Shown here: positions 1 to 64,000 of the stretch, piece after piece
How positions within the stretch are numbered: the first letter of the stretch is position 1
Layout: the number at the start of each line of letters is the position of its first letter
DNA from: Daucus carota subsp. sativus
Lineage: Eukaryota > Streptophyta > Magnoliopsida > Apiales > Apiaceae
Length of the DNA stretch: 64,000 nt
Assembly: GCF_001625215.2 (NCBI RefSeq)
Contig: NC_030386.2
Location: 22,786,545 to 22,850,544 of the forward strand
Reading direction: 5' to 3'
Program-made: the position numbers and the translations under genes
Notes under the pieces: model-generated
Database searches by the model: none
What the model was told of the DNA's origin: nothing
What the model saw: the letters and a program-made list of their open reading frames with translations, nothing else

Positions 1-374
1 TTTAAAAAGAATTCTCTCATGCTCGAGAAAATGTCCTAAATCACCGAGTCTGAGGTTGAAATGCTCTAATTATCACTTCTGAAAATATGGGGTCATAAGT
101 AATAAAACATTATAATCTGAGATTGATATATTCGAAGGAAAATGCCAGGTATCCCAAATATTTTTTCCCAAATGATGTGTCAAAATTTAATTGTTTACAT
201 TCACTCACTCCATTGATAATGAGACCTTATTTGAATATACATTAATCACCCGATCATAATCTTCCACTTGATTGTCACATCATTTGGTAAAAAAATTTGG
301 AGTCTGTAGCATTACCCATATTCTAATTTTGAAGTCATAAATAACATAATAAGACATGGGTATTGTATGCTGGG

Positions 375-463
375 GACTTGTTAAATAACATACAGGTTCC
401 CGCTGGTAGTTCCAGCTGGTGGAAGACTTGTTAAATAACATACAGGTTCCAGCTGGTAGTTCC
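375..463. repeat. Two-copy direct repeat in left arm of the foldback element
   Basis: A 39-bp segment beginning GACTTGTTAAATAACATACA occurs at 375-413 and again at 425-463, a period of 50 bp, with one difference near its middle. Confidence 0.85.
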
Positions 464-535
464 GTAGGATTAAAACATATTTTCAATACGTATAGCGAGG
501 AAACATATTTTTAATACATAAGAAACATTACCTAC

Positions 536-2418
536 TTATATATAATAAGCGTAAGGGAGATAATTTGGTCGCATGGTCCTTTGGTCTAAAAGCTTATCAT
601 CCGTTGGATCGTATATTTAAGAAATAAGCACCGTTAGATTAGAACAAAATTAAATTCTGTTCTATAAGGCAACTGATATCTACTTGCATTTTAATTCCTT
701 TTCTGAATCCAAAACAAATTCTGTCTTTCAAGTGTTTTTGATTTTTTTATTACAAAATTAATATGTCCTACCAGAAATTTTTAGACAAATATTTAAATTA
801 CATTATAATAATTCTAATATAAAATACATTTATATTAGAACACATATTTTTAACACATTTTCCTAATCCAAGACAGAACACATATTTTTAACTCCTTTTC
901 CTATTCCAAGACATGTTATGCCTTCTACTTGCATGCATGTTTATGATTTATTTTTTTAATCAAAAACAAATTACAACCAAAATCTTCGAAACATAAAATT
1001 TGTCTTTTAAGATCTTCTATATAAACTACTTCATATCAAATAGAAGCCATTCACTTACATGTATATTATATATATAACTTGCAATTCCATACGACCTTCA
1101 ATCCACAACTAAAACATACAGTTAATATCTGAACCAAAATAAGGCAAGACAAATTAAGGAACTCGAAGACGTACATACCCTGCTCTCATTTTGAAACCAA
1201 AAGAACGCAAAAGAGATAATTTGGTCGCATGGTCCCAAAGTTTACCATCCGTTGGATCGTATATTGAATAAATAAGCACTGTTAGATTAGAACAAAACTA
1301 ACTTCTGTTCTATGAGGCAATTGATATCTACTTGGAGGTTTATAACTCTTTTTCTGAATCCAAAACAAATTCTGTCTTTCAAGTGTTTATGATTTTTTTA
1401 AAACCAAAATAAATATTTTCTACCAGTTTTATTTGTAGAATCATATAAATCAACCGTCACAAAATTATTTTTATCTAATATATTTTGAAATTAAATAGCC
1501 TGATTTATGTGAGGAATAAATACAAAAACTTTTTCTTAATCCAAAACAAATTCTACCTTCTTATTGTATGTTTATAATTCCTTTTCTTAATTCGAAACAA
1601 ATTATGTTTATCAGTTTTAATCTAGAACCATATGCTTTTTTTGAAATTTTTTTAAATCACATTATAATAATTCTAATATAAAATACATTTATAAATATTA
1701 TCTAATAGAAGTTGGCGTCACATATTCTACTCAAAATATATTAAAATTTGATAGAAAGAATTTAATACATTGGCATTATACATATGAGAAAAGGAATGGT
1801 TTGATTACAATAGTTTATTTGAAGCCGGTAATAGCTGTGATGGTGTATTTCATACTGCAGTGCCACTATCAGATGATCCAACATGTGTGACAAGTCTTTT
1901 TAATTTTTTTGACAAAAATAAGTGTGAAAAGTAAAACCCATATTTTCAACACGTTTTCCTAATCCAAGACAAATTATGCCTTCTACTTGCATGCATGTTA
2001 TTAACGAATATATTTATATAAAGATTAATAATTTAACATAAAAAATTTTTAAAATAAATATTTATATTCAAGTATATATATTAAAAAAGAAAGACGAAGG
2101 ATTATATACAAATATGCATCATCATGCTATTAAATATTTTTATTATTAAAGACAAATATGTTAGATTAAGTTACTGTTAAATCATGGAAAACTAATATTT
2201 TGGATTAGATTTAATTAAAATTTAAGATGAATTTTAAATTATGCCAACATCATATAAAAATTATATATTTTTATAATAATTCTGACTTACAAACAAATCA
2301 TAATTTCAAATTTTAATTTATTATTTGTAAATTAAATTTGTTCACATAATTTAAAATATATTTAAAAAGTTTATAAATAATTAAAAAGCTCCCGTGCCTT
2401 GCACGGGCTATAAGCTAG
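536..2418 (+). mobile_element. Helitron-like element, non-coding
   Basis: The right end has the Helitron signature: a 7-bp stem CCCGTGC/GCACGGG (2391-2397 and 2401-2407) with a 3-nt loop, 7 nt of spacer, then CTAG (2415-2418) followed by T. The left end near 536 (TATATATAATAAGC) resembles the start of the second Helitron-like piece at 6943, but the expected terminal TC is degraded. No Rep/helicase coding is visible, so it would be non-autonomous. Internal sequence 556-735 is repeated at about 1212-1390. Confidence 0.45.
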
Positions 2419-2580
2419 TATTTTTAATACATACAACACTTTTTAAGCGTTGTACAGGTTTCCCTCATCCAGCGCTTTTAAAGTGTTGTGTGTATTAAAA
2501 ATATGTTTCAATCCTAACCGCTGAATATTCATCCACCGGCCAGGAACCTGTATGTTATTTAACAGGTTCCCAACATATAT

Positions 2581-3139
2581 ATGTTAGCGACTTGGACCCA
2601 TAAAACATACCATATGTAATGTTACGTTTATGATTATGAAAACGATATATAATATTATTGCCATTTTTTAATATTATTATTAGCTTTTTCAAAAATAATT
2701 TAAATGATGTAACGATATAAAATAATATTTGAAATCATATTTTTCGTTCGAAAGTGATATCTGAGATGATATTAATTAAAATTGTGACAAAGAGGGTATA
2801 GTCATGCTCATAGTGTCAAGCTTCGAAAAAAATATATAAATATCTCTTCGTTCCGCAACTTAATAGGTGAAGAAGTTTTTTTAAAATTAATCTAAATCAA
2901 AAATTTTTATATTTTTTAAAAAAAAATTTATATATGTCATATGAATTATAAAAATAATACCATTTTTTTATGATTATTAAAATGAATGATGAACTTATTC
3001 TTACATATTTTTTCAGTTATTACCTCCATCTTTCACAGTTTGAATCAAACTCCTCCGAAAGAATTGAAGTTGTTTTCTTATTCGACAAGAAAGAAAATAT
3101 CCGCAATTTCTTGGGCGCTCGTTAATCAACACCAAAGAA
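2581..3139. other. AT-rich intergenic stretch upstream of DRP3
   Basis: AT-rich sequence with A and T runs. I see no coding region, repeat pair or clear regulatory motif in it. Confidence 0.6.
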
Positions 3140-3310
3140 CCCTCCTCCTCTAAATCTAAATAAATAAATAATAAATATACAATCATCAATCAATTTCAAA
3201 AAACCAAACCTATACACACACCTCTACGCACAACACACCTATCTCTCTCTCTAACACACACCTCACCACTTCTCTTCTCTCTAGGGTTTTCAATCCCCAT
3301 CTCCGATCTA
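3140..3310 (+). promoter_or_regulatory. Pyrimidine-rich 5' leader / core promoter region of DRP3
   Basis: The 120 bp before the ATG are rich in CT and CA runs (CTATCTCTCTCTCTAACAC and similar), typical of plant 5' leaders of constitutively expressed genes. The stretch ATAAATAAATAATAAATATA near 3160-3180 is AT-rich, but no canonical TATA box is certain. The transcription start is not determined. Confidence 0.4.
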
Positions 3311-6300
3311 ATGGCCGCCGACGAGCAGCTATCCTCGCCTCCACCGTCGACCTCTCCGCCGCCGTCTATTTCGCCGGCGATTTCTTCGCTAGGTCACTCG
3401 GTGATTCCAATCGTCAACAAGCTCCAGGATATCTTCGCGCAACTCGGCAGCTCGCACACGATCGAACTCCCTCAGGTCGCCGTGGTTGGGAGTCAGAGTA
3501 GTGGCAAATCGAGCGTGCTCGAAGCGCTCGTAGGCCGCGACTTTCTCCCCAGAGGCTCCGATATTTGTACGCGAAGGCCGCTTGTGCTGCAGCTCTTGCA
3601 GATTAAGCGGAAAGGCGACGGCGTTGATGAGGAGTATGGAGAGTTCTTGCATTTGCCTGGGAAGAGGTTTTATAATTTTAACGATATTCGCAGAGAAATT
3701 CAGGTTCGATTTCGCTGTTTTTGATGAATTTTAGGGTTTTTTATCACTTGGTTTGTGGATTTGTGTAATTAGTGGATTTCAATCGGGTTCTAATCTTTTT
3801 ATAGTTTAATTTTGTGAATTTTAATGAATTAGTGTAGAATCGTAACTGTAGTACCTTGCTTGTTTGCACGGGACGTGAAGTAAAGTTTTCTCTTAGCTAA
3901 TTGGAGCTCAATTGGGACAATAGCGTTCTCCTTTTAGGGTTTTGTTTTGTTCTGTTCTGTTGTATGTTGGGTGGGTTGTTTACTTCTTTTTAATTGGGTA
4001 TTGAATTAGTGTAATTTTTCAGATACGGATGGATTAGTGTAAATAGAGTAAATTGATAGTAATTTGTAGCTGAGTATTTTTTATTGACAAGAAGTTTTCT
4101 CTTAATTGATTGCGAGCACAAAGGTGACAACTGACACCAGCATTTAGCTTGAAATTGAATATTGATTTCTCCCTTTATAGCTTAACACGAGCTTTGGTAA
4201 AACTAAAATTCCTTTCTTACTAGAATGCACATTAATTTGCTATTGAGTTTTGCTATCTCCCTTGCAAATTATTATTTTTGGCTATTTTATAATTGAATAT
4301 TGTATGTATGTTTTAGATGACTGATTGCATTGTCCAGTAATAGTTGTTGGCACTACTGCACGTCTAAAGTGTACAAGTTTTTCTAGTCTGTGATAAGAAT
4401 CTTCTATCAATCACTGTGACCCAAAAATGCTTGCAAGGGTCATTATAATATACTAAGAGATGTAATCTCCCTGGGAAGGTTATGGAACAATTTTAATTTT
4501 ATTTAAAGATTTATCTAAAGCCAGAAGTGGATGGTATCACTTCAACTTTTAAGTTCTAGTTCTCTTTGAGAACTAACATGGAAGGTCAATTTTGTGAAGA
4601 TAGTTTTAGAATGATTTCTTGTAACTATATTCACATTGAGGTTGATACTTTGAAAGTCACATGATCTGCTTCACAAAAGTCAAAACCTTTATTGTTTATA
4701 AACTATGCGACTAAAGTAGCCAAAATATAGTTTCACAATTTATGGCAACTTGTTGTTAAGGATTGTACTTACAAGATATCACTACCCTCTTTGTCCTAAA
4801 ATATGATGGTTCTTTTTATACCTATTGATAATTTTTTTGTGTTGGTTGAAGGCCGAGACAGATAGGGAAGCAGGAGGGAACAGGGGTGTTTCAGATAAGC
4901 AAATACGCTTAAAGATTTTTTCACCAAATGTTCTTGACATCACTCTGGTGGATTTGCCGGGTATAACGAAGGTTCCAGTAGGTGACCAGCCTTCTGACAT
5001 AGAAGCTCGCATTAGAACAATGATCATGTCATATATCAAGCTTCCAAGCTGTTTAATACTAGCAGTTACACCAGCTAATTCTGATCTTGCCAACTCAGAT
5101 GCCCTTCAAATAGCTGGAAATGCTGATCCAAATGGTAATTTTCTGAATTGTATGTCATTTTCTTAGTTTGCTATCATCTGTCAGCTGAATTAGAAGTAAA
5201 AGTTATTTTAGGATGGTATTGCTGCTAGCTGAATATTTGATTCATATCAAATGCAGGTGATCGAACAATTGGAGTAATCACAAAGGTGATTTAGAGTTTA
5301 TTTTTCTTTTTTCTTACAAGTATAAATCAACATTTACCTTGGATGCTGAACCTTGTAGATTATTTTTTTTTGGTTATTTAGCTTGATATCATGGACAGAG
5401 GCACTGATGCCCGCAACTTCTTACTGGGAAAAGTAATCCCCCTTCGGCTTGGTTATGTAGGTGTTGTAAATCGTAGTCAAGAGGTAATTCTTCTTAACTT
5501 GTTGGTGCATTATCATGAATTTGATATATGGTGGCCGACTGGTTCTACTCCAGGAAGGCCTGGTTCCTTTTATCTTACCTGTAGTTCATATAACGTTTTT
5601 TTTTATATGTTTTGAATTCTGTAGCTGGTTGCACTGAAATAGCAAAAATGTGCTCCCTTTAATTTTAAATGCCCAGTTTAAATTTATCAGAAAAGAATAA
5701 ATAAGATGATAATCATTGAAACAAAAGAATATTGATCGACAGGTGCAACTTAAGATATTGAGGCAAAACTACTTTCTGGACTTCGGATATCCATGTTATT
5801 TGTGTTATCAATTTGTTTGATAATTTGGGAGGCATCTGACATGCTTTTGTTTAACTATGTTCGATCAGGATATTACGCTCAATCGATCCATTAAAGATGC
5901 ACTTGCGGCTGAAGAAAAGTTCTTCCGCAGTCGTCCAGTACGATCTTACTCATTTTGAATTTTACCTCGACTCCTGTCGCAGTTGTATCATCTGTGTTGA
6001 TTATTTGTTCTGCATGAGTGCAGGTTTATAATGAACTTACTGATCGTTGTGGAGTTCCCCAGCTGGCAAAAAAGTTGAATCAGGTAGATAATGTTGTCTA
6101 GTAGTCGTTTTTTATGTTGTACTTGTAAGTCTGCTTAAAACTCAAGCATGCATGTATCTCCACTAAGACTAAGACCCCTTAATTTGTGTTACCAAGTGTT
6201 AGGCATAACTACTAGGCTATAATGTTAGGGAAACCTGTGTACTCTTTTAAGTCCAACCTGGTTTTATGTTTCCATGTGTAGTTTTTTAGTCCAACCTGCT

Positions 6301-9300
6301 ATATGCAATAGTATAATGCTGGCTTTGCAGAGATCTGCAAAGTTACAACCTCACTTGCATTCCTTATTTTCAGATCTTGGTGCAACATATCAAGGCATTG
6401 CTTCCAGGGCTTAAATCACGCATTAGTGCTGCACTAGTTTCCGTCGCAAAGGAGCATGCTAGTTATGGGGAAATAACAGAATCAAAGGTACTCGAATTTC
6501 CCCCCTCTTATTGCTAAAAGTGATACTGAACAAATCTGTATATTTAAAAAAAAATTATTAGTTAATTATATTTGTATGTAATATAGACGACTACAAGACT
6601 TGTGGTACAGAAGGAAATCAGTTTTTTATATACAGGCAAAACAGTGAATTGGATAGCATTTCCAAATAAATTCTGTTCTTTTTGGTTATTTTGTTTCAGT
6701 ATATACATACATGTGTCAGTTACCCAATGCACACCTTTTGCCTGTCTTCTACGTATGACATATTTTGCTGGTTAATTATAATATGAAATGAAAAACAAGA
6801 GAGCTTCAGGATGATACCAAATAAAAAACAAGTGAGTTTCAGGGGGAGAACTTGATGTGTGAAAAATTATAATAGGCAGACCCAACTTTATATCTCAGGC
6901 AATATAATATGCTATATTATTGATCATATTCTAGTGATATATTCTATATATAATAAGCTTAAGAGGGGTCCTTTGCCTAGATACAATATTCTAATAAAGA
7001 TATAATAAAGGTCTTGTAATTTATTCCCGATAACTACGAAAAGTGCTATTTGATAATTTCAATACATGCCATAAAATAAGATAAATTGATATATCATAAT
7101 TAATGTGTAGAAAAACATACAAGTATAGTAGCACATAGTTATATTTTTAATTTTTGAATTAAAACATAAAGTATATAATAAAACGTGTTTTTTGCATGGG
7201 ATGGGAGCTTGTATGCAACACACTAGTAATAAACCAAATAAATGAATGTCAAGCAAGTGACTTGCTGTGCCATATAATTAAGAAATGCGAGGCCAACTTA
7301 TTTTTGAGTCTGTTTATTGTTCTTTATAATTGATGCATGTTTGAAGATATGTTAAACAATAGTAATCCACAAATGAATAAATATCAAGCAGTATCTCTTA
7401 GCATACTTGTCTCTTTATTTTATCACCAGGCTGGCCAGGGAGCTCTTCTTTTAAACATTCTTTCAAAGTATTCTGAAGGTAATCTTATTTAGCCATTTTA
7501 GTGATGTTGAGACTTTATCGATAGAATTTATTACTTTCTCATGACGGTGGGCTTGGAACTTGCTGATGGTGTCAATTGTATGTTGGAACAGCTTTCTCTT
7601 CTATGATCGAGGGAAAGAACGAAGAAATGTCAACATCTGAGCTGTCCGGTGGAGCAAGAATTCATTATATATTCCAATCAATATTTGTGAAGAGTTTGGA
7701 GGTTCTCCCTCCCTCCCTCTCTCTCTCTCCCCTCCCACCCTCCCTCCATCTCTCTCTCCCCCCCTCCCCCTCCTCATTTGGGAACTATAATGTAGAATTC
7801 TTTCCAACTATCAATGTATAATCCCTCCCCCCTCCCTTGTCTGGAACAATAATGTAAAATTCTGTCCAACTATCAATGTATAATTTGCTCCAAATTTAAT
7901 GTACAATTCTGTAGAGTAACATCAGAAGTATCATCTATAGTATAGTGCATAACTAGTCATATAGAGCCTGTTTGCCTTGGCTTTAAGCCCGGACTTAAAG
8001 CTATTTTTAACTTCAAGTTGAAAAATGTTTGTTTGTGTAAAAAGTCATAAGCGGGCTTAAAGTTAAAAACAAGCCAGAAATGACTAAAAGCTAGAGGTTG
8101 GTAGAATCTACCTTTTTTATAAACTTATTTTATTTTTATGATTTTTTAAATTAAAGTCAATTTCAACAATAAAATAAATAACGTATCGAATTTATTCTTA
8201 CTATTTTATTTTTATTAATTTGTAAGTCATCTATAATATAAAATTACCCATACAGACAATTTAAGCTAACCATTTATCACATTAAGTCACTAAAGCTTTA
8301 GGTAATTATTTAAAGCTACCCAAATGGGCTCATAGGCTGTTCTCAAAGTAGGCTCTGGTGAAATATCAAGTTGTCTCTGTTTCAGGAGGTTGACCCATGT
8401 GAGGATTTAACTGATGATGATATCCGAACTGCCATTCAGAATGCAACTGGTCCTAGATCCGCACTATTTGTACCAGAAGTATGTCTTTCTTTACTGCTCA
8501 TGGCGTCCTTGCATCTCTCTTTCTTTTTGAAGTCATTCTTCTATGTTTGAAGTTTCTCTATTATAGTAAGATGTTGGCATGATTACATATTTAACTATAT
8601 CAATATTTCAATGTATAGGTTCCATTTGAAGTTCTCATTCGAAGACAGATTGCACGCTTGCTTGATCCAAGTCTCCAATGTGCAAGATTCATTTACGATG
8701 AGCTAATAAAGGTAAGAATTTCTTAGTGATATTATGAGACTCTAAATTGCTGCTAACATCATTTTATCTTAGATGAGCCACCGGTGTATGGTAAATGAGC
8801 TGCAGCGCTTTCCTATTCTGAGAAAGCGCATGGATGAGGTCATTGGCAATTTTTTGCGAGAAGGTCTTGAACCATCTGAAACCATGATTGGGCACATTGT
8901 TGAAATGGAGGTATATGCTTGAGACATAAATGATATCCTTTCTCCTGGCTTTACATATATGTAAAACACTGGATATTGGATGATGAATATTATGACATCT
9001 ATAGACGAAGAGGCAACTGCAAGTTTCTTTATTTGATCTGCATTAGCATATGTATACTCTAGAATAAAAAACCAAATTATGAAGCAAGAAGCTTATTACA
9101 AAAACACAAGGTTTTCAATTTAAACAGCATGGCGTGGTTGGAGTTGGTAACTACTTGACATGTACATGGGCCATATGGCTTCTTAATATATGTTATATAG
9201 TCATCTTTTTTCCTCCCATTATGTTTTGTATGTTTTCATTGTTATATTCTGCAATTTCTTTTAATGCTGCCAAATTTCGGAGTCCATTACAGTATGTATT

Positions 9301-12300
9301 GATAAGGCTAATCATGTCCAGTATCTGTCCAAATATGTCGAAGTACGATTGGATGCTTGTTTCTAGTGTTGATATTGTTTCATTCTGTTGAATGTTATGA
9401 CATGTAATAGTAATAGTGAACAGGTTCTTATCTGTTTGTATTAATTTTTAACTTGATATATAATGTACATGTCTTTTTTCAGATGGACTACATTAACACT
9501 TCACACCCGAATTTTATTGGTGGAAGTAAGGCTGTAGAAATGGCATTACAGGAGATGAAATCTCTCAGGGCGGCTGCTTCAACTATTGCTAGACATAAGG
9601 TATGCTTGGTGTTTGGATGTTGCAAGAATAGCAGCTCTTGAACCTTTATCTTCTCCCTCTCTCCTGGATTAATGATGCCTGTGTTCGTCTGTATTAAAGC
9701 TTTAATTTGTTCTACCAAAATTTCTTTGGTGGTGGCATTTTTTTGATCTAGGATGAACCTGAGAAAGCACCATCATCTGAGAGAAGTCTTAAATCTCGTG
9801 CTATTCTTGCCAGACAAGCGAATGGGATAATCCCAGAACAGGTAGGACTTCATCTTAGTGCAAAAGGTTTAATAAATTTGTTGTTTCCTCCATGGTGTTT
9901 TAGGATTATAATTGGCATAAAAGCGTGTCATAAATTCCTGGTGTCTATATTTATGTAATGATATAGTGGAGTCTAATAAGGTGTCCAATGTCAATTCCAA
10001 GCCACATTTGTATTATCATGTGAAATTTGTTTACTCCCTCCGTCTCATTCATTTATATACTGTTTTTTTTGTATTGCTTGTCATGCATTTTAAGGTTTCT
10101 ATTAAAGTATAGTTCTATAACTTTTTTCTTTAATTTTTATTTCTGAATAAATATATAAACATTAAATTTTTATTCAGAAGGAAAAAATTAAAATAATTTA
10201 TGGAACTATCTTCTATAAGAGCCTTAAAATGCGTGCTGATCTCCCAAACGTATATAAATGGCTGGGACAGAGGGAGTATTACTAAGGCAAAGTCACATTG
10301 TCGAGTACTCTAGCATTCATTTTACCTGACGCGTTTTCTTGTTTTTGTTCCTTGCGACAGGGTGCACGACCAGCAACTGAATCTACTGCACCTGGTATGA
10401 TACCTCTATTTGTAGTAGTTGTAGACTTGTAGTCGGTGCCACTTTAAGAATTATACTAGCTACAATATTAATGCTATTCGTTCACCACATACCCGTACAA
10501 CTAGACTTTCCCTCAACTATCCACAATTTCTATTTTATTTTATTTTATTTATTTATTTATTTTTTTTTTTTTGGGGGTTTGAAATTACTGGTTCTATACT
10601 CATGAATAATTTATAGTCATCAATGTCTGGTGGCATTATATGTGAGATGCCTTTGCCATCTCAGAGAAGTCGAGGCAATTATAGTTCTCCCTAGCAGAGT
10701 TTGAAATATTAGAGAGTAAAATACTAAGATTATAGTTGAAATAACTTGAGTCTCTACTCTCATGAATGCTTTCTTGTCATCAATGTCTGGCGGCATTATA
10801 TGTGAGATGTCTTCATGCCATCTCAGAGAAGTCGAGGCAATTATAGTTCTCCCTAACAGAGTTTGAAATTTGAAATATTAGAGAGTAAGATACTAAGATT
10901 CGTTCCAGCTATTAGTGGTCCTCTTACTCCAGTTCTTTCCAAAAAAACATTTGAACCCCCTTTGTATACAATATATTCCAGCATCTGATTATGTATGTTT
11001 TTTATGTATGGCTACATTTAAATTCTCTTTTGTTGCTTTTGAGGGCTGACATGTATATAATTGCTGTGAATATTAAGGAAGTACAAATGTATCTTCCTGG
11101 GGGATTTCTTCAATTTTTGGTGGATCAGATAATCGTGTAGCAGCCAAAGAAAATCTCACGAGCAAGCCATTTAACGAACCAATTCAAACGATTGAGCCTT
11201 CTTTCTCAATGATCCATCTCAGAGAGGTACATTTGGGTTCTGTACATTAGCTTGCTGTATTAAGATATCCTTTCAGTTCCTAATTAATATTCTTCTTCTC
11301 ATTAAAGCCTCCAACCGTGTTGAGGCCCTCAGATACTAATTCAGAACAGGAGGCTGTTGAAATCACTGTAACAAAGAAGTTGCTGAGGTCATACTATGAT
11401 ATTGTAAGAAAGAACATAGAGGATTTTGTGCCCAAAGCAATCATGCACTTTCTGGTACTTGTTCTGTCTATGAACCATAAGTTGCTTCCGAGTGTTGATT
11501 TTTGCTATATTTGCTTTATAGGTTCAAATTATGGTAGTTTTTGTACTGATTAGGGTTATTAATATTCAATTTTTTTCGCTTATAACTGTCACAATTTGTG
11601 CTGCTAATGTTGTATATCAGCTATGTACTACTGAAATGGGCCGCAGACATGTAATGTATTAGTAAAGGATCTGGGTAATATGAATTGTGTTTCTGTATGT
11701 ATCTTTATTATTATAATTTTAAAATGACTGAGTTGAATGATGTGCGGCTGTGTACTTTTATATAATGTTTGTCAAGTTGTGTCTTTCTAGTTGCTAGTTA
11801 TATTTTCTGCCATGAAAGTATTCACCTGCTGTAAGTTGCAATTTATTGTTCAAGGACTTAAACGATGTGCATTATGTTTCTGTCTATGGCTTCTACTCTA
11901 TTTCCTGACATGCGTTTAATTGATATATCCATTTCTAGGTAAACCATACGAAAAGAGAGTTGCACAATGTCTTCATCAAGAAATTATACAGGTACTAAAG
12001 CCGGGACTAAATGTCATAATGTCATGGATGCAACATGATGTAGCTGCTTTCCAACATTTGCTACTTGGAACTTGGGCTGCGTTTTATTCTGTATGTTATT
12101 ATAGCTTTTTTTGTGATAACACTGTTTTATGTTGTCTTTTCAGAGACAACCTCTTTGAGGAGATGTTGCAAGAACCTGATGAGGTGTCTATCAAAAGAAA
12201 ACGCACCAGAGAGACCCTTCGTGTTCTTCAGCAGGCTTTCCGGGTATTTTTCCGTTTTTAAATGCAGCAAATAATATGATACTGGAAGGGAAATGTTACA

Positions 12301-13099
12301 TTCAGTTTTGCAATTTTTGTTCCATGTCAGCTTGTGAATGTGCCTTCTATTTTGTTATTATATGACATATGGAATTTGGAGAACCTATTCTCTGACATGA
12401 CACATCAGTGGCTTTAAATAAATATTTGGATGGAATATTGAATTTCTGTTTGGCATCTATTATCTAAACCAAACTCAATGTAGTGTTTGTTTATTAAGTC
12501 AACATGGTTTTATAAGTGTACTGTGTGCATTGTACAACATGTCTTTTGGTCCCATATAATATTGATGTGGCATAATGTTCTCTGATTTTGTGGCAGCAAT
12601 TTACTTTCCAGAGCATCTTTCACTAAACCACGTGCAGTGTGGAAACTTGATAGTAATAACTGAACGATTATATATATCTTTAATTTGTCAAGATATGCAA
12701 ATAATCCATTCCCTAGGGCAAGTAAAAGGGCGTTATTATCATATAATTTTTTCCTGAGCATTTGACAAGGACTACTGTTGGAAAATTCTGAGTATCTTTA
12801 ACGTTTCAACTGTTTTCTTGCAGACATTGGATGAATTACCGGTTGATGCAGATGCAGTTGAAAGGGGCTATAGCTTGAATGCTGACACAACAGGCCTGCC
12901 AAAGATTCACGGTCTACCATCCTCGTCTTTTTATACAACAAGTAGTGGTTCAACGGAATCCTACACAGCTTCTCCCAAGAACCCAAGGTCTCGTAAATCA
13001 TCTCATTCTGGAGAACTATATTCATCACACATCACTGCAGATTCAAATGGAGGTGGACGCAATTCGTTTCTTGGCATGTATCCAACAGTCGAGATTTGA
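3311..13099 (+). CDS. DRP3: Dynamin-related protein 3 (DRP3A/B class), 20 exons
   Basis: Large dynamin-type GTPase. In plants DRP3 proteins assemble on mitochondria and peroxisomes and drive fission. Exons joined by GT-AG splice sites: 3311-3703, 4852-5134, 5257-5285, 5382-5483, 5869-5937, 6024-6083, 6374-6487, 7430-7478, 7592-7701, 8386-8478, 8619-8711, 8773-8910, 9483-9599, 9752-9841, 10361-10394, 11078-11226, 11308-11454, 11939-11991, 12144-12243, 12824-13099. The total is 2499 nt and 832 aa without a break. The P-loop GSQSSGKSS is at residues 60-68, DLPG at 165-168, TKLD at 234-237, VNRSQE at 264-269. The stalk follows, and the GTPase effector domain is at about 650-741. There is no PH or proline-rich domain, which fits DRP3 rather than DRP2. 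The N-terminal 25 residues are Ser/Pro-rich and the tail (742-832) is Ser-rich. The start is the first ATG of the conserved exon. A partial copy of the 3' end lies at 45130-52210. Confidence 0.95.
6943..7226 (+). mobile_element. Short Helitron-like element in DRP3 intron 7
   Basis: It begins TCTATATATAATAAGC. It ends with a stem TTGCAT/ATGCAA (7192-7197, 7213-7218), then CACA, then CTAG (7223-7226) followed by T. The ends resemble those of the element at 536-2418. The base before TC is T rather than the usual A, so the call is tentative. Confidence 0.4.
7707..7772. repeat. CT-rich low-complexity tract in DRP3 intron 9
   Basis: About 65 bp of CCCTCC and CTCTCT runs directly follow the exon 9 donor site. 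It is a microsatellite-like polypyrimidine tract. An apparent protein read through it, or from the opposite strand, is an artefact. Confidence 0.9.
7964..8331. mobile_element. MITE in DRP3 intron 9 (TIR GAGCC..TTTG)
   Basis: The left end GAGCCTGTTTGCCT and the right end (reverse complement GAGCCCATTTGGGT) form imperfect terminal inverted repeats flanked by ATA on both sides. A related sequence (the AGCTTTAAGCC... motif) occurs at about 15590-15790. It is non-coding. Confidence 0.6.
10034..10276. mobile_element. Stowaway MITE in DRP3 intron 14
   Basis: The terminal inverted repeats start CTCCCTCCGTCTCATTCATT and close with the matching inverted copy ending GACAGAGGGAG. They are flanked by TA on both sides (10032-10033 and 10277-10278). 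These are the marks of a Tc1/mariner-type Stowaway element, 243 bp. Confidence 0.9.
10588..10906. repeat. 160-bp tandem duplication in DRP3 intron 15
   Basis: Two copies of about 160 bp carry CATCAATGTCTGG at 10619 and 10779 and the same sequence around CATCTCAGAGAAGTCGAGGC. The large segmental duplication of the window breaks inside the second copy, near 10795. Confidence 0.85.
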
Positions 13100-14086
13100 A
13101 CCTTTTAAGGGTGCCATAGATCATCCCAGTAAGGGATCATATTATTTTATTTGCTAGCTCTATTCAGCCTCCTCGGTTAACTGGCACTTCTTACTCTTGT
13201 AAATCTGCTTGATGGGTAGGTGAAATAATATTTGCTGGAAACGGGCTACTTTTTTGACCACTGTTCTATGGCCATGTATTTCCAGCATCTACAATATAGT
13301 TTGTTGTGGATTGCATTGTTTTAGAGGAACTCCTTATAAAATAATAGGAGCAGTTCACTCGGGTTCAATGAAAATTTATACAAGTTGGCTACTAGTTTAT
13401 AGCAATTGTAAGTAGCTGCTTTGATTATTGTATTCTGAAATCCTTGAAGGATGACTTTGTGCTTTAACAGGTTTTAAAAGTTTTTTGCTAAGAAAAGTTT
13501 GTTTTTTGTGATAATATTGTAACGTACACCATTTTGGTCAAGTTATTTTGATTCTTCCAAATATTTAACCCGTGAGAACTGAATTATTATTCCAAAATAA
13601 TTGATGTTAGTGTTACCTGCATATGTGATCAGCTATAAATTGAAATTCTGCACTAGATTTGTATCAACGCATTACGCATGAGTATGACTTGAACTCGCAA
13701 ACAAGTTGAGGACATCCTGGTCCATGCTAAAAGCACATTCGTAGCATATATATTGTGTAGGGGAAAGCATGGCCGGTTCGTCTCGGTTTTCGAATAAAAC
13801 TGCAGCTGAAACCGAAACCATATATGTTTGGTTTTGAAATCGAAAACTATAACTGCCGGTTTGGATTCGGTTCCGGTTTTAAAAATTCTGATTCGGTTAT
13901 AATCAGCTCGGTTCAGTTATAAAATTGTCAACTACAAAATTGAAAAATAAAATGCAAACAAATTGATGGTAGCAATCCCAAGATAATAATAATCCAGCAG
14001 TAATCCCTAAAAATTTGTTGCTAGCAGCGTCTGTACAGAAAGTTTTATCCATGACAAGTATAACTCTCATACTGAGCACTAAAAGC
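13100..14086. other. DRP3 3' untranslated and downstream region
   Basis: Non-coding. The first 350 bp recur in the truncated DRP3 copy at about 51930-52205, so they were part of the duplicated block and probably include the 3' UTR. From about 13760 the sequence has repeated GGTTCGG/CCGAAACC motifs like those inside hAT MITEs, but I could not find a matching pair of ends. No gene seen. Confidence 0.5.
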
Positions 14087-14700
14087 CAGGGGTGATCGCG
14101 GTCCGGTTTGGTTCAGATCGGAGGTAGAACCAGAACCAAACCATACATCAGAGGTTTTAAAAATCTTAAAACAACCCGTGACTCGCAAACCAATTAACCG
14201 GGACCATGCGGTGCGGTTTTTGATGGTTCGGTTAAACGGATTGATCGGTTTATGACGAAGGCTTATAATCAGATCTGAGGATCCATGAATAATACTAGAA
14301 AATAAAGTATCATTTTCTCTCCATTTACACAATTTCACATAGTTAAATTAAAATACAAATTTTAGTCTAATAAAATGCATAAATTTGAATCGAAGTCGTG
14401 GATTACTAAATTGATTTGGCTTGTGGTTGGTATTGATAAGGTAAGTAACTAAACAACCCAACAAGTATAAACTAAATTTTTTTTAATATTTTGTATATAT
14501 ATATTATTAAATATTTATATTGTATATATATAAATATGCGGGTTGGTTTAATACAAAACCGAAACCAACCCACAAATCACGGTTTTATAAATTAGTCAAA
14601 CCGAAACCGTAAATCTCATTTCGGTTTCGGTTTGAATCGGATTAATATCGGATTGGTTTATGCGGATTTTGCGGTTTAAACCAGACCGTGACTACCCCTG
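14087..14700. mobile_element. hAT-type MITE
   Basis: The TIR begins CAGGGGTGATCGCGGTC and is matched at the right end by inverted CAGGGGTAGTCACGGTC. It is flanked by 8-bp CTAAAAGC (14079-14086) and TTAAAAGC (14701-14708), matching at 7 of 8 bases. The interior is rich in GGTTTGG/AACCGAAACC and has no transposase. Length 614 bp. Confidence 0.85.
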
Positions 14701-15809
14701 TTAAAAGCCAACATATGTTAAATATTAATATCCATGACAAGTATGTAGCATCTGTACACAATCCACTGCCTCGATCCACTTGGCTATATCCGCCCCGCCG
14801 ATTTTCTTCTATATATTTGCAGGGATGGAGGTAGAATAAACAGGGTCCTGGACAAAACTTTTATACAAGATACTTAAATTTGAATGAAAAACTCTGATAA
14901 AAGACTCTTGTGACAACTGAATTTTAATTGGGACATACAATCATGAGAGGGAAGATTGAAGAGGTTCCAGGCTGTTTAAATCTTCCTTGAGTATGACCCG
15001 GCTCATCAATGTTTCCAGTCAGCAAAGATTGAGTTGGGAAACACTATATCGGCAGATTTGAGATTAATTACACTAATTTTTAACAAGTGATCAGATTTCA
15101 CTTTCATTTATTTAAAAGTCCGTAACACCGATCACAAAATACACTACTACACAGTACCATAATCAAGATTGGCACGTCTAATTTGCATGCTTAAATTTAG
15201 CTATTTGTAGTTGAAGATATTAGATCATAGATTTAGAGAAAGGGATCAAGTGATTTTACTGCAGCTTATAACGGAACATTCAAGAATCAAGAGTGACCAA
15301 ATACCAGGACAGAATGACAGATTGTTAATTCTGCTGTTATTAAGTTTGGGGACTGATCGAGTAGATAAGAAAATATGAATAATTAATTTGCTGCCTCAGT
15401 CTAACAAAAAGTCTGGTTTTTACAAATAATAATTGATTGATACTTTGTTTTAGCTTAGAATATTGGAATAAGACCCTTAGCCCATGATCTTGCAATAATA
15501 CCTTTAGCTGATGATATTGGAATGATATTGAAATAATATCATTAGCTGATGATATTGGAATAATACGTGATATTTGAATAATGAGCTTGTTTGTCCCAGC
15601 TTAGCTGATGATATTGGAATAATACGTGATAATTGAATAATGAGCTTGTTTGTCCCAGCTTTAAGCCCAGCTTGGGCTTAAAGCTGTTTCCAATTTTAAG
15701 CTGAAAAATGTCTGTTTGTGCATGTAATAAGTCAGAAGTCGGCTTAAAGTCAGAAAAAAGCCAAAAGCTAACTTAAAGTCAAAAGTTATTTTCAACAAGA
15801 GAGCTAGAC
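14701..15809. other. Intergenic region with BAHD-array flank repeats
   Basis: Non-coding. Around 14940-15060 lie a short fragment (TTCCAGGCTGTTTAAATCTT) that recurs at about 57400 and a scrap of BAHD coding sequence (GTTGGGAAACACTAT). From 15160 it matches the BAHD downstream flank repeated at about 19060, 34500 and 43930. It contains ATGATATTGGAATAATA repeats (15460-15630). Confidence 0.6.
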
Positions 15810-15975
15810 TTAGAAAGAAGCATAGGCAAGCAGATCTTATCAGCCTGGAAAATAATTCATGTCTTGTTCTTCCAGTCCAACAATGGTGTTTATACCATCT
15901 CCACTCGGTGAATCCATCATAATTGCGAAATTAGAGATAGGTCCACAATATGCAGCTTTTACTAGCCTTCAACTT
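15810..15975 (-). pseudogene. BAHD acyltransferase 3'-end fragment
   Basis: The last about 55 codons of a BAHD gene on the minus strand, ending at the same TAA as its intact neighbours. The terminal region (TPSGDGIN-like, then LEEQDM-like) is recognisable with some changes. Upstream of about 15975 similarity stops, so the DFGWG motif and catalytic domain are gone. It is a decayed relic at the edge of the array. Confidence 0.75.
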
Positions 15976-16399
15976 AATTTTACATTTACTATATATGTAG
16001 GGGCCGGTTCGACAAATCATGAGATTATCTATATTATTTATTTTTGGTATTGCTAACTCATTTTTTAAAGTAAGGATTATTCATGATTGAAGTTGCTCTT
16101 AGATTATAGATTAGATTCAAAAAGCGATTAAGTGAAACTGCACCTCGTACCAAACATTCGAGGGTGATAAGTACCCGGAATTGTTTTCGCTAGTATTAAG
16201 TTTCGGCACAGTAGATTAGAAAATATGAATCACAAATATCACATTAATTTGCTGCCTCACTTTTACCAAAGTCTGGTTTCCAGAAATAATTATTGATTGA
16301 TACTTGAAATTTGTTTTAGCCGATGATGTTAAAATCATACCCTTAGCTGATGATATTGGAACAATGGCACTTTATTTTCAACAAGAGAGCTAAACTTAA
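15976..16399. other. Downstream flank of BAHD gene 1
   Basis: Non-coding. It is repeated nearly unchanged downstream of the BAHD copies at 31480-31840 and 40420-40770, so it belongs to the amplified unit. The stretch just before the stop codon holds ATGATATTGGAACAAT-type repeats. Confidence 0.6.
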
Positions 16400-17725
16400 T
16401 TAGAAAGAAGCATAGGCAAGCAGATCTTTATCAGCTAGGAAGTGTTTCATGTCCTGTTCTTCCAGTCCAACGATGGCGTTTATACCATCACCACTCGGTG
16501 TATCCATCAAAACTGCTGCATTAGGCACAGCTATGTCCACAAATGCAGCTTTTACTGGCCTTCCCCACCCGAAATCCATCTCATCATATAATGGGAAATT
16601 ACAAATGCTGCTCACGAAAAAAGGCTTGTGATCAGTTTCTGCATATTTTAGCACCAGTTCCAGGTTTTGTCCGACCGAACTTTTTGATCCTCTAAGCTGC
16701 ATCTTCCCTTTCTTCATTTGGGCGATCAATGTATTTAATCTTGTCTCATTCATCGTAGTTGTTGGAACGTGAATCATAGCAATTAGATTCCCCACACTTG
16801 TTTTTGGCAATGGAGGATCCATGAGAGGACGCATGTTTATGGTATTCACCAGTACAGATTTAGTATAGGCCCCGGAGTTTGAGGCAGTTGCGGCTCCTAC
16901 AGCACACCTGTAGAGGAGTGCAGTCACAAGCTCATTCCGCGTATAATTTTGATTGAGGCCATCTTGTCTGTCTTGCATTTCCACCTCTGCCTTGAGTTTC
17001 GCTATCTTTGAGTTGGGAAACACTATCTCAGTAGTGATCCAAAACTTTTCAGGATACGAATGCTCAATGGCGGTTAAATCATCATTACATGATGGTTGCT
17101 GCAGCTCGTGCACAAAAGTGGGACTAAGATGCACAAGTTTTTCTTCATTGTCAGGGTCGCGGCAAAGGCTTGCCCAGTAACTTAGGAATGACAACAAAGT
17201 GAGAGCATCAGCAATACGGTGGGAGAGGCTCACAGCTACAGCTATTCCTCCGCAAGAGAAATGGTTTAGTTGAACAGCCATTAAATTACCAGAGGACAAC
17301 AAAGGTCCCCATATGGTACCAGGGGGACAGAGATGACCATAACCATCTTCTTCATCCCTGGTAGGAGTTTTTGCCAGGATTTCTGATAATTTACATGCTA
17401 CCTGGGCCTCAAAGAATTCAATGCCTTGGTCATTGTATTCTATGCGTGATCCTGAAGAACTTAGCTTTCCCGCAACTGGATAGTACTTGCAAAGTGTATT
17501 GGATAGAGAGTTCTTGAGTAGATTTGGTATGGTGGCTTTATGAGCTAGTGATTGTGGATTGGAATAGAAGAATATCATAGGCGTGTAAGGACCGGGCAAC
17601 CCTAGATCATGTAAAGGAAGAATGTAAGGCTTGAGGTTCAAGGGTGTGGGAGAGGCCGGTTTAATGTTGGTTTTTGATTTTGAGACTAGATGCAAATGCC
17701 TTCTAATTAGTCCCCTCATTATCAT
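16400..17725 (-). CDS. BAHD acyltransferase, copy 1 (intact)
   Basis: A single-exon BAHD-family acyltransferase of 441 aa, a normal length for the family. BAHD enzymes move an acyl group from acyl-CoA to an alcohol or amine of a specialised metabolite, usually in the cytosol. The catalytic HXXXD is HRIAD at residues 169-173 and the structural DFGWG is at 384-388. Both are intact, and the C-terminal TPSGDGIN/LEEQDM region is present. The overall pattern is that of the vinorine-synthase-like clade (alkaloid or terpenoid O-acetyltransferases); the substrate is unknown. The N-terminus (MIMRGLIRRHLHLVSKSKT) is basic with no acidic residue, unlike the usual short N-terminus of this clade. The start is supported because the same ATG and spacing to a TATA box are kept in the other copies. 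A decayed BAHD relative lies directly upstream. Confidence 0.93.
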   Translation of the reverse strand: MIMRGLIRRHLHLVSKSKTNIKPASPTPLNLKPYILPLHDLGLPGPYTPMIFFYSNPQSLAHKATIPNLLKNSLSNTLCKYYPVAGKLSSSGSRIEYNDQGIEFFEAQVACKLSEILAKTPTRDEEDGYGHLCPPGTIWGPLLSSGNLMAVQLNHFSCGGIAVAVSLSHRIADALTLLSFLSYWASLCRDPDNEEKLVHLSPTFVHELQQPSCNDDLTAIEHSYPEKFWITTEIVFPNSKIAKLKAEVEMQDRQDGLNQNYTRNELVTALLYRCAVGAATASNSGAYTKSVLVNTINMRPLMDPPLPKTSVGNLIAMIHVPTTTMNETRLNTLIAQMKKGKMQLRGSKSSVGQNLELVLKYAETDHKPFFVSSICNFPLYDEMDFGWGRPVKAAFVDIAVPNAAVLMDTPSGDGINAIVGLEEQDMKHFLADKDLLAYASF

Positions 17726-17796
17726 GCTGCCAGTTGTGGAGAATATAAGCTCTATTGCAAGGAATGAGGGTAGAAATGCATCTCCATTGTTCCTGT

Positions 17797-17804
17797 ATTA
17801 TATA
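17797..17804 (-). promoter_or_regulatory. TATA box of BAHD copy 1
   Basis: TATATAAT on the minus strand, about 72 nt before the ATG. The same box sits at the same distance in copies 2 and 3 and close by in copy 4. Confidence 0.6.
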
Positions 17805-17930
17805 CCCGTTTAGCTGTCTATGCTTGAATAAGATGATACAATTTAGATTATTAGACTGTAGCATGCATCTATGGAAAATAGTTGAAAGGACAACTGAATT
17901 GATTGCAATACTATTTGAACCAAATTAGTA

Positions 17931-18209
17931 CTCCCTCCATCTCTTAATACCTTTCAACTGAATGTAATTAATTACAACTTTCATGTGACAAATATATATA
18001 CTTTCATATGAAAAATATATACTATCAAAAGAATCTTGTGATTCAGGAGGAATGTCAACCTCTAGTTTGCAGACGAAGAAACATGGTTCCCCTTCTAGTA
18101 GATTAAATATATTTTCTAATAATACAATTTCCAAAATTTTATTAATCATATCGTTCAAATTTTGATCAATTTGACTACAGACATAACTGCTATTATGGGG
18201 CAACGGGAG
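17931..18209. mobile_element. Stowaway-like MITE between BAHD 1 promoter and BAHD relic
   Basis: Begins CTCCCTCCATCTCTTAATAC and ends CAACGGGAG, with TA on both sides (17929-17930, 18210-18211). Copies at 33387-33669 and 42319-42593 sit at the same place in the other units, so it inserted before the array expanded. Confidence 0.75.
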
Positions 18210-19051
18210 TACTATCTTTGAGTTGGGAGGTAGTGATCCAGTACTTCTCAGGAACTAAAACTTCAGCAGCAGCAGTTAAATCATCACTACTTGATTGCGG
18301 CAACTGCATCTCGTGCACGAAACAGAGACTAAGATGCACAAGTTTTTCCTGGTCATCAGGGTTGCGGGACAATCTTACCCAGTAACTCAAAAATGACAAT
18401 ACAGTGAGTGCATCAGCCATACGGTGGGATAGGGTCACAGCAATGGCCCCAATCCTCGGCAAGAGAAATGATTCAGCTGAACAGCCATTATATTAGGAGA
18501 AGACGATACATCATGCCATATCATACAGTCCCTCATTCCCATTTTAATAGTTATGTTTGTGAAAATAAAATGTCCCATAATATTTGTCATTTTTTTTTTC
18601 AATAAAACTTTTATACTGTTTTTAAAGTTGACTATCATCAACTCCCGCAATTTTCAAAAATTATTAAGCAAATAACTATGAAATTCTAATAAAATGACTG
18701 AAAACTTGGTTATATTCATGTGTAATTTATGTAATTTTAACGATCACAACAATAACAAGACATCACATTTAATATTTTTTGATATGTGTGAAATTTGCAA
18801 AAAAAGACTATTAATATGGGAGGGATGGAGGGAGTGTATACCATGCTTAAAGAGATGACTGCAACCATCTTTTTTCATCCTTGACAGGAGTTCTTTCTAG
18901 AATTTCAGATTGTAAGAATCAGCTACCACACGCGATCATTTAGGATGATTATATTGTTTGAGCTTAAGGGTGTGGTAGAAGCCGGTTTTATATTAATTTT
19001 TGATGTTTAGATTCCATGTAGCTGCCTTCTGGTTAGTCCCCTGATCGTCAT
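18210..19051 (-). pseudogene. Diverged BAHD relic K1
   Basis: The minus strand keeps an N-terminal piece starting MTIRGLTRRQLHGI (from 19051) that hits a stop soon after. It also keeps a middle piece at 18213-18520 with HRMAD (the HXXXD motif) and a stretch equivalent to the EKYWITTS region. The two are separated by a Stowaway element at 18526-18836. The C-terminal half, including DFGWG, is absent. It is a separate, more diverged BAHD lineage, carried along as passenger upstream of intact copies 1, 2 and 3. Confidence 0.85.
18526..18836. mobile_element. Stowaway MITE inside BAHD relic K1
   Basis: The inverted ends CAGTCCCTCATTCCCATTTT and (reverse complement of the right end) CACTCCCTCCATCCCTCCCA are flanked by TA. 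It interrupts BAHD coding sequence between the codons for the MAVQLNHF-like region and the upstream PPGT-like region. Equivalent copies are at 33986-34294 and 42910-43214. Confidence 0.85.
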
Positions 19052-19309
19052 ATAGCTATTTGTATTTGAATGTATTAGATTATAGATTTAGAGAAAGGGA
19101 TCAGGTGATTTCACTGCAATTTATAACGGAACATTCAAGGGTGACTATCACTGACTAAATGCCACATATTGTTAATTCTGCTATTATTAAGCTTGGGGAC
19201 GGGGTGGATAAGAAAATATGAAATATTTGCGGCCTCACTTTAACCGAAAGTCTGGTTTCCACAAACAATAATTGATTGATACTTCATATTTATTTTAGTT
19301 TATGATATT

Positions 19310-19460
19310 CAAATAATACTCTTAGCCGATTATTTTGGAATAATACCTTTAGTTGATAATATTGGAATGATATTGGAATAACACCCTTAGCTGATAATAT
19401 TGGAATAATATCCATACTGACATTAGAATGATATTGGAACAATACCCTTAGATGACGATA
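19310..19460. repeat. Degenerate minisatellite, about 26-bp units
   Basis: Variants of CTTAGCTGATAATATTGGAA follow one another with ATAATAC linkers. The same motif lies downstream of most BAHD copies (15460-15630, 34750-34930, 44220-44390, 59240-59290). Confidence 0.7.
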
Positions 19461-19621
19461 TTGATATTATTTTGATTCTAATAATTTTATTACTGATATG
19501 ATTACTAAAAGTTGTATATACTACTATAAAGTTGCAAAAGCACTTTTATACACAAAACACAATTGTTAGTTTAGTTGCATTTAGCTTTGCAAAGAACATA
19601 TGTTACAAGGTGCATTAGTTA

Positions 19622-19881
19622 CACAGTCACCCCTTCCCAATTTATTTGTCTTGTTTGACTTTTTGTGGTCAAATTTACCAAATTTTGACTAATAATTAGT
19701 AATTATTATTACATAATCTTGAAAATAAAAAAAAATACATTTTAAAATAGAATAGAAATAGATTCTAGTAATATGTTTTTTGTAATTTTTAAAATTGTTT
19801 AATATATGTAAATTACAGTCAAAGTTTGGTCGATTTGACCATAAAAAGTCAAACAAAGCAAATAAATTGGGACAAAGGGAG
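19622..19881. mobile_element. Stowaway-like MITE
   Basis: The left end runs into CCCCTTCCCAATTTATTTG and the right end is the inverted CAAATAAATTGGGACAAAG-like sequence closing in GGGAG, with TA on both sides. The copy at 35079-35337 is its counterpart in the next unit. Confidence 0.7.
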
Positions 19882-20834
19882 TATATGATTGCAAAGTTGC
19901 AAACTCTATTTTTGTAAAAAAAATTCAGAAAATAATATAACACCAAATACAATAATTGTGGGCTAAATTGGACCATAAAATTTGCACAACTTGTAACACA
20001 TCATTTGGATAGTAATGACTATATTCATTAAATATAATATGTTTAAATATAATATCCGAGAAATAATGAGATTATCTATATATTCTATCTGGGTCTTATA
20101 TGTCAAAATATCTCACTTGACCCACCATCTTATCGGGTACTCATTTAAACCACTATAAACCACATATATATCATTTTACTCACATCACTGTTCATGCCTC
20201 TTTACTTATTCAATTATCAAAAATCAACTTTTGTTCTTTTGATACAAAACCACTTCAAATATATACCTTTATAATTGTCTCTAGTATTTATCAAAATAAT
20301 ATGGAAATTTCTAAAGCAACATATCTGGGGTGATCACATAAATATATATATTTATAGTTATATATTTTTAACTACATAGCTACGGTTTATAGTGGCTTAA
20401 ATGATTCCCCGATAAGATGGATGGGCAAATGAAATATTTTGACGTAAAGGGTGGCGATATAAAACCCTTTTCTATTTTGATGACATGCTAACTCATTTTT
20501 TAAGTAATGGTTTTTCATGATTAACAGAGTTGCTATAGATTACATTCAAAATGGATTAAGTGACTTTACTCACCTTGTGGCAAACATTTAAGGGTGACCA
20601 AGTACCCAGAATTGTTTCTGCTATTATTAAGTTACGGCACAGTAGATAAGAAAATATGAATCACAAATATCACATTTATTTGCTGCCTCACAATTTTACC
20701 AAAAGTCTGGTTTCCAGAAATAATTATTAATTGATACTTCAAATTTGTTCCCTAACCAATGGATATTGAAATAATATCCTTAGCCGATGATATTGGAACA
20801 ATACCAGGTTATTTTCAACAAGAGAGAGCTAGAC

Positions 20835-21638
20835 TTAGAAAGAAGCATAGGCAAGCAGATCTTTGTCAGCTAGGAAATTTTTCATATCTTGTTCTTCCAG
20901 TGCAACGGGGGTGTTTATACCATCTCCACTCGGTGTATCCATCATAACTGCTGTATTAGACACACCTATGTCCACAACTGAAGCTTTTACTGGCTTTCCC
21001 CACCCGAAATCCATCTCATCATATAATGGGAAATTACAAATTCTGCTCACGAAATAAGGCTTCTGATCAGTATTTGCATATTTGAGCATCAGTGCCAGGT
21101 TTTTTCCGACCAAACTTTTTGATCCTCTAAGTTGCATCTTCCCTTTCTTCATTTGGGCTATCAATGTACTTAATCTTGTCTCATTCAGCGTATATGTTGG
21201 AACGTCATTCAGAGCAATTAGATTTCCCACACTTGTTTTTGGAAATGGAGGATCAATGAGAGGGCGCATGTTTACTGCCCGCATCAGTACAGATTTAGTA
21301 TAGGCCCCGGAGTTTGATGCAGTTGCGGCTCCTACAGCACACCTGTAAAGGAGTGCAGTCACAAGCTCATTCCGTGTATAACTTTGATTTACACCATCTT
21401 GTCTGTCTTGCATTTCCACCTCAACCTTGAGTTTCGCTATCTTTGAGTGGGGAAACACTATCTCCTTAGTGATCCAAAACTTTTCAGGATGCGAATATTC
21501 AATGACGGTTAAATCATCATTACATGATGGTGGTGATGATTGCTGCAGCTCGTGCAGAAAAGTGGGACTAAGATGCACAAGTTTTTCTTCATTGTCAGGG
21601 TTACGGCACAAGTTTGCCCAATAACTCGGGAATGACAC
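20835..21638 (-). pseudogene. BAHD acyltransferase copy D, 5' half lost to a gypsy element
   Basis: The C-terminal 267 residues of a BAHD gene, open and ending at the usual TAA, with DFGWG and the TPSGDGIN region intact. At 21638 it is cut in the SFLSYW region by the LTR of a Ty3/gypsy element. The HXXXD half is missing, and so is the sequence up to a point about 280 bp upstream of where its ATG would be. That flank resumes at about 30485. It cannot be active as it stands. It is the counterpart of the pieces at 36289-36733 and 37831-39058. Confidence 0.9.
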
Positions 21639-22666
21639 TGTTAACGGGAGAAACTGGTTAACAACAGATGTGGGTAACTGAGTGATTTCCGGAAGGAACA
21701 GCGAAGAACACGGGACGGGAAGTGATGGATGATGTAGCTGATCTTGTGTTTGATCCTCGAGAGAAAGAGAGAAAGTGTTCTCAGGCGTTTCTCAGCAAGA
21801 ATCAGATAATGAGCACAAGAGGCCTACGTACCCTTATTTATAGGGGTTCAAGCTACCACGTAGTTCTTACGGGCCAAACTTCTTAGCATGGGCTAAGTGT
21901 TAGTCCGGTCCATCAAAGCCCAGGTCCGTAGGACCTTGAGGGCTGCCGTCAGGAGAGGCCCGAACTCGCATGGCCTACGCCCATGTGGCAAGAGGCTGTC
22001 ATGGAGCGGGCCGGATTGTAGATAATGATCCAATAAACAGAGGTAGAGACCTCGGGATCCATACTCGTGGGCCCAACGGGTCCAGGCACGAGCCTTCATG
22101 TCTTCATCATCTTCTATGGGGCGAGGGAACCCAATCATCATCGTACAGGATGATGTAACCCGAAGTGAAAGGCGTAGCATTAATGACGAGAGCCCAAAGG
22201 ACTTAGTAGAATATAGCACGCGACCTTTCTGATGAGGCCACCTTGTAGTTGAGAGGATGAGGCCTAGAGGCCTAGCTGGAGAGTGAGCCCTAGGGTGATG
22301 ACCCCCAGGCGATTAGCCTTTAATTATGATGACCCTTGAGAGGCATGAGGCCATAAAGCAGTGAGGCCCTAGGCTCATTGGTATATCTTCATGATGGCCC
22401 CTAAGGGTGATGACCCCCCGGGGTTCTTCTCCAAGTCTTCATAAATATTCCCAGTCATGGGGCCTTATTGACGAAGCACCTTATAAGAATGATGAGCCCA
22501 AAAGACTCGGTCCAAACAGACTGTTAAGCCCAATATCTTTGGCCCAATCTCCTCTCCCTCTTGTGAACTGGATAAATCTTCATAAATATAAGTGGACAGG
22601 CCCACCTTGGTGGTTCATATCTGATTACGGGCCTGCCTAGGCCCATGCCTATTTTTGGGCATAACA
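21639..22666 (-). repeat. 3' LTR of the gypsy element
   Basis: It runs from TGTTAACGGG to GGGCATAACA on the + strand, so it has TG..CA ends with inverted TGTTA/TAACA, 1028 bp. It abuts BAHD coding sequence at 21638 (GACAC would be the target duplication on this side). No partner LTR is in the window. Confidence 0.8.
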
Positions 22667-22684
22667 ACTACCCCCCGATTCTTG
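22667..22684 (-). other. Polypurine tract of the gypsy element
   Basis: The minus strand reads AAGAATCGGGGGGTAGT directly before the LTR start TGTTATGCCC, the expected place and composition of a polypurine tract. This fixes the orientation of the element as minus. Confidence 0.75.
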
Positions 22685-23032
22685 CCCGTCATTAGGGATG
22701 CGAGGAAGAATCCCAGCGAGGCCTTCTGGTTCGTGAGTATGCACGCATCTGACAAGGCTAGGGGAAACGACCCCAATTTCCGCGAGCCGTTCCTTAGTGA
22801 CCATGGCACGAGCCGAGACAAACCACACCCGACCATGCGAGGCTTCTTCTAGCGACCCCGACAGTAGCGAGCCATGGCGACGCGACCCTTTTTGGGATGA
22901 GAGGCCAAGTGACGCGAGCCCTTAGACGTGAGGCCCCACATGCTACAACTGTCGGACAGCTGTCAGGTGGAACTGATGGGGTGGCCAATGACAGTGTGCC
23001 ACGTGCCCCATCCGTCCTTCTCTCTCCTCCGT

Positions 23033-23042
23033 CTATAAATAT
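23033..23042 (+). promoter_or_regulatory. TATA box of the antisense extra gene
   Basis: CTATAAATAT on the + strand, about 475 bp before the ATG at 23511. A probable leader intron ends in TTTTTACAG immediately before that ATG. Confidence 0.45.
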
Positions 23043-23678
23043 GGCAATGATTTGCAATCATTTGTCATTTTCCGACAATTTCGATACACAAACTCCTCGC
23101 TGCGCCTCGCATTCGAAGCTGGCTCGCATCAGGGTATTTACTACATACGCGAACCGTAGCCCCGCTTCATCAACTTCTTCAACTCCTCGCTCTTCCTCGT
23201 CCTCGTCTTCGGAACTAAAGAGTGAGTCCTCCTATTTGTTCCTTTTATATATATATCGTCCTTATGCATTGCACATAACGTTCACTCTTGTTCCTTATAT
23301 CATTTCGGCTCGCAGGCGAGGCTGCCTCGTGATAGGCCACTTGGTCCTCGCCTCACGACCCCTGCTTATGCGACCCTCCGTTAGCTTAGGGGTCGCATAA
23401 CGACCCTGACTTAGCATATAGGGCCGCAGCGGGTGTGATGTGAGGACACCAGCTTTCTTTCCTTCATCTTATTTCTTTAAGGCACACACTTATCCACCAT
23501 CTTTTTACAGATGTCTGAGAGCGAAGCAAGCCACGCCTCGTCCTCCGCCCCTTCTCCGCTTATCCGCCGGCCCCGCGACCAGGGAGACCCCGCTAGTTCA
23601 TCAAGGGACCCTCCTACCGCCTCGAGAACTCCTCACGCGATATACCCTGAGGAGCCCTTGAGTGAGGAAGCCGTTAGG

Positions 23679-24849
23679 TGATAGAGCATATATTTATATA
23701 TGTTTTTATATGATTTTATTCCCATAATTTTAGTATTTTGTAAATAATCGGGATGTTACTAATTGATTTTAAGTGTTTAATTTCAGGAAAATAAATATTC
23801 CTAAAGTTGGATTAAATCAAGCTTATTTGAGCTTAATCAGATGGAAATTCGGACTTTATGGATAGCCAGCGAAGCAAATCTTGTTTGGGTCGTAACTTGA
23901 GTTCTGGATGTCAGAATTGGGCGATTTAACAGCCCACGCGAAGATATTGGAATTTTCTACAAGTTTAAAGTGGTCCAGATATCAAAATCCAACTGGATCA
24001 GCCCAGAATCAGGCCTGAACAGCAGCCTACGAATTTCAGCATCAGAATCCAACCCGTTTTAGGATATTATTTTATTTTCTTGTAAATTAAGAAAACTCTT
24101 ATATATATATTAGGGTTTGATAGAGATTAGAGACAACTAACTTTGTATCATATAGAATAATATAGAGATAGCTTTTTAGAGAGAAAAGGGAGAGAAACAC
24201 TTGTGAGAGAGATTGGAAGAAGGAGTGAAGGGATTCATCCGGACTTCAAGCACTTTCGTCAAGTTGTATTCTTCGTACTTATATTCTTACTCTCATGGTT
24301 TGTGGTATAAATATATATTTGTTTCATCTATTCATGAGTAGCTAATCCTTTGATCCAAGAGTTAGGTAGTATTCTTTGGCTTATTATGTTTGTTTAGTTG
24401 GATTGTGTTTTCTCTTGATTTGTTAATCTGTCATTGAGTGCTTTATACAATTAAAAGAGTAGCTAACTTTTAATTGAATCTGTAGGAGTTATAACGAATC
24501 GGGAGAGGAGTTATAATTCTAGTACATGATATGATGGACACAATTTGAGTACTGGATCGGGAGATAATTATGAGAATTGTGAGACATAAAATCCTTGGTT
24601 CTTAATAGTTTACAAGTGTTCTTTGATTGACCATGGGAGTGGCTTTTAATGGATAATTGTAGGCATTATAATCTACCTTGGGAGAGGATTTTATAAATAT
24701 TAGAAGGTTGTTTTAGCAAACAAGAGACACAAATTAGACATTCATGATAGCCATTGAAGAACTTTAATTCTTGGGTTGTTTTCTCTCATATTTATTATAT
24801 AGTTTATTTATTTATTATAATAATTAGTTGATAACCATACATCACCAAA
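23679..24849. mobile_element. Inserted element (possibly a solo LTR) in the antisense ORF
   Basis: 1171 bp of AT-rich sequence split the ORF between two CCGTTAGG copies (23671-23678 and 24850-24857). It starts TGATAGAGCA and nears its end with ATACATCA. It contains a TATA-like TTATATATATATTAGGG (about 24098) and leader-like sequence, as an LTR would. No polyprotein is seen. Because the ATCA terminus is 5 bp short of the repeat, the class is uncertain. Confidence 0.55.
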
Positions 24850-26827
24850 CCGTTAGGGAGGTGACCCGGGTGGAGTCCTCGATGCAGAGCGAGTCGAGCG
24901 GACTTCACCTATACCTTGATAAGGCTTGGTCAACCGAGGGCTTTCATTCTTTGAGGGACCCGGAGGGCTGGAAGGGAAAATAACCAGCACACCTCGAAGG
25001 TGGGTTATTCGACTTCTCAGCTCTTGAGAGATCGCCTCGCTTATTGTCCCGAGACGAGGCGGAGGCCCAGGTCCGAGAACTGCTCGCATTGGAGAGGGCA
25101 AAGAAGAGGCGACGCCCCAACAGCGAGGGTTCTGACATCGGTGATGCGAGCCCTTGGGATTCTGGTACCGATGAATCCTTGGGAAGGGCCTATTATGAGG
25201 TCGATGCTGAAGGGGATATCTCTGATTCCGAGGACAGAGAATGGCAGGAGGGGGACCCCGAGCCCGACTACCTTGACGAGTTTGCGAAGCCTGAGGCCAA
25301 CTCTGATGAACTTGAGGACATGACCCGGGCCGTTAACTACTGCAACTATGACTACATTCCCGAGGAATCAAAGGAGCCGTACCACGCGCCCTCTCAGCCC
25401 GAACTAGAGGGGCCTATTTATTCAGGGGCTCTTCAAGATGAAGCCTCGTCGTCAGCGAGGCCAAAATCACCTCGTTTTTTGGCTTGCAAAGATATCTCCA
25501 CTTCATTGAGCGAAAGAGAGTTGGCGGATCTTGCCGAACAGTATAATTTGGGGGGCCGCCTTGTCCTTCCACGACCCCATCAGAGATGCTATAGGTTTAA
25601 CTTCGCGGAGAATTGGGGTAGGGTCCCCCGGCTCATCCTCTCATCCACTTTAGTAAAGATCGGGGTCGCCTCGCCCCTTCATCCATTCTTGGCCGAGGTG
25701 TGCGAGGCCTATCAACTCGCCCCGATACAAATCAATCCCAATGGCTATCGTTCAATGATAGCTTTGTATATAATTTATAAGGAAGAGGGCTTTGACACTC
25801 TGGATGCGAGGACTCTAGGGTATTTCCTGCAGCTGAAGCGGTCCCCAAAGAAGGATTTCGGGTACGTCTATTTCTCAGTTTGGCCCGAATTCTACGGGAA
25901 GAACTTGCTCATAAGGGCTCCTAGTAACTCCGGCCTGTGGAAGGAGCCCTATTTCTATGCCTACGACGTCCCCCGGGTTAAGACCTCCTTCGATTATAAC
26001 CCTGGTAAGCAACCCGTATTTTACTGTTACATACATGCGTTCCCTCTTTTTGTGCGAGGCATGTACTGTCTTTTCTTTATCGTCTATGTGCTGATTTGTT
26101 TAAGTCATGTGTCCTCGCAGTAGCCCCTACTCGCACTATCCTCAAGGACGAGGAGAAGCGGGTCGCAGACCAAGTCCTTTCTCTTCCCTCAGAGAAGAGG
26201 AACGTGAGGGAGCTGCTGTCCAGAGAAAATCTGATTAAGCACGGATTCCTTAACCCATCAATTGACGAGGCCCGTCGCAGGATGACGAAGAAGAAGCAGG
26301 CTGTGGCCAAGGCCCCGAAAGCCCCTAAGGCCCCCAGGGTCACCAAGGCCTCGCTACAAGAGAAGGCCAGGGGAAAACTCCCCATGAAAGAAAGTAGGCC
26401 TCGTCGCGACGCGAGCCAGATGTTCGCTCGATTTAGCGAAGCGAACCCATGGCTCGCATAATCACGCATCCCCTTTTTACATGCATGCTTCATACTCATT
26501 GTCCTCGCATCCATTTATTTCTGTTTTGGACTAATGGGTTGTCCCTTTGTGTTGCAGAAATGTCACGATCCTCGAAGCAGCGAGGTCCGGTCCCTTTCGC
26601 TGTGGATGATGACGATGTTGCGATTCTGGGGGCGCAGAAGGCGGCCCCCAAAGGGCTTATGGCAGATGCGAGGCGTCCTCCATCAAGGGTCCTTCCTTTC
26701 GAGCCTGATCCTAAGAAGGCTAGACTTGGCGACCCCCCTGCCATCATGACCTCCTCTATTCCTAGCGACCCCCCTGCCGCCACTCCCATCATTGGCAGGG
26801 TCGCCTCTACTTTCTCCAAGTACGGCT

Positions 26828-26849
26828 ACAGTACGGCCACAGTACGGCC
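26828..26849. repeat. 11-bp tandem duplication causing a frameshift
   Basis: ACAGTACGGCC occurs twice in a row. Counting one copy only, the reading frame before it joins exactly the coiled-coil frame after it. This is therefore the frame-breaking mutation. Confidence 0.85.
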
Positions 26850-27494
26850 AGCGAGCCTAAGGTCCTGACCTGGACCATCTCGCCGCTAGAGGAGAATAAC
26901 TCCATCCTTACCAAACTTCTCGGCGAGGCGTTCATTCGCCAGGCCTCGCATGCGAGGGAGGTGAAGGGGCTCGCTGCGGCCAAGGGCAAATTGGCACAGG
27001 ATAACAAGATCCTTAAGCAGAAAGTGGACGACCAATCTCTCAGGATCACCCAGCTGAAGGATGCCCAGAAGGACGCTGTGGACAAAGCTAGTTCCAAACT
27101 CAAAAAGGATCTTGATGAGGTCAGGGGGAAGTTGAAGACGGCTGAGGAGGAGAACAAGAAGCTGGATGAGGCTAGGGCCGCGGCTGTTCGAAATGGGGAG
27201 AGCCTCGCTGAGGAACTGGCAGCCATGAGGACAAACCAGCCTACCATGCTTCGTGAGGCCAAGTACTCAGGACAAATTTCCTTCATGAAGGGGTTCCTGA
27301 GGGTGTTCCCTGATTTTGACTGGTCTCAGATGGGCGAGGCCACGGCCCGTTATGCCGCCGAACTAAAGGCCGAGATGGAGGAGGAGGATGCTGCGAAGCG
27401 AGCCGAAAGGGAGGCCGCGAAGCGAGCTGAAGATGGCGATGAAGCGGCTCGCACTCAGGGAGACCCGGACCCCTCAGCGGATCCACAACCATGA

Positions 27495-28499
27495 TCTTCA
27501 TCTCATCTCTTCTTTTGTAGTCCGAAACTTTGAACAAGGGAGGTGGGCACCCTAACTGCTCCACGGATGTATTTGATAATAATTTCTGTCATTGAATATT
27601 TTCCAACTGTCTTGGGGTCGCTGTTGGGCGAGCCCTAACTTCTTGTGCACAAATGTTTTCTTGCTTTAATATCCGTCTTCGTATGCCTTTCTTTCTGTTG
27701 CTACATTGTATTTTCGAGTACTGTCTTTACTTTTCCCCAGGTAACGATTCACGGCCTTCGAGGCGTCGTGGAACACTAAGGGTGACCTCCCCTCGCTAGG
27801 AGGGGGTTGCATAGCGAGCCCTGGGTCCGTGATGCGACCCGGGCTTCGCGGCTCCATAGTATGTATGAATGCGAACCCTCCTCGTGGAGAGGGGGCGTTC
27901 CTCATTTTCATCTTCACCTATAGCAGGTACTCCTTTTTCCAATTTCATGTAAGTGTCTCGGGGTCGCATAACGAGCCCCGTTGTTTGTAGCTATACAGTT
28001 GAAGGGTCGTGCCCGCTCCTCGAGAAAACAGACGAGGGGGACATGTCCTCATCTTCTGATAGGTATGCAGGGATCACTTAGTTGGCCTTCTTCAGTTATG
28101 TTTAGTGGGGGGTGTCCACACCTAGTTAATAGGGGGTCGCCTCATCGCCTAGTTATAACTTAGTTGGGGTCGCGTAGCGAAGCCTGGTGACAAGGGGGGG
28201 TCGTTTTCACGAGCCAAACGCCCTTATCATACATATGCATACAGTTCCACTCATGATAAAAAGGATTAAGACGAATCATATTACACTTTGAAAGTATGCA
28301 GTTTATTGAATTCAAATGCATAAGTAGATATGTGGGACAAGCCCCCACTGCTTACTAAAATTTAAATGCGTAGATAGATATGTGGGGCAAGCCCCCACTG
28401 CTTAGATATAATAAAAAGTACTAGAGGAGGCGTCTATATGACCACTACCCCTAGACTTAAGGTGAACAACGTTCAAGTTGAGTCTAGAACACAGAGAAG
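27495..28499. other. Non-coding zone between antisense ORF and pol of the gypsy element
   Basis: Contains many variants of GGGTCGCATAGCGAGCCC, a GC-rich degenerate repeat, and a 50-bp direct repeat at about 28314-28413 (TGTGGGACAAGCCCCCACTG at 28331 and its near copy at 28381). No supported gene. Confidence 0.65.
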
Positions 28500-30484
28500 C
28501 TACTGATAGTACTTGCGGAGGTGTTCCGCATTCCATGCTCTGGGAACCATCTTGTCATTCATGTCCACTAAGTGATAGGTGCCTCCCCATATAACTGCTT
28601 TGACCTTGTAGGGCCCCTCTTAGTTGGCGCCAAAAACTCTATGTGCAGCCACCTTAGTGTTTGGCATGACTCTCCTAAGAACCAGATCACCGACACGAAG
28701 GGGACGACCCTTCACCTACCCATTATAGTGCCTGGAGGACCTTTGTTGGTAAGAGGCCAGTCGGATTTAGGAGTTCGTCCTCACTTCCTCGATCATATCT
28801 AAGTAGAGGCGATGGTTGGCCTCATTTGCTTCGGGGTCATAGTGATCTCTGCGGAAGGAGCCAGCTCCTACTTCAACCGGGACCATGGCCTCGCAGCCAT
28901 ATGTGAGAGAGAATGGGGTCTCACCGGTTGTACTCCGGGGCGTGGTATTGTAGGACCACAGCACCCGGGGGAGCTCCTCAGGCCAATCTCCTTTGGCCTC
29001 CTCCAGTTTTGCCTTGAGAGTATGCTTGATTATCTTGTTGATGGCCTCAGTTTGGCCGTTGGATTGAGGGTGACATACGGTTGAGAAATCTTTTTTTATG
29101 CCAAGTGCCTCACAAAAGTCTCGCAGCTCCTTGCTGTCAAACTACTTGCCATTATCTGAGATGAGTTTGTAGGGGATCCCATAGCGGCACACAATAGACT
29201 TGTGCACGAAGTCCTTTATCTTTTTAGCAGTGATAGTGGCTAGAGGCTCAGCTTCTGCCCATTTGGTGAAATAGTCTACAGCCACCACAGCATATTTAAC
29301 ATCCCCCTTGGCTTTGGGTAGTTCACCGATAAAGTCGATTCCCCACATAGCAAAGGGCCAAGGGCTAGAGAGGGACGTGAGTCTGGCTGCTGGTAGGTTG
29401 CTATAGTTGGCATACCTTTGGCACTTGCTGCAGCTGCGAGCAAAATCCTGAGCATCCTGTCGGATTGTGGGCCAATAATACCCCTTGGTGCACAATCTTT
29501 TGAGCAAGGGAGCTACCCCTTGAGTGATTACTACAAATTCCCTCGTGTATTTCCCGCATGATGTAGTTGCACTCCTCCCTAGGGATGTGCATTCGGTTCG
29601 GTTAACCGAAAACCGAACCGAAAAACCGAAATAATTTCTGTTCGGTTAACCGAATTAAAAATTTCGGTTCGGTTTTCGGTAGCCAAATTTTGATTTTTCG
29701 GTTTTTCGGTTTTTAAACCTCGGTTAATCGAAAACCGAATGGTTAACCGAATTTTTGTATATTTTATAAAAAATAATATTTTTAATTAATTATATAAATA
29801 TTCTTATAATTTATAAGCGTGTATCTACGTAATCTACTGACCACTAAGAGTTCTTTTGCATCAAATTGAAGTCATAACTCTTCAAAATAACTACGACCCT
29901 TAATGGCATCAAATGCACAGTTTGTTAAGACACTCAAATTGTTTTTGCAGTTATTTTTTATTCTCGCTGTTCGTTTAGTTCTCTGGCCAGTGGCCACTTC
30001 CACTTATTTCAAGGGAGGTTAAAAGTTACTCCCAGATTATGATTCACATTGGGCAACTGTATGATCTGCATTTGCACTTCAGGGTACTGATCTTTTAAAC
30101 ATCACTCAAATGAAGATAATAGAGAAGGAAGAGCAGTTTTTTTTGAAAATTTCGGTTATTAATTTCGGTTTTCGGTATTAACCGAAATTTAAAATTCGGT
30201 TCGGTTACAAAACCGAATTTAATTCGGTTCGGTATTCGGTAAGGATTTTTATTGAAATTCGGTTTCGGTTAACCGAAAAAAAATTCGGTTTCGGTTTCGG
30301 TTAACCGAATGCACACCCCTACTCCTCCCCGTCGATGCACTTGAGGAGAGGGGAGTTGAAGCCTCTCCTGTAGAGGATATTGTCATAGATCACATAGCGA
30401 GCAGCCTTGTATCTGAGGCGCCTGGCCTCATTTTTGTCTTCGGGTAGAGTGCCTTCCTTAAGAAATTACAGAATAGGGGTCATC
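28500..30484 (-). pseudogene. Ty3/gypsy pol 3' part (integrase), broken
   Basis: Minus-strand translation shows the linker before integrase (30330-30484), the HHCC zinc-binding region, the catalytic core with Asp in WGIDFIGELP and in ISDNGK, the Glu in HPQSNGQTEAINK, and a C-terminal region ending at the stop at 28500-28502. It is split by a hAT MITE at 29580-30321. Stops lie right after SDNGK, at several places in 28600-28780, and in the linker; there is also a frameshift in the zinc-binding region. Protease, reverse transcriptase and gag are absent, so the copy cannot move by itself. Confidence 0.9.
29580..30321. mobile_element. hAT-type MITE in the gypsy integrase
   Basis: TIR TAGGGATGTGCATTCGG at the left and the inverted CCGAATGCACACCCCTA at the right, with exact 8-bp target duplications CTCCTCCC (29572-29579 and 30322-30329). 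The interior is full of GGTTAACCGAA repeats. Length 742 bp, no transposase. It inserted after the gypsy element. Confidence 0.95.
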
Positions 30485-31843
30485 CAGGACATTGTCTTTG
30501 ATTATTTATTAATCAAAAATAAATACTATCGAAAGAGTCTTGGGATTAAAAGGCATTAAACATTGAGGGTTACAACGAACATCTAATGTATTCTAATGTA
30601 TTCTTTAAGGGTTAAAAGGAACGAGATGTAAGTGAAAAGGAAGTAAAGTTATGTAACTTTCACTCATGTTTGTGCTCCCGAGTTTTTTAAAAGGAGGAAA
30701 GCAAGTGAAAGTGGATGCAAATATAGCATACTTCACTCCAAAAGTTTCACTCCAAAAGGGGGATGAAAGTGAAAGCACATTTGCTTTCACTTGCATTCTC
30801 TATTAAAAAAACTCGGGAGCGGGGCGGGGTTAAAAAGAACGAGCAAACTTTACATTCAATAGTAAAACATCGAGCCTACATCGGTACAACTTCCCAAACT
30901 TTGAGGGTTAAAAGCGCATTAATTAAGCCTAGTTTTTGATGTTGAGATTCCATGTAGCTGCCTTCTGGTTAGTCCCCTGATCTTCATATAGCTTGTTGTG
31001 GAGAATTTAACCTGGAATTGGAATACCAGCAATGCTCTAATTCTCTAGTTTTAAGAAATGGCCTAAAGTCTCAAAAAATCAAATATATCTACATTGGTGC
31101 TGACAGTCCAAAAAATCAAAAGATTCATTTATTTTTGATTAATGGGACACAATTTTAAATTTGCAGAGCTTAATATTTGCCAACCAGAATATCTTTAGTA
31201 AAACTCATCAGACTAGTTAAAGAAACTTTTGCATCAAAGGGAGATTTTTAACTACAAAAACCACTTCGAGTACCTTTATAATTGTCTCTAGTATTTATAA
31301 AAATAATATGGAAATTTCTGAAGCAACATAGCCAGGGTGATCACATAAATATATATTTATAGCTATATTTTTTTTAACTACATAGCTAGGATTTTATAGT
31401 GGCTTAAATGATTTGCCGATGAGATGAATGGGTCAAGTGAGATATTTTGACGTAATGGGTGGCGATATAAAACCCTTTTCTATTTTGACATGCTAACTCA
31501 TTTTTTAAGTAATGGTTTTTGATGATTAATGGAGTTGCTCTTAGATTATAGAGTACATTCAAAATGGATTAAGTGATTTTACTGAACCTTGTAGCAAACA
31601 TTTAAGGGTGACTATAAGTACCAGGAATTGTTTCTGCTATTATTAAGTTTTGGCACAGTAGATAAGAAAGTATGAATCACAAATATCACATTTATTTGCT
31701 GCCTCACTTTTACCAAAAGTCAGGTCTCCAGAAATAATTATTGATTGATACTTGAAATTTGTTCTAGCCGATGATATTGAAATAATACCCTTAGCCCATG
31801 ATATTGGAACAATACCAGATTATTTTGAACAAGAGAGCTAGAC
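30485..31843. other. Array flank between gypsy remnant and BAHD 2
   Basis: Non-coding. It matches 39335-40775 almost throughout, including a short N-terminal scrap of the diverged BAHD relic (about 30925-31000, ending in ATATAGCTTGTTGTGGAG). There are no complete genes. Confidence 0.7.
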
Positions 31844-33181
31844 CTAGAAAGAAGCATAGGCAAGCAGATCTTTATCAGCTAGGAAATTTTTCATGTCTTG
31901 TTCTTCCAGTCCAATGATGGTGTTTATACCATCTCCACTCGGTGTATCCATCAAAACTGCTGAATTATACAGACCTATGTCAACAAGTGCAGCTTTTACC
32001 GGCCTTCCCCACCCGAAATCCATCTCATCATATAATGGGAAATTACAAATGCTGCTCACGTAATAAGGCTTGTGATCAGTTTTTGCATATTTCAAAATCT
32101 GTGCCAGGTTTTTTCCGTCGACCAAACTTTTTGTTCCTTTAAGCTGCATCTTCCCTTTCTTCATTTGGGCTATCAATGTATTTAATCTTGTCTCATTCAT
32201 CGTACTTGTTGGAACGTGATTGATAGCAATTAGATTTCCCACACTTGTTTTTGGCAATGGAGGATCCATGAGAGGACGCATGTTTATGGTATTCATCAGT
32301 ACAGATTTAGTATAGGCCCCGGAGTTTGAGGCAGTTGCGGCTCCTACAGCACACCTGTAGAGGAGTGCAGTCACAAGCTCATTCCGCGTATAATTTTGAT
32401 TTAGGCCATCTTGTCTGTCTTGCATTTCCACCTCAGCCTTGAGTTTCGCTATCTTTGAGTTGGGAAACACTATCTCGGTAGTGATCCAAAACTTTTCAGG
32501 ATGCGAAAATTCAAAGGCGGTTAAATCATCATTACATGATGGTGGTGATGATTGCTGCAGCTCGTTCAAAAAAGTGGGACTAAGATGCACAAGTTTTTCT
32601 TCATTGTCAGGGTCGCGGCAAAGGCTTGCCCAGTAACTTAGGAATGACAACAAAGTGAGAGCATCAGCAATACTGTGGGAGAGGCTCACAGCTACAGCTA
32701 TTCCTCCGCAAGAGAAATGGTTTAGTTGAACAGCCATTAAATTACCAGAGGACAACAAAGGTCCCCATATGGTACCAGGGGGACAGAGATGACCATAACC
32801 ATCTTCTTCATCCCTGGTAGGAGTTTTTTCCAGAATTTCTGATAATTTACATGCTACCTGGGCCTCAAAGAATTCAATGCCTTGGTCATTGTATTCTATG
32901 CGTGATCCTGAAGAACTTAGCTTTCCCGCAAATGGATAGTACTTGGAAAGTGTATTGGATAGAGAGTTCTTGAGTAGATTTGGTATGGTGGCTTTATGAG
33001 CTAGTGATTGTGGATTGGAATAGAAGAATATCATAGGCGTGTAAGGACCGGGCAACCCTAGATCATGTAAAGGAAGAATGTAAGGCTTGAGGTTCAAGGG
33101 CGTGGGAGAGGCCGGTTTAATGTTGGTTTTTGATTTTGAGACTATATGCAAATGCCTTCTAATTAGTCCCCTTATTATCAT
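31844..33181 (-). CDS. BAHD acyltransferase, copy 2 (intact)
   Basis: A 445-aa single-exon member of the same tandem family. HXXXD is HSIAD at residues 169-173 and DFGWG is at 388-392, so the catalytic His and Asp are kept. It is four residues longer than copy 1, with an extra stretch in the ELQQSSPPS region and a VDGKNL insertion in the MQLKGTKSL region. Promoter, TATA box and start agree with copy 1. The last third differs from copy 1 in the segment before TPSGDGIN (ALVDIGLYNSAV instead of AFVDIAVPNAAV), which is near the active-site channel in this family and may change specificity (inference). Confidence 0.93.
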   Translation of the reverse strand: MIIRGLIRRHLHIVSKSKTNIKPASPTPLNLKPYILPLHDLGLPGPYTPMIFFYSNPQSLAHKATIPNLLKNSLSNTLSKYYPFAGKLSSSGSRIEYNDQGIEFFEAQVACKLSEILEKTPTRDEEDGYGHLCPPGTIWGPLLSSGNLMAVQLNHFSCGGIAVAVSLSHSIADALTLLSFLSYWASLCRDPDNEEKLVHLSPTFLNELQQSSPPSCNDDLTAFEFSHPEKFWITTEIVFPNSKIAKLKAEVEMQDRQDGLNQNYTRNELVTALLYRCAVGAATASNSGAYTKSVLMNTINMRPLMDPPLPKTSVGNLIAINHVPTSTMNETRLNTLIAQMKKGKMQLKGTKSLVDGKNLAQILKYAKTDHKPYYVSSICNFPLYDEMDFGWGRPVKAALVDIGLYNSAVLMDTPSGDGINTIIGLEEQDMKNFLADKDLLAYASF

Positions 33182-33252
33182 GCTGCCAGTTGTGGAGAAT
33201 ATAAGCTCTATTGCAAGGAATGAGGGTAGAAATGCATCTCCATTGTTCCTGT

Positions 33253-33260
33253 ATTATATA
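33253..33260 (-). promoter_or_regulatory. TATA box of BAHD copy 2
   Basis: TATATAAT on the minus strand, 72 nt before the ATG, in a leader nearly identical to that of copy 1. Confidence 0.6.
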
Positions 33261-33386
33261 CCCGTTTAGCTGTCTATGCTTGAATAAAATAATGCAATTT
33301 ATATTATTAGCCTGTAGCATGCATCTATGGAAAATAGTTGAAAGGACAACTGAATTGATTGCTATACTATTTGAACCAAATTAGTG

Positions 33387-33669
33387 CTCCCTCCATCTCT
33401 TCATACTTTTCAACTGAATGTAATTAAATACAACTTTCATGTGACAAATATATATACTTTCATATATATGAAAAATATATACTATCAATAGAATCTTGTG
33501 ATTCAGGAGGAATGTCAATCTCTAGTTTGCAGACGAAGAAACATGGTTCCCCTTCTAGTAGATTAAATATATTTTCTAATAATACAATTTCCAAAATTTT
33601 ATTAATCATATCGTTCAAATTTTGATTAATTTGACTACAGACATAACTGCTGTTTTGGGGCGACGGGAG
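33387..33669. mobile_element. Stowaway-like MITE, unit 2 copy
   Basis: Counterpart of 17931-18209, with a small internal insertion (an extra ATAT near 33465). The left flank TA has become TG. Confidence 0.7.
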
Positions 33670-34509
33670 TACTATCTTTGAGTTGGAAGGTAGTGATCCA
33701 GTACTTCTCAGGAACTAAAACTTCAGCAGCAGCAGTTAAATCATCACTACTTGATTGCGGCAACTACATCTCGTGCACGAAACAGAGACTAAGATGCACA
33801 AGTTTTTCCTGGTCATCAGGGTTGCGGGACAATCTTACCCAGTAACTCAAAAATGACAATACAGTGAGTGCATCAGCTATACGGTGGGATAGGCTCACAG
33901 CAATGGCCCCAATCCTCCGCAAGAGAAATGATTCAGCTAAACAGCCATTATATTAGGAGAAGACGACACATCATGCCATATCATACAGTCCCTCATTCCC
34001 ATTTTAATAGTTATGTTTGTGAAAATAAAATGTCCCATAATATTTGTCATTTTTTTTTCAATAAAACTTTTATACTGTTTTCAAAGTTGACTATCATCAA
34101 CTCACGCAATTTTCAAAAATTATTAAGCAAATAACTATGAAATTCTAATAAAATGACTGAAAACTTGGTTATATTCATGTGTAATTTATGTAATTTTAAC
34201 GATCACAACAATAACAAGACATCACATTTAATATTTCTTGATATGTGTGAAATTTGCAAAAAAGACTATTAATATGGGAGGGATGGAGGGAGTGTATACC
34301 ATGCTAAAAGAGATTACTGCAACCATCTTTTTTCATCCTTGACAGGAGTTCTTTCCAGAATTTCAGATTGTAAGAATCAGCTACCACAGGCGATCATTTA
34401 GGATGATTATATTGTTTGAGCTTAAGGGTGTGGTAGAAGCCGGTTTTATATTAGTTTTTGATGTTTAGATTCCATGTAGCTGCCTTCTGCTTAGTCCCCT
34501 GATCGTCAT
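33670..34509 (-). pseudogene. Diverged BAHD relic K2
   Basis: Second copy of the K relic. The middle piece is at 33670-33955 and the N-terminal piece ends at 34509, with a Stowaway element between them. It has an additional stop in the MQLP region (CAACTACAT in place of CAACTGCAT). No C-terminal half. Confidence 0.85.
33986..34294. mobile_element. Stowaway MITE inside BAHD relic K2
   Basis: Same position, ends and TA flanks as the element at 18526-18836. Confidence 0.85.
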
Positions 34510-36288
34510 ATAGCTATTTGTATTTGAATTTATTAGATTATAGATTTAGAGAAAGGGATCAAGTGATTTCACTGCAATTTATAACGGAACATTCAAGGGT
34601 GACTATCACTGACTAAATGCCACATATTGTTAATTCTGCTATTATTAAGCTTGGGGACGGGGTGGATAAGAAAATATGAAATATTTGCGGCCTCACTTTA
34701 ACCAAAAGTCTGGTTTCCACAAACAATAATTGATTGATACTTCATATTTATTTTAGCTTATGATATTCAAATAATACTCTTAGCCGATTATTTTGGAATA
34801 ATACCTTTAGTTGATAATATTGGAATGATATTGGAATAACACCCTTAGCTGATAATATTGGAATAATATCCTTACAGACATTAGAATGATATTGGAACAA
34901 TACCTTTAGATGACGATATTGATATTATTTTGGTTCTAATAATTTTATTACTGATATGATTGCTAAAAGTTGTATATACTATTATAAAGTTGCAAAAGCA
35001 TTTTTATACACAAAATACAATTGTTAGTTTAGTTGCATTTAGCTTTGCAAGAATATATGTTACAAGGTGCATTAGTTACACAGTCCCCCCTTCCCAATTT
35101 ATTTGTCTTGTTTGACTTTTTGTTGTCAAATTGATCAAATTTTGACTAATAATTAGTAATTATTATTACATAATCTTGAAAATAAAAAAAATACATTTTA
35201 AAATAGAATAGAAATAGATTCAAGTAATATGTTTTTTGTAATTTTTAAAATTGTTTAATATATGTAAATTACAGTCAAAGTTTGGTCGATTTGACCATAA
35301 AAAGTCAAACAAAACAAATAAATTGGGACAGAGGGAGTATATGATTGCAAAGTTGCAAACTCTATTTTTGTAAAAAAAATTCAGAAAATAATATAACACC
35401 AAATACAATAATTGTGGGCTAAATTGGACCATAAAATTTGCACAACTTGTAACACATCATTTGGATAGTAATGACTATATTCATTAAATATAATATGTTT
35501 AAATATAATATCCGACAAATAATGAGATTATCTATATATTCTATTTGGGTCTTATATGTCAAAATATCTCACTTGACCCACCATCTTATCGGGTACTCAT
35601 TTAAACCACTATGAACCAAATATATATCATTTTACCCACATCACTGTTCATACCTCTTTACTTATTCAATTATCAAAAATCAACTTTTGTTCTTTTACTA
35701 CAAAACCACTTCAAATATATACCTTTATAATTGTCTCTAGTATTTATCAAAATAATATGGAAATTCTTAAAGCAACATATCTGGGGTGATCACATAAATA
35801 TATATTTATAGCTTTATTTTTTTAACTACATAGCTACGGTTTATAGTGGCTTAAATGATTCCCCGATAAGATGGATGGGCAAATGAAATATTTTGACGTA
35901 ACGGGTGGCGATATAAAACCCTTTTCTATTTTGATGACATGCTAACTCATTTTTTAAGTAATGGTTTTTCATGATTAAGAGAGTTGCTATAGATTACATT
36001 CAAAATGGATTAAGTGACTTTACTGCACCTTGTGGCAAACATTTAAGGGTGACTAAGTACCCGGAATTGTTTCTGCTATTATTAAGTTTCGGCACAGTAG
36101 ATAAGAAAATTTGAATCACAAATATCACATTTATTTGCTGCCTCACAATTTTACCAAAAGTCTGGTTTCCAGAAATAATTATTGATTGATACTTCAAAAT
36201 TTGTTCTAGCCGATGGATATTGAAATAATACCCTTAGCCGATGATATTGGAACAATACCAGGTTATTTTCAACAAGAGAGAGCTAGAC
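34510..36288. other. Repeated intergenic part of array unit 2
   Basis: Matches 19052-20834. Includes the TATTGGAATAATA repeats (34750-34930) and a Stowaway-like element (35079-35337). No gene seen. Confidence 0.7.
35079..35337. mobile_element. Stowaway-like MITE, unit 2 copy
   Basis: Counterpart of 19622-19881, with TA on both sides and a right end ACAGAGGGAG. Confidence 0.7.
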
Positions 36289-36733
36289 TTAGAAAGAAGC
36301 ATAGGCAAGCAGATCTTTGTCAGCTAGGAAATTTTTCATGTCTTGTTCTTCCAGTGCAACGAGGGTGTTTATACCATCTCCACTCGGTGTATCCATCATA
36401 ACTGCTGTATTAGACACACCTACATCCACAACTGAAGCTTTTACTGGCTTTCCCCACCCGAAATCCATCTCATCATATAATGGGAAATTACAAATGCTGC
36501 TCACGAAATAAGGCTTCTGATCAGTATTTGCATATTTGAGCATCAGTGCCAGGTTTTTTCCGACCAAACTTTTTGATCCTCTAAGTTGCATCTTCCCTTT
36601 CTTCATTTGGGCTATCAATGTACTTAATCTTGTCTCATTCAGCGTATATATATGTTGGAACGTCATTCAGAGCAATTAGATTTCCCACACTTTTTTTTGG
36701 CAATGGAGGATCAATGAGAGGGCGCATGTTTAC
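36289..36733 (-). pseudogene. BAHD fragment E (C-terminal third)
   Basis: Minus-strand BAHD sequence from the MRPLIDPP region to the normal stop, with DFGWG intact. A 4-bp insertion (ATAT in TATATATATGTTGG) puts the first part out of frame near 36650. It stops exactly where TGTTGGAAGTTTG begins (36734). It is the counterpart of copy D (offset 15.45 kb). Confidence 0.85.
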
Positions 36734-37425
36734 TGTTGGAAGTTTGTCATTTTTAGCATAAATTTGAGTGAGGCTCGGCTACGTTTTCGTGGCGGGTTAT
36801 GCTTGGATTATGTTCTCCTCCGAGAGAGCTTTACAATGCACGTTTATTCACTCAAAACGACTAAGGAATGGATGAGTTATGATGATCCAAAGTTGCTTCC
36901 TTGGTAGTGGAAAATTGGAGAGTAAACCTTGAGTCCCACGCACATTGATTCAATAAAGAGCCTTTAAAGGCTTTATATACCAAGACACTTTGGTAGTGTC
37001 TAAATGTGTTACTACAGTTAAACCTCTTTAAAATAATACCCCTCGGACCGGGAAAAAATATTACTTTACCGAATTTATTATTTTATCGATATAATAATAT
37101 TTTATTACTTTATCGATAAAGTAATATTTTATTATTTTAATGAATTTCTATGTGTTTATAAATTATAATTCATTATTTTTAAAAACAAGAATTAGTCAAA
37201 TGCAATGCATTTGATATAAAATTACTTTTATAATAATTAATCAGAAAACTAAATTCATGCATGCACCAGATAGAGTATACATGTTACAACATTAGCAAAA
37301 CATACCGGAGTTATTTATCCCTTACATAAAATCAAGGATGAGGTTAATTTTTGCCTTGGTGGAAAGAAGAAACAAGCTACTGTAGATTCATATTTTAAAA
37401 AGGACTGAATTTTGAATTCATATAC

Positions 37426-37482
<57 letters not shown>

Positions 37483-37830
37483 TTCATGAATTATTACTTT
37501 ACATATCACCTGGGCCTTTAATGAATTTTTGATTTTTTATTATCTTATGCTTTTAGCGAAAATATTACTTTACGACATTGGCCCAAGTTGGGACCGACAA
37601 AATTTATTACTTAAGCGAGGTTATTACTTTATAGGATATTATTTAATCGAGGTTTAACTGTAGTGTGTTGCTCAACCACCTACCTGTGCGCAGGAGCGGT
37701 GCAAATTGGGGGATTTCGAGGCAAATTTCGTGGCTTCGCAAGCCTCGGCCTTTTCCAGGACACGAATGCAGCAAAATCTGGGCCCGAAGAATTACGTACT
37801 AGTTCATTATAGATTAGGGTTCTACACACA
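36734..37830. mobile_element. Probable solo LTR separating BAHD halves E and F
   Basis: Starts TGTTGGAAGTTTGTC and ends near CTACACACA, with copia-like LTR termini and no internal polyprotein. It carries a pogo/Emigrant-like insertion. The flanks do not show a matching 5-bp duplication. The BAHD sequence on its two sides overlaps in gene position rather than being continuous, so it is not a simple insertion into one gene. Confidence 0.55.
37015..37660. mobile_element. pogo/Emigrant-like element
   Basis: The TIR CAGTTAAACCTC is repeated inverted at the right end (GAGGTTTAACTG), with TA target duplications at 37013-37014 and 37661-37662. The ends match the pattern of Emigrant/pogo-type plant elements. 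It contains an (AT)n tract (about 37430-37475). At 37321-37408 on the + strand is a short reading frame ending GKKKQATVDSYFKKD, like the C-terminus of pogo-type transposases, so this may be an internally deleted copy. Confidence 0.75.
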
Positions 37831-39058
37831 CGAAAATACACAAATGCTGCTAATGGGATAAAGCTTGTGATTAGTTTTTGCATATTTGTCCACCAGTACC
37901 ATGTTTTCTTTTCCGACCAAACTTTTTGTTCCTCTAAGCTGCATCTTCCATTTCTTCATGTGGGCTATCAATGTATTTAATCTTGTCTCATTCATCGTAG
38001 TGGTTGGAACGTGATTTACAGCAATTAGATTTCCCACACTTGTTCTTGGCAATGGAGGATCAATGAGAGGACGCATGTTTACTGAATGCATCAGCACAGA
38101 TTTCCCACACATGTTTTTGGCAATGGAGGATCCATGAGAGGACGCATGTTTACTGAATGCATCAGTACAGATTTAGTATAGGCCCTGGAGTTTGATGCAG
38201 TTGCGGCTCTTACGGCACACCTGTAAAGGAGTGCAGTCACAAGCTCATTCCGTGTATAACTTTGATTTACACCATCTTGTCTGTCTTGCATTTCCACCTC
38301 AGCCTTGAGTTTGCTATCTTTGAGTGGGGAAACACTATCTCCTTAGTGATCCAAAACTTTTCAGGATGCGAATATTCAATGGCGGTTAAATCATCATTAC
38401 ATGATGGTGGTGATGATTGCTGCAGCTCGTGCAGAAAAGTGGGACTAAGATGCACAAGTTTTCTTCATTGTCAGGGTTGCGGCACAAGTTTGCCCAATAA
38501 CTCAGGAATGACACCAAGGTGAGAGCATCAGCAATACAGTGGGAGAGGCTCGCAGCTAGAGCTATTCCTCCGCAAGAGAAATGGTTTAGCTGAACAGCCA
38601 TTAAATTACGAGAAGACAACAATTTTCCCCATATGGTACCAGGGGGTACCAGGGGGACAGAGATGACCATAACCATCTTCTTCATCCATGGTTGGAGTTT
38701 TTTCCACAATTTCTGATAATTTACATGCTACCTGGGCCTCAAAGAATTCAATGCCTTGGTCATTGTATTCTACGCGTGATCCTGAAGAACTTAGCTTTTC
38801 CCGCAAATGGATAGTACTTGGAAAGTGTATTGGATAGAGAGTTCTTGAGTAGATTTGGTATGGTGGCTTTATGAGCTAGTGATTGTGGATTGGAATAGAA
38901 GAATATCATAGGCGTGTAAGGACCGGGCAACCCTAGATCATGTAAAGGAAGAATGTAAGGCTTGAGGTTCAAGGGGTGGGAGAGGCGGGTTTAATGTTAG
39001 TTTTTGATTTTGAGACTACATGCAAATGCGTTCTAGTTAGTCCCCTCATCATTATCAT
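37831..39058 (-). pseudogene. BAHD pseudogene F (N-terminal five-sixths, several frameshifts)
   Basis: BAHD from the start codon (39058) to the SSICNF region. The breaks are: a 1-bp loss in the SPTPLN region (about 38975), a 1-bp gain at about 38798 (AGCTTTTCCC for AGCTTTCCC), a 11-bp tandem duplication around 38637-38658, a 1-bp loss near 38460, another near 38312, and a 71-bp tandem duplication at 38033-38174. HCIAD (HXXXD) is still readable. DFGWG and the C-terminus are missing beyond the solo LTR. Confidence 0.9.
38033..38174. repeat. 71-bp tandem duplication inside BAHD pseudogene F
   Basis: Copies 38033-38103 and 38104-38174, both beginning CCCACAC and ending ACAGATTT, cover the MRPLIDPPLP region. 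Since 71 is not a multiple of three, it shifts the frame. Confidence 0.9.
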
Positions 39059-40775
39059 GCTGCCTGTTGTGGAGAATACAAGCTCTATTGCAAGGAATGG
39101 GGGTAGAAATGCATCTCCATTGTTCCTATATTATATACCTGTTTAGCTGTCTATGCTTGAATAAAATAATGCAATTTAGATTATTAGCCTGTAGCATGCA
39201 TCTATGGAAAATTGTTGTACGGACAACTGAATTGATTGCTATACTATTTGAACCAAATTAGTACTCACTCCATCTCCTAATACTTTTCAACTGAATATAA
39301 TTAAATGCAACTTTCGTGTGACAAATATGCTTTCATATCAAAAATAAATACTATTGAAAGAGTCTTGTGATTAAAAGGGCATTAAACATTGAGTGTAATA
39401 ACGAACATCTAATGTATTCTAATATATTCTTTAGGGTTCAAAAGAACGAGATGTAAGTGAAAAGGAAGTAAAGTTATGTAACTTTCACTCCTGTTTGTGC
39501 TCCCGAATTTTTTGAAAGAAGGAAAGCAAGTGAAAATGGATGCAAATATAGCATACTTCACTCCAAAAGTTTCACTCCAAATGGGGGATGAAAGTGAAAG
39601 CACATTTGCTTTCACTTTTATTCTCTTCTAAAAAAACTCGGGAGCGGGGCGGGGTTAAAAAGAACGAGCAAACTTTACATTCAATAGTAAATGTCAAGTT
39701 TACCGTTTGTTATATACCGTTTTTTGACTTCATACCGGTAATTAGGGTTAAAAGGAATATTTGTGAAACTTGGAGGGTTGAATCAGCCGAGTTAAAACAT
39801 CGAGCCTACATCGGTACAACTTCCCAAACTTTGAGGGTTAAAAGCGCATTAATTAAGCCTAGTTTTTGATGTTGAGATTCCATGTAGCTGCCTTCTGGTT
39901 AGTCCCCTGATCTTCATATAGCTTGTTGTGGAGAATTTAACCTGGAATTGGAATACCAGCAATGCTCTAATTCTCTAGTTTTAAGAAATGGCCTAAAGTC
40001 TCAAAAAATCAAATATATCTACATTGGTGCTGACAGTTCAAAAAATCAAAAGATTCATTTATTTTTGATTAATGGGACACAATTTTAAATTTGCAGAGCT
40101 TAATATTTGCCAACCAGAATATCTTTAGTAAAACTGATCAGACTAGTTAGAGAAACTTTTGCATCAAAGGGAGATTTTTAACTACAAAAACCATTTCGAG
40201 TACCTTTATAATTGTCTCTAGTATTTATAAAAATAATATGGAAAATTTTGAAGCAACATAGCGAGGGTGATCACATAAATATATATTTATAGGTATATTT
40301 TTTTTTTAACTACATAGCTTGGATTTTATAGTGGCTTAAATGATTTGCCGATGAGATGAATGGGTCAAGTGAGATATTTTGACGTAATGGGTGGCGATAT
40401 AAAACCCTTTTCTATTTTGACATGCTAACTCATTTTTTAAGTAATGGTTTTTGATGATTAATGGAGTTGCTCTTAGATTATAGAGTACATTCAAAATGGA
40501 TTAAGTGATTTTACTGAACCTTGTAGCAAACATTTAAGGGTGACTATAAGTACCAGGAATTGTTTCTGCTATTATTAAGTTTTGGCACAGTAGATAAGAA
40601 AATATGAATCACAAATATCACATTTATTTGCTGCCTCACTTTTACCAAAAGTCAGGTCTCCAGAAATAATTATTGATTGATACTTCAAATTTATTCTAGC
40701 CGAGGATATTGAAATAATACCCTTAGCCCATGATATTGGAACAATACCAGGTTATTTTGAACAAGAGAGCTAGAC
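39059..40775. other. Array flank between BAHD F and BAHD 3
   Basis: Non-coding. It holds the former promoter of F (TATA-like at 39130) and the counterpart of 30485-31843. Compared with that copy it has an additional stretch around 39690-39800. No gene seen. Confidence 0.65.
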
Positions 40776-42113
40776 TTAGAAAGAAGCATAGGCAAGCAGA
40801 TCTTTATCAGCTAGGAAATATTTCATGTCTTGTTCTTCCAGTCCAATGATGGTGTTTATACCATCTCCACTCGGTGTATCCATCAAAACTGCTGAATTAT
40901 ACAGACCTATATCCACAAGTGCAGCTTTTACCGGCCTTCCCCACCCGAAATCCATCTCATCATATAACGGGAAATTACAAATGCTGCTCACGAAAAAAGG
41001 CTTGTGATCAGTTTTTGCATATTCCAAAATCTGTGCCAGCAGGTTTTTTCCGACCAAACTTTTTGTTCCTCTAAGCTGCATCTTCCCTTTCTTCATTTGG
41101 GCTATCAATGTATTTAATCTTGTCTCATTCAGGGTAGTTGTTGGAACTTCATTCAGAGCTTGTAGATTTCCCACACTTGTTTTTGGCAATGGAGGATCAA
41201 GGAGAGGGCGCATGTTTACTGCCTGCATCAGTACAGATTTAGTATAGGCCCCGGAGTTTGATGCAGTTGCGGCTCCTACAGCGCACCTGTAAAGGAGTGC
41301 AGTCACAAGCTCATTCCGTGTATAACTTTGATTTACACCATCTTGTCTGTCTTGCATTTCCACCTCAGCCTTGAGTTTCGCTATCTTTGAGTTGGGAAAC
41401 ATTATCTCGGTAGTGATCCAAAACTTTTCAGGATGCGAATATTCAAAGGCAGTTAAATCATCATTACATGATGGTGGTGATGATTGCTGCAGCTCGTTTA
41501 AAAAAGTGGGACTAAGATGCACAAGTTTTTCTTCATTGTCAGGGTCGCGGCAAAGGCTTGCCCAGTAACTTAGGAATGACAACAAAGTGAGAGCATCAGC
41601 AATACAGTGGGAGAGGCTCACAGCTACAGCTATTCCTCCGCAAGAGAAATGGTTTAGTTGAACAGCCATTAAATTACCAGAGGACAACAAAGGTCCCCAT
41701 ATGGTACCAGGGGGACAGAGATGACCATAACCATCTTCTTCATCCCTGGTAGGAGTTTTTTCCAGAATTTCTGATAATTTACATGCTACCTGGGCCTCAA
41801 AGAATTCAATGCCTTGGTCATTGTATTCTATGCGTGATCCTGAAGAACTTAGCTTTCCCGCAAATGGATAGTACTTGGAAAGTGTATTGGATAGAGAGTT
41901 CTTGAGTAGATTTGGTATGGTGGCTTTATGAGCTAGTGATTGTGGATTGGAATAGAAGAATATCATAGGCGTGTAAGGACCGGGCAGCCCTAGATCATTT
42001 AAAGGAAGAATGTAAGGCTTGAGGTTCAAGGGCGTGGGAGAGGCCGGTTTAATGTTGGTTTTTGATTTTGAGACTAGATGCAAATGCCTTCTAATTAGTC
42101 CCCTCATTATCAT
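40776..42113 (-). CDS. BAHD acyltransferase, copy 3 (intact)
   Basis: 445 aa in one exon. HXXXD is HCIAD at 169-173, DFGWG at 388-392. The first half and the last 80 residues follow copy 2, whereas the middle segment (SVLMQAVNMRPLLDPPLPK..LQALNEVPTTTLNETR) is closer to copies D and E (MRAVNMRPL, IALNDVPT, TLNETR). This patchwork suggests gene conversion between array members. Promoter and start are as in copies 1 and 2. The substrate is unknown. Confidence 0.93.
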   Translation of the reverse strand: MIMRGLIRRHLHLVSKSKTNIKPASPTPLNLKPYILPLNDLGLPGPYTPMIFFYSNPQSLAHKATIPNLLKNSLSNTLSKYYPFAGKLSSSGSRIEYNDQGIEFFEAQVACKLSEILEKTPTRDEEDGYGHLCPPGTIWGPLLSSGNLMAVQLNHFSCGGIAVAVSLSHCIADALTLLSFLSYWASLCRDPDNEEKLVHLSPTFLNELQQSSPPSCNDDLTAFEYSHPEKFWITTEIMFPNSKIAKLKAEVEMQDRQDGVNQSYTRNELVTALLYRCAVGAATASNSGAYTKSVLMQAVNMRPLLDPPLPKTSVGNLQALNEVPTTTLNETRLNTLIAQMKKGKMQLRGTKSLVGKNLLAQILEYAKTDHKPFFVSSICNFPLYDEMDFGWGRPVKAALVDIGLYNSAVLMDTPSGDGINTIIGLEEQDMKYFLADKDLLAYASF

Positions 42114-42184
42114 GCTGCCAGTTGTGGAGAATATAAGCTCTATTGCAAGGAATGAGGGTAGAAATGCATCTCCATTGTTCCTGT

Positions 42185-42192
42185 ATTATATA
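42185..42192 (-). promoter_or_regulatory. TATA box of BAHD copy 3
   Basis: TATATAAT on the minus strand at the same distance from the ATG as in copies 1 and 2. Confidence 0.6.
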
Positions 42193-42318
42193 CCCGTTTA
42201 GCTGTCTATGCTTGAATAAAATAATGCAATTTAGATTATTAGCCTGTAGCATGCATCTATGGAAAATAGTTGAAAGGACAACTGAATTGATTGCTATATT
42301 ATTTGAATGAAATTAGCA

Positions 42319-42593
42319 CTCCCTCCATCTCTTAATACTTTTCAACTGGATGTAATTAAATGCAACTTTCGTGTGACAAATATACTTTCATATCAAAAAT
42401 AAATACTATCAAAAGAATCTTGTGATTCAGGAGGAATGTCAATCTCTAGTTTGCAGACGAAGAAACATGGTTCTCCTTCTAGTAGATTAAATATATTTTC
42501 TAATAATACAATCTCCAAAATTTTATTAATCATATCGTTCAAATTTTGATCAATTTGACTACAGACATAACTGCTGTTTTGGGGCGACGGGAG
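42319..42593. mobile_element. Stowaway-like MITE, unit 3 copy
   Basis: Counterpart of 17931-18209 and 33387-33669, starting CTCCCTCCATCTCTTAATAC and ending CGACGGGAG. Confidence 0.7.
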
Positions 42594-43431
42594 TACTATC
42601 TTTGAGTTGGGAAGTAGTGATCCAGTACTTCTCAGGAACTAAAACTTTAGCAGCGGCAGTTAAATCATCACTACTTGATTGCGGCAACTGCATCTCGTGC
42701 ACGAAACAGAGACTAAGATGCACAAGTTTTTCCTGGTCATCAGGGTTGTGGGACAATCTTACCCAGTAACTTAAAAATGACAATACAGTGAGTGCATCAG
42801 CCATACGGTGGAATAGGCTCACAGCAATGGCCCCAATCCTCCGCAAGAGAAATGATTCAGCTAAACAGCCATTATATTAGGAGAAGACGACACATCATGC
42901 CATATCATACAGTCCCTCGTTCCCATTTTGATAGTTTTGTTTGTGAAAATAAAATCTCCCATAATATTTGTCATTTTTTTTCAATACAACTTTTATACTG
43001 TTTTCAAAGTTGACTATCATCAACTCACGCAATTTTCAAAAATTATTAAGCAAATAACTATGAAATTCTAATAAAATGACTGAAAACTTGTTTATATTCA
43101 TGTGTAATTTATGCAATTTTAACGATCACAACAATAACAAGACATCACATTTAATATTTCTTGATATGTGTGAAATTTGCAAAAAGAAAGATTATTAATA
43201 TGGGAGGGAGGGAGTATATACCATGTTAAAAGAGATGACTATAACCATCTTTTTTCATCCTTGACAGGAGTTCTTTCCAGAATTTCAGATTGTGAGAATC
43301 AGCCACCACATGCGATCATTTAGGATGATTATATTGTTTGAGCTTAAGGGTGTGGTAGAAGCCGGTTTTATATTAGTTTTTGATGTTGAGATCCTATGTA
43401 GCTGCCTTCTGGTTAGGCCCCTGATCGTCAT
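42594..43431 (-). pseudogene. Diverged BAHD relic K3
   Basis: Third copy of the K relic. It is the best preserved at the N-terminus (MTIRGLTRRQLHRISTSKTN, from 43431), and its middle piece has HRMAD. It is interrupted by the Stowaway element at 42910-43214 and lacks the C-terminal half. Confidence 0.85.
42910..43214. mobile_element. Stowaway MITE inside BAHD relic K3
   Basis: Same ends and location as in K1 and K2, with TA flanks. Confidence 0.8.
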
Positions 43432-44831
43432 ATAGCTTGTTGGGGAGAATTTAACCTGGACTTGGAATACCAGCAATCAAATGCTCTAATTCTCTAGTTT
43501 TAAGAAATGGTCTAAAGTCTCAAAAAATCAAATATATCTACATTGGTGCTGACAGTCCAAAAAATCAAAAGATTCATTTATTTTTGATTAATGGGACACA
43601 ATTTAAAATTTGCAGAGCTTAACATTTGCCAACCAGAATATCTTTAGTAAAACTGATCACACTAGTTAAAGAAAGTTTTCATCAAAGCGAGATTTTCAAG
43701 ATGTCATATTAGAGTAAATATTGAATAATTTTTTTAAGAATTACAGTAGTTTCAGTATTAAATAAAGACTAATCACAGTCTCTCTTTGATGCAAAAGTTT
43801 CTTTAACTAGTCTGATCAGTTTTTCTAAACATATTCTGGTTGGCAAATATTAAGCTCTGCAAATTTCACTTTAATTTATTTAAAAGTCCATAACACTTCA
43901 CAAAATACAATACTACACAGTACCATAATCAAGATTGGCACGTCTAATTTGCATGCTTAAGTTTAGCTATTTGTATTTGAAGATATTAGATTATAGATTT
44001 AGAGAAAGGGATCAAGTGATTTTACTGCCGTTTATAACGGAACATTCTCAAGGGTGACTATCACCGACTAAATACCACATATTGTTAATTCTGCTATTAT
44101 TAAGTTTGGGGACCGGGTGGATAAGAAAATATGAAAAAATTGCTGCCTCACTTTAACCAAAAGTCTGGTTTTCACAAACAATAATTGATTGATACTTCAT
44201 ATTTATTTTAACTTATGATTTTCAAATAATACTCTTAGCCGATTATTTTGGAATAATACCTTTAGTTGATAATATTGGAATGATATTGGAATAATACCCT
44301 TAGCTGATGATATTGGAATAATATCCTTAACTGATGACATTAGAATGATATTGGAATAATACCGTTGTATGATGATATTGAAATAATACATGGATTTTTT
44401 CTAATAAGGATTGTGACCACCATAATTGATATTATTTTGATTTTTATGTTGAGATTCCATGTTGCTGCCTTCTGGTTAGTCCCCTGATCTTCATATAGCT
44501 TGTTGTGGAGAATTTAACCTGGAATTGGAATACCAGCAATCGACTGCTCTAATTCTCTAGTTTTAAGAAATGGTCTCAAGTCTCAAAAATCAAATATATC
44601 TACATTGGTGCTGACAGTCCAAAAAATCAAAGGATTCATTTATTTTGATTAATGGGAAACATTTTCAAATTTGCAGAGCTTAATATTTGCCAACCAGAAT
44701 ATTGTTAGAAAACTGATCAGACTAGTTAAAGAAACTTTGGCATCAAAGGGAGATTTTAAGATGTCATATTAGAGTAAATATCGAATAATTTTTTAAGAAT
44801 TACAGTAGTTTCAGAAGTAAATAAAGACTAA
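43432..44831. other. Intergenic part of unit 3
   Basis: Non-coding mosaic of array flank pieces. A segment shared with 31020-31260 appears here three times, once inverted. TATTGGAATAATA repeats lie at 44220-44390, and an N-terminal scrap of the K-type relic at about 44440-44510. No gene seen. Confidence 0.6.
43608..43864. repeat. Inverted repeat, two arms of about 85 bp
   Basis: 43608-43693 (ATTTGCAGAGCTTAACATTT...) returns as reverse complement at 43780-43864, with about 86 bp between them. Similarity is about 90%. The left arm is in the orientation found elsewhere in the array (31150, 40090, 44670); the right arm is the inverted copy. Confidence 0.85.
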
Positions 44832-45129
44832 TCACAATCTCCCCTTGAAAAAACTGATGCACAATTGTTTCAGTGGCTTCCTATCTGGTTCGCATGCTTC
44901 CATCCTTGCTTTCACGTCAGTAGCATAATCCTCCTGCATTTATACATTACTTATATTAGTTTATCATAATCTATATATAACTATGAATCGGGCCTTCGGG
45001 TGCAGGAAGAAAGATAGAAAGTGATTACATACTGCAGTACCATGCATGTAAGTTGCAGTATTAGTATAGAAGTATATACATAAAGTTGTTATACAGGGAT
45101 GCATTCAAACTTGTAGTATACCGAGATTA
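44832..45129 (-). pseudogene. GGP-like 3' fragment (exon 4, intron 3, end of exon 3)
   Basis: 44933-44832 encodes the full last exon of the GGP-like gene at 60797-63398 with two changes (EDYATDV for EEYATDV, and RKPLKQL for RKALKQL) and the same stop. Then follow intron 3 sequence, with some insertion, and the last 8 bases of exon 3. At 45126-45129 similarity switches to DRP3 intron 15. It is the truncated right end of the first copy of the duplicated block. Confidence 0.9.
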
Positions 45130-45508
45130 TATTTGAGATTTCTTCATGCCATCTCAGAAAAGTCGAAGAAATTATAGTTCTCCCTAGCTAACAGAGTTTT
45201 ATTATTAAAATATTAGAGATTAAGATGTCTTCCAGCTTTTAGTGGTCCTCTTACTCAAGTTTTTCCCGAAAAAACAATTGGACCCCCTTTGTATACAATA
45301 TATTCCAGCATCTGATCATGTTTCTTATGTATAGCTGCATTTAAATTCTCTTTTTGTTGATTTTAAGGGCTGATGGGTGTATAATTGCTGTGAATATTAA
45401 GGAAGTGCAACTGGATCTTCCAGGGGGATTTCGTCAATTTTTGGTGGATCAGATAATGGTGTAGCAGCCGAAGAAAATCTCACAAGCAAGCCATCTAATG
45501 AACCAATT
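45130..45508 (+). pseudogene. Partial DRP3 copy, left piece (intron 15 to exon 16)
   Basis: Matches DRP3 from 10799 to about 11180: the end of intron 15 and the first two-thirds of exon 16 (SSWGISSIF region changed to a RGISSIFG-like reading). It is cut in exon 16 by the copia element; the target duplication CAATT lies at 45504-45508. Confidence 0.92.
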
Positions 45509-45736
45509 TATTGGTAGTATAGATAATACAGCTGTACATAAAGTAGTGGGTAGTTCAGATGACAGCTAAGCACAACAAACTTTCCCTCCAAGCTAGTGCC
45601 TAGTTAGTTAGTCTTTCCTGTATATATAGCTAGCATAGTGTAGCATTTGTACTCACTCTGTTCTTTTGTATAGTTTTCATTTTCTGCAATACAAGATAGT
45701 TCTTCTCTCTCTTAGCATAAATATAGAAATATAACA
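45509..45736 (+). repeat. 5' LTR of copia element
   Basis: 228 bp, TATTGGTAGTATAG to ATATAACA. It contains TGTATATATAGC as a likely TATA region (about 45620). Confidence 0.95.
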
Positions 45737-45748
45737 TGGTATCAGAGC
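45737..45748 (+). other. Primer-binding site (initiator Met tRNA type)
   Basis: TGGTATCAGAGC immediately after the 5' LTR, complementary to the 3' end of plant initiator methionine tRNA. Confidence 0.93.
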
Positions 45749-46016
45749 TTGCTGAAGGTTCCATGGCGGATATTACTTGATCTTCGAGATTCTCACTCGT
45801 TTTCTCTCGCACATCAGGTGTTTTCTCATTCGATCTATAGTTCGTATAGTTTGTTGACAAGTTTTGTACATAAACTTCGTTCTCTATTGTCAATTTCATT
45901 ACGTATCTGTTAGTTCTCGCCATTGTTGCTTTGTGCGAATTGATCCTACATAATCTGTGTTCATTTCATCTGATTGATACGATTTCTGTTCTAAATCTAT
46001 CACAAACCCTAGTTGT

Positions 46017-46984
46017 TTGCTTATTCAAACCCTAACTGTTCCAATCATGACTCTCCAACCGAATCAAGATCCGTCGAGTGTATATTACATTCATCCTTCT
46101 GATGCGTCTACTACGCAACTTGTTTCTGTCAAATTTAGCGGTACTGGTTTCCATAACTGGACACGATCGATGATGCTCACACTCTCTGCCAAGAATAAGC
46201 TTGGATTTGTCAATGGTACTGTCTCTGCACCTGATGCCACAACAAATGAGTATAAACACTGGGAACGCTGTAATGATCTGGTCATTTCCTGGCTCATCTT
46301 CAATCTTGATGAGACAATTGCCAAAAGTGTCTCGTTTATGAAGACAGCATCTGAGATCTGGAATGAACTGGAAGAGCGCTATGGATATGCCTCTGCGGCA
46401 CAAACTTATGTTCTGGAACAACAATTGTCTGAAATTACTCAAGGAAATGATACTGTCTCAGCATTCTTCACCAAAATCAAGACTCTCTGGGATGGCCTGG
46501 CTGATGTTAGTCCTCTGCCTGTGTGCACTTGCCAGAAATGTACCTGCAACATAACACAGAGATTGTTTCAGAAGCAACAAGAACAAAAGGTTCTTCAGTT
46601 CATGATGAAGTTATCAGACTCCTTTGCCACAGTCAGGGGAAATGTGCTCATGATGCAGCCATTACCAAATATTGCTCAAACCTACAGGTTGTTTGCTCAA
46701 GAAGAGAGGCATAAGGAAATCTCTAATGTGACTAATCAGACTGAGGCCATGGCTTTCTATGCGGACAAAAGGAAGTTTAATAATCAAGGCAGATTCAATG
46801 GAGCTCCTACTGGAAACAGGGGAAACTGGCCTAACAATAACAATCCTAATGCCAAGAAGCCAAACAAACCAAGCTACTACTGCACTCACTGCAAGATTCC
46901 TGGTCACGGTGTGGAAAGGTGTTTCAAAATCCATGGTTTTCCCCCAGGTTTCCAGGCTAGACAACAAGAGAAGAAGGTTGCTGC
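46017..46984 (+). CDS. Copia gag region
   Basis: Capsid-type protein. It has an N-terminal domain with FSGTGFHNWTRSM and a helical region (WNELEERYG...VLEQQLSEI...VSAFFTKIKTLWDGL). It ends with a CCHC zinc knuckle at residues 289-302 counted from the ATG at 46017 (C289, C292, H297, C302). A second ATG 11 codons on (MTLQPNQDP) is an equally plausible start. Before the MITE insertion the frame would have run on into protease and pol. Now it passes a few codons into the MITE and stops at 47022-47024. Confidence 0.9.
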
Positions 46985-47470
46985 TAGGGATGGCAATCGG
47001 GTCGGATCGGGTCGGGTTTCATGAAATCCATATCCAATCCGTTATATTTCGGATCGGATCGGGTTCGGGTTTGGATATTAAAATGTAAAATCCAAATCCA
47101 ATCCGTCGGGTTTTTTCGGGTTTCGGATCGGATTCGGGTTTCAACCGGATATCTTTAAAAAAAATTAAAAATTATAAACATGTCTGAACTATGATAATTA
47201 AGTATTTTTTTTCAAAATTAAGATTATTGGATTGGATTCTATTGGTTTAAATTAGAATAATATAAACTTAAACCATATTAATTTTCATTATTACCAATAT
47301 ACAATATATTTTATACAATATATTATTAATGAAGTATTTGTCTTAAATAGAAACCCTTATTCCTTTAACCTAGTCTATTGATATTGAGAGTATTATATTA
47401 CATTCATCCAAATAATTAAATATAAATATGTTATATATATATAGACACACACACACACATTCATATTAAA

Positions 47471-47520
<50 letters not shown>

Positions 47521-47746
47521 CGGGTTTTTTCCGGGTTTCGGGTTTGGATCGGGTTCGGATAGGATTTCGGGTTTCGGATCGGGTTTCGGATCGGTAGAGG
47601 TCATATCCATATCCAAATCCAAAAAATTTCGGGTACAAAAATCAAATCCATATCCAAATCCAAATCCAAAAATTCGGGTTCGGTATATCCAAAAATTCGG
47701 ATTTCGGATCGGGTATCCGTCGGATCAGATTATTTTGCCATCCCTA
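46985..47746. mobile_element. hAT-type MITE inside copia gag-pol
   Basis: TIR TAGGGATGGCAA at the left and inverted TTGCCATCCCTA at the right, with an exact 8-bp target duplication GTTGCTGC (46977-46984 and 47747-47754). 762 bp, rich in CGGATCGGGT and its complement, with an (AT)n tract at about 47475-47513. No transposase. It separates gag from the rest of the polyprotein. Confidence 0.96.
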
Positions 47747-50700
47747 GTTGCTGCTCTTGCACAACAGAATGATGCTGATACTGTCCAAACTGGCAATGAC
47801 ACTGGTCCAAGCATGTCTCAAGAACAATACAATCAAATGATGGCTTACTTTCACCAGTCAAAGAATGTTCCTGATGACACTATGGATGATGATAAGCATG
47901 CACTACTAGCAGGTATATGTCTTTTATCCTCTGGTAGTCATGACTGGCTAATAGATAGTGGAGCAACTCACCATATTTGCCCTAATCTTGATTGTTTTGA
48001 CTGGTATGAGCCTTCCAAAGAAAAGGATAATTTCATTATTATTCCTGATGGAACAGAAGCAAAAGTTGCTCATGTAGGATCAGTACAATTAAATAATGAC
48101 ATCAGCCTAAAGAATGTCTTACATGTGCCTGACTTCAAGTTCAAACTGTTATCTGTCAAGAGACTTTGCACAGATTTAAACTGCAGCATTAGTTTTACTA
48201 ATAATCACTGTTATATTCAGGGCCTTTCTCAGAACAGGCCTCAGATTCTACTTGGTAACTTGATCAATGGCCTGTACAGTGTACCAGCTCACAATTTACT
48301 GGAACAATCTAATGCTACACTGCAGGCTTCTTGTTTTGGTGCTGTTCAAGATACTAAGATGTGGCATCTCAGGATGGGACACCTACCTTTTCCTCAAATG
48401 AAGATTTTACTATCAGGTTTGCCAATTAGTGAATGTCAAAGCTCAACTATATGTCAGATATGTCATGCTGCTAAACAGACCAAGAAACCTTTTACTTCTA
48501 GTCATATTAAGTCTGTATCTGCTTTTGAGTTACTTCATATTGATCTGTGGGGCCCATATAAGACTAAGAGTACTTCTGGCTGTAATCAGTTCTTGACTAT
48601 AGTTGATGACTTTACTAGGTTTACTTGGATACATTTACTCAAGCTTAAATCTGAAGTACCTGTTATTCTGGCAAATTTTATTGAATATGTTCACACACAA
48701 TTCAAGAAAAGTGTATTGTGTATCAGAAGTGATAATGCTAAAGAATTCTGTGAAGGTGGTTCTAAGTTGTTATTCCAGTCCAAAGGAATACAACATCAGA
48801 CAAGCTGTGCTTACACTCCACGACAGAATGGTGTTGTGGAGAGAAAACACAGACATTTACTAGAAACTGCTAGGGCTGTATTCTTACAAGCCAAATTGCC
48901 TGATAAATTCTGGGGAGAATCTGTTATGTGTGCTGCTTATTTGATCAATAGAATGCCACTAAAGTCTATTGCTTATCAAACACCTTATTCCAAACTCTAC
49001 AACACAGCTCCCTCACTTGAGCATCTTAAAACATTTGGTTGCCTTTGTTATGTTTCCACCCTTGATGTTAATAGAGGTAAGTTTCATCCTAGAGCAGAAG
49101 CTCATGTTTTCTTGGGATATTCATCTTCCCAGAAGGGATATAGAGTCTATGATCTAAAACACCATTCTGTTTCAGTCTCCAGAAATGTAGTGTTTTATGA
49201 GTCAGTTTTTCCATTTCATGTGATTTCCTCCACACAATCTGGTGTATCAGATTTTCTCAATGAGATTTTCTTACCTAAAGTTACCACACCAACTGTTGAT
49301 TCTGATGTTCCTACACCAGTTACTGTTGTTCAAACTGGTGAACCTACACATTCACATGATTCACATGAATTATCTCAACAAATCCATACACCAGTCAATA
49401 CACCAAGTCATTCACCAGATAGTTCCACTAATGATAGCTCTCATTTAGTGGATTATAGTGATTCTAATTTTCAGAGTCCACCTCAGCCTATTACCAGAAT
49501 GTCTACAAGAACAAGACAACCACCATCATATCTAACTGATTACCACTGTCAACTGGCCAAATATACCACACCACTTCCAGAACATTGGTGCAATATAGTT
49601 CCCAGTACATGCCTTCCTGAGTCCTGTATTAGCCTGCTTGCTTCCCAATCTGTTATTACTGAACCTTCATGTTATGAAGAGGCTGCTACACATCCTTTAT
49701 GGATTGAGGCTATGAATAAAGAGTTGAAAGCACTTGAGGCAAACCAAACCTGGGAGTTAGTTGATTTACCAGCTGGAAAAAAACCCATTGGATGCAGATG
49801 GGTTTTTAAAGTCAAACTTAATGCAGATGGAACATTAGAAAGGTGTAAAGCACGTTTGGTAGCTAAAGGGTTTACACAGAAGTTTGGTGTAGATTACCTT
49901 GAGACTTTTTCTCCTGTAGTTAAGATGAGTACTGTAAGATCTATTATTGCTCTAGCTGCTAACAGGAAATGGACTATTCACCAACTGGACGTGAATAATG
50001 CTTTCTTACATGGTGATCTAAATGAAGAAGTTTACATGTATCCTCCTCCAGGCTTTGATAATCCCCTTAACAAAGTTTGCAGACTAAAAAAGTCACTATT
50101 TGGACTAAAGCAGGCCTCTAGGCAGTGGTCAGCTAAGCTAGCAGTAGAACTGGTAGACAATGGGTTTACACAGTCAAAAAATGACTATAGTTTGTTCATT
50201 CACAGAGATGATCCCCATATTACATACATGACTGTATATGTAGATGATATTATCATCACTGGTAGCAATTCTGCACACATTCAGCTTATGAAACAACATT
50301 TGGATACTGTTTTCAGTATTAAAGACTTGGGAGTCCTGCATTATTTTCTTGGAATGGAAATTTCTTATCTGCCTGAGGGTGTTGTTGTTAGTCAAAAGAA
50401 GTTTACCAAGGAATTGCTTGATTACTGTCCTGATACATTGCCTACCAGAGCTGTTACTCCTCTTCCTCTACATCTCAAGTTAAGTAGCTCTGGCAGTCCA
50501 CCTTTGTCTGATCCAGAAGTGTATAGGTCTCTACTTGGTAAGCTCAATTTTTTGACAAATACACGGCCTGATCTGAGTTACACAGTACAGCTATTAATCC
50601 AGTTTATGCATGCCCCCAACACTACTCATTATGAAGCTCTTCTACATACTCTTAGTTATGTAAAACATACTGCTGGACAAGGGATTTTACTACAAGGTGC

Positions 50701-51274
50701 TGATAATCTTACTTTACAAGCATATTCTGATTCTGATTGGGCAGCATGCCCTGATTCTCGTCGATCAGTAACAAGCTATGTGTTAATGTTTGGTAATTCT
50801 CCTATCGTTTGGAAGTCCAAGAAGCAATCCACAGTGTCTAAATCTAGCTCAGAAGCAGAGTATAGGGCCATGGCATCTGCTGCTTCTGAGGTGACTTGGG
50901 CTGTGCGACTCCTACAAGAACTGGGTGTTACTAATTTGTGTCATGTTACTCTGCATTGTGATAATCAGTCGGCAATTCATATTGCCAAGAACCCAGTGTT
51001 TCATGAGCGTACGAAACACATAGAAGTGGACTGTCATTTCACTCGTGACAAGGTGTTTGAAGGGCTTATTCAACTTACTTATCTTCCTACCAAGCATCAG
51101 TTAGCAGACATCTTTACAAAGACAGTTCCTTCTCCTCAGCTGCAATATTTATCTTCCAAGTTGGGAATGTTTGACACTCAACAACAGTGTTCACATTCCA
51201 ACTTGAGGGAGGCTATTGGTAGTATAGATAATACAGCTGTACATAAAGTAGTGGGTAGTTCAGATGACAGCTAA
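47747..51274 (+). CDS. Copia pol region (protease, integrase, reverse transcriptase, RNase H)
   Basis: One open frame of about 1175 codons. The frame also continues upstream into the last bases of the MITE, where an accidental ATG at 47735 lies. Numbering from that ATG: protease motif DSGA at 74-77; integrase zinc region from about 209; integrase core D270, D333, E369, with the canonical 35-residue gap; reverse transcriptase with YVDD at 835-838; RNase H from about 990 (SDSDWAACPDSRRS to SSSEAEYRAM). All catalytic residues I checked are present. The last 20 residues and the stop are encoded inside the 3' LTR. Confidence 0.95.
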   Translation, partial: VAALAQQNDADTVQTGNDTGPSMSQEQYNQMMAYFHQSKNVPDDTMDDDKHALLAGICLLSSGSHDWLIDSGATHHICPNLDCFDWYEPSKEKDNFIIIPDGTEAKVAHVGSVQLNNDISLKNVLHVPDFKFKLLSVKRLCTDLNCSISFTNNHCYIQGLSQNRPQILLGNLINGLYSVPAHNLLEQSNATLQASCFGAVQDTKMWHLRMGHLPFPQMKILLSGLPISECQSSTICQICHAAKQTKKPFTSSHIKSVSAFELLHIDLWGPYKTKSTSGCNQFLTIVDDFTRFTWIHLLKLKSEVPVILANFIEYVHTQFKKSVLCIRSDNAKEFCEGGSKLLFQSKGIQHQTSCAYTPRQNGVVERKHRHLLETARAVFLQAKLPDKFWGESVMCAAYLINRMPLKSIAYQTPYSKLYNTAPSLEHLKTFGCLCYVSTLDVNRGKFHPRAEAHVFLGYSSSQKGYRVYDLKHHSVSVSRNVVFYESVFPFHVISSTQSGVSDFLNEIFLPKVTTPTVDSDVPTPVTVVQTGEPTHSHDSHELSQQIHTPVNTPSHSPDSSTNDSSHLVDYSDSNFQSPPQPITRMSTRTRQPPSYLTDYHCQLAKYTTPLPEHWCNIVPSTCLPESCISLLASQSVITEPSCYEEAATHPLWIEAMNKELKALEANQTWELVDLPAGKKPIGCRWVFKVKLNADGTLERCKARLVAKGFTQKFGVDYLETFSPVVKMSTVRSIIALAANRKWTIHQLDVNNAFLHGDLNEEVYMYPPPGFDNPLNKVCRLKKSLFGLKQASRQWSAKLAVELVDNGFTQSKNDYSLFIHRDDPHITYMTVYVDDIIITGSNSAHIQLMKQHLDTVFSIKDLGVLHYFLGMEISYLPEGVVVSQKKFTKELLDYCPDTLPTRAVTPLPLHLKLSSSGSPPLSDPEVYRSLLGKLNFLTNTRPDLSYTVQLLIQFMHAPNTTHYEALLHTLSYVKHTAGQGILLQGADNLTLQAYSDSDWAACPDSRRSVTSYVLMFGNSPIVWKSKKQSTVSKSSSEAEYRAMASAASEVTWAVRLLQELGVTNLCHVTLHCDNQSAIHIAKNPVFHERTKHIEVDCHFTRDKVFEGLIQLTYLPTKHQLADIFTKTVPSPQLQYLSSKLGMFDTQQQCSHSNLREAIGSIDNTAVHKVVGSSDDS
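51200..51213 (+). other. Polypurine tract of copia element
   Basis: AACTTGAGGGAGGC directly before the 3' LTR. It is also part of the pol coding frame. Confidence 0.8.
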
Positions 51275-51441
51275 GCACAACAAACTTTCCCTCCAAGCTA
51301 GTGCCTAGTTAGTTAGTCTTTCCTGTATATATAGCTAGCATAGTGTAGCATTTGTACTCACTCTGTTCTTTTGTATAGTTTTCATTTTCTGCAATGCAAG
51401 ATAGTTCTTCTCTCTCTTAGCATAAATATAGAAATATAACA
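51214..51441 (+). repeat. 3' LTR of copia element
   Basis: 228 bp, one base different from the 5' LTR. The pol stop codon lies 59-61 bp into it. Confidence 0.95.
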
Positions 51442-52210
51442 CAATTCAAACAATTAAGCCTTCTTTCTCAATGATCCATCTCAGAGAGGTGCATATGGAT
51501 TATTATTATATCACATATGGAATTTGGATAGTAATAACTGAACGATTATATATCTTTCATTCGTCAAAATATGCAAATAATCCCTTCCATAGGGCAAGTA
51601 AAAAGGGCGTTATTTTCATATAATTTTTCCCGAGCATTTAACAAGGTAACAACTACTGTTGGAAAATTCTGGGTATTAACGTTTCAACTGTTTTCTTGCA
51701 GACATTGGATGAATCACCGGTTGATGCAGATGCAGTTGAAAGGGGCTTTAGCTTGAACGCTGACCCAACAGGCCTGCCAAGGATTCACGGTCTACCATCA
51801 TCATCTATTTATACAACAAGTGGTGGTTCAACGGAATCCTGCACAGCTTCTCCCAAGAACCCAAGGTCTCGTGAATCATCCCATTCTGGAGAACCCAAAT
51901 TATTTGCCAGCTCTGTTCAGCTCCTCGCTTAAGTGGTACTTCTAATTAATCTTGTAAATCTGCTTGATTGGTAGGTGAAATAATATTTGCTGGGAACGGG
52001 CTACTTTGTTGATTACTTTTCCATGACCATGTATTTCCAGCATCTTCAATATAGTTTGCTGAATATTGCATTGTTGCAGAGGAACTCTTTATAAAATAAT
52101 AGGAGTAGTTCACTCGAGTTTAATGAAAATTTATACAAGTTGGCAACTAGTTTATAACAATTGTAACTACCTGCTTTGATTATTGTATTTTGAAATCCTT
52201 GAAGGATGAG
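51442..52210 (+). pseudogene. Partial DRP3 copy, right piece (end of exon 16, exon 20, 3' UTR)
   Basis: Begins with the second CAATT and the end of exon 16 ([10 protein letters not shown]-like). It then jumps across deletions that removed exons 17-19. Exon 20 is at about 51702-51932: [21 protein letters not shown]..., close to the parent but ending in a different C-terminus because the last 30 codons are lost. About 270 bp of the parent's 3' region follow. It lacks the GTPase and effector domains and is not a functional gene. Confidence 0.92.
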
Positions 52211-52672
52211 AGGGGTGTATTGGATTGAGATTTTAAAGCATTTTTTTTCATTCATGAAATTCGAGGGTATTCGATTGAGATTGTTTGAAATCCATTAAAA
52301 TCTCGAGGTATTCGATTGGGATTTCAAATTATGCCACAAAATCTGGTGGTATTCAATTGGGATTTTAAATTATGCTTTAAAATCTGATGGTATTCAATTG
52401 GGATTGTTTAAAATCCATTAAAATCTGATGGTATTCAAATACTCATGGATTTTTTTGGATTTCATAAAATGATGGATTTTGTGGTATTCTCCAATGTATT
52501 TTAAGTATTTTGAAATCCCATCAAAATCAATGGGATTTTGAAGCATTGTGCTTAAATCCTATCAACTCTGCGACATTTTATCAAGAATCCGCATAAAATC
52601 AAAATCACATACATTCCATTAAAATCCATAGACTAAAAACAATCCATTAAACTCCCAATCGAATACACCCCG
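52211..52672. mobile_element. MITE (TIR GGGGTGTATT) with internal repeats
   Basis: The left end AGGGGTGTATTGGATTGAG and the right end, inverted CGGGGTGTATTCGATTGGG, are flanked by TGAG on both sides (52207-52210, 52673-52676). The interior repeats ATTCAATTGGGATT-type units about five times in each direction. Class uncertain (PIF/Harbinger-like ends are possible). Confidence 0.75.
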
Positions 52673-52788
52673 TGAGTGTTAAAAGGCTTTTGCTCCAAAG
52701 GCCTCCTGGCTCCACAACCTTATTAAAATATCATAAAAATAAAATAAGTTGTACAAAAAAATACCAAGCTATTTTCAACACAAGACTC

Positions 52789-54111
52789 TTAGAAAGAAGC
52801 ATAGGCAAGCAGATCTTTATCAGCTAGGAAATTTTTCATGTCTTGTTCTTCCAGTCCAACGATGGCGTTTATACCATCTCCACTCGGTGTATCCATCATA
52901 ATTGCGAAATTAGACATAGGTGTGTCCACAAATGCAGCTTTTACTGGCTTCCCCCACCCGAAATCCATCTCATTATACAATGGGAAATTACAAATGCTGC
53001 TCATTAAATAAAGCTTGTGATTAGTTTTTGCATATTTGTCCAGCAATGCCAAGTACTCTGTTCCGACCAAGCTTTTTCTTCCTCTAAGCTGCATCTTCCC
53101 TTTCTTCATTTGGGCTATCAATGTATTTAATCCTGTCTCATTCATCGTAGTCGTTGGAACGTGATTCATAGCAATTAGATTTCCCACACTTGTTTTCGGC
53201 AATGGAGGATCAAGGAGAGGACGCATGTTTACTGTATGCATCAGTACAGATTTAGTATAGGCCCCGGAGTTTGATGCAGTGGCGGCTCCTACAGCGCACC
53301 TGTAAAGGAATGCAGTCACAAGCTCATTCCGCGTATAATTTTGATTTAGGCCATCTCGTCTGTCTTGCCTTTCCACCTCTGCCTTGAGTTTCGCTATCTT
53401 TGAGTTGGGAAACACTATCTCAGTAGTGATCCAAAATTTTTCAGGAATCGGAAATTCAATGGAATAAAAATCATCATCACATGATGCTGCTGATTGCAAA
53501 AAAGTGGGACTAAGAAGCACAAGTTTTTCTTCATTGTCAGGGTCGCGGCACAAGTTTGCCCAATAACTCAGGAATGACAAGAAAGTGAGAGCATCACCAA
53601 TAGAGTGGGAGAGGCTCACAGCAATAGCTATTCCTCCGCAAGAGAAATAATTTAGTTGAACCGCCATTAAATTACGAGAAGACGACAAATTTCCCCATAT
53701 GGTACCAGGGGGACAGAGATGACCATAACCATCTTCTTCATCCCTGGTTGGAGTTTTTTCCAGAACTTCTGATAATTTACATGCTACATGGGCATCAAAG
53801 AAATCAATGCCTTGTTCATTGTATTCTACGCGTGATCCTGAAGAACTTAGCTTTCCCGCAAGGGGATAGTACTTGGAAAGTGTACTGGACAGAGAGTTCT
53901 TGAGTTGATTTTGTATGGGGGCTTTATTAGCTAGTGCTTGTGGATTGGAATAGAAGAATATTATAGGCGTGTAAGGACCAGCCACCCCTAGATCATGTAA
54001 AGGAAGAATGTAAGGCTTGAGTTTCAAGGGTGTGGGAGAGACTGGTTTAATGTTAGTTTTAGATTTTGAGATTACATGGAAATGCCTTCTAGTTAGTCCC
54101 CTCATTATCAT
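52789..54111 (-). CDS. BAHD acyltransferase, copy 4 (intact, more diverged)
   Basis: 440 aa in one exon. HXXXD is HSIGD at 169-173 and DFGWG is at 383-387. It differs from copies 1-3 throughout (for instance LGVAGPYTPI for LGLPGPYTPM, NYFSCGG for NHFSCGG, RKSLVGTEYLALLDKYAKTNHKLYLMSSICNF). It lacks the Ser/Pro stretch before SCDDDF. It lies just after the truncated DRP3 copy, the same relation that copy 1 has to full DRP3, which supports block duplication. The N-terminus is again basic. Substrate unknown. Confidence 0.93.
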   Translation of the reverse strand: MIMRGLTRRHFHVISKSKTNIKPVSPTPLKLKPYILPLHDLGVAGPYTPIIFFYSNPQALANKAPIQNQLKNSLSSTLSKYYPLAGKLSSSGSRVEYNEQGIDFFDAHVACKLSEVLEKTPTRDEEDGYGHLCPPGTIWGNLSSSRNLMAVQLNYFSCGGIAIAVSLSHSIGDALTFLSFLSYWANLCRDPDNEEKLVLLSPTFLQSAASCDDDFYSIEFPIPEKFWITTEIVFPNSKIAKLKAEVERQDRRDGLNQNYTRNELVTAFLYRCAVGAATASNSGAYTKSVLMHTVNMRPLLDPPLPKTSVGNLIAMNHVPTTTMNETGLNTLIAQMKKGKMQLRGRKSLVGTEYLALLDKYAKTNHKLYLMSSICNFPLYNEMDFGWGKPVKAAFVDTPMSNFAIMMDTPSGDGINAIVGLEEQDMKNFLADKDLLAYASF

Positions 54112-54177
54112 GCTGCTGTGGAGAATATAAGCTTTATTGCAAGGAACTGGCTAGAAATTCATCTCCATTGATCCTAT

Positions 54178-54185
54178 ATTATATA
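54178..54185 (-). promoter_or_regulatory. TATA box of BAHD copy 4
   Basis: TATATAAT on the minus strand, about 67 nt before the ATG, in a leader related to those of copies 1-3. Confidence 0.55.
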
Positions 54186-57169
54186 TACCCCTTTGGCTCT
54201 CCATGATGGAAATAAAATAGATTGTCCCAGTTCCAAATTTTGGAGATCCCATTGATGTTAGTGAATCATTTATATCTTGTCAAGTAAATACCTTCATTTT
54301 TCATAAAATAATGTAATTTGGCATGTTGATATGGAAAACTTTCAAAAGGTTAACTAATTTGATTGCTATCATTTATTATTCATGATCAAGTTGGTTTGTT
54401 TGGTAGACTACCCTTATTTTATAAAAATTAAAAATATTTGTGATTCACTATAGGACAAAAACTTGATCATTCCTTTTTAAAGAAAATGACAAGAGGGGCA
54501 CTAATAATTGAATCCACTATAAATTTAGTAAATTAAAATTACGTTGGATTCTTTCATCATGTCAGTAAAATATACATATATTAATTTAAAACTCGAGCAA
54601 ATATAGAAATGTCAAATAGTCATGAGCATGCAAACATTGAACTGTCAAGTTAGTATTTTAATACCGATCACAGAAAGATGCCAAGGTGCTGCTGCTTCAG
54701 CAGACTAAACAAGCTCAACTATGAAGTTCATAATATTATAGTAATCATAATCCACGTAAGAGCATCTCCAACCATAGCAATCCCTTAGCTAAAATGTAAG
54801 TTGGCTATCATAAAAAATAAAAAATATAGCCAACTTCTCGAAAAACTCCTACTCTAACCATACTTAACTGTTGTCGCCAGCTAAGATGTTCCACCCATGT
54901 CATCAGTTGAAAAGACAGGGGAAATGGAGCCACGCCGCACAGTCCCACCTTTCCTCTGATACGGTGTTGCGAATTGCGTCATTATAACACCTTCTTCCTG
55001 TACAAACATTCATCTTCTTAATGGATTATATTTATCGTTGAGTGAAGATGACCGAGAACGTTGTAAAGACAGGGAGGGATTGATTTTTGAATGTTTTGAA
55101 GCCATTAAATTAGTAGACGACTACACATCATCCTTTATCATATTTATACCAGGTTAAAAGAGATGACCATAAGTCCATAACCATTTTTTTTCATCTTGGA
55201 GAGGAGTTCTTTCCAGAATTTCAGGTTAAAGGAAGATTGTATTGTTTTGAGCTTAAGGGTGCGGTAGAAGCAGGTTTTATATTAGTTTTTGACTAGAAAG
55301 CAGGGATTCTTCGCTCAACACCACGCACTCGATTTTTGGAGATTTTTCGATACTCGGGAATTCTTGGAGATTCTTGTTTATGATTAACTAGTTGAGAAGT
55401 CGAGCGTTGCGGCGGGTTATAAAAATTATATTAATAATTTAATATTAATATTTGTAGAATAAAATAAATTTGTGGTTGCCTATAAAAAGTATATTAACGA
55501 TTCAAAATTAATACTTGTATGATAAAATAAATTTTGTATTATAAAAATTTTGATGCAATACCAATACTAATATATAAAATTGCAAAATTGGACTATAATT
55601 CATGGTGGAAAAAATGAAAATAAATTTATACACGTAATTAACAATTTAAAGCACGACGAATCTTAATTTTATTTTCTGAAAAGTAATCATGTTCATACAT
55701 TATCACCTTCCTCCAATTTTTTTGGATTGATTGTGCACAAAAATATCTAACTTAAATCTGTGAGGTTTGCAGTATTGAGAGTGTGTAGGTTGTGTTTAGA
55801 TGATCCAAAACCCAGCAATATATAAGGGTATTTATAGGTGCAGAGAGGCTTGTGTGCTATACTATTTCCCATAATTAAATAATCTGAAACAAAATGAGAT
55901 TAAAACTTTCAAGCTAATATATTCCATAAATAATCTGAAATAAAATCAGATTCTGAAACTTGCTTGTAATATACCCGAAACTAAAAAAAATAGTTTTAAT
56001 TTTTGATAATTAAAAAATTCTAAAAAATTAGAAAAATAGAACGGAGCGATGTGAGAGGCGCCACCTACACACCCCTCGCTTCTCCACCATATTATCCTGT
56101 ATACAAAGTAAATCATATAAAATTTAACAACAAACATGCCCGATGAACAAAACAAATATTATAAAAGAATAACCAACAACCATACATCACTAATAGTTAA
56201 TTTATTGATATCATCCATCAATATCATGTCAAGACTATATTTTTTTCCAGTGTTTGAATTTGTCGACTCTCACATAGCGGTCTATAACTACCTTTGCTTG
56301 CAACAACCTTTATTTTTTTAATACTATATAAACAGCTTGCATGAAACGGCACCACCAAGTTAGAAATCAAGCAATAGAACTATCACCAGAAAGAGGTAGG
56401 GTTGTGGTATAGAGAGAGATGAGGTTGTGTTTAGATGATCCAAGACCATACAATCTATAGGTGTATTTATAGGTGCAGAAAGACTTGTGTGCTACTCTTT
56501 CCCATAATTAGATAATCTAAAACAAAATCAGATTAAAACTTTCAAGCTACTATATTCCATAAATAATCTGAAACAAAATCAGATTCTAAAACTTGCTTCT
56601 AATATACCCAAAATTCCAAAATTAGAAAAATAGCAATTTTATTTTTGGAAAATAAAATTCTAATTCTAATTAGAATTCTAATTAGAAACTTTCATCCAAA
56701 AATTCCAGAAAATTAGAAAAATAGAACGGAGCGATGTGAGAGGCGCCACCTACACGCCCCTCGCTTCTCCTTTATATAAGTATATTGATGATTGATATTG
56801 ATGATTATGTGATTAGTTGAATATTTTATCAATTAACTACCTTATAATGTAATAATTGTGTTATTAAATAATTATATTATAAAATTGTAAAGGATATCGA
56901 ACTTATTTATTTGATTATTTGGTTTGAAATTTGAATATATATATGTAACTCTTGAAATACATGTATAATATATTTTTAATATATCGATATTTGCCGAATC
57001 TCCCCACCTGAATCCCCATACATTTAAATTTGTCGAATTCTCGTATCCCCGTATCACGCAGTCTTGTACCCACACCCGCACTCATGCTTCATAGGTTTTT
57101 GATTTTGAGATAAAATGTAGCTGCCTTCTGGTTAGTCCCCTGATGGTCGTATAGCTTGTTGCGGAGAAT
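54186..57169. other. Intergenic mosaic upstream of BAHD 4
   Basis: No intact gene. At 54763-54910 lies the left part of a GAGCATCTCCAACC-type MITE. At 55090-55300 are scraps of a K-type BAHD relic (PPGT-like and N-terminal pieces, minus strand). At 55790-56770 there is a direct repeat pair (separate entry). At about 57085-57169 is another N-terminal scrap of the K-type relic (TAGCTGCCTTCTGGTTAGTC). Confidence 0.6.
55790..56770. repeat. Direct repeat pair, about 300-360 bp each, possible small LTR-type element
   Basis: 55790-56095 and 56415-56770 share a beginning TTGTGTTTAGATGATCCAA and an end GAGGCGCCACCTACAC followed by CCCTCGCTTCTCC. Each contains ATTTATAGGTGCAGA. Between them lie about 320 bp without coding. 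It could be a miniature LTR retrotransposon, but no primer-binding site is clear. Confidence 0.55.
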
Positions 57170-57263
57170 TTTTCAAAAACTGATGCACAATTGTTTCAGT
57201 GCCTTCCTATCTGGTTCGCATGCTTCCATCCTTACTTTCACGTCAGTAGCATAATCCTCCTGC
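57170..57263 (-). pseudogene. GGP-like exon 4 fossil
   Basis: Minus-strand sequence EDYATDVKVRMEACEPDRKALKQ-like, preceded by the same GCAG acceptor but ending before the terminal codons. It directly abuts a BAHD N-terminal scrap, the reverse of the normal gap seen at 60480-60797. Confidence 0.85.
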
Positions 57264-57551
57264 GTTTATACAGGACTAATACTAAAGGACTAAGACCGAT
57301 AGAGGGAAACGTCGTCCCACTGCTAGGAGTTAGACTGCTCTCTCCTCCTGGAACATTACCATTTGCAAGAGGACTTCCTCCACATCCATAAGGTCACCAA
57401 GAGGCTCCAGGCTGTTTAAATCTTCCTTCGCCATAACTGCAGCTTATTAAAGTTCCACTCAGCAAAGTTTTTGCCCTTGCCCTTCTCATTTGAAGGTGTG
57501 ATTGACACCATCACTGCAGTTTGCTCCAAAGGCCTCCTGGCTCCAAAATAC
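57264..57551. other. Unidentified coding-like scrap
   Basis: The minus strand has a short open stretch (PYGCGGSPLANGNVPGGESS at about 57391-57332) and, beside it, a piece (TCCAGGCTGTTTAAATCTTC) shared with about 14970. It looks like exon debris of another gene that I do not recognise. Confidence 0.35.
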
Positions 57552-58880
57552 GAGTGATTGACACTTTACACCCCTTATGTTTAGGCGCTTTTTCGATTTG
57601 GTCTCAAATAAATTTTTTTGGCAGTATGCACCCCAAAGTTTGAAAAGCGCTTCGCTTTGCACCCCTTTGACCAATCTCCGTTAATTGACCGTTAAAGTTA
57701 ACAGATTTCAGGTTTTCACTTTGCACCCCACAATTTTAATTTTTTTTAAAGGAGTGTTTTGAAATATTTTTTTTTCAGTCCCTGACTAACGAGTGGGGTG
57801 TTGCTGTTTATCAAGAAATTTTTTATGAATGTTTCACTGATCATAAATGCTCCACGACTTGATATTAGTCCATGCTCCCAGATAAGAACTTATATGGGAG
57901 AACAGCAATATGAATTTTATATTATATTATGAGTCGTAGTAACAGTTCTGGATATTCTACCAGGAACTTGGAGGGTTGGATGAGTTTTAGCAATGTCCCG
58001 TGCATTTGGTAATCGTATGCTAAAGCCATTTGTTGTGGCAGAGCCTGAAATTCAGGTAGAACGTGAAACATAATGGATACTGGCGTATCTCTATCTTTTG
58101 TCACTATTAAGCTGTTCGCAGGATATGCATGCAATGGCCTGTTTATTTCTTTTCTTGTTTGTCTTTTGTATTCTTATTTGAATAGTTAATCTCATTTTCA
58201 ATATTATAAAGCCACAAGTTACGAATAGTGTGGATGCATATAGTATGCTTAAAGCTTGGAGGAAACATATTACATATGTCTATTGTCTCTTCACACACAC
58301 GCACACGCGAATAAAATGCAAAGCCACTTGGGATCACATGCATTCCTCTAAAACTCACCTCCACTGTAGCAATGGATCATGGTTGGAATTTTTCTTCTAA
58401 TTGTGAAATTTTTGATTACTGTTGGTTTGTTACATGCTTACTCATTTACACAAGAAGTTTCTTTCTCATTGTGCAGACACAAAACGAACTTGCTGCTTGT
58501 GAATATTTAAAAACTCGGATAAATTAATTTAGTTTGCTTACCTATTGAATTAGAAAAGATGTAGTTAACCATAATGTTAATCTTGCATTCTTTAGTAGTT
58601 CTAATCAATGTCCAAAAGATGTAGTTTTTTTCAGTCTTGAGGAAAATATTTTTTTTTGAAAAAAAATATTTCAAAACACTTATGAAAAAGAATTAAAATT
58701 GTGAAGTGCAAAGTGAAAACCTGAAATCTGTTAACTTTAACGGTCAATTAACGGAGATTGGTCAAAAGAGTGCAAAGCGAAGCGCTTTTCAAACTTTGGA
58801 GTGCATACTGCCAAAAAAAATTGTTTGAGACCCAATCGAAAAAGCGCCTAAACATGAGGGGTGCAAAGTGTCAATCACTC
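57552..58880. mobile_element. MULE-like element with long terminal inverted repeats, possible gene capture
   Basis: The terminal inverted repeats are about 190 bp, 57552-57741 and 58691-58880, both beginning GAGTGATTGACACTTT and about 92% identical. 1329 bp in total. The flanks are similar AT-rich 9-mers but not an exact duplication. The interior (57780-58640) is not transposase. It contains open stretches on the minus strand around 57922-58134 and 58143-58364 that resemble exons but that I cannot assign. Long TIRs with foreign-looking interior fit a Pack-MULE. Confidence 0.75.
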
Positions 58881-59313
58881 TAAAAATAATATAAAAATAA
58901 AATAAGTTGTATGAAAATGTACACCATATAAACTTTTGACTTTAAGAATAAGTCGGTTTCTGCCTTTTTTTTAATTTTAAGTTGTCTTCTGGCTTATGAC
59001 ACAAATATAAAATTTTCTAGTGATTTATAGAAAGAGATCAAGTGATTTTTCTGCACCTTACAGCCGAACATTCAAGGGTGACTAAATACCAGGACAGATT
59101 GTTTCTGCTTTTATTAAGCTTTAAGACTAAGTAGATAAGAAAATATGAATTGCAAATATCACATTTATTTGCTGCCTCACATTCACTAAAAGTCTGGTTT
59201 CCAGAAACGATAATTGATTGATACCTCAAATTTGTTTTTAGCTGATGATATTGGAATAATACCCTTAGCTGATGATATTGAAATAATACAAAGTTACTTT
59301 CAACAAGAGAGAG
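58881..59313. other. Downstream flank of BAHD 5
   Basis: Non-coding, related to the flanks downstream of the other BAHD genes, with two GATGATATTGGAATAATA-like units at 59245-59290. The sequence on the right of the MULE-like element continues a segment also present at 52730, so the MULE split it. Confidence 0.6.
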
Positions 59314-60480
59314 CTAGACTAAGAAAGAAGCATAGGCAAGCAGATCTTTATCAGCTAGGAAATTTTTCATGTCCTGTTCTTCCAATCCAATGATGGTGTT
59401 TATACCATCTCCACTCGGCGTATCCATCATAATTGCGAAATTAGACATAGGGATGTCCACAAATGCAGCTTTTACTGGCCTTCCCCACCCGAAATCCATC
59501 TCATCATATAATGGGAAATTACAAATGCTGCTAATGAGATAAAGGTTGTGATTAGTTTTTGCATATTTTTCCACCAGTGCCATGTTTTCTTTTCCGACCA
59601 AACTGTTTGTTCCTTTAAGCTGCATCTTCCCTTTCTTCATTCGGGCTATCAATGTACTTAATCTTGTCTCATTCATCGTAGTTGTTGGAACGTGATTTGA
59701 TGCAATTAGATTTCCCACAGTTGTTTTTGGCAATGTAGGATCAATGAGAGGACGCATGTTTACTGAATGCATCAGTACAGATTTAGTATAGGCCCCGGAG
59801 TTTGAAAATTCACTGGCGGTTAAATCATCGTTACATGATGGTGGTGCTGATTGTTGCAGCTCGTGCACAAAAGTGGGACTAAGATGCACAAGTTTTTCTT
59901 TTTTGTCAGGGTTGAGGCACAAGCTTGCCCAGTAACTTAGGAATGACAACAAAGTCAGAGCATCACCAATACAGTGGGAAAGGCTCACAGCTATAGCTAT
60001 TCCTCCGCAAGAGAAATGGTTTAGTTGAACCGCCATTAAATTACAAGAAGACAACAATTTTCCCCAAATGGTACCAGGTGGACAGAGATGACCATAACCA
60101 TCTTCTTCATCCTTGGTAGGAGTTTTTTCCAGAAATTCTGATAATTTACATGCTACCTGGGCCTCAAAGAAATCAATGCCTTGGTCATTGTATTCTACGC
60201 GTGATCCTGAAGAACTTAGCTTTCCCGCAAGGGGATAGTATTTGGAAAGTGTATTGGATAGAGAGTTCTTCAGTAGATCTGGTCTGATGGCTTTACTAGC
60301 TAGTGGTTGTAAATTGGAATAAAAGAATATTATAGGCGTGTAAGGACCGGCCAGCCCTAGATCATGTAAAGGAAGAATGTAAGGCTTGAGTTTCAAGGGT
60401 GTGGGAGAGGCCGGTTTAATGTTAGTTTTTGATTTTGAGATTACATGTAAATGCCTTCTAGTGAGTCCCCTCCTTATCAT
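59314..60480 (-). CDS. BAHD acyltransferase, copy 5, with in-frame internal deletion
   Basis: 388 aa from the start that matches the other copies (MIRRGLTRRHLHVISKSKTN). HXXXD is HCIGD at 169-173 and DFGWG is at 329-333. 177 bp (59 codons) are missing between the LTASEFS and NSGAYTKSV regions, including the conserved NELVTALLYRC segment. This joins the two halves of the enzyme across a missing linker and helix, so folding and activity are doubtful. The stop has moved: TAA became TTA, adding Leu-Val before TAG. The frame is also open 45 codons further upstream (to 60615) because of a 1-bp loss in the leader, and the upstream ATGs there are probably not used. No clear TATA box remains. It is either a recent pseudogene or an altered protein. 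Confidence 0.8.
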   Translation of the reverse strand: MIRRGLTRRHLHVISKSKTNIKPASPTPLKLKPYILPLHDLGLAGPYTPIIFFYSNLQPLASKAIRPDLLKNSLSNTLSKYYPLAGKLSSSGSRVEYNDQGIDFFEAQVACKLSEFLEKTPTKDEEDGYGHLCPPGTIWGKLLSSCNLMAVQLNHFSCGGIAIAVSLSHCIGDALTLLSFLSYWASLCLNPDKKEKLVHLSPTFVHELQQSAPPSCNDDLTASEFSNSGAYTKSVLMHSVNMRPLIDPTLPKTTVGNLIASNHVPTTTMNETRLSTLIARMKKGKMQLKGTNSLVGKENMALVEKYAKTNHNLYLISSICNFPLYDEMDFGWGRPVKAAFVDIPMSNFAIMMDTPSGDGINTIIGLEEQDMKNFLADKDLLAYASFLV

Positions 60481-60796
60481 GCTGTTGCGGAGAAGATAAG
60501 ATCTATTGCACGGAATGGGGTAGAAATGCATCTCCATTGTTCCTCTGTTATAATCTTTTGGCTTTCCATGATGGTTTAAAATAATGCAATTTAGATTAGC
60601 CCTGTTGTACACCAAGGCTGACCGAAGTGAATGCAGTTGCTGGAACTAAACTAGTATGCCTATATGGAAAATTTCGGAGAGACTGACTTGAATTGATTGC
60701 TATTATTCAATCTATATTACTCTTAAGATATAATAAAGTAAATATCGAATAAATTTTTAAGGAATCACAGTAGTTTCATAAGTAAATAAAGACTAA

Positions 60797-63398
60797 TCAC
60801 AATCTCCCCTTGAAAAAACTGATGCACAATTGTTTCAGTGCCTTCCTATCTGGTTCGCATGCTTCCATCCTTGCTTTCACGTCAGTAGCATACTCCTCCT
60901 GCATTTATACATTACCTATATTAGTTTAGTATAGAAGTATATATCAAGTTGTTAGACATGGATGCATTCAAAGTTGTAGTATACCGAGATTAAATTGCGG
61001 TGGAGAAGACGATCAACAAGGTGGAGAAGAATATCCTTGGTGTACTCGGGATGACCTTGAATTCCCATGATATTATCACCATGTCTGAACATCTCTATCC
61101 CGGTCTTATTCGACCATGCCATCACCTCTGCTTTTGGGGGAAGCTCTAACATCTGGCAAAACATTTCTACTTAACCAAGTTCAACTGCAGATAACAGCAG
61201 TGCAACACTAGCCCGAAAAGGTCAGCAGACCTTTTCGGGCTATATTTGTTTTTTGCTAATTACGTTTTTTTTTTTAATTCTAACAAAATCATTTGTATGA
61301 AATTTGGAATACCTCATCTTGATGGCATTCGATCACAGACAATGCAGTAGGGATGTCGAATGTCGAAGGAAAGACCTTGGAGGACGAAGACGAGACACGC
61401 ATCGGGGATGAGAGATGGATTGTTGTGATTCCAATGTCCCATCCTGAGTGTGCCCTCCCAATCCGTCCTCCTAATGCACGTCCCAGTATCTGCCCAAAAG
61501 ACAGGAACAAAACCAGAGATATTAATTAATTGATACATATTTAAAACAAATTTTTTTATGTTATCTTTAAATAATTCAAATATGACTCTCACAGTATTGT
61601 AATTTGCATGATTGGGTTGACAACCCATATGATACTCACACGCTACCTAACATTACCGCTAGAAAAGGAATAATACATATTTTCAGCTTTCAATGTCATA
61701 TACTAAGTTCCTAAGAGCATCTCCAATGAGAGGTGCTAACTAAGGTTGCTTAAAATGACACATCATCAAAAGTATTATTATTTTATCTTCTCTCTCTTTA
61801 TTTGTACTTTTGGCAATTTTTACATAAAAATTTGCTCCAATGGTTGGCAACCAAAGTTGCCACATAAATTGCACGATATAAAACAAATATAAGTATAAAA
61901 AGATAGGGAATTATATGCTTTAGGGTGATATACACACTTCTTTCCACTTTAGGAGGGTGCCAAAAGTTGGCAACTTTAGAGCATCTCCAACGGCGTTGAC
62001 TATAATCGTTGGCTAAATTGGACCTGTAAGACATTATGTAAAATTTGCTGAACCTGTAAGACATTTTGCTTCAATGGTATTGGCTATATTGGTTGGCTAT
62101 AATTTAAAAATAGTATGTTATTAATATTTTAAATTGTTAAAATAGAATATATCAGTTCAATATGGTAATAAATGATGTACAATCTTCCTACAGATTTTCT
62201 TACCGACCTGTAGAGGTTCGACAAATTTAGCCATCCATAGGAGGTTGGCTAAATTTATAGACAACAGCTGAGCATGGTTGGAGTTGAGGTTTTGGAGCTG
62301 TTGGCTAAATTTTTTTATTTTAAGTATGCCAACTCACTTTTTAGCCAAGGGATTTAGATGGTTGGAGATGCTCTTACTTGGCACCCCTTCCACTCCAATG
62401 AAGAGCCAACAAAAGTGTCATGCCACGTCATGCCACATGACACTTTGGCACTCTTTTTGGCACCCCATTGGAGTTGCTCCAATTGTTTGCAGGGTCTCTT
62501 CGAAAGTCGGGATTTTCACGAAAACAAGTGTTACCGAAACAAATACTCTCCACGCAGGAGTAGTGTCTGGCTCTTGTTACCAACTCTCGGCTGGGATGTA
62601 TGATATATCTGGTAATTTGGTATTTACTATTACGTCTGAGCCAACTAGATGGGTGGAGTTGACATTATAATGTTAAATTAGTTAATTAAGCAGGCTTGCT
62701 TGTGGATTAAGACTAGGGGCACGTTTGATTAGGTTTATAGTAATAATTCCTGACTTAGTTTGGAGGGTGTTTATCCGGACTTATATGCGGTGTTTAAAGC
62801 ATTTTCAATTTTAAACTAGAAAAAATTTTATATTTATGTAATAACCCAAAAATGTTATATTATGAAATATTTATTTGAGTGATTAAATTGACTTTTGTTT
62901 AAAAAATATAAGTTATTCAAAAAAAAAGTTTATTCAAAAAGATATATTTTACGATTTCTGATTTGCTACACAAATAAAAAAAATTAGTTTTTAAAATTGG
63001 AAATGACTTAACGTATGTCTTTGATCAACGTCAATACAAAACGGTTTAATTTGCTTAATATAATACGAGTTTTCTAACATGAAAATTACCTGGTGTCCGA
63101 AACATATTCCTAGAAGTCTTTTTTTCATGGAATCCAACTTCTTGATGAGATTTAGCAGGTTACATATCCAAGCATCATTCCCATGAGCATCATTGCAGCT
63201 TCCTGTGATGACAAAACCATCAGAAAGTCCGATCTCCTCGTCGCCGGGCAATTCTCCTGCGACGACACGGTACATGTCCCATGTTTCTCCTTGCTCAGCT
63301 AGCATTTCTACAAACACACCGAAATAGCCTCCGTATTTTGTCTTCACATATTCGGAATCCTCTGCACATAGAAGAACACCAAATCTCTTGCCACCCAT
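60797..63398 (-). CDS. GGP: Gamma-glutamyl peptidase-like class I glutamine amidotransferase
   Basis: Four exons on the minus strand: 63398-63090, 61489-61313, 61152-60985, 60898-60797, total 756 nt, 251 aa, all with GT-AG sites. The class I amidotransferase triad is visible: nucleophile Cys99 in GICFGHQ, and His196 with Glu198 in GHPEY. Length and architecture match plant GGP proteins. Those of Arabidopsis remove the gamma-glutamyl residue from glutathione conjugates in the cytosol during sulfur-containing specialised metabolism. Whether this one has that substrate is not shown. The start is MGGKRFGVLL, because the frame further upstream is leader. The third exon could be entered at an earlier AG, but that gives an immediate stop. 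Intron 1 is long (about 1.6 kb) and holds nested MITEs. Fragments of the 3' end occur at 44832 and 57170. Confidence 0.92.
61715..62479. mobile_element. MITE in GGP-like intron 1 (outer)
   Basis: The left end GAGCATCTCCAATG and the inverted right end GAGCAACTCCAATG bound about 765 bp that hold another MITE. Flanking TAA/CAA is an imperfect match. PIF/Harbinger-like. Confidence 0.6.
61979..62373. mobile_element. MITE nested in the outer MITE
   Basis: GAGCATCTCCAAC at the left, GTTGGAGATGCTC at the right, with TTA target duplications (61976-61978, 62374-62376). 395 bp, PIF/Harbinger (Tourist) type. Confidence 0.88.
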
Positions 63399-63612
63399 GT
63401 TTCTGGTTTTTCTTCTTGCAGAGTAGTTTTTGAATAGCGCACACAAATCACAAATGTTGCAAATTATATATAACACAGATATATGTTAGTGTGTGACGAT
63501 ATGTGCAAGCAGAAGTGCGCGGATACAAGTGTTATTCTCTCTGGGATAATTTGGGAGAGACTAGAGAGAGAGAGAGAGAATATTTATTCTCGTTAGAGGA
63601 AGAATGTATTTT

Positions 63613-63620
63613 CTTTTATA
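63613..63620 (-). promoter_or_regulatory. TATA box of the GGP-like gene
   Basis: TATAAAAG on the minus strand, about 220 nt before the ATG, followed by a CT-rich leader (GAGAGAGAGA on the + strand at 63565-63580). Confidence 0.6.
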
Positions 63621-64000
63621 GATGATGTGGGTCGATATTTCACCACCTCGCGAAAACTAATTTACCTTCCGACTTTGGAGAGAATAGATAAAACGAGGAT
63701 GAGGGTAATTTTATTTATTTATTTTGACATATATAAACCAATGATGAGGATAATTAATTGTCTATATTTTTAATATTTATATAAATTATAAAGATATACT
63801 CCCTCCAACATTAAGAGGTGTTTTTGATTTAAAAAAAAATATATTCCAAATTATTGTACATATAATTTTAAATTTTATTATTTTCGATTTTATTAGTAGG
63901 CATGAAATTATGAAAACAGACATGTTAGTATTGTAGTATGAAATTATGAAAACAGACATAAATGAAAGAAGTAATACTAATATTTTAAAGTAATAAAAAT
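63621..64000. other. Upstream region of the GGP-like gene
   Basis: AT-rich. CTCCCTCCAACATTAAG at 63799, preceded by TA, looks like the left end of a Stowaway element whose other end I do not see. No gene seen. Confidence 0.45.

Follow-up and report, generated by a model that had tools for sequence, protein, structure and literature searches.

A putative old tandem-duplication junction joining GGP-like exon 3 to DRP3 intron 15 in a BAHD gene array of carrot

The window, that is, the whole stretch of 64,000 nucleotides of Daucus carota subsp. sativus that was analyzed (contig NC_030386.2, positions 22,786,545 to 22,850,544), contained no N and carried a dynamin gene, which we take to be DRP3 rather than another dynamin, on the forward strand, followed by an array of BAHD genes and a GGP-like gene on the reverse strand, with DRP3 and GGP converging on the array (Table 1). 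The parent DRP3 gene encoded the Pfam domains Dynamin_N, Dynamin_M, and GED. The exon 1 region of the parent GGP-like gene matched gamma-glutamyl peptidase 1 (PDB 9k7l, E = 2.4e-34, phmmer), and a Pfam search of the same region gave no match at 0.001; exons 1-4 of this gene were all present, as assessed exon by exon rather than for the spliced frame as a whole. The genome searches covered 441,086,747 bases in 11 contigs, with very common words being skipped. Exon 1 of DRP3 and exon 1 of GGP were each found at one place in this locus, with the nearest long relatives elsewhere at 53% and 80%, respectively. The 14 genome matches listed for DRP3 exon 1 comprised the gene of the window, nine sequences at 38-53%, three short pieces of 24 aa at 83%, and another short piece of 46 aa at 57%; those other than the window gene look like other dynamins.

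Table 1. Coordinates of the genes, gene fragments, and junction features within the window.
Feature	Positions	Strand	Description
Parent DRP3 gene	3311..13099	+	20 exons, 832 aa, one terminal stop; breakpoint partner 10795
Left-block BAHD array	15785..44387	-	Full-length ORFs 16400-17725, 31844-33181, and 40776-42113, plus pseudogenes and fragments
Truncated GGP-like 3' end	44756..45129	-	3' flank, exon 4 (~44832-44939), intron 3, last 4-8 bp of exon 3
Truncated DRP3 copy, first part	45126..45508	+	Intron 15 from 10795 and most of exon 16; exon 16 by tblastn
Ty1-copia retrotransposon in exon 16 of the DRP3 copy	45509..51441	+	Pfam RVT_2, rve, copia gag
Truncated DRP3 copy, second part	51442..52209	+	End of exon 16, intron 19, part of exon 20, 3' flank
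Right-block BAHD gene adjoining the DRP3 copy	52757..54219	-	ORF 52789-54111
Probable second junction	57175..57548	.	GGP exon 4/intron 3 piece to ~57272, then DRP3-BAHD spacer
Second right-block BAHD gene adjoining GGP	59022..60598	-	388 aa from aligned start, internal gap
Parent GGP-like gene	60797..63398	-	4 modelled exons; breakpoint partner 60989-60992 in exon 3

Pfam PF02458 was assigned to one BAHD gene of the array, the BAHD motifs HxxxD and DFGWG were present in all five of the ORFs checked, and the nearest solved structure to the array proteins was that of vinorine synthase; the array genes are classed as predicted BAHD acyltransferases. Among the matches listed (98; 95 of 172 candidates scored), the nearest BAHDs outside the array were at most 60% identical, and two lay on C6, the contig of the window, approximately 26 kb to the left and 87 kb to the right of the window. 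The left-block BAHD sequence of type B had no close full counterpart in the right block, its nearest pieces there being 73% at 55145-55292 and 90% at 57095-57171, and comparison of the left and right DRP3-BAHD spacers gave no alignment above shuffles. The left array also contained a large insertion (21638-30512), in which a Transposase_28 ORF of gypsy type lay at 25044-26123.

Base-level alignment identified ATTA at 45126-45129 as common to both parents, with the tail of GGP exon 3 on its left and DRP3 intron 15 on its right. The junction reads ...CCGAG-ATTA-TATTTGAG..., the GGP parent at the breakpoint reads ...CCGAG-ATTA-AATTG..., and the DRP3 parent reads ...GGC-ATTA-TATGTGAG... (likewise from base-level alignment). 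The original prediction, in which the sequence follows GGP up to 45129 and DRP3 intron 15 from 45126 with an overlap of four bases, was thus borne out in both position and overlap, and when the parents were aligned with the copies, both arms proved to be colinear with their parents and in the same orientation. In the parent GGP gene, the last base of exon 3 was 60985, with ATTA at 60989-60992; in the 20-exon model of the parent DRP3 gene, 10795 fell in intron 15 (10395-11077). The left arm matched 60723-60944 (92.4%, 1e-87) and 60926-60996 (90.4%, 8e-21), and the right arm matched 10795-11184 (85.8%, 9e-128) and, beyond the copia insertion, 11180-11239, 12640-13016, and 13147-13454 in the self-comparison of the window, in which both arms lay far beyond chance. 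The weight of the case is carried by these two long colinear arms. A genome query with 45000-45300 returned four places, namely, its own position, GGP, and two sites in DRP3 intron 15 (10795 and, in the adjacent repeat unit, 10635), while the GGP end returned five places and the DRP3 end three; all of these were inside the window.

Four or more shared bases occurred in 2.1-2.2% of random breakpoint pairs (approximately 200,000 drawn pairs for each of two null models, set against one junction). The overlap is accordingly mild evidence for microhomology-mediated joining, and of the predicted repair by short homology, the overlap itself is present, but the route is only suggested because four shared bases arise at approximately 2% of random joins. 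Such a join could also come from homologous unequal crossing-over, if repeats in DRP3 intron 15 paired with repeats in GGP exon 3; intron 15 does hold a two-copy tandem repeat (10579-10731 and 10736-10900) at the breakpoint, and elsewhere the array has the appearance of having undergone exchange of this kind. However, the 300-bp parental breakpoint stretches were no more alike than shuffles (143 of 300 shuffles were as good in the forward and 188 of 300 in the reverse orientation), and the sequence common to both sides of the join was 4 bp only. Crossing-over at the breakpoints was rejected, as there was no long homology between the parental breakpoints, and we regard it as highly improbable. 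With respect to the two intron 15 units, the DRP3 copy differed from the first at 9 of 88 sites and from the second at 11 of 96, and the units differed from each other at 13 of 153. The two units are thus similarly near to the copy, so that only colinearity sets 10795 as the parent position, and the breakpoint may lie in the second unit or in a single unit that was doubled later, both of which fit the sequence.

The two inner copies were truncated and had changed further. The truncated GGP-like 3' end would be explained by the junction, as had been proposed for the end at 44832; the fragment, with its 3' flank, spans 44756-45129, and its splice sites were read from the sequence. Approximately 102 extra bp in its intron 3 (44961-45060), with TATTAG on both sides, are likely to represent an insertion in the fragment, because the matches to exon 3 and exon 4 lie 94 bp apart in the C1 relative of GGP. 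Within the left array, 43706-43789 was a copy of the GGP 3' flank (84.5% to 60730-60813) running into an inverted repeat, and it is perhaps another old junction. The DRP3 copy starts in intron 15 at the junction and is colinear with its parent, in agreement with the prediction; it is split by the copia element in exon 16 and has internal losses. It has no counterpart to parent 11240-12639, which holds exons 17-19 and most of the GED domain, or to parent 13017-13146, which holds the end of exon 20 with the stop codon. Judging from its sequence, the copy is a dead fragment, and the losses of exons 17-19 and of the stop codon are separate from the duplication.

The LTRs of the copia element (45509-45736 and 51214-51441) differed at 1 of 228 sites, and its 5-bp target duplication, CAATT, was found at 45504-45508 and 51442-51446; the element in the exon 16 remnant is evidently young. 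It bears on the possibility that a transposon made the join, either by alternative transposition, as in maize Ac, or by gene-fragment capture. Elements do lie nearby (the copia element, the inverted-repeat element at 57552-58880, and the 21638-30512 insertion with its transposase-like ORF), but nothing lies between the arms, and the junction stretch had no dispersed copies in a search that skips very common words. Moreover, the copia element is 380 bp away, has a target duplication of its own, and has LTRs far less diverged than the arms, and direct reading of the sequence at 45126-45129 revealed no element ends or 8-bp target duplication. A transposon origin of the join is therefore extremely unlikely.

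Outside coding sequence, the DRP3 side differed from its parent at 71 of 756 sites (9.4%) and the GGP side, including the 8-bp exon 3 tail, at 10 of 164 (6.1%; Fisher p = 0.22). With exons included, the values were 98 of 1112, with 5 sites at the copia target duplication counted twice, and 12 of 269, respectively (p = 0.017). GGP exon 4 differed at 2 of 105 sites (p = 0.008 against DRP3 non-coding sequence and p = 0.038 against DRP3 exons). If anything, it is the GGP side that looks younger; its lower divergence could reflect selection acting on the exon in the parent, conversion, or two different dates. At a rate of 6.5e-9 changes per site and year, which is not that of carrot, the divergence, of which only the order of the dates is meaningful, corresponds to approximately 7.7 million years for DRP3 non-coding sequence, 4.9 for GGP, and 0.34 for the LTRs. 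The same divergence bears on whether two separate copies were united by an error of assembly. The array is repetitive, but the arms differ from their parents by the above non-coding percentages and no other genome copies of them were listed, so both arms are real truncated copies, and an assembler would have had no cause to unite them over an overlap of 4 bp. The use of PacBio, Nanopore, and Hi-C data for the carrot DH1 v3 assembly, as given in the excerpted text of PMC10581907, also counts against such an error, which is scarcely credible here.

The right end of the block is joined to the left end of the block in the same orientation, and the order DRP3-BAHD-GGP is found on both sides; the truncated inner copies meet at one point, and the outer genes have all of their modelled exons. 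In the 10 kb on each side of the window, no copy of the block was found, the one exception being a dispersed repeat to the right. Directly visible in the sequence are the junction, the gene order, the flanks, and the decay of the inner copies. Orientation, gene order, exon-complete outer genes, truncated inner copies, and flanks without block copies all support the direct tandem duplication put forward in the original prediction, and the self-comparison likewise agreed with the DRP3-then-BAHD order that it gave for both places. We infer a single step, very probably one direct tandem duplication of the interval extending from DRP3 intron 15 through the BAHD genes to GGP exon 3. An identical final sequence is predicted by two steps, in which a larger tandem duplication with the whole of DRP3 and GGP in both copies was followed by a deletion between the inner copies, running from GGP exon 3 to DRP3 intron 15 and taking the first junction with it; two further losses are indeed observed inside the DRP3 copy. 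This course requires one extra event, however, and we consider it unlikely: no repetition of sequence from outside the block is seen, the 10 kb on either side of the window having no block copy apart from the dispersed repeat, although the deletion could have erased every trace. The single-block state was also sought in paralogous regions of the same genome, and none was found that could serve as an ancestral comparison. The GGP relatives on C1 and C5 (exon 1 at 80% and 54%, respectively) had no BAHD match and no match to DRP3 exon 16, 17, or 20 in the sequence around them (20 kb, 10 kb). The regions around these relatives share some repeats with the window.

According to the self-comparison of the window, a third GGP exon 4/intron 3 piece was present at 57175-57272. 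Further to the right, 57399-57470 matched the left spacer at 14959-15030 (79%, alignment score 65, the highest of 200 shuffles being 37), 57520-57548 matched the right spacer at 52689-52717, and 58883-58917, past the inverted-repeat element, matched 52725-52759. A genome query with 57273-57551 returned only itself and, for 72 bp, 14959-15030. The stretch 57175-57548 is probably a second tandem junction, joining GGP intron 3 to spacer, with its exact point within 57273-57398. The element at 57552-58880, which has 223-bp inverted arms (93%), lies in the spacer of the last BAHD gene. The junctions at 45129 and ~57272 correspond to parent positions 60992 and ~60911, that is, approximately 80 bp apart in exon 3 and intron 3, respectively. 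It is conceivable, though rather doubtful, that the GGP 3' end is a recurrent breakpoint used in at least two independent duplications, the interval between the convergent genes perhaps being a local hotspot that repeatedly copied a BAHD cassette. The three GGP exon 4 copies differ by 2-3 of 98 sites, which gives no order of the two junctions.

Compared with the right BAHD genes, the three full-length left genes had dS values of 0.130-0.146, and the partial left ORF at 20835 had values of 0.138-0.142. The two right genes differed from each other by dS 0.143, a value equal to the left-right ones that likewise gives no order of the two junctions. Among the three full-length left genes, dS was 0.056-0.102, and between the partial ORF and the other left BAHDs, it was 0.105-0.146, which is as far as left from right. 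Across 15 pairs of BAHD paralogues (16400-60480), dN/dS was 0.46-0.83, which suggests relaxed or diversifying evolution. In the BAHD tree (13 rows), six of the eight left rows formed one group (support 94/88), while 15785-15970 and 37840-38103, both short fragments, fell outside it. The latter joined the right gene at 59290 (support 89/93), with 18 differences in 264 sites to the right-block gene. This right-like BAHD piece of the left block lay within 37840-38174, where a direct overlap of 77 bp with the adjoining BAHD piece came after it. Neither a clade of all eight left rows (p-AU = 0.061) nor a clade of the two right genes (p-AU = 0.074) was rejected. The tree fits a clean two-block split weakly. 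The lower dS among the three full-length left genes, the group of six left rows, and the unrejected left clade favor the duplication, whereas the dS of the partial ORF, the two outlying fragments, the type B sequence, and the spacers speak against it. It would allow one duplication of a block with one BAHD gene, and an ancestral block with two or more BAHDs would be as likely; because 37840-38103 is nearest to a right-block gene, the block perhaps held two or more. The array needs events beyond one duplication, including the probable second GGP-to-spacer junction.

If the duplication occurred once, as we favor, the stretch between the two convergent genes, from DRP3 intron 15 through the BAHD gene or genes to the end of GGP exon 3, would have been copied head to tail, the four shared bases serving to connect DRP3 intron 15 with a broken end or a stalled fork in GGP exon 3. 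The presumed route would be microhomology-mediated end joining, ordinary end joining, or template switching. Since neither flank is altered by a tandem duplication, the exons of the outer DRP3 and GGP genes would have been retained, while the inner pieces, lacking 5' ends, would have decayed; the inner DRP3 piece would have lost exons 17-19 and the stop, and the copia element would have landed in its exon 16. The effect of the event would have been to double the BAHD block, any benefit of this being likewise presumed. Later exchanges would have enlarged the left array and probably produced the second GGP-spacer junction on the right.

Joins of this kind are familiar from other genomes. In the excerpted text of a survey of copy number variants in Drosophila and humans, 262 of 644 Drosophila breakpoints (41%) belonged to the microhomology class (PMC4056370), and in that of a rice survey, 14 of 27 non-colinear gene copies were ascribed to end joining because their breakpoints had microhomology or none (PMC4812662). 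As far as these excerpts go, both surveys describe the same direct join with few shared bases and without long homology, but their variants are within a species or genus, whereas the DRP3 side here has approximately 9% non-coding divergence, with later events overlaid. Tandem duplications of Drosophila yakuba, in the portion of PMC5460883 consulted, likewise have breakpoints inside genes, and chimeric genes arise there. Unlike in those chimeras, the inner fragments of the carrot locus point apart and have no 5' ends, so a fusion protein would not be expected. Reversed-ends transposition of maize Ac likewise gives tandem direct duplications in a plant, according to the excerpted PMC3744419; unlike in that system, no transposon ends or 8-bp target duplication occur at the carrot junction. 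Plant tandem BAHD clusters, as presented in part of PMC11449225, are also local clusters grown by tandem copying, and compared with the clusters described there, the breakpoint of one step is still readable here. The literature search found no paper that names this junction, which is no proof of absence.

Taken from sequence comparison, the evidence supports a tandem-duplication junction, old and decayed, within a BAHD array that is growing; the mechanism and kind of the junction are already known. Tandem copying is an ordinary route of growth for such gene families of plant chemistry, and this general picture is unchanged by the junction. The junction would serve as a base-level marker of one step in the growth of a BAHD cluster, offering a simple presence/absence test in wild relatives, and it would show a tandem copy amplifying genes of specialised metabolism while the bordering genes keep their exons.
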